Below are positions 1-30,309 of a DNA stretch of 30,309 nt, one piece after another; position 1 is the stretch's first letter; every line of letters begins with the position of its first letter. The position numbers were made by a program, and so were the translations under genes. The notes beneath the pieces are model-generated. The model searched no databases. It was not told the DNA's origin and worked only from the letters and a program-made list of their open reading frames with translations. This stretch comes from a virus, in the IMG/VR virus record IMGVR_UViG_3300025896_000132, positions 1 to 30,309 of that record; one strand, given 5' to 3'.

Positions 1-1026
1 ATAAACCGTTGCATAAGGGGATTGATGCATAAAACGGGGTTAGATAAGCATTTAGCACATGGCTGGTCTGCTGATACAGCTATTGTGGAGCGCCTGTCTA
101 AGAATGAAGGTAAGGTATTTTATCTGACAGATGAGTTGCAAGCTGCTCTTAAGTCCATTGCAAACAAAAATACAGGAAGCCGGGAATCAGCCGCAACAGA
201 GAAATTGCTACAGGCTTATACTGGCATAGAAGTAAGCACTATCGACTATGCAAATTCAAAGGAACGCCCAACTATTTCTGTTAAGAATCCTTTTATTACC
301 ATATGTGGCTATACTACACCACCCATATTCGAGCAGTGTTTAGGTAGCACAGAGGTGTTCTCAGGCTTTGTAGGGCGGTTGTCAGTATTCCGTGGCAATA
401 AGCTGATACCGGAAGAGAACGAGAATTTTCAGGGTAACGCATGGGAAAAGGTGCCGCAAGAGGTGGTGGAAGTAATGGAAAGCATAAAGCGCAATAGGCA
501 ACGTGAGCAGCGCCCTGACGGTTCTTTTATGTATGCACAGAAAGAGATCCCTACCCAGCACCTCGGGCTTATAAAGCAATACCGGGAGCGTATAAGGCAA
601 AAAAGAAATGAGATGCGTTTAGAGGGCGATTCATTAGAAGCTATATTTGGGCGTGCCGCAGAACAAATGATAAAATATGCAATAATAGCAAGTCAGGGGC
701 AGGAAATATTAGAGGAGCATATTCATTGGGCTATCAGTGTGGTTGAGTACAATATAGGCATTATATGTGAGGTGGCAGAGAATTTTGCGGATAATAATTT
801 TGAGCGTAAAAAGATTAAGGCTTTGCAATTCATTCAAAAACGAGGTGGCATGATTGAAAAATCAGCATTTACCAAGGGTTGTGCGATCTTTGACAATGGC
901 AGAGAGCGTGATGAAGTAATAAAGGATCTTATAGAGGGCGGCAGATTGGAGAAGATAGATATAGAGGGGCCAACAAAATCTAAAACCGGATACCGCGTTG
1001 TTTCAGAGCTTCAGCAAGGAGAATAG
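1..1026 (+). CDS. DUF3987-type phage replication protein (primase/helicase-like), C-terminal part
   Basis: The frame is open from base 1, so the gene is cut at its 5' end; the TTG at 22 and ATG at 25 are probably internal. The visible ~340 residues resemble the C-terminal half of DUF3987 proteins, which in phages usually sit in replication modules behind primase or RecA-like helicase domains. Seen here: an acidic strand reading VFYLTDEL, then a helical segment (GRAAEQMIKYAIIAS) and a stretch HIHWAISVVEYN, matching the order of conserved blocks in that family. The last ~70 residues look like a winged-helix tail (LQFIQKRGGMIEKSAF...GYRVV). Its 3' end overlaps the opposite-strand gene ending at 980 by 47 bases. 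Exact enzymatic role is not shown by this fragment. Confidence 0.7.
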   Translation: MNRCIRGLMHKTGLDKHLAHGWSADTAIVERLSKNEGKVFYLTDELQAALKSIANKNTGSRESAATEKLLQAYTGIEVSTIDYANSKERPTISVKNPFITICGYTTPPIFEQCLGSTEVFSGFVGRLSVFRGNKLIPEENENFQGNAWEKVPQEVVEVMESIKRNRQREQRPDGSFMYAQKEIPTQHLGLIKQYRERIRQKRNEMRLEGDSLEAIFGRAAEQMIKYAIIASQGQEILEEHIHWAISVVEYNIGIICEVAENFADNNFERKKIKALQFIQKRGGMIEKSAFTKGCAIFDNGRERDEVIKDLIEGGRLEKIDIEGPTKSKTGYRVVSELQQGE

Positions 1027-1132
1027 TTACAACCTGACTATATTTGCGCCCCTCTTCCTGTCTTATAGTTTGTATTGCATCCTCAATACGCATAGGTACA
1101 GATACAGAGCGGGATAAAGTTTTCTTACTCAT
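980..1132 (-). CDS. Small ribbon-helix-helix protein (second of a pair)
   Basis: Fifty residues starting MSKKTLSRSVSVPMRIEDAI. The layout is that of a CopG/Arc-type ribbon-helix-helix DNA-binding protein: a short basic N-terminus, one beta strand with alternating residues (SRSVSVPM), helix one (EDAIQTIRQEEG), a turn (RKYS) and helix two (QVVTILLAEALKQR). Such proteins bind DNA as dimers and usually act as repressors. Its ATG overlaps the last eight bases of the upstream RHH gene (ATGAGTAA), so translation is probably coupled. Its 3' end lies inside the end of the convergent replication gene on the other strand. It is the last gene of the leftward cluster. It could alternatively be an antitoxin-like protein, but no toxin gene is adjacent. 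Confidence 0.6.
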   Translation of the reverse strand: MSKKTLSRSVSVPMRIEDAIQTIRQEEGRKYSQVVTILLAEALKQRGIRF

Positions 1133-1277
1133 TTTCCGGCCTTTGTTCCAATGCTTCTGTTAAAAGAATTGCGGCCATATTTGAGGCGCTTCTTTTTTCC
1201 TCATTTGCAAGCTCTCTGATGGTTTCCACTATGGTTTTAGGTAATGATATTGTGATTTGTGCGGTGTTTTTAGGCAT
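1125..1277 (-). CDS. Small ribbon-helix-helix protein (first of a pair)
   Basis: Fifty residues starting MPKNTAQITISLPKTIVETI. The strand AQITISLP is followed by two helices separated by KRSAS, the classic CopG/Arc/MetJ-type pattern for a dimeric DNA-binding protein. An AGGA sequence lies about 12 bases upstream of the ATG. It overlaps the next gene by eight bases, and the two proteins share the same architecture and length but are clearly diverged, so they could form a heterodimer or two separate regulators. A role in controlling the phage's own early or late promoters is plausible; the AATAGTTC repeats near 4.5-4.8 kb are possible targets. That link is inference. Confidence 0.65.
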   Translation of the reverse strand: MPKNTAQITISLPKTIVETIRELANEEKRSASNMAAILLTEALEQRPENE

Positions 1278-1353
1278 ATTGTATAAATCCTATTATGATC
1301 CAGTAAAGTATTGTATAGAAAGTAGTTGCAATAAAGATGTATTTAAGGGTGAA

Positions 1354-1380
1354 GGGGATCATTTATCATCCCCATTTTTT
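1354..1380 (+). terminator. Probable Rho-independent terminator of the rightward replication operon
   Basis: GGGGAT (1354-1359), an eight-base loop, ATCCCC (1368-1373), then ATTTTTT. This is a six-pair GC-rich stem followed by a U-run when read rightward, so it should end transcripts coming from the plus-strand gene that stops at 1026. It lies about 330 bases past that stop, beyond the two opposite-strand RHH genes, so rightward transcripts would be antisense to them. On the minus strand the stem has no U-run after it. Confidence 0.5.
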
Positions 1381-1694
1381 ATTTGTTGCATAGAAGAAAG
1401 GAAGGTGTGGGCTTTATTGATGCCCCTGTTTAAATTATTAATAGTAATTTCCGGTTGAACTTTCCAGTCTATATCTGCCTTGGCGCTATTACAAAGATTT
1501 ATCAGCATTTGTATGGTTAATAGGGCCTTATCCATATTATTGATGCAATGAACTATAAATTGGGCCTCGGGCAAAGTGTCTGCTCTAGCTGCAATATAAT
1601 CATCGCATCTGTAAATATAAGTACTGTCGCTGCTTCTCATAGGTGGTTCGGAAATTTCCCAAGGCAACCCGTATTTATCTTGTTTATTTGTCAT
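1359..1694 (-). CDS. Phage protein of unknown function with the AxFIVxxIN pattern
   Basis: 111 residues. A central segment (YIAARADTLPEAQFIVHCINNMDKALLTIQ) resembles a block found in many unrelated phage early proteins, where a short beta domain with an N-terminal P-W-x-x-x pattern is followed by helices reading A-x-F-I-V-x-x-x-N. Their function is unknown. The start follows the preceding gene's stop by one base, so it is probably co-translated; the Shine-Dalgarno sequence is weak. The stop codon lies within the stem of the opposite-strand terminator at 1354-1380. Confidence 0.65.
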   Translation of the reverse strand: MTNKQDKYGLPWEISEPPMRSSDSTYIYRCDDYIAARADTLPEAQFIVHCINNMDKALLTIQMLINLCNSAKADIDWKVQPEITINNLNRGINKAHTFLSSMQQIKNGDDK

Positions 1695-1695
1695 A

Positions 1696-1878
1696 CTAAT
1701 TTTCTTTTTTTAGTTGATTATTTATCTCGGCCACTATCTCATCAACAGATAGATTTTCTAGTGTGCATGAGAAGCCATTCTTGAAATATATGTTAGAGTT
1801 GCCTTCAGCGTATGGTTCCGGACGAATGGAAACAATCTCATCAGATTCTACCCAAATAGAAAAAACCTTAATCAGCAT
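1696..1878 (-). CDS. Small hypothetical protein (60 residues)
   Basis: Sixty residues, soluble, with an alternating strand pattern: MLIKVFSIW, then IVSIRPEP, then NIYFKNGFSCTLEN, ending in a helix VDEIVAEINNQL. The layout is loosely like FlbD-type small beta proteins, but this is pattern similarity only and the function is unknown. AGGAG lies about nine bases upstream of the ATG and supports this start. It overlaps the end of the upstream gene by 11 bases and is followed one base after its stop by the next gene, so it sits inside a coupled set. Confidence 0.6.
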   Translation of the reverse strand: MLIKVFSIWVESDEIVSIRPEPYAEGNSNIYFKNGFSCTLENLSVDEIVAEINNQLKKEN

Positions 1879-2197
1879 CTTTGTTCTCCTGTTCTACTCT
1901 TTGGTTAAATGCATTCAATAAAGCTTTATCCGCATCGACAAAACTAAAACTCCACCCATCAGTTAAATTCTGCAATGCACTAGCAATTCTAGTTGGTGTT
2001 AAATGCTGATACTGAGTTGTAAAACTTTGACCACCTTTATACGCCCCGTCATCAAAGTAACAGGTTATCTTGCTCCGCCCCTTTTGCGCTGGCTCAATAG
2101 TTAAATCACATACCTTATCCAGATATTTTAATATTGTAACCCTGTCCGCAGACAGGCCTTCTCTATCTTTAAGGAACTCTTGCAGTTTAATTGGCAT
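1868..2197 (-). CDS. Hypothetical early phage protein (109 residues)
   Basis: The ATG at 2197 (MPIKLQEFLKDREGLS) is chosen because AGGAGA stands eight or so bases upstream; a longer reading from 2224 has no such site. The N-terminal third could be a small helical, possibly helix-turn-helix-like segment (LSADRVTILKYLDKVCDL), the middle is beta-rich (SKITCYFDDGAYKGG) and the C-terminus is charged. I do not recognise a family. It overlaps the upstream gene's stop by 11 bases and the downstream gene's start by 11 bases, so it is part of the leftward coupled cluster. Confidence 0.55.
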   Translation of the reverse strand: MPIKLQEFLKDREGLSADRVTILKYLDKVCDLTIEPAQKGRSKITCYFDDGAYKGGQSFTTQYQHLTPTRIASALQNLTDGWSFSFVDADKALLNAFNQRVEQENKDAD

Positions 2198-2462
2198 CGC
2201 TATTCTCCTGGAGTTTGGCTTCAAAATGCTTATATATAGCCTCTTTCAGCCACTCCTTATGCTCTTTATCGCCATGTTTAATCGCATCATAAAGAGTGTC
2301 TATCTGCTCTTTCATAACTAAACAATAACTGTATGTATCAAGCAAATCGGAGGCTAATTCTTTTTTAGTGCGCCCCTCTAAAAGATAAACGCCATCATAA
2401 TGCGCACCAATCTTGCATACTATTTTATTAGGCAACTTCGTCACATTTGTAGGGTTAGTCAT
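2187..2462 (-). CDS. Phage protein of unknown function with the AIxHGDxxHxxWL motif
   Basis: 91 residues from the ATG at 2462, which has GGAG eight bases upstream. The C-terminal half reads LYDAIKHGDKEHKEWLKEAI, a motif that recurs in small early proteins of many phages (A-I-x-H-G-D-x-x-H-x-x-W-L), always without a known function. The N-terminal half is beta-like (KIVCKIGAHYDGVYLLEG). The ATG overlaps the stop of the upstream gene by eight bases. A longer start at 2519 would read into the upstream gene and lacks a ribosome site, so I reject it. Confidence 0.65.
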   Translation of the reverse strand: MTNPTNVTKLPNKIVCKIGAHYDGVYLLEGRTKKELASDLLDTYSYCLVMKEQIDTLYDAIKHGDKEHKEWLKEAIYKHFEAKLQENSDAN

Positions 2463-2805
2463 TTTGTTTTCTCCATGATTGATAATCATAACTTTCTTCT
2501 TGTATATAATTGCCCTCACTTATTTGCATAGTTGCACAGATAATCTGCAAAACAGTTTGCATTTCTTTATGTAGTTTTCTGCAAACATCTCGACCACCTT
2601 TGGGAAAATGCTTTTCCCCATCATCATCTTCAAGCATTTCTAAACCTATAATCTCTGCGATATCTTCTTCTACAGAACTATTGCCATAAGGGCGCTTGCA
2701 ATCAACGCTTGGAGCGCCATACTCACAATCTTCCCAATGAATATTAAATTGATGCAATAGCTTCAGGTGGTTTGCAGTTATAGTAAATGTGTTTTCCCTA
2801 CTCAT
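2455..2805 (-). CDS. Conserved phage protein with the WEDCEYGAPxxDxKRPYGNS motif
   Basis: 116 residues. The stretch from about residue 10 to 55 (LKLLHQFNIHWEDCEYGAP, then KRPYGNSSVEEDIAEIIG) is a well-conserved block of a widespread phage early-region family. The conserved W, D, C, E, the GAP turn and the KRPYGNS segment are all present. The C-terminal part is helical (KLHKEMQTVLQIICATMQI). Function is unknown in the family; it is typically a short gene in clusters like this one. The start is an ATG at 2805 just after a 9-codon mini-frame. It is likely cytoplasmic. Confidence 0.7.
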   Translation of the reverse strand: MSRENTFTITANHLKLLHQFNIHWEDCEYGAPSVDCKRPYGNSSVEEDIAEIIGLEMLEDDDGEKHFPKGGRDVCRKLHKEMQTVLQIICATMQISEGNYIQEESYDYQSWRKQND

Positions 2806-2847
2806 GCGCGGTGTCCTTTTTGTTCATATTAATATTTGCTTTGGTTA

Positions 2848-3003
2848 TTATTTTCCATCAGTCCAGTCATTTCTCTCTTGTACGCAGTATTGACATATTA
2901 AATTATATTCAAAATCCTCGAACAATCCCTCATTTTCCTTACATCTGCCACAGGCTTGTTTTGATTCTTCTATCTGTAAGGCTAAGTCATTTACTTTACC
3001 CAT
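2848..3003 (-). CDS. Small zinc-ribbon-like protein with two CxxC pairs
   Basis: Fifty-one residues (MGKVNDLALQIEESKQ...). Cysteine pairs CGRC (18-21) and CQYC (37-40) are 15 residues apart, the spacing expected of a small zinc ribbon. The first helix and the acidic linker suggest a protein-protein or nucleic-acid adaptor rather than an enzyme. GGGAGG lies about seven bases upstream of the ATG and is a strong ribosome site. The ATG overlaps the last eight bases of the upstream gene. Zinc binding is inferred from the cysteines; the target is unknown. Confidence 0.6.
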   Translation of the reverse strand: MGKVNDLALQIEESKQACGRCKENEGLFEDFEYNLICQYCVQERNDWTDGK

Positions 3004-3190
3004 GATATTCCTCCCATCGCTTTTTAGGTTTCTGGCTTACTTCTACAATGCGCAAGCCTTGCTTTTCGTAACCAGATACATCCCAATCCAAATTATTAGG
3101 ATATGCATAAAGAGCGATAATTTCTTTTGCACCATCTGAATAAGTTTTTTCCGCAAGTATTCTATGAGTTCCTTTGCTATATGTAGACAT
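2996..3190 (-). CDS. Small hypothetical protein (64 residues)
   Basis: 64 residues from the ATG at 3190, which has AGGAGA upstream. An in-frame GTG one codon earlier is a less likely start. The sequence is a plain alpha/beta mixture (RILAEKTYSDGAKEIIALYAYP) ending in a basic tail. It has no membrane segment, signal peptide or cysteine motif. I do not recognise a family. It overlaps the following zinc-ribbon gene by eight bases, so the two are probably made together. Confidence 0.5.
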   Translation of the reverse strand: MSTYSKGTHRILAEKTYSDGAKEIIALYAYPNNLDWDVSGYEKQGLRIVEVSQKPKKRWEEYHG

Positions 3191-3216
3191 CACCCTTCTC
3201 CTATCGTTTTTTTTGT

Positions 3217-3363
3217 TTAAAATCCTACTCTAACCCTTGTTTCTAATTCTTTTAATCTTTGTTCTATCTCAATAATTGCTTGAGCTAATACCATTTCTTG
3301 TTGACTTAATATTCCGCCATTAATCGGCTTCAGAAACTCTTTTAATGTAGTAATGGATGACAT
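3217..3363 (-). CDS. Small helical hypothetical protein (48 residues)
   Basis: 48 residues (MSSITTLKEFLKPINGGILS...). After a short N-terminal segment the protein is one amphipathic helix (QQEMVLAQAIIEIEQRLKELETRV) that looks like a coiled coil, so it may oligomerise or bind a partner. GGGAG lies about 10 bases upstream of the ATG. The start lies four bases past the stop of the previous gene. Function is unknown. Confidence 0.5.
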   Translation of the reverse strand: MSSITTLKEFLKPINGGILSQQEMVLAQAIIEIEQRLKELETRVRVGF

Positions 3364-3367
3364 ACCC

Positions 3368-3544
3368 CTACTCTCCCGGTTTGTTTTCTATTAATAATTG
3401 TGGTGCATTCTTGTATGATACATCAACCCACTCACAGTCACCCGCAAGATGTGACGGTATACTAGAGGGATAGCAAAACCATTGTTGCAGTATAGCTTTA
3501 CCAAACCTACCTTTACGCACTCTATATTTATTGTAATGGGGCAT
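3368..3544 (-). CDS. Small hypothetical protein (58 residues)
   Basis: 58 residues starting MPHYNKYRVRKGRFGKAILQ, with a basic N-terminus and a Trp/Cys-containing middle (QQWFCYPSSIPSHLAGDCEWVDVSYKNAP). AAGGAG stands eight bases before the ATG. The pattern of a strand with aromatic residues and a C-terminal W-x-D-V resembles small phage early proteins, but I cannot name a family. It ends four bases before the next start. Confidence 0.5.
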   Translation of the reverse strand: MPHYNKYRVRKGRFGKAILQQWFCYPSSIPSHLAGDCEWVDVSYKNAPQLLIENKPGE

Positions 3545-3573
3545 CCCACATTCTCCTTAGTTATTATTCTGTT

Positions 3574-3723
3574 TTACTCCCTTACATATTTTAGACTATA
3601 CCCATTATCCACAAACCACTTCAATCCACCCTTAAAGCGTACCAGTTTGTCTATTTCCGCAGCATACATTGCCCTCTTATTCACCCTAGTATTTTTATAG
3701 TATATACAGTATTTATTGTTCAT
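3574..3723 (-). CDS. Small basic hypothetical protein (49 residues)
   Basis: 49 residues, strongly basic and aromatic (MNNKYCIYYKNTRVNKRAMY...). GGAG in the tail of the upstream gene serves as ribosome site, and the start is joined to that gene's stop as TAATG, so translation is coupled. The charge would allow nucleic-acid binding, but no motif shows it. Function unknown. Confidence 0.5.
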   Translation of the reverse strand: MNNKYCIYYKNTRVNKRAMYAAEIDKLVRFKGGLKWFVDNGYSLKYVRE

Positions 3724-4082
3724 TACATTTCTCCCTTTCCTGTTACAGTTCCACTACTTCCAGCAAGTGTATAAAGCTTTTCCTCGTCACGGAATTCAGC
3801 CTTTTTCTTTACCCGCCTAAATGACACACCCTCTTCCAAGTATGCATCTAAGGTAATTTTACCCTGAGAAAATACCTCACCATTAGAGTCCGCCCCCTCT
3901 GATCCGGGGTTATAGTATTTGCAAGAATGAGTTGTTTTAGGATATGATAACATACTTAAACAAACATGCTCAGGCCGGCCATTGTAAGGTGCAATAGTTA
4001 CGCATAACTCATAATCCATAAATGCCTCCATATCATCACCACGCTTTCTTGCAGCTTCTAATATTTCCCTAATTGTTGTCAT
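3723..4082 (-). CDS. Hypothetical early phage protein (119 residues)
   Basis: The ATG at 4082 (MTTIREILEAARKRGDDMEA) is preferred over the longer reading from 4166 because AAGGAG lies upstream of it and the extra N-terminal codons overlap a membrane protein gene. An N-terminal helix is followed by a beta-rich domain (YELCVTIAPYNGRPEHVCLSML, then GKITLDAYLEEG) and a polar tail. It overlaps the end of the upstream two-helix membrane protein by 14 bases. No family recognised. Confidence 0.55.
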   Translation of the reverse strand: MTTIREILEAARKRGDDMEAFMDYELCVTIAPYNGRPEHVCLSMLSYPKTTHSCKYYNPGSEGADSNGEVFSQGKITLDAYLEEGVSFRRVKKKAEFRDEEKLYTLAGSSGTVTGKGEM

Positions 4083-4266
4083 TATTCTTCTCCTTCCCTT
4101 TAATAAAATCCCGAATATTCTCCAGCACCCCTTTATATAACAACACACCATAAAATATCCCAACAACTACAGTAGCTACAAGCCACGCTATCTCTGCATG
4201 TATAATAATCCCCCATATACCTAAGCCCAGCGCTACCATTATAAGTATTGTTATTATGTGTGCCAT
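4069..4266 (-). CDS. Small membrane protein with two transmembrane helices
   Basis: 65 residues from the ATG at 4266, joined to the previous stop as TAATG. Two hydrophobic segments (about 3-21 and 26-43) are separated by a short HAEIA turn, and the tail (ENIRDFIKGKEKNNDNN) is charged and probably cytoplasmic. The topology would suit a holin-like or membrane-modifying protein, yet it is the second gene of an early-type leftward cluster with no endolysin nearby, so I do not call it a holin. Other possibilities are a superinfection-exclusion or host-membrane protein. Confidence 0.55.
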   Translation of the reverse strand: MAHIITILIMVALGLGIWGIIIHAEIAWLVATVVVGIFYGVLLYKGVLENIRDFIKGKEKNNDNN

Positions 4267-4451
4267 TATCGATCTATAGCATGCCTGCATACATCCTCAG
4301 AATGACCACCACTCATACATACAGATATAGCCTGCTTATTCATTCCCCCAACTATTGCACAGCATAATACTATCAGGCATAGTAAGAAACCTATTAGAAG
4401 TATGTTGGATAGTCCTATCTCCCGTATTATAGCTTTTATTCGTTGCATCAT
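4266..4451 (-). CDS. Small single-pass membrane protein with a C-x9-C tail
   Basis: 61 residues from the first of two adjacent ATGs (MMQRIKAIIR). A basic N-terminus, one transmembrane helix (about 15-36) and a short tail with Cys45 and Cys55 in the pattern C-M-S-G-G-H-S-E-D-V-C-R. Tails like this (C-x3-G-H-S-x-x-x-C) occur in many tiny phage membrane proteins of unknown function and would lie outside the cytoplasm if the basic end stays in. It is the first gene after the leftward promoter at 4477-4505. A longer start at 4505 would lie upstream of the predicted transcript start. Confidence 0.55.
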   Translation of the reverse strand: MMQRIKAIIREIGLSNILLIGFLLCLIVLCCAIVGGMNKQAISVCMSGGHSEDVCRHAIDR

Positions 4452-4476
4452 TATCCCTTTTTGGTTTAATAAGTGG

Positions 4477-4505
4477 GTTATATCATATGGTGTTTTGCGT
4501 GTCAA
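4477..4505 (-). promoter_or_regulatory. Strong sigma70-type promoter of the leftward gene cluster
   Basis: Read leftward, TTGACA (4505-4500) is followed by a 17-base spacer and TATAAC (4482-4477): a perfect -35 and a 5/6 match at -10. Transcription would begin near 4470, about 20 bases before the first ATG of the cluster at 4451, with AAGGGA as ribosome site between them. The -35 box directly abuts a copy of AATAGTTC (4513-4506 in this orientation), which suggests regulation by whatever binds that repeat. Confidence 0.75.
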
Positions 4506-4643
4506 GAACTATTTATTAAATTAATGGAGATTTATTGGATTGTTAGTTTAAGTATCAATAGTTCGAACCCTTCCAATAGTTCGAAAGAACTCAAGCGCAA
4601 GGAATGGCGCGGCGTTCAAGCAATAGTTCTAATCCATATTTCT

Positions 4644-4659
4644 CCCCCCCACCCCTCCC
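4644..4659 (-). other. G-quadruplex-capable tract, minus strand
   Basis: The plus strand reads C7-A-C4-T-C3. On the minus strand this is GGG, GGGG and GGGGGGG separated by single bases; with the long run split it supplies four G3 tracts with one-base loops. It sits inside the AATAGTTC array. Confidence 0.45.
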
Positions 4660-4818
4660 GGCGGTGTGCGAGTATGTTTGAATTATTAGAATTATTGTAA
4701 TAAATAATATATAAATATATATATATAATAATAACTTATACTACTTTTCTCTACTACCCCAAGTTGCAATAGTTCTTATTTTATACCCCAATAGTTCGAG
4801 ATAGTTCTAACTTTTCTT

Positions 4819-4841
4819 TGTAACAAAAATATCACGTTACA
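4819..4841. promoter_or_regulatory. Dyad TGTAAC-N11-GTTACA, possible operator
   Basis: TGTAAC (4819-4824) and GTTACA (4836-4841) form a perfect six-base inverted repeat with an 11-base spacer, so the half-site centres are about 17 bases apart, as expected for a dimeric helix-turn-helix repressor contacting successive turns of one face. It lies just right of the last two tightly spaced AATAGTTC copies. Confidence 0.4.
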
Positions 4842-5090
4842 TTTAGGCAACAAAATGACCGTTTTTCAGAACTGCAAAATATTTTAACCTATTAGTTGAG
4901 AAACTATAATAGTTATGCATAAATCAATAAAGGTAAATAGGGCGAAATAATTAACTAAATATTAATAAGTGTGAAACATTTGTGGATGAGGATAAGGGTG
5001 GAAATGTGATTAGGTATTTAGCTAAATGGCTAATTAATCTAGGGTTGTATGTAGTGTTGTATGGGTACTAGAAGTTGTAGAGTGTTATGA

Positions 5091-5118
5091 GGGGGTAGGG
5101 GGGTGATTGGGGGGTGGG
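5091..5118 (+). other. G-quadruplex-capable tract, plus strand
   Basis: Runs G5 (5091-5095), G6 (5098-5103), G6 (5109-5114) and G3 (5116-5118), with loops of 2, 5 and 1 bases, satisfy the usual G3+N1-7 pattern. It lies about 70 bases before the probable small-terminase gene. Confidence 0.5.
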
Positions 5119-5150
5119 TTTTGTGGAAGAGGTAAAGCCTATATTTCCAT

Positions 5151-5179
5151 TTGCATTTTTTTCTAATTTTCATTATTAT
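5151..5179 (+). promoter_or_regulatory. Promoter that would give a leaderless small-terminase transcript
   Basis: TTGCAT (5151-5156), a 17-base spacer and TATTAT (5174-5179). The -10 box ends six bases before the ATG at 5186, so transcription would start at or next to that ATG. There is no Shine-Dalgarno sequence before it. The same geometry occurs at 13878-13913. Confidence 0.45.
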
Positions 5180-5185
5180 TGTGAC

Positions 5186-5518
5186 ATGACAAACATATCG
5201 GAAGAATTAGACTGGATACTGTATAAATTAAATCATACGGAGGATAAGTATTTGCTTGAGCAGGTAGTTGACAGTGCGAAGAGTTATTCAGCGAGTGATG
5301 TGCATGAATGGGGTAGGAAGGAGGAGTATCGGGGTAGGTATGAGAAGATACGGGATTTGATAAAGGTGCGTATATTTGATGCGGTAGAGAGGAATGTATT
5401 GGACAGGGCTTTAGCTGGGGAGATATTAAAGACATATTATTACAAGCCGTTTAGTGCTGGGGAGGATGAGGGTGTTGGGGTAATGGGAAGGAAGGAATTG
5501 GTTGTGAGGTTTGTGTGA
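5186..5518 (+). CDS. Probable terminase small subunit
   Basis: 110 residues from the ATG at 5186 (MTNISEELDWILYK). The protein is helical, with a segment SYSASDVHEWGRKEEYRGRYEKIRDLIK resembling the helix-turn-helix part of small terminases, followed by helices ending in LAGEILKTYYYKPFSAGEDE, the position where many small terminases carry a short helix before an acidic tail. Small terminases recognise the phage packaging site and deliver DNA to the large subunit. Position upstream of the large terminase, separated by two tiny genes, fits. An upstream GTG at 5114 would add a hydrophobic, unconvincing N-terminus. The call rests on layout and context, not on a sharp motif. Confidence 0.5.
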   Translation: MTNISEELDWILYKLNHTEDKYLLEQVVDSAKSYSASDVHEWGRKEEYRGRYEKIRDLIKVRIFDAVERNVLDRALAGEILKTYYYKPFSAGEDEGVGVMGRKELVVRFV

Positions 5519-5709
5519 TAAAAACATATGATTATATAGATGACAAAGGCAGAAAGCGTATAGGTCTTTTATTGGAAAGGGATGGTGGTAGGTTGAAGGC
5601 TTGTGTGCCGTCTTTGGATTTTGAGGGTGATGAGTTAGCTGGTGAATTTAAGATGTCTGTGGGGAAGAAAAACCATGTAATATTGAGGGTGGTAGATGAC
5701 AACAATTGA
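5515..5709 (+). CDS. Small hypothetical protein between terminase genes
   Basis: 64 residues beginning at a GTG (read as Met) that overlaps the previous stop in GTGA, so it is probably translationally coupled. The sequence is beta-rich (YDYIDDKGRKRIGLLLERDGG, later NHVILRVVDDNN), like a small beta-barrel. No cysteine motif or membrane segment. It overlaps the next gene by 14 bases. Function unknown. Confidence 0.5.
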   Translation: MIKTYDYIDDKGRKRIGLLLERDGGRLKACVPSLDFEGDELAGEFKMSVGKKNHVILRVVDDNN

Positions 5710-5902
5710 ACGCAGGTGGGAAATAGAAAAAACTATGCATAGGCTTTCTAAATTATTCTGGACTGAGCCAGCTAGATTAGAGTGTAATGGTAAAGCGTGG
5801 AGTTGCAATTGGCTTTGTAATTGGGCGGGGGATTTAAAGGCGAAAGAGTTATATTTTAAGTTATCTGATTTTTCAAGAAAGAGATATGGAAGAAGCTTAT
5901 AG
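5696..5902 (+). CDS. Small Trp/Cys-containing hypothetical protein
   Basis: 68 residues (MTTIERRWEIEKTMHRLSKL...). It carries four tryptophans and three cysteines in a short middle segment (LECNGKAWSCNWLCNWAGD), then a helix and a basic C-terminus. The three cysteines do not form a clear metal-binding pattern. It overlaps both neighbours (14 and 17 bases), so it lies inside the terminase unit. Function unknown. Confidence 0.5.
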   Translation: MTTIERRWEIEKTMHRLSKLFWTEPARLECNGKAWSCNWLCNWAGDLKAKELYFKLSDFSRKRYGRSL

Positions 5903-7235
5903 TGAAATCCTGATACCCTCGGTCTTCAAGGATTTATTTCTTGCATACAGGTATAAAGTATATTGGGGGGGTCGTGGTGGAGGTAAATCTAGGGCTTATG
6001 CAACTGCATTGATAATACTTTCTGCGACAGAGAAATTGAGGGTGTTGTGTGCGAGGGAGTTGCAGGTATCGATAAATGATTCTGTGCATAAATTGTTATG
6101 TGATGAGATATCGAGATTGGGACTGGATGAGTATTTTCATATAACAAATACAAGTATCAGGGCGATTGATACGGGTTCTGAGTTTTTATTTAAGGGTTTA
6201 AAGCACAATGCGAGTGAGATAAAGTCCTTGGAGGGGGTGGACAAGGTATGGGTAGAGGAGGCGGAGAAGGTGTCGGATTCGAGCTGGGAGACTTTGATAC
6301 CGACGATAAGGAAGCCGGGTTCTGAGATATGGATAAGTTTCAATTTAAAGAATGTGACTGATGCGACATATCGGAGATTTGTGCTGACGGAGAGGGATGA
6401 TGCGGTGGTGCGGAAGGTGAGTTGGAGGGACAATCCATTTTTTCCTGATGTGCTGGATAAGGAAAGGCGGGTATTGGAGAAAGAGGATTATGAGGCATAT
6501 TTGCACGTATGGGAAGGGGAGCCGGATTTAAGGCATTCGGGTGCGGTGTATGCGAAATGGATGACGAAGTTGTATGAGGGGGATAGAATAAATGGGCGGG
6601 TGATGTGGGATCCGGGCTTTCCTGTTTATACGTGCTGGGATCTGGGTTATGACGATTCGACTGCAGTATGGTTTTACCAGTTGGGGTATGGGGAGATAAT
6701 GGTGATAGATTATTATGAGAGTAATGGTCAGGGGGTTGGGCATTATTGTGATATATTGAAGGGTAAGGATTACACATATGCATTACATTTTGTTCCTCAT
6801 GATGCGGCAAATAAAATAATGGCGGCGGGGGGTCGTAGTATAATAGAGCAGGCATGGAAGGACCACGGGGTTAAGATGACGGTTGTGCCTGCAACGAGTC
6901 AGCAGAATAGTATAGAGGCATTGAGAAAGACATTGCCGAGGTGCTGGTTTAATAAAGAGAAATGTGGGGATGGTCTGGATGCATTGATGCAGTATGCTTT
7001 CCAGTATGATGAAAAAATGGAAACATTTAAGTCGACACCAAAACACGACTGGTCTTCTCATGCGTGTGATTCCTTGGAATTAATGGGGCGGATGTGGCAG
7101 GAGCAGGTATTGACCAAAGAAGAAATTGTGCGGAGAGAGGTGGAAAAAAAATTCTTTAAGACGCGAAGGGAGCATAATGTTGATGGGGGGAAGGATCCTT
7201 ATGTAATACAGGGGTGGAAGAGGAAGAAGAAATGA
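5886..7235 (+). CDS. terL: Terminase large subunit (PBSX-type), packaging ATPase-nuclease
   Basis: 449 residues, the usual length for this family. It pumps DNA into the procapsid through the portal and cuts the concatemer. The N-terminal ATPase has a Walker A GGRGGGKS (28-35), Walker B VWVEEAE (121-127) and a coupling motif near SFNLKN (151-156). The C-terminal RNase H-like nuclease has its acidic residues in WDLGYDDST (Asp252), PHDA (Asp306) and HACDSLELM (Asp395). A basic tail ends the protein. The ATG at 5886 overlaps the previous gene. Codon use here favours AGG/CGG arginine and ATA isoleucine with very G-rich coding strand, unlike the capsid and tail genes further right. Confidence 0.95.
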   Translation: MEEAYSEILIPSVFKDLFLAYRYKVYWGGRGGGKSRAYATALIILSATEKLRVLCARELQVSINDSVHKLLCDEISRLGLDEYFHITNTSIRAIDTGSEFLFKGLKHNASEIKSLEGVDKVWVEEAEKVSDSSWETLIPTIRKPGSEIWISFNLKNVTDATYRRFVLTERDDAVVRKVSWRDNPFFPDVLDKERRVLEKEDYEAYLHVWEGEPDLRHSGAVYAKWMTKLYEGDRINGRVMWDPGFPVYTCWDLGYDDSTAVWFYQLGYGEIMVIDYYESNGQGVGHYCDILKGKDYTYALHFVPHDAANKIMAAGGRSIIEQAWKDHGVKMTVVPATSQQNSIEALRKTLPRCWFNKEKCGDGLDALMQYAFQYDEKMETFKSTPKHDWSSHACDSLELMGRMWQEQVLTKEEIVRREVEKKFFKTRREHNVDGGKDPYVIQGWKRKKK

Positions 7236-7354
7236 AGGGTAAATGTATAGTATGCGGGGGAGAAATGATATGGCGGAGAAAGAGCCGGAAAACATGCTCG
7301 GACAGATGCAGAAAAATATTGAGCAGGATGCGGAAAGGGGGTGGGAATGGGTGA
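7232..7354 (+). CDS. Tiny zinc-finger-like protein (40 residues)
   Basis: Forty residues (MKGKCIVCGGEMIWRRKSRK...). CIVC (5-8) and CSDRC (22-26) form a C-x2-C / C-x3-C zinc site with a basic linker, a pattern seen in tiny phage proteins of the CxxCG...CSxxCR type. The ATG overlaps the large terminase stop as ATGA, so translation is coupled. It overlaps the next gene by 14 bases (8 from the preferred ATG). It could bind DNA or a packaging partner; the family has no settled function. Confidence 0.6.
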   Translation: MKGKCIVCGGEMIWRRKSRKTCSDRCRKILSRMRKGGGNG

Positions 7355-8081
7355 TGTGGTAATATGGCGCACGGGTCATGGTATAAGCGACTCTGTTTCC
7401 ACACTTCTTGCAAACATACTTAAGGCTGAGGTGCGGCATGTGCGTGATCGTATGAACCGGAGTGAAATAAATATTGCATATGGCATATTGCGCGGTTCGG
7501 GGGATGTGTTCAGAAAATCGGGACACTGGTTTGAGATAGATAAAGGATATTGGGGTGCCGCGCATTATGATGGGAATTACAGGATTAGTTACAGGAATAC
7601 GCAGGGGGTGTATGATGACGTGTGGGGCGAGAAAGAATGCGGGGTGAAATTAGAGGGGTGGAAAAGTGGGGGAAGTATAGTTCTGATATGTCCTCCGACA
7701 GAACATGTCTGCAGGTTTTTTGGAATAGATATGATTACATGGATAAAGGATGCGGTTGGGAAGTGTGAAGGGAAAGATTATGTTATAAGGATGAAAGAAG
7801 ATACTTGGAAAATAAATTGGGACAGGATACGCGGCATTATAACTTTTAATTCAACTTTAGGTGTTGAAGCTTTAAGGCGTGGCATTCCTGTAATATCAGA
7901 TGAAGAAAACAGCATGATCGGAAGTTACTATAAACAGAAATGCGTTGACTACACTTTAGAGAATGTTACAAAGGTTGAGAGGATGCCTCTTTTTAATTGC
8001 ATGAATAGTCATCAATTTAAATTAGAGGAAGCGAGTAAGGAAAAACTGTGGGAAATAATTCGGCACTACACATCTTTATAG
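7347..8081 (+). CDS. Sugar-transferase-like protein (capsule-synthesis type), first gene of the glycan cassette
   Basis: 244 residues from the ATG at 7347; a GTG at 7341 is equally possible. N-terminal part: ISDSVSTLLANIL, then YGILRGSGDVFRKSGHWFEIDKGYWG and HYDGNYRISYRNTQG, a block I recognise from phage and prophage proteins found beside glycosyltransferases. C-terminal part: a GT-B-like end with ITFNSTLGVEALRRGIPVIS, the nucleotide-sugar-side motif of capsule and surface-glycan transferases (N-S-x-x-G-x-E-A-x-x-x-G-x-P-V). The donor and acceptor are unknown. It overlaps the following gene by 34 bases. Confidence 0.6.
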   Translation: MGDVVIWRTGHGISDSVSTLLANILKAEVRHVRDRMNRSEINIAYGILRGSGDVFRKSGHWFEIDKGYWGAAHYDGNYRISYRNTQGVYDDVWGEKECGVKLEGWKSGGSIVLICPPTEHVCRFFGIDMITWIKDAVGKCEGKDYVIRMKEDTWKINWDRIRGIITFNSTLGVEALRRGIPVISDEENSMIGSYYKQKCVDYTLENVTKVERMPLFNCMNSHQFKLEEASKEKLWEIIRHYTSL

Positions 8082-8854
8082 GTCACGACAGCAGGGAGGC
8101 TGTAGCAACTGAGGTTGCAGCATACAGTATCCGCAAAAGAACAAAATCTCCAACAGATATAAAGTTTTTAAAACACCGGGAATTACGCCGTGCTGGCTTA
8201 TTTAAAAGACCATGGCTTATTGATTCTGAAACAGGTGACTTTAAGGACCTTATTGACAACCGCCCCTTCAGTACAGAGTTTTCACATACAAGATTTCTTG
8301 TTCCTGCATTAATGCAATATAAGGGCTGGGCGTTATTCTGTGATGCGGATATGCTGTTTCAGGTGGATGTCATGGAGATATTCAGGCATGCAAGGAACAA
8401 GTATGCTGTAATGGTTGTAAAGCACAATCAGGTTGTAAAAGAGAATAAAGAAAAAATGGACGGAAGGCTCCAACAGAATTACTTCCGTAAAAACTGGAGC
8501 AGTTTTATTTTATGGAACTGTGAGCACCCTGCGAATAAAAAATTGAGTAAAGAGTTTGTCAATATGGCGCAGGGTTCGGAATTGCATTCTTTCTCATGGC
8601 TCAAAGAACATGAGATAGGTGCGTTGCCAAATACTTATAATTATATAAGTGGCGTATCTCCTGTGCTTCCAGTGGAGAATATGGGGCGGCCTGATGTGGT
8701 GCATTATACCGAGGGTGGCCCTTGGTTTAAGGATTACAGGAATTGTCCTTATGGCGATTTATGGCTGGAGGAATATGAGGATTTCCAGTTGCACCGGGAA
8801 GATTATTTTATAAGTGAAATGCCAACTATTATATATGAGAAAGGAGAGCTGTGA
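8048..8854 (+). CDS. GT-A glycosyltransferase with a DAD motif (family 8-like)
   Basis: 268 residues from a GTG start at 8048, supported by AAGGAAAA about eight bases upstream. The N-terminus IFIGHDSREAVATEVAAYSI and the metal-binding CDADMLF (Asp99, Asp101) are typical of GT-A transferases related to family 8, which move a sugar from a nucleotide donor in an Mn-dependent reaction. A further block reads SSFILWNCEHPANKKLSKEF and VVHYTEGGPWFKDY, as in LPS-type glycosyltransferases. No signal peptide or membrane segment, so it acts in the cytoplasm. Start overlaps the previous gene; stop overlaps the next GTG as GTGA. Acceptor unknown. Confidence 0.75.
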   Translation: MGNNSALHIFIGHDSREAVATEVAAYSIRKRTKSPTDIKFLKHRELRRAGLFKRPWLIDSETGDFKDLIDNRPFSTEFSHTRFLVPALMQYKGWALFCDADMLFQVDVMEIFRHARNKYAVMVVKHNQVVKENKEKMDGRLQQNYFRKNWSSFILWNCEHPANKKLSKEFVNMAQGSELHSFSWLKEHEIGALPNTYNYISGVSPVLPVENMGRPDVVHYTEGGPWFKDYRNCPYGDLWLEEYEDFQLHREDYFISEMPTIIYEKGEL

Positions 8855-9549
8855 TAACATTAATATGTCCGACAAAAAACCGTCCTGATTTATGCAAACG
8901 TATGGTTGAGAGTGCTTATGCAACCGCAGATGGGAAAATTGGTATCATATTAGGTATTGCGGAACCAAGTATTTATTATGCAGATTACGAAAATATAAAA
9001 GGGCCTGATAAAATACCTGCAGGGGCACTACCTACTGTTGCAACTATAAACCTTATTGCAAAAAGATTAATAGAGGAGGGCACAACCACATTATTTTTTG
9101 TCGTTGGTGATGATGCGGTATTTAAAACTAAAGGCTGGGATACGGCACTATTAAAGGCTTATAGTGAGCTGGAGAACAAGATACACGTATTTGGCTTGCA
9201 GGATTCAAGGGATAAAGAGGGCACGCCACATCCGATTGCAACAAAGGAATTTATACAGGCAATGGGGTATCTGCTTGTTCCTATATTTAACCATTGGTAT
9301 GCAGATACTTGGTTATCGGATCTGACAAAGGCAAATAATTGTTTTACCTATTTGCGGGATTATGTTCTGGAGCATAAAAAGCCAAGTGATGAAGGTGTTT
9401 TTGACAGCACGTATAAGGATTTGCGAGGTTCCGGCACTATGGAAAGAGATAAATTCGTAAGTGAAGCGTGTGCACATTTTTTAGGTATAGAAAAGGGACG
9501 ATTAAGGGATGCTCGTACAAATAGATTGCTAACTGGCTGGAGGAGTTAA
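8851..9549 (+). CDS. Family 2-like glycosyltransferase
   Basis: 232 residues from a GTG with AAGGAG six to seven bases upstream. It begins MITLICPTKNRPDLCKRMVE, the first strand and helix of GT2-type transferases (the CPTxxRP pattern), and has the metal-site motif VGDDAVF (85-91), where most family members have a D-x-D. The later half (DRDKFVSEACAHFLGIEKGR-like region near the end) is less conserved. The reaction is presumed to be nucleotide-sugar dependent glycosyl transfer in the cytoplasm. Linked to its neighbours by stop/start overlaps (GTGA before, TAATG after), so stoichiometric expression with the other cassette genes is likely. Confidence 0.7.
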   Translation: MITLICPTKNRPDLCKRMVESAYATADGKIGIILGIAEPSIYYADYENIKGPDKIPAGALPTVATINLIAKRLIEEGTTTLFFVVGDDAVFKTKGWDTALLKAYSELENKIHVFGLQDSRDKEGTPHPIATKEFIQAMGYLLVPIFNHWYADTWLSDLTKANNCFTYLRDYVLEHKKPSDEGVFDSTYKDLRGSGTMERDKFVSEACAHFLGIEKGRLRDARTNRLLTGWRS

Positions 9550-9854
9550 TGTTTAAATTCAGGGATTGGGGTTGGTGGTTAGTATTGTGGAAGGGAAAAC
9601 ATTTTAAATTAAAATTAATCTACTTTAAAAAAAATAAAAAATTATCATATCAGCGTCATGAGTACAGATATGAGTTATGGTTATTTTTGATGGGTGCAGG
9701 GAACATGCGTAATGCGGGAACATTGCAGCGAGGCGATTTTGCAATGATAGAAAAGAATGCATGGCATCAATTTATTGCTGGCAACAGGACTCTGGTTCTG
9801 GAGGTGCAATTTGGGGAAAAATGTAACGAAGAAGATATTGAGAGGAAGGAATGA
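9549..9854 (+). CDS. Cupin of the mannose-6-phosphate isomerase type II family, stand-alone
   Basis: 101 residues, just one cupin. The order W-G-W-W-x-V-L, K-x-x-K-L-I-Y, the block SYQRHEYRYELW and the closing LEVQFGEKCNEEDIER all match the C-terminal domain of bifunctional ManC/AlgA-type enzymes, where it interconverts mannose- and fructose-6-phosphate. The usual S-L-Q-x-H-x-H-R-x-E-H-W has become S-Y-Q-R-H-E-Y-R-Y-E-L-W, so His37, Glu42 and His73 remain but one metal-binding histidine is replaced by Tyr39. Activity may therefore be altered; it could be a related sugar-nucleotide isomerase/epimerase-like cupin. AGGAG precedes the ATG. Confidence 0.75.
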   Translation: MFKFRDWGWWLVLWKGKHFKLKLIYFKKNKKLSYQRHEYRYELWLFLMGAGNMRNAGTLQRGDFAMIEKNAWHQFIAGNRTLVLEVQFGEKCNEEDIERKE

Positions 9855-10030
9855 AAACAAATATAGAGCCAATATGTTGGTGGACTGATAAAGAAAGAGA
9901 AATTTGTGAGAATAATCTTGTTATTAGTGAAGTAAAAACTAATTGGCGCGGCAAAAAGTATCGAGTGTATACCTCAAAAGCGTTGCATAATATTTATAGA
10001 GAAGATTTTACTTGGAGAGAATATGAATAA
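9851..10030 (+). CDS. Small hypothetical protein in the glycan cassette
   Basis: 59 residues (MKTNIEPICWWTDKEREICE...). Soluble and polar with a basic middle (TNWRGKKYRVYTSKALHNIY). The start overlaps the cupin stop as ATGA and the end overlaps the next gene by eight bases, so it is a true member of the coupled set by position. No family recognised. Confidence 0.5.
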   Translation: MKTNIEPICWWTDKEREICENNLVISEVKTNWRGKKYRVYTSKALHNIYREDFTWREYE

Positions 10031-11726
10031 CAGTATAGCAGCAGTAACGACTTTTCCAAATTCTGCATGGGAAGTATATGGGAAAGCGATGTTACAGTCG
10101 TATGTAAAGTTCTGGCCAGCAAATATACCTTTGCTTGTGCAACTAGATAATGATCTGCTTTTTCCTGATGTAGACAGAATATTAAGGCCGCAGGATGGTA
10201 TTGCAGTTGGACAGAATATGGATCATAAAAATTTTATTGAACGCAATCAGGGTAAGGACGATGTTCAGAATTATCGTAAGCAGCCTGTACGATTCTGCCA
10301 TAAAGTATTTGCATTAAAAAGAGCTTTGGATGCGGCTTTAAAGCAGAAAGAACATGAGCCTGCGCCGCGTTATTTAATATGGGTTGATGCAGATGTTATT
10401 ACGACTGCAACGCCTGATAACATAATTGATTGCTTACCTAAAGAGGGTGATGCGGTTTCATATCTGGGGCGTAAGGATTGGGATCATTCTGAGTGTGGTT
10501 GGCTTGCTTTTGACCTTGAAAATGGTGGCCGGGAAATAATAGAGGCGATGCATAAGGTTTATGATGATGATATAGTTCTGACTATGGAACAGCAGCATGA
10601 TTCTTATGTTTTTGACCAGATAAGAGTGCCTTATAAATGCACTAATCTTACCGAGAATCAGCCGGGAATGGATATCTGGCAGTATTCCCCAATGCATAAA
10701 TGGTCTGTGCATCATAAGGGCCCTGTTGCAAAGAATAAATTATTGAGTGCGAATGGTGGAATGATTGAGCAGCCTATAATACCTGTTCCGGGTCAGAATT
10801 TTGTAATCCAGACTAAAAATGCAATACCTTCAGAGGAAATCAGGGCGCATATTGAAGAAAACCAGAAATTAATTAAAAAATGGGTTAAGGGTTGCAGGAA
10901 AACACGTGAGAAAATAGTCGTAGTTTCAGCTGGCCCCTTGCTTATAGCTGAAGATGTTCGGGCTGAGGTGAAAAAAGGGCGTAAAATAGTGGCTGTAAAA
11001 CATGCTTTGGAACCACTTAAAAAGGCCGGAATAAAGCCTTGGGCTTGTATTTTGCTTGATCCACGTCCACATGTAGCTAATTTTGTTCAGGATGCAGATA
11101 AAGATATTATCTGGCTGGTTGCGTCACAGGTTAATCCAGAAATAACAAAAAAATTGCTTGAAAAAGGTTGTGAAATATGGGGCTATCATGCAGCAGTTGG
11201 GGCTGACGAACATGATCTTACTTCAAAACAGCCTGATTCTGTGATAAGTGGTGGTAGTGCAACTGCGACACGCGGTTTATATTTATTGAAGCATTTGGGC
11301 TTTAGTGATTTTAATCTTTATGGTTATGATCTTTCTCTTCCGGATAAGCCCGACCTTAACGCAAGGGATGAGTTTGGGAATCCTAAATATATGGAATTTA
11401 GTTTTTCGATAAAGGACGGCGTGGTAAATATAAAAAGGTGTTTTTATAGTGAGCCGCAATTAATGGCACAGTTTGAAGAATTACAGGATATAATACGGAC
11501 TGAAAAGATGAAATTGAAGGCTTTTGGCGATGGCCTTGTACCTTTTGCTCTGAGATATATGCAGTTGTCAAATTTGCGAAAAAGTGAATTAGCGTGTAAT
11601 ATAAAGAAAACAAATTATAAAAGGTTGTTCGGATGGAAGAGGAGCAAAGGAATCAGGCTATTTCAGGCTTGGCACAGGATATACAGGAAAATCCACCAGA
11701 AACTGAAGGTGAGCATCAGGTTGTAG
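10023..11726 (+). CDS. Fusion of a DAD-type glycosyltransferase and a DUF115/Maf-like sugar transferase domain
   Basis: 567 residues. Residues ~1-250 are a GT-A-type domain: ITTFPN-like start (AAVTTFPNSAWEVYGKAML), the metal motif WVDADVIT (120-127) and an acceptor-side block WDHSECGWLAFDLENGG. Residues ~296-480 match DUF115 (MptE/Maf-like): VVVSAGPLL (299-307), a middle PWACILLDPRP and CEIWGYH, then SGGSATATRGLYLLKHLGFSDFNLYGYDLS. In flagellin glycosylation, Maf proteins of this superfamily transfer sialic- or pseudaminic-type sugars; others are pterin kinases, so function is inferred. The last ~30 residues overlap the portal gene by 94 bases and are basic (RIYRKIHQKLK), which looks like read-through past an older stop. 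GGAGAG precedes the ATG. Confidence 0.75.
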   Translation: MNNSIAAVTTFPNSAWEVYGKAMLQSYVKFWPANIPLLVQLDNDLLFPDVDRILRPQDGIAVGQNMDHKNFIERNQGKDDVQNYRKQPVRFCHKVFALKRALDAALKQKEHEPAPRYLIWVDADVITTATPDNIIDCLPKEGDAVSYLGRKDWDHSECGWLAFDLENGGREIIEAMHKVYDDDIVLTMEQQHDSYVFDQIRVPYKCTNLTENQPGMDIWQYSPMHKWSVHHKGPVAKNKLLSANGGMIEQPIIPVPGQNFVIQTKNAIPSEEIRAHIEENQKLIKKWVKGCRKTREKIVVVSAGPLLIAEDVRAEVKKGRKIVAVKHALEPLKKAGIKPWACILLDPRPHVANFVQDADKDIIWLVASQVNPEITKKLLEKGCEIWGYHAAVGADEHDLTSKQPDSVISGGSATATRGLYLLKHLGFSDFNLYGYDLSLPDKPDLNARDEFGNPKYMEFSFSIKDGVVNIKRCFYSEPQLMAQFEELQDIIRTEKMKLKAFGDGLVPFALRYMQLSNLRKSELACNIKKTNYKRLFGWKRSKGIRLFQAWHRIYRKIHQKLKVSIRL

Positions 11727-13858
11727 AGGGCCTTGCTCAGGCTGAATTAACTGGAAGGATAAAAAATTCTTCTGAAGTATATAATATGGCTCAAGACCTT
11801 GATGAGGAATTGCTTACAGAGCTTGGCAAGGAAGTTTTTGAAGGATTCAAGATAGATTGCGAAAGCCGCTCTGAATGGCTTATGATTCATGCATTCTGGT
11901 TATCTCTTTACATGCAACAGGATTACGCTGAGACTCAGGATGAGGAGCGCGATTGGGGCGCTACTGAATCTGTTCCTATACTTACTGAATCATGCGATCA
12001 GTTCCAAGCCCGAACTTTTAAAATATTCTTTCCTAATGATACATTTGTATCGGCCGTTCCTATGCAAAGAACTGTTGAGGCGCGAGAAATTCTTGAGGCT
12101 CGTGCTGACAGGATAGGAAAGCACATGAGTTATCAGCTGGGCTATCAGGACAGAAATTATAAGCTGGATAAGAATGCATTGTTTTTAGGTGTTGCAGTAC
12201 ACGGTTCTTTCTTTACCAAGACTTATTTCGATCAACAGAAAAGGCGCTTTAAGGTTGATAACGTTCGTCCTACCGATCTTGTTATAAACTATTCTGTAGG
12301 CCCTGTTAGAATAGAGGATGTGCGCAGAAAAACGCATATAATATATACTACTGTTGGAGAAACAGAAGATCTTGCGGCTCAGGATTATTTGTTAGAGCCA
12401 GCGAAAGAGGGAAGTATTACTATAGATGAAAAGTATAACACTAAGGTGGACCAATCTCAGGGAATTGCATCTCCAGATGGCGGTAGATTAAAACGTGAAG
12501 CTCCTGCAGTATTATTAGAGCAGCATAATTACTTTGATATAGGTGATGGTAATTATCATCCTTATATTGCAACTATCTGCGCAGTAAGTCAGAAAATATT
12601 AAGGTTTACTATTGGTTATGAGGCTGATGAAAAAGGCAAGCCGCTAAATAATTATGAGCAGATACAATATTTTACACATTACAAGTTCAAAGAGAATCCT
12701 GATGGTTTTTATGGACTTGGTTTGGGGCATGCAATAGGTGATCTGAATAGTGGCGTTAATATAATGTTGCGCCAGTCAATTGATGCCGCAACTCTTGCGA
12801 ATGACGGTAACATGTCAGGCTTTATAAGTGAGAGACTAGGGCTTGAAGGTGACGAAATCCGTCTTACTCTGGGCAAATTTAATAAAATTCCTGACTCTGT
12901 GGGAGATTTGCAACAGAGTGTGATGATGATGAAATTCCCGGGTCCTAATGTTGCGCAGATTCAGCTTATGGAAGCAATGGATGAACGTGCGCAACGCATG
13001 GGTTCAGTTACTGAGGCTGTAACGGGTGGTTCAGATAAAGTTGAGCAGCCTACAACTTACCTTGCAAAAATAGAGCAGTCTCTGGAGCAATTTTCTTCAA
13101 CCCAGCTACTATTGGCACATTCTTTAACTGATGAACTGAATAAAATTTACAGAATCAATCAAAGGTTCCTGCCTTTCCATACTTATTTTACAGTAAATGG
13201 TGTTCCGGAAACTATTACACGCGATGATTACAAAAGTGACATGCTGATCCAGCCTATCTTTGATCCTAAGTATGCAACGCAAGGGCAAAAAGTTGCAAGG
13301 GCACAAGCTGAATTGAATGCTACTTTGCAAAACCCTGTAAATGAGGGGAGGCCGCAAGTAATTGATGAAGCTTTCAGGCGGTATATGAAAGCTCTGGATG
13401 TTGAAGATATTGATGCCTTAATACCTCCTCAACCTCAAATAGAGAATTTTGATGATCAGATTTTAGAAAATATGTGGTTCTTGATGCCAAAAGAAGCGCG
13501 CCCTTTATTTGATGTGTTTCCGGATCAGAATCATGCTATACATCTTGCAATACTGAATCAGTTTCTTGCTCAATACAGTCAGGTATTACAACCCGATCAG
13601 CAGGAAGATGTGTTAAAACATATGCAAAAACACCAAGGATATTTATATGGACAAGAAAATGGACTCCTCCCGCCAAGTCAGGCCGGACAACAGCCAACTC
13701 CGCCACTTGCTGCACGACAAGACAATGCAATGGGTGCTGGGACAACTACGCCAGACTTATCGCAAGCCGAGAGCGAGTTGCTTGGAGAAATCATGGGAGG
13801 AGCAGCACCGGATAGCGGGGCAGCAGCAGGTTCTGGAGCACCTTCACAGGTTGCTTGA
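11633..13858 (+). CDS. Portal protein (head-tail connector)
   Basis: 741 residues, in the range of large podoviral portals. The portal is a dodecameric ring at the capsid vertex that docks the terminase and the tail. Recognised from the block LTESCDQFQARTFKIFFPND, the later YFTHYKFKENPDGFYGLGLGHAIGDLN (a portal signature, with G-x-G-x-G and the preceding hydrophobic strand) and the helical stem region with NSGVNIMLRQSIDAATLANDG. The C-terminal ~60 residues are low-complexity Gln/Pro/Ala. ATG at 11633 is chosen because it gives a natural acidic N-terminus (MEEEQRNQAISGL), but its ribosome site is weak, and a later ATG is possible; either way it overlaps the preceding gene. Confidence 0.85.
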   Translation: MEEEQRNQAISGLAQDIQENPPETEGEHQVVEGLAQAELTGRIKNSSEVYNMAQDLDEELLTELGKEVFEGFKIDCESRSEWLMIHAFWLSLYMQQDYAETQDEERDWGATESVPILTESCDQFQARTFKIFFPNDTFVSAVPMQRTVEAREILEARADRIGKHMSYQLGYQDRNYKLDKNALFLGVAVHGSFFTKTYFDQQKRRFKVDNVRPTDLVINYSVGPVRIEDVRRKTHIIYTTVGETEDLAAQDYLLEPAKEGSITIDEKYNTKVDQSQGIASPDGGRLKREAPAVLLEQHNYFDIGDGNYHPYIATICAVSQKILRFTIGYEADEKGKPLNNYEQIQYFTHYKFKENPDGFYGLGLGHAIGDLNSGVNIMLRQSIDAATLANDGNMSGFISERLGLEGDEIRLTLGKFNKIPDSVGDLQQSVMMMKFPGPNVAQIQLMEAMDERAQRMGSVTEAVTGGSDKVEQPTTYLAKIEQSLEQFSSTQLLLAHSLTDELNKIYRINQRFLPFHTYFTVNGVPETITRDDYKSDMLIQPIFDPKYATQGQKVARAQAELNATLQNPVNEGRPQVIDEAFRRYMKALDVEDIDALIPPQPQIENFDDQILENMWFLMPKEARPLFDVFPDQNHAIHLAILNQFLAQYSQVLQPDQQEDVLKHMQKHQGYLYGQENGLLPPSQAGQQPTPPLAARQDNAMGAGTTTPDLSQAESELLGEIMGGAAPDSGAAAGSGAPSQVA

Positions 13859-13877
13859 TTCTGAATATTAGCCCGAT

Positions 13878-13906
13878 TTGATTTCATAATTTTAAATTGC
13901 TATAAT
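13878..13906 (+). promoter_or_regulatory. Promoter with perfect TATAAT that would give a leaderless transcript
   Basis: TTGATT (13878-13883), a 17-base spacer and TATAAT (13901-13906). Six bases then lead to the ATG at 13913, which has no Shine-Dalgarno sequence, so the transcript would begin at the start codon. It lies in the only clear gap (54 bases) within the head-gene block and may boost the capsid genes. Confidence 0.55.
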
Positions 13907-13912
13907 AATATC

Positions 13913-14731
13913 ATGGGAATTTCACGCACACTTAGAAGAATTACACATGCAGTTGTTCATCCTATTCAGGAGGCAACTGATTGGATACCGGGTAGTCAGT
14001 ATATTTTACCAGCTGCTTTAGCGGCAATACCGGGTGTTGGCCCGGCGCTTTCAGGAGCTTATCTTGGTGCGTCAAATTACGACAAAACCGGATCATTTGG
14101 AAAAAGTCTTGCATCTGGTCTTGTTGCATATGGCGGTGCTAAATATGGTGGAAACGCGCTCAAGAAAACATTTGGTGATTTTGGTACTATAGGTAGCAAT
14201 ATTGGTAGAGCCGCTAATGCAATTGGTGGTGCGGGTAGTTCTACCTCAATTGGCGCATCTCTTGGGAATGCATTAAGTTCTGTTGGCGGGAGTGCAGGAG
14301 CGGGTAGTTTTGCTTCCAATCTTCTTTCAACTCCGATAACTTCTTTGGCTGGCAATGCCATTGCAACTAATCTTGCATCTTCTTTAGGAGGCGGTAGTGC
14401 GCCAGATGCTCCGAGTGGCCCCGCACCATTTGTTGCAAGTAGGCAGGCGCAAAAAGAGCTTCCTTCAAGTCTTTCTGGATTTGGATCACTGGATCAGAAT
14501 CAGCAGGCGAGTAATATTGCAACTCAAGGTGTTTATGGCGCAGGTTTGGGTCCACAGGAGAACCAATATTTTTTAAATCTTATTAATAGAAGACTTGTGG
14601 ATGATAGTGGTCAGGTAGGTGATGTAAATTCAGTGAATCCAATTGAAAGTTCTTATTTAGGTCAGTTGGGACTTGGTGGATATAATAATTCTAATAATTT
14701 ATTGGAGGCAATAAGTAGATGGCAGGGTTAA
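13913..14731 (+). CDS. Gly/Ala/Ser-rich virion protein, possibly internal or ejection protein
   Basis: 272 residues. A short basic N-terminus (MGISRTLRRITHAVVHPI) precedes a hydrophobic segment ILPAALAAIPGVGPALSGAYLGA (about 31-53), then a long region of small residues (GGAGSSTSIGASLGNAL, repeated Gly-Ser-Ala), and a polar C-terminus with asparagine and tyrosine (YNNSNNLLEAIS). This composition is typical of phage proteins packaged inside the head and injected with DNA; a virion assembly role is the alternative. It directly follows the portal and precedes the co-chaperonin, which it overlaps by 13 bases. Function is inferred from position and composition only. Confidence 0.6.
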   Translation: MGISRTLRRITHAVVHPIQEATDWIPGSQYILPAALAAIPGVGPALSGAYLGASNYDKTGSFGKSLASGLVAYGGAKYGGNALKKTFGDFGTIGSNIGRAANAIGGAGSSTSIGASLGNALSSVGGSAGAGSFASNLLSTPITSLAGNAIATNLASSLGGGSAPDAPSGPAPFVASRQAQKELPSSLSGFGSLDQNQQASNIATQGVYGAGLGPQENQYFLNLINRRLVDDSGQVGDVNSVNPIESSYLGQLGLGGYNNSNNLLEAISRWQG

Positions 14732-15072
14732 GTGGTGTGTGCTACCAACCGAAATTTGGTAGAGTGTTGATTGAGCGTGTAGTAGAAGAAAAATCAAAAG
14801 GTGGTGTAATAATTCCAAATGCAAAAAGACATGCATCATGTCAGGGTAAGATAATTGCATTAGGTGAAACTGCTGGTTGGACAGATACTTTCGATTCAGA
14901 GGGTGAACCCCAAGTTGTAAGAGTATTTAAAATTGGTGATGAGGTGATGTTTGGCCGTCATACGGGTGCTTGGCTTGATGCTACTTATACCAATGGTGAG
15001 CAAAATGATGATGGAAAATTATTTATTTGCCAAGATGCAGATATTTTATGTGTAATTAACAAAGGAGAGTAA
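14719..15072 (+). CDS. Phage-encoded GroES-like co-chaperonin
   Basis: 117 residues, slightly longer than bacterial GroES. It matches the family from end to end: the first strand FGRVLIERV, the mobile-loop region EEKSKGGVIIP (24-33), which contacts GroEL, the turn QGKIIALGE, the core KIGDEVMFGR (71-80), and the closing strand DADILCVI (106-113). About 25 residues between the loop and the core (WTDTFDSEGEPQ) and near the end (NGEQNDDG) are inserts relative to bacterial proteins. Like T4 gp31 it would cap host GroEL to fold the capsid protein. It sits directly before the scaffold and capsid genes, as that job would predict. ATG overlaps the upstream gene by 13 bases. Confidence 0.85.
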   Translation: MAGLSGVCYQPKFGRVLIERVVEEKSKGGVIIPNAKRHASCQGKIIALGETAGWTDTFDSEGEPQVVRVFKIGDEVMFGRHTGAWLDATYTNGEQNDDGKLFICQDADILCVINKGE

Positions 15073-15074
15073 AA

Positions 15075-16004
15075 GTGGAAGATGAAGTGCAAAATAATAG
15101 TGCGGAGCTGGAAAATAATTCAGTTACTGTAGAAAATGAAGTTAATGAATCTGAGCAGGTACAGACTCCAAAAAATGAAAGACCTGAAGGCTATGATATC
15201 ATAGATCCTGAGAAAGCATCTCCTGAAGATGTTCAAAAAAGAATAAATTATCTTTATAAACAATACAGAACAAGCAATGAAGAATTGAGAAGCTACAAAG
15301 AAATTGCAGCTGAACAATCACGCTTGCTTTCTGAGTTGCAAAATGGGATGGGCGCAGTTGTAGATCATTTGCAAAGTTCAAAGTTTGTTGAGACTGAAGC
15401 GCAGGTAAAGGCACAATTAAAAGCTGCTTATGAATCTGGTGATGCAGATGCTGCTACAGATGCACAGGAAAAACTTGCAGAATTAAAAGCGCGCAAAATT
15501 CTTGCAGAGCAAAATAAACTGCAAAAACCAAAAGCGCAACCACAACAAAATCAACCACAGCAACCTCAACAATACGATGATGTGATGTATGAAGGTCGTG
15601 ATGTGATTGAAAATTGGCAATCTGAAACAGATGAAAATGGTCGTCTTGTTCGTCCATGGGCTTTCACCAAAGATGCTAACAGACCAGATCCTGATTATAT
15701 AGAGGCTTTAGCTGTTACACATAAAATATTAAATAGTCCGGCGTATGAGCATTTATCAATGGAAGAAAAATTAAGAAAGGTGGATGAGCGTATGGGAACA
15801 AAGCAACAGTCACAAGGTGGTCAGAATGTACTTGGCTCTCGTTTGACAACGCAGAAAAAAACTGCTAGAGTAACACTAACTCCTGAAATGCAGAAGGTAG
15901 CAATCAGGACTAAATTCGGTGGCTCCAATGCGAAAACTGACGCTGACCATATAGAGGCATATAGGAAGCAGTTAGAAATAGTGAAATCTACAAAAAGGAG
16001 CTAA
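15075..16004 (+). CDS. Capsid scaffolding protein
   Basis: 309 residues from a GTG start, fixed by GGAG eight bases upstream. The protein is almost wholly helical and charged: an acidic, disordered N-terminus (DEVQNNSAELENN...), coiled-coil-like middle (EELRSYKEIAAEQSRLLSELQ; DAATDAQEKLAELKARKILAEQNKLQ), a Gln/Pro-rich hinge (QPQQNQPQQPQQ), and a basic C-terminal tail. This is the usual layout of a podoviral scaffold, which directs procapsid assembly and then leaves. It lies just upstream of the decoration and major capsid genes, as expected. Confidence 0.7.
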   Translation: MEDEVQNNSAELENNSVTVENEVNESEQVQTPKNERPEGYDIIDPEKASPEDVQKRINYLYKQYRTSNEELRSYKEIAAEQSRLLSELQNGMGAVVDHLQSSKFVETEAQVKAQLKAAYESGDADAATDAQEKLAELKARKILAEQNKLQKPKAQPQQNQPQQPQQYDDVMYEGRDVIENWQSETDENGRLVRPWAFTKDANRPDPDYIEALAVTHKILNSPAYEHLSMEEKLRKVDERMGTKQQSQGGQNVLGSRLTTQKKTARVTLTPEMQKVAIRTKFGGSNAKTDADHIEAYRKQLEIVKSTKRS

Positions 16005-16006
16005 TC

Positions 16007-16444
16007 ATGACCGTGAAAAAATCAGGTGTAAAAAAAGGCAATTCTTCGTGGAAACCAGCAAGTCTAAATGAATTTTCAGACAAGGAGCCGGGTTATACTT
16101 ATCGTATGGTAAGAAAAGATCAGGCAAATGTTGCAAAGAAGCATAGAGAGGGTTGGGAAACAGTGAGTGGTTTGCATGATTCAAATGTAAAATATGATGA
16201 TCCAAATCGTATTGAGCATGGAAAATCTCTTACTAGTATGCATGAGGGACATGATTGGATATTGATGCGTACGCCAGATGAGAATGTTGAGGAACGTGCC
16301 AAATATTACGATGCGGAAAACGCAAGACGAGTTGAGGGACTAACAGCTCACATTAAAAAAGAAATGCATGACAAGGCGGGTAATGCCCCTGTTCATGGCG
16401 AAATTACAATTAGTTCCAGAAAAGGGACAAAAGTTTTAGATTAA
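16007..16444 (+). CDS. Conserved small head-region protein
   Basis: 145 residues (MTVKKSGVKKGNSSWKP...). The segment PGYTYRMVRKDQANVAKKHREGWETVSGL is the conserved part of a family that is found next to scaffold and capsid genes in several podovirus genomes; it is basic at the start and highly charged throughout. A capsid-associated or assembly role is likely from position; the biochemical function is not known. Start follows the previous stop by two bases, with GGAG upstream of the ATG. Confidence 0.6.
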   Translation: MTVKKSGVKKGNSSWKPASLNEFSDKEPGYTYRMVRKDQANVAKKHREGWETVSGLHDSNVKYDDPNRIEHGKSLTSMHEGHDWILMRTPDENVEERAKYYDAENARRVEGLTAHIKKEMHDKAGNAPVHGEITISSRKGTKVLD

Positions 16445-16464
16445 TTAATTAAAGGAGAATAATA

Positions 16465-17040
16465 ATGTCAATAGCTAGAGTAGGTTTTATACCAAGCAGA
16501 GAACCGTCTGTCGGTTGGGTTAAAAACTTCCCAGTTAATGCCCTTGCAAAAGAAGTTGCAAAAGGTGATGCTGTAACAATGTTAAACGGTTCAGTTTTAG
16601 CCGCTTCAGCTGGTACTAATCCTACTAAACAAGGTTTTGGTGTGGTACTTGCTGTATATACTACAGCTGGCCGCCCTCTAACTTTCCAGAATACTAAATA
16701 TATTGCATCAGGTCAGGTTGGTCGTGCTGATGTATGTTTTGATCCTAACCAAACATACATAGTTCAGTGTGTAACTTCAGTTGGTCCTTCAAATATAGGT
16801 ACAAACGTTGCAATAGATGTTTCTGCTGCAAACGCAACTACAGGTCTTTCTGGTATGTCAGTCGACATTCTTGCATCTGCATCTATAAATGAATTATTCA
16901 AAATCATCAACCTTGCTCCTAATGAACCGGGCGTTCTTACAGGAAGTTATACTCAGGGTGTAACTGGTGGTGGTGCTAATAATGGCGTTGAAGTGAAATG
17001 GAATTATCATTTCCTTCGTGCCGCTACTGCTAACATATAA
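16465..17040 (+). CDS. Capsid decoration-type protein
   Basis: 191 residues with a strong AAAGGAG ribosome site. Predominantly beta strands with small residues: early GWVKNFPVNALAKEVAKGDAVTML, middle KQGFGVVLAVYTTAGRPLTFQN and a repetitive small-residue C-terminus ending HFLRAATANI. This fits a capsid-surface decoration or cement protein, made in high amount just before the major capsid gene. A head-fibre or stopper role would also fit. There is no enzyme motif. Confidence 0.6.
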   Translation: MSIARVGFIPSREPSVGWVKNFPVNALAKEVAKGDAVTMLNGSVLAASAGTNPTKQGFGVVLAVYTTAGRPLTFQNTKYIASGQVGRADVCFDPNQTYIVQCVTSVGPSNIGTNVAIDVSAANATTGLSGMSVDILASASINELFKIINLAPNEPGVLTGSYTQGVTGGGANNGVEVKWNYHFLRAATANI

Positions 17041-17063
17041 TATTAATCAAGGGAGAATAGAAC

Positions 17064-17981
17064 ATGACAATTAATTCGGGTGCATTTTCAGAGGCGTTAT
17101 GGCCGGGAATAATGAAATGGTTTGGCGACACATACAAAGACTATGAGGTTATGTGGCCTAAACTTGTTGATGTCCATGAATCTGATAAGCAATTTGAGAA
17201 ATTTCAGGGCATTACTAATTATGGCCTTGCTGGTCTTAAAGATCAGGGCGCTGGTATTCCTTATCGCGATAAATTCCAAGGTTTCCCTCGTGAGATTGTG
17301 AATCTATTCTATGGTATTGGTTCAACTATTACTTATGAAATGATGAGATATGACCAGTATGATAAATTCCGTAAAATTCCTGAACAACTTGCACAATCTG
17401 TTCGCAGGACCGAGGAAACTATCATAACCAATCTTCTAAACAATGGTTTCTCTACAGCTTCAAATCCAACTACAACTGCTGATGGACTTTCTCTGTTTAA
17501 CTCTGCACACCGTCTTGTTGCTGCAAACAACGTTACTCAGAAAAATACTCCAACTACTGCGGCTGATCTTTCTCAGACTGCATTGGAGCAGGCTTATATT
17601 GATATAAGCGGTTTTGTTGACGATCAGAACTTACCAATTGTTATTAAGCCTAAACGTCTTATTGTGTCTAAAGAGCAGCAATTCCTTGCTCGTAAAATTC
17701 TTGACACTCAATATGAAGTTGGTTCTGGCAATAATACTATCAATCCTGTTTCAAGAGCTAATAATCCTATTGAACTAGTATGGACTCCATACCTAACAGA
17801 TGCTGATGCTTGGTTTATTAAAACTGACGAGGCAGATGGTCTGGTTATGACAAATGTTGATGAGGTAATGCTTGATCGTGATAATGATTTCGACACTAAG
17901 AATCTTAAATTCTCTGCAATGAGAGGTTTTGGTGTTGGTGGCGTTAATTATCTTGGTTACTACGGTTCACCGGGCGCATAG
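17064..17981 (+). CDS. Major capsid protein (HK97 fold)
   Basis: 305 residues. The start MTINSGAFSEALWPGIMKWF and the conserved central block LFNSAHRLVAANN, then LEQAYIDISGFVDDQNLPI and PKRLIVSKEQQFLARKILDT, are the spine-helix and P-domain blocks of HK97-type major capsid proteins, close to the Mu gpT-like group. About 305 residues is a usual mature size; no separate protease gene is seen nearby. GGGAG precedes the ATG. Codon use is the most host-adapted of the window (CGT, CGC arginines), as expected of the most abundant protein. Confidence 0.85.
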   Translation: MTINSGAFSEALWPGIMKWFGDTYKDYEVMWPKLVDVHESDKQFEKFQGITNYGLAGLKDQGAGIPYRDKFQGFPREIVNLFYGIGSTITYEMMRYDQYDKFRKIPEQLAQSVRRTEETIITNLLNNGFSTASNPTTTADGLSLFNSAHRLVAANNVTQKNTPTTAADLSQTALEQAYIDISGFVDDQNLPIVIKPKRLIVSKEQQFLARKILDTQYEVGSGNNTINPVSRANNPIELVWTPYLTDADAWFIKTDEADGLVMTNVDEVMLDRDNDFDTKNLKFSAMRGFGVGGVNYLGYYGSPGA

Positions 17982-18004
17982 TCAATTAATAAAGGAGAGT
18001 TTAA

Positions 18005-18481
18005 ATGACTAGGTTTACTGATAATATATTTAGCGGTAATACGGCGCTTACATCTGCTGCTGCATCCAGAAGTCCGGTAATGCTGTGTAGAACTCATACT
18101 TTTACACAACCTGCAACTGGTGGTACAGCAGCTCAAACGGTAACTGGTACATTTCCTTCGGGAACACAAAATCTTGATGCAAATCTGTATATTGTAACAA
18201 ATGGCTCTGCAACTGTAAGTGATAGATTTACAGTTTCAGCAGCTGGTGTTAACTTAATTTCGATTACTCAGGTTGGTTCTGCTGGTGGTTTATTAAGGTC
18301 TACAACTGCTGGGCTTGGAACATTATCAGTAGTTGCTTCTGCTTGTGCAAATGTTAATACATTAGTTGCGGACAGCTCTTATGCGGTTACTTATGTTCCT
18401 GTGTCAGCTAGTAAAAGTACAAGTTATCAACTTCAATTAACGTTTAGTCGCGCTACTGCTAATTTAACTAACTTATCTTAG
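18005..18481 (+). CDS. Small structural protein, paralogue A of a tandem pair
   Basis: 158 residues after AAAGGAG. Beta-rich, small-residue composition, no cysteine motif. A ~60-residue region (DANLYIVTNGSATVSDRFT, then QVGSAGGLLRSTTAGLGTLS) is shared with the next gene, in the same order and spacing. It is probably a capsid-surface or tail-neck protein. The name of a family cannot be given. The pair probably arose by gene duplication. Confidence 0.65.
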   Translation: MTRFTDNIFSGNTALTSAAASRSPVMLCRTHTFTQPATGGTAAQTVTGTFPSGTQNLDANLYIVTNGSATVSDRFTVSAAGVNLISITQVGSAGGLLRSTTAGLGTLSVVASACANVNTLVADSSYAVTYVPVSASKSTSYQLQLTFSRATANLTNLS

Positions 18482-18488
18482 GATATTT

Positions 18489-18947
18489 ATGACTTTATTC
18501 GGTGATGGTATCGAATCTGGCATATTAGGATTAACATCAGCCCAATCAACCCGTGGCGCAGTATTACTTACTCGTCAAAGGAGATTTCCCGGTGGTGGAA
18601 ATCAGACTTGGACAGGTTTTTTCCCGTATGGCTCAATGGGCTTCAATGCTAATCTCTATATTATACAAAATGGTTCTGCTGCCACTAGTGACAGGATGAC
18701 AATATCTACCTCGGCTGGTTCAACGCCTCTATGTACTTTTGCTGCAATGGGCTCTGCGGGTGGATTACTTTCTGGAACCACGGTTGGTCTTGGTACAAAA
18801 ACAGTAGTTGCTTCTGCTGCCTTTCAGCTTGGACCTAATAATGAAGGTGCTGATATACCTTTTCAAGTTGTGCTTAGCTCAGTAGATACTGCTACGGATT
18901 ATGGTCTCGTAATGAGCTTTAGAAGACCATTTAAACCCGGAACATAG
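18489..18947 (+). CDS. Small structural protein, paralogue B of a tandem pair
   Basis: 152 residues. Its residues ~54-110 (NANLYIIQNGSAATSDRMT, then MGSAGGLLSGTTVGLGTKT) align with residues ~59-110 of the preceding gene: identical words ANLYI, NGSA, SDR, GSAGGLL, GLGT and VVASA are kept. The N-termini (MTLFGDGIESG against MTRFTDNIFSG) also correspond. The rest has diverged. Probable structural protein, perhaps replacing or alternating with paralogue A on the particle. Start is eight bases past the previous stop. Confidence 0.65.
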   Translation: MTLFGDGIESGILGLTSAQSTRGAVLLTRQRRFPGGGNQTWTGFFPYGSMGFNANLYIIQNGSAATSDRMTISTSAGSTPLCTFAAMGSAGGLLSGTTVGLGTKTVVASAAFQLGPNNEGADIPFQVVLSSVDTATDYGLVMSFRRPFKPGT

Positions 18948-18956
18948 GAGTGCTTC

Positions 18957-19319
18957 GTGAGATCAAAAAGTTTTACAGTAATTTCATCAGCAAGCGGCAC
19001 TACTTATAGTCCTGCATATCCAATTGATACATACCGTAACCCGTGCAATATAGGAATCGGGGTGTACTTTAATTTTGGTGCTGGTGCTATATATGATGTG
19101 CAGCACACATTTTCAGATCCTTATTCAATCAACCTTAATGCAAATCCTACTGCCAATACTCCGGCAGCAGGTGTGTGGATAAATAATTCTACATTATCTT
19201 CTGCTGCAGCTAATGGTGATACTAACTATGCTTTCCCTCCAAAAGCGATCCGTTTTGCTTTAAGGGCTAATGCTTCTGCTTCTATAACAGGCGTAATACA
19301 ACAGGCAGGTCCAGAATGA
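18957..19319 (+). CDS. Small structural protein, head-tail region
   Basis: 120 residues from a GTG at 18957; TAGGAG six bases upstream decides this start. The block NIGIGVYFNFGAGAIYDVQHTFSDPYS resembles short phage structural proteins with a pattern V-x-H-T-F-D-D-P near a Gly-rich strand. Predicted beta-sandwich, probably part of the head-tail junction or a decoration. It overlaps the next tiny frame as ATGA. Function is not known for the family. Confidence 0.6.
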   Translation: MRSKSFTVISSASGTTYSPAYPIDTYRNPCNIGIGVYFNFGAGAIYDVQHTFSDPYSINLNANPTANTPAAGVWINNSTLSSAAANGDTNYAFPPKAIRFALRANASASITGVIQQAGPE

Positions 19320-19396
19320 CTCCATTAAACAATCCTCCTGCTAAAAATCCTCCTTACAGACCTAACAGGGAACAAAGAATTCCAAAGGGGAGGTAA
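19316..19396 (+). CDS. Very small Pro-rich peptide (26 residues)
   Basis: MTPLNNPPAKNPPYRPNREQ and six more residues. The ATG overlaps the previous stop as ATGA, and its end contains GGGGAGG, the ribosome site of the next gene. It may be a real coupled peptide or only a translated leader that feeds the next gene; its composition (Pro, Asn, Arg) would be unusual for chance sequence. No function can be assigned. Confidence 0.35.
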   Translation: MTPLNNPPAKNPPYRPNREQRIPKGR

Positions 19397-19398
19397 TC

Positions 19399-19746
19399 AT
19401 GGCCAGACGGCGCGGAAAACCCGGCGATTATCTTATAACAGAAGATTACTATGGCAGAACGAGATATCGCAGCCAAGTAAGCGTTGATTATTGGGGTAAT
19501 GTTGCAGAGAAACCTTTAAAGAGAAATCTTCAGGAAATTGCGACTCCATTGTCAGATCCGGAACCAGTTTCATTATATCGCGGGCCTAGTTATGAAATAT
19601 CAAATGCGTGCGATGCAGAGACTATTCCTCTTTATGTAGGAAATACTAATATCCCTACTAATCCTAATAATATGGCAGTGCAGGTGCTTAATTTAGATCC
19701 TGCAATACCTGACATGGAGGTGGGGTGTACTTTTATAATACGCTAG
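19399..19746 (+). CDS. Conserved small structural protein
   Basis: 115 residues after GGGGAGG. It starts with a basic MARRRGKPGDYLITEDYYG. The next block (VAEKPLKRNLQEIATPLSDPEPVSLYRGPSYE) has the R-N-x-Q-E-I-A-x-x-L-x-D-P-E-P pattern of short proteins found in the structural region of podovirus genomes. Function unknown; a tail or neck component is likely by position. Confidence 0.55.
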   Translation: MARRRGKPGDYLITEDYYGRTRYRSQVSVDYWGNVAEKPLKRNLQEIATPLSDPEPVSLYRGPSYEISNACDAETIPLYVGNTNIPTNPNNMAVQVLNLDPAIPDMEVGCTFIIR

Positions 19747-19753
19747 GAAAAAT

Positions 19754-20449
19754 ATGACAACGTATAACAAAAACACTTTAAAAACTTTCTTTCAAACTGG
19801 CGACACCCCGGATGGAAATGATTATGCAAATTTCATAGATTCTTATGTAAATATTGTTGAAACTGCAGAACAAACTTTAGCCGGAGCTTTAAACTCGCCT
19901 GAGCTTATTTCTGCAAAAATAAGTGCTGGTAACGTTAATATTACAGGCACTTTGAATGTAGTAGGTCAGTTTAGTGCTGCAAATCTATCTACAAATAATA
20001 TTACAAATGCTTCCAACATTTTAACAACCACCCTCTCTGCTACAGTTGTAAATTCTAATGCGGTAGTTACAAGTGCGGCTACAATATCTGGAGATGTTTC
20101 TGCAAATACAGGTACAGTGTATGCTTCTGCTATGCGCTCTACAAATGGCATGTTTGCGGGAGTGGGAATAGTATCTGCTGCAGGTTCTGCTCAAGCTACA
20201 GCGGCTCCTTTGATTAATATAATAAACAGAGGTAAGGGTGTAGTTGATGGGCAGACTACTGGTTTTGCAATACCTTCAAATAGAACTGGTTTAGTCCAGT
20301 ATTTATTCAATGAAGGTGCAAGTGCTAACTTATGGCCTCCTACTGGCGGTACAATAAACGGTCTTGCTGCGAATGCTGCATTTCCTCTGGTAGCAAGCGC
20401 AATGGTTACAATAGTTCATTTAACAGCATCAGCAATGGCGGTGAAATAA
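19754..20449 (+). CDS. Fibre-like structural protein with a shared N-terminal anchor
   Basis: 231 residues. The first ~30 residues (MTTYNKNTLKTFFQTGDTPD, then NDYANFIDSY) match the first ~30 of the glycine-rich protein at 26383 (K-T-x-[IL]-K-x-[FY]-F-Q-x-G-D-x-P, ending IDSY), suggesting a common attachment module. The rest is Ser/Ala/Thr-rich beta sequence with repeating VVTSAATISGDVSANTGTVYASA, related to the repeats of the fibre at 29243. It is likely a trimeric fibre or tail appendage. Position before the adaptor is a little early for a fibre. Confidence 0.55.
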   Translation: MTTYNKNTLKTFFQTGDTPDGNDYANFIDSYVNIVETAEQTLAGALNSPELISAKISAGNVNITGTLNVVGQFSAANLSTNNITNASNILTTTLSATVVNSNAVVTSAATISGDVSANTGTVYASAMRSTNGMFAGVGIVSAAGSAQATAAPLINIINRGKGVVDGQTTGFAIPSNRTGLVQYLFNEGASANLWPPTGGTINGLAANAAFPLVASAMVTIVHLTASAMAVK

Positions 20450-20450
20450 A

Positions 20451-21149
20451 ATGGGTTTAGGAGACATCAGATATACAGTATTAGAAGTAGTAAATGAAGT
20501 TCAGAGAAAACTTGGCTTATCTGAAACCTCTACGCTTACCCAAAATAAACTTGCAACGCAAATGGTAGATTTCATCAATGATATATGTGACGATCTTTCT
20601 GATTTTGGTAACTGGCAGGAAATGATGGTGAGTGCCAATGTAACTGCTGTTTCTGGTCAGGTTGATTACTTCATTAATACTTCTGCAAATATAAAAAATA
20701 TAGGTGATATTTATTTTACAAAAAGAACTGGTCCTTTAAGGAATGTGACGGTGCAAGAGATGCGTATTTTAACGCGTACAACCTCCATGGGTAATCCTTC
20801 ACAGTTCACGGTTTATGGCACGGATGTAAATGGAAATCCTAATTTAAGAGTTCGCCCTACCCCTGATTCAAATGCAGCCGGAGGCTTATTTTCCATACTT
20901 TATTATGTAAGAGCGCCATTGTATACTACTTCTGATACAAATACAGTAATTCCTTTTCCGGGGCAACTTGTGGTGCAAGGTGTTCTTGCAAAAGCAATTC
21001 TCAATGAATCAGGCGGTTCACCAACAGATCATTATACTAAAGAACAACAGGATTACCTAGAGGCGCGTAAAGAGGCGCTAAACAGATTTAATGGTGATAC
21101 AGGCTGGGATATTCAGTTTTCACCTAGCCATAGGAGGCGGCGTTGCTAA
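20451..21149 (+). CDS. Tail adaptor protein (T7 gp11 / P22 gp4-like)
   Basis: 232 residues. Helical N-terminus VLEVVNEVQRKLGLSETSTLTQ followed by FINDICDDLSDFGNWQEMMVSANVT, a layout typical of adaptor rings that bind the portal and carry the tail. A beta segment and a C-terminal helical hook (DYLEARKEALNRF) end it. The basic tail (SHRRRRC) overlaps the start of the next gene. Without structural search the exact family remains uncertain. Confidence 0.6.
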   Translation: MGLGDIRYTVLEVVNEVQRKLGLSETSTLTQNKLATQMVDFINDICDDLSDFGNWQEMMVSANVTAVSGQVDYFINTSANIKNIGDIYFTKRTGPLRNVTVQEMRILTRTTSMGNPSQFTVYGTDVNGNPNLRVRPTPDSNAAGGLFSILYYVRAPLYTTSDTNTVIPFPGQLVVQGVLAKAILNESGGSPTDHYTKEQQDYLEARKEALNRFNGDTGWDIQFSPSHRRRRC

Positions 21150-23188
21150 GTGTCAATTATCAGCTTCCTACAAATGGCCTTGGTACGGACTTTTCAGAAT
21201 TTGAAAGACCAATAACTTTTGCTGAAGCTTATACAAACAGATTTAGAAATATTACTGGTGGCGCGGAGCGCAGACCGGGAATGTTGCGTTGGAATAATGC
21301 TGTAACGGGCGGTCCAACATTAACGCGTTTACACGAATGGGTAGGTAATACCGGAACGGAAGTTATCTTATCTTCAGATGATTCTGGCAATATATACAGA
21401 TATGATGTTTCCACTTCAGCTTGGAGTACGGCAATAACAGGCAAAGCAGCTGTACGTTTAATAAGTGGTCAGGCTGAAGATAAATTAATATTTGTTAATG
21501 GCGTAGACAGGAATTTCTACACTAATGATGGCGGACAGACTTTTAGTGAATTAAAAGCTTTGATTGTTCGCGGTACACTAGCCGGAGGATCAGGTGCAAC
21601 TACAGTTGTAGATGGTGATATTTCCAACTGGATAAGCAATACTTTAGCAGCAAATAACGATATTGTTCATAATGTTACACTTAATGCATACGGAATTGTT
21701 TCAACTGTTGCATCCGCACAACTAACTATTACTGCAATAGGTAGTGCAGCCACGGGCGCAGGAGCCGCATCAAGAAATCAGGCTGCGGGCGATCAATATG
21801 AATTAATTGATTATGTTGATTTAAATATTATTCCACAAGCTTCAGGTTTAATAGATAACGTTGCAACTGCAACTACTGGAACAACTTCATCCGTTATAGC
21901 TGTTTCTGGTGTTAATTTTCAGAATACATCAATAAGAACTGGCGATTTTGTTTATAATACTACACGCGGAGCCATAGAAATAGTTGGTTCTGTCAGTGCA
22001 AATATTAATATTACTACGCCTGTCAGTGCGCAAACTGCTGGTGATGCGCTGGCTTTCTTTAAATCTGCAATGCCTATAGCTTCATGGGTTCACGTACATT
22101 ATGGTCGTGTTTATTATTTAGACTCAAGAGACCAGAGAACAACGGTTATTTCTGCTCCTGATGATCCCGAGGATGTTACGACATATCAAAGAACTCTTGA
22201 TGCAACCAGTTATAGCTTTGGAACACAGCAGCCAAGCGGTGATGTGCTTTTATCGTTAAGTACTTTCCAAGGATATTTTGTTGCTGCTGGAAGAAAGAAT
22301 TTATACATATATAAGGGTGCAACTCCTATTGCTGATAGCAGCGGAACAACAATAGATTTCGTTCCAACTGCTTTTTATCCCAATGGTATAGTATCCAGAT
22401 TTGGCCTTTCTACTAATGGTTCTGACCTTTTGCATATTACTGCTGAGGGCCTGCAATCAATCAATATTGGTAATATTTCTAATACAACTGTGCAAAATAA
22501 TGCATCCGTACCTGTGCGTACAGCAATGTTAAATGCGTTGGCGCAAGCATCTTCTGATAATATCCAACTTACATACTATCCAAGGCGTTCGTGGCTTATA
22601 TGCAAAATAAGCGATCAGGCTTACATTTTAAATACGAATCCTAGTTATGATACTGCGGGAAACCTTACTCCAAGTGTTTCGTGGCACTTGTATACTGGTT
22701 TATGGACACAGCAAAATCACTATTTTGTCCGCAGAAATGGTGATTTGCTTGCATGTGGTAATAATGGCAGGGTTTATTATCTTGATTCCAGTGCTTCTAC
22801 AGATGACGGAACTCAAATCTCTACAGAGTTAACTACTTCTTGGCTAAGGCTTGAAGAGCCGCAGAAAACGGTGCGTGTAAAGCAAGGGCAATATATAAAG
22901 CCTGTATTTGAATCGGGTGCAAATTTAGGTTATACTATAAATGCGGTGGCTGGCTGGGATAATTATTCCAGTGATTCTGTGATAGTTTCTTCTGCAACAG
23001 GCGGTCAGATAGGTAGTGCTGTAATTGGTACTACACCGATTGGAGCGGGGGTTTTTGCACAGGCAGATAAAACTCCATTGCGTTGGCGAGGTGAAGAGGT
23101 GAGGATTCAGTTCATTACAGAATCAAGCGCCACTCCTGATGTTATTACAGGCTTCACTTTATATGGTGATATTCATGGTATAAGGTAA
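21143..23188 (+). CDS. Tail nozzle / stabilisation protein (T7 gp12 or P22 gp10-like)
   Basis: 681 residues from a TTG start, fixed by AGGAGG about six bases upstream. The N-terminal block FSEFERPITFAEAYTNRFRNITGGAERRPGM is diagnostic of tail nozzle / stabilisation proteins of podoviruses. The body is a long run of beta strands with recurring Asp/Gly turns, as for a beta-propeller ring. It would form the tip that continues the tail channel and, if gp12/gp10-like, plugs it until infection. It overlaps the adaptor by seven bases. Confidence 0.75.
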   Translation: MLSVNYQLPTNGLGTDFSEFERPITFAEAYTNRFRNITGGAERRPGMLRWNNAVTGGPTLTRLHEWVGNTGTEVILSSDDSGNIYRYDVSTSAWSTAITGKAAVRLISGQAEDKLIFVNGVDRNFYTNDGGQTFSELKALIVRGTLAGGSGATTVVDGDISNWISNTLAANNDIVHNVTLNAYGIVSTVASAQLTITAIGSAATGAGAASRNQAAGDQYELIDYVDLNIIPQASGLIDNVATATTGTTSSVIAVSGVNFQNTSIRTGDFVYNTTRGAIEIVGSVSANINITTPVSAQTAGDALAFFKSAMPIASWVHVHYGRVYYLDSRDQRTTVISAPDDPEDVTTYQRTLDATSYSFGTQQPSGDVLLSLSTFQGYFVAAGRKNLYIYKGATPIADSSGTTIDFVPTAFYPNGIVSRFGLSTNGSDLLHITAEGLQSINIGNISNTTVQNNASVPVRTAMLNALAQASSDNIQLTYYPRRSWLICKISDQAYILNTNPSYDTAGNLTPSVSWHLYTGLWTQQNHYFVRRNGDLLACGNNGRVYYLDSSASTDDGTQISTELTTSWLRLEEPQKTVRVKQGQYIKPVFESGANLGYTINAVAGWDNYSSDSVIVSSATGGQIGSAVIGTTPIGAGVFAQADKTPLRWRGEEVRIQFITESSATPDVITGFTLYGDIHGIR

Positions 23189-23192
23189 TTTT

Positions 23193-23681
23193 ATGGAAGA
23201 ACTGCTTAGATTATTAATTCAAAATCAGCAAAGTCCGGCGCAGTCTTTGGCAAGTGCCATACCTGCGTTTTTATATAGTAGAAATCTGAATAAATATTAT
23301 GCTCCATCCCAAGCTCTTTTGGGTGCGCAAACTGATATTAATAGTCCTACTTATCAGAATATATACAAACAACAGAAGCAGCAAGGTCAACAAAATCTTT
23401 CCGAATCAGTTGCAGAATTAAGCAGGCAGAATAGGGTGCTTACCCGCATGGGTCGCTCCCCGTTACTTGATAATGAAAGAGGCGGGGAAAACATTTTTAG
23501 AAATGTTATACGTGGTTATCAGGATGTACAAAATCAAGCTGCTAATGATACGCAAGGCATATTACAGAATGCTTATCAAGGTCAATTAATGCAAGATCAG
23601 TTACGTGCACAAAATGGGGCAAAAAAATCTTCAGTGACAGGAAATATAGCTGGAAGCATAGCAAAATTATTTGGGTTATAA
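23193..23681 (+). CDS. Gln-rich probable ejection/internal virion protein
   Basis: 162 residues. Gln- and Asn-rich helices (NIYKQQKQQGQQNLSESVAE, QRAQN-like C-terminal stretch), with a central conserved-looking RMGRSPLLDNERGG and a hydrophobic end GNIAGSIAKLFGL that may touch membrane. This composition and its position after the nozzle fit a small internal virion protein that is expelled ahead of the DNA. No sequence family is named. Start four bases after the nozzle stop. Confidence 0.55.
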   Translation: MEELLRLLIQNQQSPAQSLASAIPAFLYSRNLNKYYAPSQALLGAQTDINSPTYQNIYKQQKQQGQQNLSESVAELSRQNRVLTRMGRSPLLDNERGGENIFRNVIRGYQDVQNQAANDTQGILQNAYQGQLMQDQLRAQNGAKKSSVTGNIAGSIAKLFGL

Positions 23682-23682
23682 T

Positions 23683-24867
23683 ATGGCAGGATTTAACATA
23701 CAGGATTTATTAAATAATCTTACCGGCGTTACGCTTAACCAACCTTCAACTGCGCTTTATGATGAACCTCAAGCCCTGACTGAATCCTATGATATTCCAA
23801 GTTTAGATGATTTGCAGCAACAATATTCAACAGGGGCTGATACAAATTCTTTTTATCCCGGAGGTATGGGTGGTGGCGAGGAAATTACTCAAGCTGCTCC
23901 ATGGATTGATCCTGATGCAAGTATAAGCGATAAGATACAACAATTTGTAGGTGCTAAGGAGCCGTCTAAGCCTACGGCAGCTGGCAGCATTCTTTCTTCA
24001 AGATTTGGTAACACTGGTGGCGGACCTTCATATTCTGATTATTCTCAAGCGATACAAAAATCTGCTTATGGAACTCCAACTGGTGCATTAGATATAGCAA
24101 ATTCTCGTTTTCAGAATCAGTTTAAAACTATTGCGGCATTGTCTAAAATGGGTGGCGTGAATAAAACACCTGCGGCAATACAAGAGTATGAATATTACAA
24201 TTCTTTACCAGAAGCACAGAAAAGAATATATCTGGAATCTAAAAGAAATGTACTTGGTCCGGGTCAATTTGTCGGAGCAAATGGAAATGCAGAGCTGGCT
24301 CCCGGTTTTGTTCAAAATAGACAAAATGTAAAAATGGGCGAATCGCTTGGGTCAAAAAGTGGTGAGAATCTTGCCTTAAATCAGCAAGCGTTACCGGGAG
24401 CTATGCAAGCTGGGCAGTTAGCATTAAAAACAATTGATGATGCCTTAATGCATCCCGGCTTTGACAAAAATTTTGGTATGTACGGAATGTTAAAAAACAG
24501 ACCAGGCTCTGAAGCCGCAAATGCAAGAACATTTATAGATCAAATTGGCGGTCAAAATTTCCTTACCGCATATGCTACTTTAAAAGGCGGTGGTCAGATT
24601 ACAGAAATAGAGGGTGCGAAAGCTGAGGTTGCAATTGCAAGATTACAATCGGCTCAATCCCCTGAATCTGCAAGGGCTGCATTAAATGACCTTAGAACTG
24701 TTATATTAACAGGTATAAATAGAGCGCAAATGCAGGCAAATGGTCAAGGCATGGAGTTTAATCCTTCAGAAACTCTTGCTCCAAACCAAGGTTTAACTCC
24801 AACGGGTAGAACTTCAAAGGGTCGTCCTGTTTATCAAGATGCTCAAGGGAATTTAGTGGTAGAATAA
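23683..24867 (+). CDS. Probable ejection/DNA transfer protein
   Basis: 394 residues from the ATG at 23683; a TTG at 23671 would only add four residues. The conserved C-terminal block reads ATLKGGGQITEIEGAKAEVA, then IARLQSAQSPESARAALNDLRTV, which I recognise from phage virion proteins in this genomic place. The N-terminus is a Gln/Asp/Pro-rich disordered region. No catalytic motif (for example lytic transglycosylase) is seen. It likely helps form the channel across the cell envelope with its neighbours. Confidence 0.6.
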   Translation: MAGFNIQDLLNNLTGVTLNQPSTALYDEPQALTESYDIPSLDDLQQQYSTGADTNSFYPGGMGGGEEITQAAPWIDPDASISDKIQQFVGAKEPSKPTAAGSILSSRFGNTGGGPSYSDYSQAIQKSAYGTPTGALDIANSRFQNQFKTIAALSKMGGVNKTPAAIQEYEYYNSLPEAQKRIYLESKRNVLGPGQFVGANGNAELAPGFVQNRQNVKMGESLGSKSGENLALNQQALPGAMQAGQLALKTIDDALMHPGFDKNFGMYGMLKNRPGSEAANARTFIDQIGGQNFLTAYATLKGGGQITEIEGAKAEVAIARLQSAQSPESARAALNDLRTVILTGINRAQMQANGQGMEFNPSETLAPNQGLTPTGRTSKGRPVYQDAQGNLVVE

Positions 24868-24868
24868 T

Positions 24869-26386
24869 ATGCCAAGAATAATTACAGAAGCAGATTTAGA
24901 TCCGGTTGAGCAACCAGTGCAGCAAATGCAACCGCAGGGTTTCCGTGTTATTACCGAAGCCGATCTTGATCCTGTTGAAACAGCTCCTCAAATTCCAAGC
25001 TCTCCTAATTTCTTTCAAAGAATGTCTCAGGATGCAACAAAAAGATACAATAAAGCTGCGGAGATAGGTAATGCTTATTACAATAAAGAGCAAACTAATC
25101 CAGAAACAGTATTCCAAGCTGGAACTAATGCAATAGGTGCTCTGGGTGATGTTGCTGGTAATATTATAGGAAGTGGCGCAAGATATGTTGATGATTTGGC
25201 TAATTATGCTGCTCCTGAAACTTATCAAACCGCTAAAGAAAACCTAGGACAAGCTGCAAATTATGTTGTGGAAAGTAAGGTTGGTGAACTGGCAAAAAAA
25301 GGCGTTAATGCTTATGAGAATTATGTCTCAGATAAACCCCGTGCAAAGAGAAATTTTGAGGCCGCAGGAACCGCCCTTACTTTATTGCCGATAAATAAGG
25401 CACTCCCTGCTGCGGGTGAAGCAAGTTTATTGGGGAAAACTGGTCAAAAGTTAGAAAATGTTGCTGAGAAACAAAAGATGCAATCAAAGAGTGAGTTTGT
25501 AAAAGACCTTATTTTGCCAGACGACACTTTAAAAGAAAGGCAAAGACGTGTTGCCGACACCGGAATAAATAAGTTCAGAACAAAAAAATATAATCTGAAT
25601 GCAAAAGAACAAGAAATTGCAAAAGAAGTTTCTGAAGTTAAGGGAGTTAGCAAAAACAGAACATTGCAGGAGAATTATAATTTTATTGAAGATGCAAAAA
25701 ATAAGGAAGCAGCTAATCTTGATAATATTCTGAAAAAAAGTAATATTGATATCTCAATTCCTGAGTATCATAAAGAGCTTGATTCTGTACTTAATAACCT
25801 TGCTGAAAACCCACTTATTACTGGTGATGCAGAAGTTACTGGTATTAAGTTGATTAATAAAATGAAAGAATTTGTTGATAAAAATCCTTCAACCGCTTCA
25901 GGCTTATTGCAAGCCCGTAAAGATTTAGATAATTGGGTTCGTTCGCAAAAAGGCGAAGGTGTTTTTGATCCAGCTAGAGAGGGGGCTTTATCTATTTCTT
26001 TAAGAGAAGTTCGTCAGGCGACTAATAATTTTATTGATTCAAAAGCAACCAATGTTTTTGTAAAACGCTCTCTTAGAAAGCAATCTAACCTATATTCAGC
26101 TCTTGATAATATTCAAGCAAAAGCAGCAAAAGAGGCTGATACTGCAATAGGTAGACTTGTTGCAAAAGCTGAGAAAGCAATTCCTGCAAAACACGAACTT
26201 GCAAAAGCTGCATTGATATTAGGGGGTGGAGGTGCTGCACTTGCATCTGGTATGGCACCTGCAGTTGGCGCTCTTGGTGCTGGCATTTATTTTGGTAAAA
26301 AAGCAGCAACTAATCCTGCTTTAAAAACAGGTACAGGAAAATTGTTTAAAGGTGCTGATAAATTAGTGCCTAGGAAGGGAAAATGA
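24869..26386 (+). CDS. Large ejection-type virion protein with repeated N-terminal motif
   Basis: 505 residues. An 11-residue motif ITEADLDPVE occurs at residues 5-14 and again at 28-37. It is followed by Ala-rich helices, a predicted coiled-coil middle (KNKEAANLDNILKKSNIDIS), and a hydrophobic C-terminal stretch (AALILGGGGAALASGMAPAV, about residues 452-471) able to span a membrane. This combination is that of proteins injected with the DNA to build a trans-envelope conduit. No muramidase motif is visible. It overlaps the next gene as ATGA. Confidence 0.6.
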   Translation: MPRIITEADLDPVEQPVQQMQPQGFRVITEADLDPVETAPQIPSSPNFFQRMSQDATKRYNKAAEIGNAYYNKEQTNPETVFQAGTNAIGALGDVAGNIIGSGARYVDDLANYAAPETYQTAKENLGQAANYVVESKVGELAKKGVNAYENYVSDKPRAKRNFEAAGTALTLLPINKALPAAGEASLLGKTGQKLENVAEKQKMQSKSEFVKDLILPDDTLKERQRRVADTGINKFRTKKYNLNAKEQEIAKEVSEVKGVSKNRTLQENYNFIEDAKNKEAANLDNILKKSNIDISIPEYHKELDSVLNNLAENPLITGDAEVTGIKLINKMKEFVDKNPSTASGLLQARKDLDNWVRSQKGEGVFDPAREGALSISLREVRQATNNFIDSKATNVFVKRSLRKQSNLYSALDNIQAKAAKEADTAIGRLVAKAEKAIPAKHELAKAALILGGGGAALASGMAPAVGALGAGIYFGKKAATNPALKTGTGKLFKGADKLVPRKGK

Positions 26387-27249
26387 CAGTACAATCAAAA
26401 ACAGTAATAAAATCTTATTTTCAGCAAGGAGATAAACCGACTGAGTCTCAGTTCAGTGACCTAATAGATAGTTATCAAGATTACTCTGCCAATCTGTCTG
26501 CTTTATCTGTTTTTAATACTAATGGTATTATAGTACAAACAGCATCGGGTGCATATGTTGGCAGAACTATAACGGGCACAGGATTCGTGACTGTAAGCGC
26601 TGGCAATGGCGTTACTGCTAATCCGGAAGTAAAACTAAATATTTCACCAGTGACACAGATAGCTTTTCAGACTTTTGTATCATCTGGAACTTATACCCCA
26701 ACTACAGGCATGGTTTATTGCATGGTGGAAGCTACTGGCGGCGGTGGCGGCGGTGGCGGCGGTATTGGCACTACTGCTGGTGCAGGAGGTGGTGGTGCAG
26801 GAGCTTATGGTCGCTCAAGATTAACAGCGGCTCAAATTGCTGGCTCACAAATTATTACTATTGGAGGTGGGGGCAATGGTGGCGGTTCATCAAGCAACGG
26901 TTCTAATGGGGGAACAACTACTATTGGAGCATTAGTATCTGCTGCTGGAGGCGCAGGGGGTACAGTTGCAAATGGTACAAATGGTGCTGCTGGAGGCGCA
27001 GGAGGTACGGGAGTTACTGCGGATATATCTATATCTGGCGGAGATGGTAGTTCTGGGGGTATTGGTACATCTGTAGGCGGAAGTGGTGGTTCGTCAAATT
27101 TAGGTGGCGGTGGCTTCGGCGGCGTTCCTAATGCTGGCGCGACAAACGGTAAAGCTTATGGTTCTGGAGGAGGTGGCGCTCAAGGTGGCGGCACGGGCGG
27201 TAATGGACGTGGCGGTATAGTTCTTATTACAGAATACTTATCGGTTTAA
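26383..27249 (+). CDS. Glycine-rich tail-fibre tip / adhesin-like protein
   Basis: 288 residues. Residues 1-35 share the anchor module of the protein at 19754. Residues ~45-90 carry a typical fibre motif (YVGRTITGTGFVTVSAGNGV). From ~95 on, the entry strand SGTYTPTTGMVYCMVEATGG leads into about 160 residues of glycine-rich sequence with GGGGG runs and repeated GGAGG, like the glycine-rich receptor-binding tips of some phages (S16 gp38-type poly-glycine domain). It likely binds the bacterial surface. Start overlaps the previous gene as ATGA. Confidence 0.65.
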   Translation: MTVQSKTVIKSYFQQGDKPTESQFSDLIDSYQDYSANLSALSVFNTNGIIVQTASGAYVGRTITGTGFVTVSAGNGVTANPEVKLNISPVTQIAFQTFVSSGTYTPTTGMVYCMVEATGGGGGGGGGIGTTAGAGGGGAGAYGRSRLTAAQIAGSQIITIGGGGNGGGSSSNGSNGGTTTIGALVSAAGGAGGTVANGTNGAAGGAGGTGVTADISISGGDGSSGGIGTSVGGSGGSSNLGGGGFGGVPNAGATNGKAYGSGGGGAQGGGTGGNGRGGIVLITEYLSV

Positions 27250-27270
27250 CAAAAAATAAAGAGGGATATA

Positions 27271-28701
27271 ATGAAAAATGCAGTTACAGATTTTGGTTTA
27301 GTAGGGGACGACTCAACAAATAATGATACCGCAATTGCTTCAATGATTACGGCAATTAATTCTAGCGGGGAATCTGTATTTTTCCCAAGGGGTATATATA
27401 GATTTAATTCCGTGTGGCCAGACATAACTGGAGACAATTTAATACTTTATGGCGAAGGAAAAGGTACTGGTGGATATCCCGGCCCTTCCAGTTCATCTTA
27501 TGGCACCGTATTTAGGCACAATGGTACTAGCGGTGATTCAATTACTTTAAATGGTACTCGTAATGTTCAAATAAAGGATATTTTATTCTGGCCAGTTAAG
27601 CATAAAACTTCTGGCTTTGAGATTAAAGTTGGCAATAGATCAACTGATACTTTTATTGAAAAATGCGATTTCTGGTATCCATATTCTGCCGTTGATGCAA
27701 ATACAGCTGTTTTTGTTAACATCAAAGATTGTTACATATTCGATCCATTTTCTCATAGCATAAGAGCTATAGGAGCAAATACTGATGGACAGCATTTAGA
27801 GGGATTATACCTCAATAATGTGATTTCATATAATTCCGGCCCCGCTGGAAGCGAGCCTGAGTTTGGTTCTTCTTGGCAAGGTTGGGCTGCGAGTACTGCA
27901 TATACTGTTGGGACCTGTATAGCTGTTAACAGTTACATATTCCAATGCGTTTACGCAGGAACTTCTGCTTCTTCAGGTAGTGGGCCCACCCTTCCTTCAT
28001 ACACAAATTCTACCGACAGAACTACGGTGTATGTAACAGATGGAACAGCGCGCTGGATATGGCTTGGTACAATGAACGTAGCTGGATTACTAATAGATTC
28101 TTGTTCTTATCATGTTGATGTTATGAATTGCAAATTCCTTACAAGCTGGAATGCGGTGCGTATAACTGACTCAATTAATGCTGCTGGTTCCATTTCTAAG
28201 TATATTCACTTGCATAATCTAGAATCAGATCATTGCTATCAGGATGTAATTTATATTGCCGCGGGCGAAATTATTACAATTGATAAATGTCAGCTGGAAG
28301 CATCTCCAGTAGGAAGGGGAATTTACATTTACTCTACCTGCAAGGGTGTTGTAGATATTTCTGGAAATTATATTTATGCAATGTCCGCTGAAGGAATTAA
28401 AGTAGAATCAGGTCCTAAATATATTAGTATTCGTGGAAATAAAATTGGAGGAAATGGAAAGTATTCTTCAAACACACTTTCTGGTATAAATATTGGTGCA
28501 AGTACTACAGATTTCCAAATAGTATACAATAGATGCGGTCCTGTATACGATTCTGGCGGAACGCAAAAATATGGTATTGAGATTGCAACTGGTGCAAATA
28601 ATTATGTGGTAACAGGCAATAATACTTTAGGCAATGGAACTGGCGGTATTCTTAATACCCCCGGAACAAGTGCTACTAAAGTAGTAACAAATAATATTTA
28701 A
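27271..28701 (+). CDS. Beta-helix tailspike (pectate-lyase-like) with an inserted probable carbohydrate-binding module
   Basis: 476 residues. Opens with the pectate-lyase-3 start VTDFGLVGDDSTNNDTAIAS and FFPRGIYRF, followed by right-handed beta-helix coils with many NxV/I rungs (ISIRGNKIGGN-type). An unusual segment at ~202-266 (SSWQGWAASTAYTVGTCI, then ending DGTARWIWLG) interrupts the helix and matches small CBM5/12-type carbohydrate-binding domains. The spike probably binds or cleaves a host polysaccharide; catalytic residues cannot be assigned. GAGGG upstream of the ATG. It is next to the adhesin, so together they define host range. Confidence 0.7.
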   Translation: MKNAVTDFGLVGDDSTNNDTAIASMITAINSSGESVFFPRGIYRFNSVWPDITGDNLILYGEGKGTGGYPGPSSSSYGTVFRHNGTSGDSITLNGTRNVQIKDILFWPVKHKTSGFEIKVGNRSTDTFIEKCDFWYPYSAVDANTAVFVNIKDCYIFDPFSHSIRAIGANTDGQHLEGLYLNNVISYNSGPAGSEPEFGSSWQGWAASTAYTVGTCIAVNSYIFQCVYAGTSASSGSGPTLPSYTNSTDRTTVYVTDGTARWIWLGTMNVAGLLIDSCSYHVDVMNCKFLTSWNAVRITDSINAAGSISKYIHLHNLESDHCYQDVIYIAAGEIITIDKCQLEASPVGRGIYIYSTCKGVVDISGNYIYAMSAEGIKVESGPKYISIRGNKIGGNGKYSSNTLSGINIGASTTDFQIVYNRCGPVYDSGGTQKYGIEIATGANNYVVTGNNTLGNGTGGILNTPGTSATKVVTNNI

Positions 28702-28721
28702 AGTTAATAAGGAGAATAAAA

Positions 28722-29243
28722 ATGGCACTTTCTAATAACTCGCCAAAAGATCAATTAAGCACTGTAATGTTGCTTGCAGAAATAGCTCAGGGTTTAGCTG
28801 CTCTTGGTAGTGAGAAGCAAATCGCAAAACTTATAAAAGATGCAAATGCACTATCTGAAACTGAGGTTGCTGAAGCTGAGGAAGCGCGTAAATCAATTGC
28901 GGAGTACAAAGCTTTAATACAAGAGCAAAAAAAGAATGCGGCTGATTTAGAGGCTACTCAGGATAATATTGATTTACGCGTTAGTGAATTAAAGTCCCTG
29001 CAAGCTAAATTAGACGAAAAAGAAAGTAATCTTAATGTAAGAGATAATGAAACAAAGCTAAAAATGAAAGCCGCTGATGATTTTAAAAAGGAACTTGATA
29101 AGAGACAGGTTGATTTAGAAGCTGGTAATGCTGCATTAGATATAGCCCTAAAAGATCTTGAAAAACAGAAAGAAATTCTTGCTGAAAATACAAATGCATT
29201 AAAGGCAAGGGAAGATAAACTTAAACTACTTATAAATGAATAA
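28722..29243 (+). CDS. Coiled-coil tail-region protein
   Basis: 173 residues after GGAG. Short N-terminus (MALSNNSPKDQLSTVMLLAE) then a nearly continuous coiled coil from ~45 to 170 (KSIAEYKALIQEQKKNAADLE; KELDKRQVDLEAGNAALDI). It may be a trimerisation or spacer protein between fibres, or a chaperone for the fibre genes beside it. The stop and the next start share bases as TAATG. Confidence 0.6.
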   Translation: MALSNNSPKDQLSTVMLLAEIAQGLAALGSEKQIAKLIKDANALSETEVAEAEEARKSIAEYKALIQEQKKNAADLEATQDNIDLRVSELKSLQAKLDEKESNLNVRDNETKLKMKAADDFKKELDKRQVDLEAGNAALDIALKDLEKQKEILAENTNALKAREDKLKLLINE

Positions 29244-30309
29244 TGGCTTTAGACGGTTCACTGCAAGGTTCGTTAGGTGGATTAACTCTTGTACTTGATG
29301 TATCAGGAGGTGGATCTGGTATTGATAATATTACCGGGTTAGTTAGCGCTGGAACAAATGTTACAATTACTGGTTCAGGCACTTTTGCAAGTCCCTACGT
29401 AATTAATGCTATCGCATCAGGCGGAAGTGGTGGAACGGGAACGGTTACAAATGTTTCTGTAGTTACAGCCAATGGATTTTCTGGCACTGTATCATCTGCT
29501 TCTACAACTCCAGCAATAACGCTCCAAACTACAGTAAATGGTATTTTAAAGGGCAATGGAACAGCCATAACCTCTGCTCAATCTGGTACAGATTATCAGG
29601 CCCCGGGAAATTATATTACTTCTGTATCAGGAGATATTACTATTAATGGCCCCGGTGCTGTGATTGGTACTTTGTCTAATACTGCAGTAAGTGCTGGTTC
29701 GTATACACTTGCAAGTATAACTGTTGATTCAAAGGGGCGTATTATTGATGCTTCCAATGGAACAGCAGGTACTGGCACCGTAACCAGTGTTGCAGTATCA
29801 GGAAAAAATGGAATAGGAGTTGCTGGCTCACCAATTACCAACTCGGGCACAATTGATTTATCTTTAGGAAATATAACTCCAACCTCTGTTAGCACTGGTA
29901 TAGTGAGCGCTTCGACTGTCAATGCTACAGGCGATATACAAGCTGCTTCCGGTAGAATAACAGTAAGTGCCGCAACAATTACAGGTAAATTAACTGGTAC
30001 TACAGCCGTATTCAGCGGAATTGTAAGTGCGGATGCAGGTATCAATACAACTACTGTTTCTGCGGCAAGTATTGGCGTAACAGGCGATATAAACGCTTCT
30101 ACAGGCCGTGTAATAGCATCTGCTGCAACTATAACCTCAAAATTAACGGGTAATACCGCAGCATTTTCGGGGGTGGTATCTGCTGATGCTGGCATAAGAG
30201 CTACTATAGTTTCGGCCGACTCTGTAAATGTTACGGGTGATATCAGGGCATTGACTGGAAGGGTGCTGGCATCAGCTGCTACAATATCCGGGGTGGTAAG
30301 TGCTGCAAC
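29243..30309 (+). CDS. Repetitive tail-fibre protein, 3' end beyond the window
   Basis: At least 355 codons are open from the ATG at 29243 to the last base, so the gene continues past the edge. Sequence words GTVTSVAVSG, INGPGAVIGTLSNTAVSAG and ITVDSKGRI are typical of fibre shafts. From about residue 235 a repeat unit of 51 residues (VSADAGI ... VTGDI ... GRV ... SAATIT ... KLTG ... FSG) begins; the first copy is shorter and the third is cut off. A high Ser/Ala/Thr/Gly content fits a trimeric beta shaft. The opposite strand also has a long frame here (29611-30195), a shadow of this composition. Confidence 0.7.
   Translation, partial: MALDGSLQGSLGGLTLVLDVSGGGSGIDNITGLVSAGTNVTITGSGTFASPYVINAIASGGSGGTGTVTNVSVVTANGFSGTVSSASTTPAITLQTTVNGILKGNGTAITSAQSGTDYQAPGNYITSVSGDITINGPGAVIGTLSNTAVSAGSYTLASITVDSKGRIIDASNGTAGTGTVTSVAVSGKNGIGVAGSPITNSGTIDLSLGNITPTSVSTGIVSASTVNATGDIQAASGRITVSAATITGKLTGTTAVFSGIVSADAGINTTTVSAASIGVTGDINASTGRVIASAATITSKLTGNTAAFSGVVSADAGIRATIVSADSVNVTGDIRALTGRVLASAATISGVVSAA

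What the first reader, a model, noticed from the sequence alone, without database searches (positions are those of the whole stretch)
7347..11726. Glycosyltransferase cassette inserted between large terminase and portal
Six coupled genes, four of them sugar-transferase-like (7347, 8048, 8851, 10023), one a ManC-type cupin and one unknown, stand where most phages have terminase directly followed by portal. All are in the late transcript by position. Established: phages can carry glycosyltransferases that modify DNA or host O-antigen. Inferred: with late expression and no membrane segments, the products may decorate virion proteins or a sugar-nucleotide pool rather than act as an O-antigen conversion set, which usually has membrane flippases and GtrB-type anchors. 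This is the best candidate for an undescribed system in the window.
Basis: partly seen in the sequence, partly recalled or inferred. Interest (0 to 1): 0.8.

Follow-up and report, generated by a model that had tools for sequence, protein, structure and literature searches.

The report
Phage sugar-transfer cassette beside portal
A set of sugar-transferring enzyme genes sits inside the head-building operon of this uncultured phage and has been kept in the same place, always ending against the portal gene, in a whole group of related phages, which suggests that these viruses put sugars on their own particles with an enzyme related to the one bacteria use on their flagella.

Summary
Between the large terminase (5886-7235) and portal (11633-13858) lie a KpsC/WbbB-like GT-B protein (A), a GT8-like transferase (B), a GT-A-like transferase (C), a ManC-type cupin, a 59-aa unknown, and F: a GT8-like domain fused to a Maf_flag10/MptE (PF01973) domain, the domain of Maf flagellin glycosyltransferases. 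The cassette is not a scatter of morons. All 23 distinct full-length F genes with readable downstream DNA have portal within three genes. All 15 with readable upstream DNA have B. F-bearing portals form one side of one branch of the portal tree. In the window's own clade F overlaps portal by 58-109 nt. Most relatives also carry an epimerase, a cytidylyltransferase and a methyltransferase that the window lacks. Membrane proteins, GtrA and thymidylate-synthase-type base-modifying genes are missing, and F is under purifying selection. Best explanation (about 0.55): a lipid-free, cytoplasmic O-glycosylation system for virion proteins. The acceptor and the sugar are unknown. Modification of host surface glycan is the main rival. 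Virion glycosylation is already known in mycobacteriophages. The Maf-type enzyme, its fixed place at portal and its absence in full-length form from 50,697 GenBank phage records make this a new variant.

The parts
5886..7235 (+). large terminase (TerL), upstream boundary
   Evidence: PF04466 E 7.7e-43, phrog_3717 E 1.4e-60
7232..7354 (+). small zinc-ribbon-like ORF (40 aa) coupled to the TerL stop; a short ORF of variable kind lies here in several relatives
   Evidence: sequence and neighbour comparison
7347..8081 (+). A: short GT-B-type glycosyltransferase related to KpsC/WbbB Kdo transferases
   Evidence: AlphaFold model pLDDT 93.3; Foldseek KpsC 8fux E 4.4e-6, WbbB, KrkA, prob about 1.00 but TM about 0.4; homologues in relatives
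8048..8854 (+). B: GT8-like GT-A transferase with invariant DAD motif
   Evidence: PF01501 E 1.9e-4, just under cut-off; phrog_28018 E 6.9e-59; alignment A8
8851..9549 (+). C: GT-A-like transferase with conserved DD motif
   Evidence: phrog_14945 glycosyltransferase E 1.5e-22; alignment A9
9549..9854 (+). cupin resembling the C-terminal domain of ManC / type II mannose-6-phosphate isomerase; no guanylyltransferase domain
   Evidence: PF01050 E 1.7e-12; metal-ligand-type Q/H/E/H residues conserved; PDB cupin hits
9851..10030 (+). 59-aa ORF of unknown function, in the place where relatives carry a methyltransferase
10023..11726 (+). F: GT8-like domain (about 1-245, DAD at 122-124) fused to a Maf_flag10/MptE-like domain (279-440)
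   Evidence: PF01973 E 1.4e-17; FlagModPseD E 0.0011; Foldseek Maf 5mu5 E 9.8e-7, glycogenin/GlyE, archaeal MptE 8sd5
11633..11726 (+). 94-nt overlap of the F and portal reading frames; 58-109 nt in the window's own clade
11633..13858 (+). portal, downstream boundary
   Evidence: phrog_1216 E 7.9e-13; relatives 26-72% identical

Best explanation
The cassette is a virion-protein glycosylation module. B and F are its core. F's Maf-type domain would put a first sugar on Ser/Thr of a virion protein in the cytoplasm, as Maf does on flagellin before export. F's GT8-like domain, B, C and A would extend or branch the glycan. The cupin, and in relatives the epimerase (SDR), the HldE/TagD-like nucleotidyltransferase and the methyltransferase, would make or trim the activated sugar; the window, lacking the last three, would draw on host sugar nucleotides. 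Because F and portal overlap, the modifying enzyme is made together with the head proteins. Shown: gene content, synteny, fold relationships, conserved catalytic motifs, purifying selection. Inferred: activity, acceptor, donor, timing, benefit (perhaps shielding or adsorption).
For: F's C-domain is PF01973, matches Maf 5mu5 by fold and weakly the flagellin-modification model FlagModPseD. Maf's central domain is Maf_flag10 (pfam01973) and Maf enzymes O-glycosylate Ser/Thr of flagellin (PMC11339370). Distinct full-length F genes from the F-based scan: 23/23 with downstream sequence have portal within three genes, 15/15 with upstream have B. The portal-based scan, which did not use F, found F on all ten contigs of the close clade with upstream sequence. 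TerL is confirmed upstream in seven divergent loci. The portal tree needs one change for F presence (27 vs 12 rows, 0 of 500 shuffles as low). dN/dS medians: F 0.106, B 0.085, portal 0.076. Catalytic DAD/DD motifs are invariant. Only 3 of 158 cassette ORFs in 20 loci have a hydrophobic stretch. In another phage group F is a fusion GT8-like + Methyltransf_24 + PF01973, joining activities that are separate genes in the window clade. In cultured Caulobacter phage CcrColossus a PF01973-like gene (gp126; below Pfam cut-off) directly follows a tail gene and lies three genes from a B homologue.
Against: No glycan, mass shift or activity has been shown. B, A and the GT8-like half of F also occur away from structural genes: in marine myovirus-like contigs beside nrd genes and in Alphaproteobacteria MAGs. 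In one phage group B-F lies between ribonucleotide reductase and terminase small subunit, not at portal. A resembles lipid-linked glycan Kdo transferases, which fits surface polysaccharide as well. PF01973 also covers archaeal MptE, a pterin enzyme. Adjacency to portal does not identify the acceptor. The F model has moderate confidence (pLDDT 70, pTM 0.46).
Confidence: 0.55

Rival explanations
1. Host surface-glycan modification: the enzymes act on cytoplasmic LPS or capsule precursors late in infection, to stop superinfection or to keep progeny from sticking to debris.
For: A's nearest solved folds are KpsC, WbbB and KrkA Kdo transferases of capsule/LPS; the cassette resembles an LPS sugar cluster (SDR, HldE/TagD-like nucleotidyltransferase, FkbM or other methyltransferases); related genes occur in sugar clusters of other phages outside structural operons.
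Against: No GtrA in 14 long relatives; almost no membrane proteins in the cassettes; fixed position between TerL and portal with F overlapping portal in the window clade; Maf-type domain.
Confidence: 0.22
2. Sugar-nucleotide or small-molecule metabolism (auxiliary metabolism), with PF01973 acting as a pterin diphosphokinase-like enzyme.
For: Pfam and UniProt label the domain MptE-like; archaeal HPPK 8sd5 is among the fold matches; the cupin resembles a sugar-phosphate isomerase domain.
Against: F carries a GT8-like transferase domain and is always paired with B; the Maf structure matches better than 8sd5 (E 9.8e-7 vs 3.5e-5); no reason for such an enzyme to be kept at portal.
Confidence: 0.08
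3. Glycosylation of modified bases in phage DNA, as in T4-like phages.
For: Phage glycosyltransferases are known to act on DNA (cited in PMC12619734).
Against: No thymidylate-synthase-family gene (the family of known hydroxymethyl-pyrimidine synthases, from general knowledge) in 14 long relatives, mostly 43-52 kb; the cassette sits in the head operon, away from the replication gene seen at 1-1026.
Confidence: 0.05
4. Recent host-derived morons with no phage function.
For: Homologues of F's GT8-like half occur in Alphaproteobacteria MAGs; the phage family is variable between TerL and portal (PcfJ-like protein or other ORFs in some relatives).
Against: One-change distribution on the portal tree, purifying selection, GC and GC3 within the range of neighbouring structural genes, no promoter or terminator excess.
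Confidence: 0.03

Closest known systems
Maf flagellin O-glycosyltransferases (e.g. Magnetospirillum Maf, PDB 5mu5)
   Same: PF01973 Maf_flag10 domain; fold match with E 9.8e-7; soluble protein; plausible Ser/Thr protein acceptor
   Different: N-terminal part is GT8-like, not Maf's degenerate Rossmann domain; no flagellar genes nearby; partner gene is portal, not flagellin
Mycobacteriophage virion glycosylation (Che8, Corndog, Myrna)
   Same: phage-encoded glycosyltransferases that modify the phage's own virion proteins (reported in PMC12363180 and PMC12619734)
   Different: different host group; in the related phage Maravista the GT genes lie near the 3' end of the genome (PMC11256854); here a Maf-type enzyme at portal in uncultured podovirus-like phages; no glycan shown
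KpsC / WbbB / KrkA Kdo transferases
   Same: GT-B-type fold of protein A
   Different: A is shorter (244 aa), about 10% identical, TM about 0.4; no ABC export or lipid-anchor genes seen
O-antigen conversion gtr cassettes
   Same: phage-borne glycosyltransferases
   Different: GtrA absent from all 14 relatives searched and nearly no membrane proteins
Pam1/HTVC023P-like short-tailed phages (structural module)
   Same: order TerL, portal, GroES-like, MCP
   Different: these relatives have TerL beside portal or other inserts, none with F

Membership tests
Maf flagellin glycosyltransferase | Maf_flag10 (PF01973) domain | tested here: met
   E 1.4e-17, over the gathering score; Foldseek 5mu5 prob 1.00
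Maf flagellin glycosyltransferase | Maf three-domain architecture (N Rossmann-like, central Maf_flag10, C helical bundle) | tested here: not met
   N-terminal half matches GT8 enzymes instead; NCBIfam PseD model 17.6 bits vs cut-off 670
Maf flagellin glycosyltransferase | flagellin acceptor or flagellar gene context | tested here: not met
   neighbours are TerL and portal
Phage virion-glycosylation system (mycobacteriophage type) | covalent glycan on capsid or tail protein that depends on the phage glycosyltransferase | not testable with these tools
   needs virions and mass spectrometry
Phage virion-glycosylation system (mycobacteriophage type) | glycosyltransferase genes kept in phage genomes of the group | tested here: met
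O-antigen conversion (gtr) cassette | GtrA flippase / membrane glycosyltransferase | tested here: not met
   PF04138 in 0 of 14 relatives; no transmembrane stretch in the window cassette
T4-type DNA glucosylation | hydroxymethyl-pyrimidine synthase of the thymidylate-synthase family | tested here: not met
   PF00303 in 0 of 14 relatives, control genomes positive; the records may be incomplete
Kdo transferase (KpsC/WbbB family) for A | fold match to the family | tested here: met
   global TM only about 0.4
Kdo transferase (KpsC/WbbB family) for A | catalytic Asp and CMP-Kdo donor use | tested here: inconclusive
   an invariant Asp65 exists but its equivalence to KpsC D160 was not established; sequence match to WbbB only E 0.41
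ManC / type II PMI | guanylyltransferase plus isomerase cupin | tested here: not met
   only the cupin part is present (101 aa)

The most novel reading that the evidence does not exclude
A clade of uncultured environmental phages, apparently short-tailed, has fixed a Maf-type, lipid-free protein O-glycosylation pathway inside its head-assembly operon. F and portal are translationally coupled because the portal or another head protein is itself the glycosylated substrate, so that glycosylation is part of particle assembly rather than an accessory trait.
Probability: 0.25. Interest if true: 0.8.

Novelty: new variant of a known kind. Interest (0 to 1): 0.57.

Why it matters
Virion glycosylation in bacterial viruses has been documented for only a few phages, such as mycobacteriophages. 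Here a whole phage clade keeps a candidate system in a fixed spot beside portal, with an enzyme domain from a characterised cytoplasmic protein-glycosylation family. The question of how common glycosylated phage particles are becomes testable, including in cultured phages such as CcrColossus that carry a related gene set. Database labels of F relatives as MptE-like pterin kinases are probably misleading.

Tried and rejected
Profile searches of A, B, C and F against PDB sequences gave nothing significant, so folds were used instead. Metabolic MptE reading: kept only as a minor rival. DNA-modification and O-antigen-conversion readings: searched and not supported. Host-moron reading: contradicted by synteny and tree. 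I looked for SDR, nucleotidyltransferase and methyltransferase homologues elsewhere in the window and found none; they could lie outside this 30.3-kb fragment. Literature searches for DUF115 in phages and for glycosyltransferases at the terminase-portal junction found no description; the main mycobacteriophage paper was not held. Two family scans failed on a wrong frame; the PHROGs one was repeated, the Pfam one was not. A specific donor sugar (CMP-Kdo or another ulosonic acid, suggested by A and by Maf) was considered but not claimed.
Full report
Observation. The window is an IMG/VR virus fragment of 30,309 bases. Between TerL (5886-7235) and portal (11633-13858) lie six co-directional genes whose ends overlap or abut, plus one missed small zinc-ribbon-like ORF at 7232-7354. 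Downstream follow GroES-like (14719), MCP (17064) and tail genes, so the cassette is inside the head operon. Promoter-like and terminator-like sites are not above shuffle expectation. GC and GC3 of the cassette are within the range of neighbouring genes.

What the proteins are. A (7347-8081) has no confident sequence family; a 24-sequence alignment gave an AlphaFold model with pLDDT 93.3, whose best solved matches are KpsC, WbbB and KrkA Kdo transferases (E 4e-6 to 1e-3, TM about 0.4). B (8048-8854) is GT8-like (PF01501 E 1.9e-4, just below cut-off) and belongs to phrog_28018, with an invariant DAD motif. C (8851-9549) matches a phage glycosyltransferase PHROG at 1.5e-22. The cupin matches the C-terminal part of ManC (PF01050, 1.7e-12) without the guanylyltransferase part. 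F (10023-11726) has a GT8-like N-half and a PF01973 C-half (1.4e-17); its model (pLDDT 70) matches the flagellin glycosyltransferase Maf (5mu5, 9.8e-7), glycogenin/GlyE and archaeal MptE. PF01973 is the Maf_flag10 domain of Maf, which O-glycosylates flagellin Ser/Thr (PMC11339370).

Relatives. A portal-based scan found ten contigs (portal 56-72% identical) with sequence upstream of portal, and all carry F. The fuller cassette is TerL - A - B - C - SDR - nucleotidyltransferase - cupin - methyltransferase - F - portal; the window lacks the SDR, nucleotidyltransferase and methyltransferase. SDR and nucleotidyltransferase match broad sugar-nucleotide families (Epimerase 6.5e-40; rfaE_dom_II 1.1e-15) but no specific equivalog cut-off. 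An F-based scan gave 75 contigs. Among 24 distinct full-length F genes there, 23 of 23 with downstream sequence have portal within three genes and 15 of 15 with readable upstream have B. TerL was confirmed in seven divergent loci, whose best TerL PHROG differs from the window's. In the window's close clade F overlaps portal by 58-109 nt; in more distant groups the overlap is 4-26 nt or the genes are separated by up to about 0.5 kb.

Evolution. In related genomes TerL abuts portal (QDWS535, CRP-902, ct2os315, Pag-Yong1) or carries other inserts (HTVC023P, DSL-LC04, 023Pt_psg01). On a portal tree of 39 rows, F presence needs one change, with support 100/100 and none of 500 shuffles as low. Rooting is by midpoint, branches are long and F-positive rows were partly chosen by F, so this shows coherent inheritance, not direction. 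F, B and portal have low median dN/dS (0.106, 0.085, 0.076); the F and B sets include pairs from other phage groups, and the full-length F pairs printed give 0.08-0.16.

Other arrangements. A 758-785-aa F, directly preceded by B, occurs in another phage group; in L170 it lies between ribonucleotide reductase and terminase small subunit and is a fusion of GT, Methyltransf_24 and PF01973. In others the two halves of F are separate genes, next to portal (L064, L067, L151) or downstream of TerL and portal (L105). In cultured CcrColossus a PF01973-like gene (1.5e-7, slightly below cut-off) directly follows a tail gene and lies three genes from a B homologue. Full-length F was not found in 50,697 GenBank phage records with three different full-length queries plus a fused form and a split PF01973 domain; uncultured relatives exist in UniProt labelled MptE-like.

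Function. The soluble nature of the cassette, the Maf-type domain, the pairing of B and F, the optional sugar-nucleotide genes and the stable place at portal favour cytoplasmic glycosylation of virion proteins. Host-surface modification remains possible because A resembles Kdo transferases and because related genes occur outside structural operons in other phages. DNA glycosylation and gtr-type conversion are disfavoured. No activity or glycan has been shown; acceptor, donor and timing are inferred.

Novelty. Virion glycosylation is known from mycobacteriophages (PMC12363180, PMC12619734). What is new is the Maf-type enzyme fused to a GT8-like domain, its fixed place at portal and its clade-wide conservation. 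I found no paper describing it, within a library of open-licence papers only.

Noticed in passing
window 18005-18481 and 18489-18947: Two tandem ORFs after MCP are paralogues: both match the same single gene in relatives L002 and L003 at 42-46% identity. Probably a duplicated head-decoration/cement-type gene.
   Followed up: no
window 14719-15072: GroES-like co-chaperonin gene between portal and MCP, conserved in Pam1/HTVC023P-like relatives.
   Followed up: no
window about 1200-4900: Minus-strand run of small ORFs with strongly negative GC skew between a primase-like gene (1-1026) and the plus-strand late operon; a sharp skew switch near 4500-5000.
   Followed up: no
L202 (MW202713.1) 2165-7998: A Manatee Spring podovirus record has a gene annotated as TibC-type glycosyltransferase (no Pfam hit), an unannotated F N-domain homologue, a methyltransferase and a PLP enzyme just upstream of TerL and portal: another sugar set at the packaging genes.
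   Followed up: partly
L007 6322-8799; L009 4685-8787: Other phages of this family carry a PcfJ-like protein or two large unknown ORFs between TerL and portal, so the junction accepts insertions.
   Followed up: no
L204 (CcrColossus) 3623-8176: Glycosyltransferase set (PF01973-like, B homologue, GT9) directly after a tail gene and before the lysis genes of a cultured giant Caulobacter phage.
   Followed up: partly
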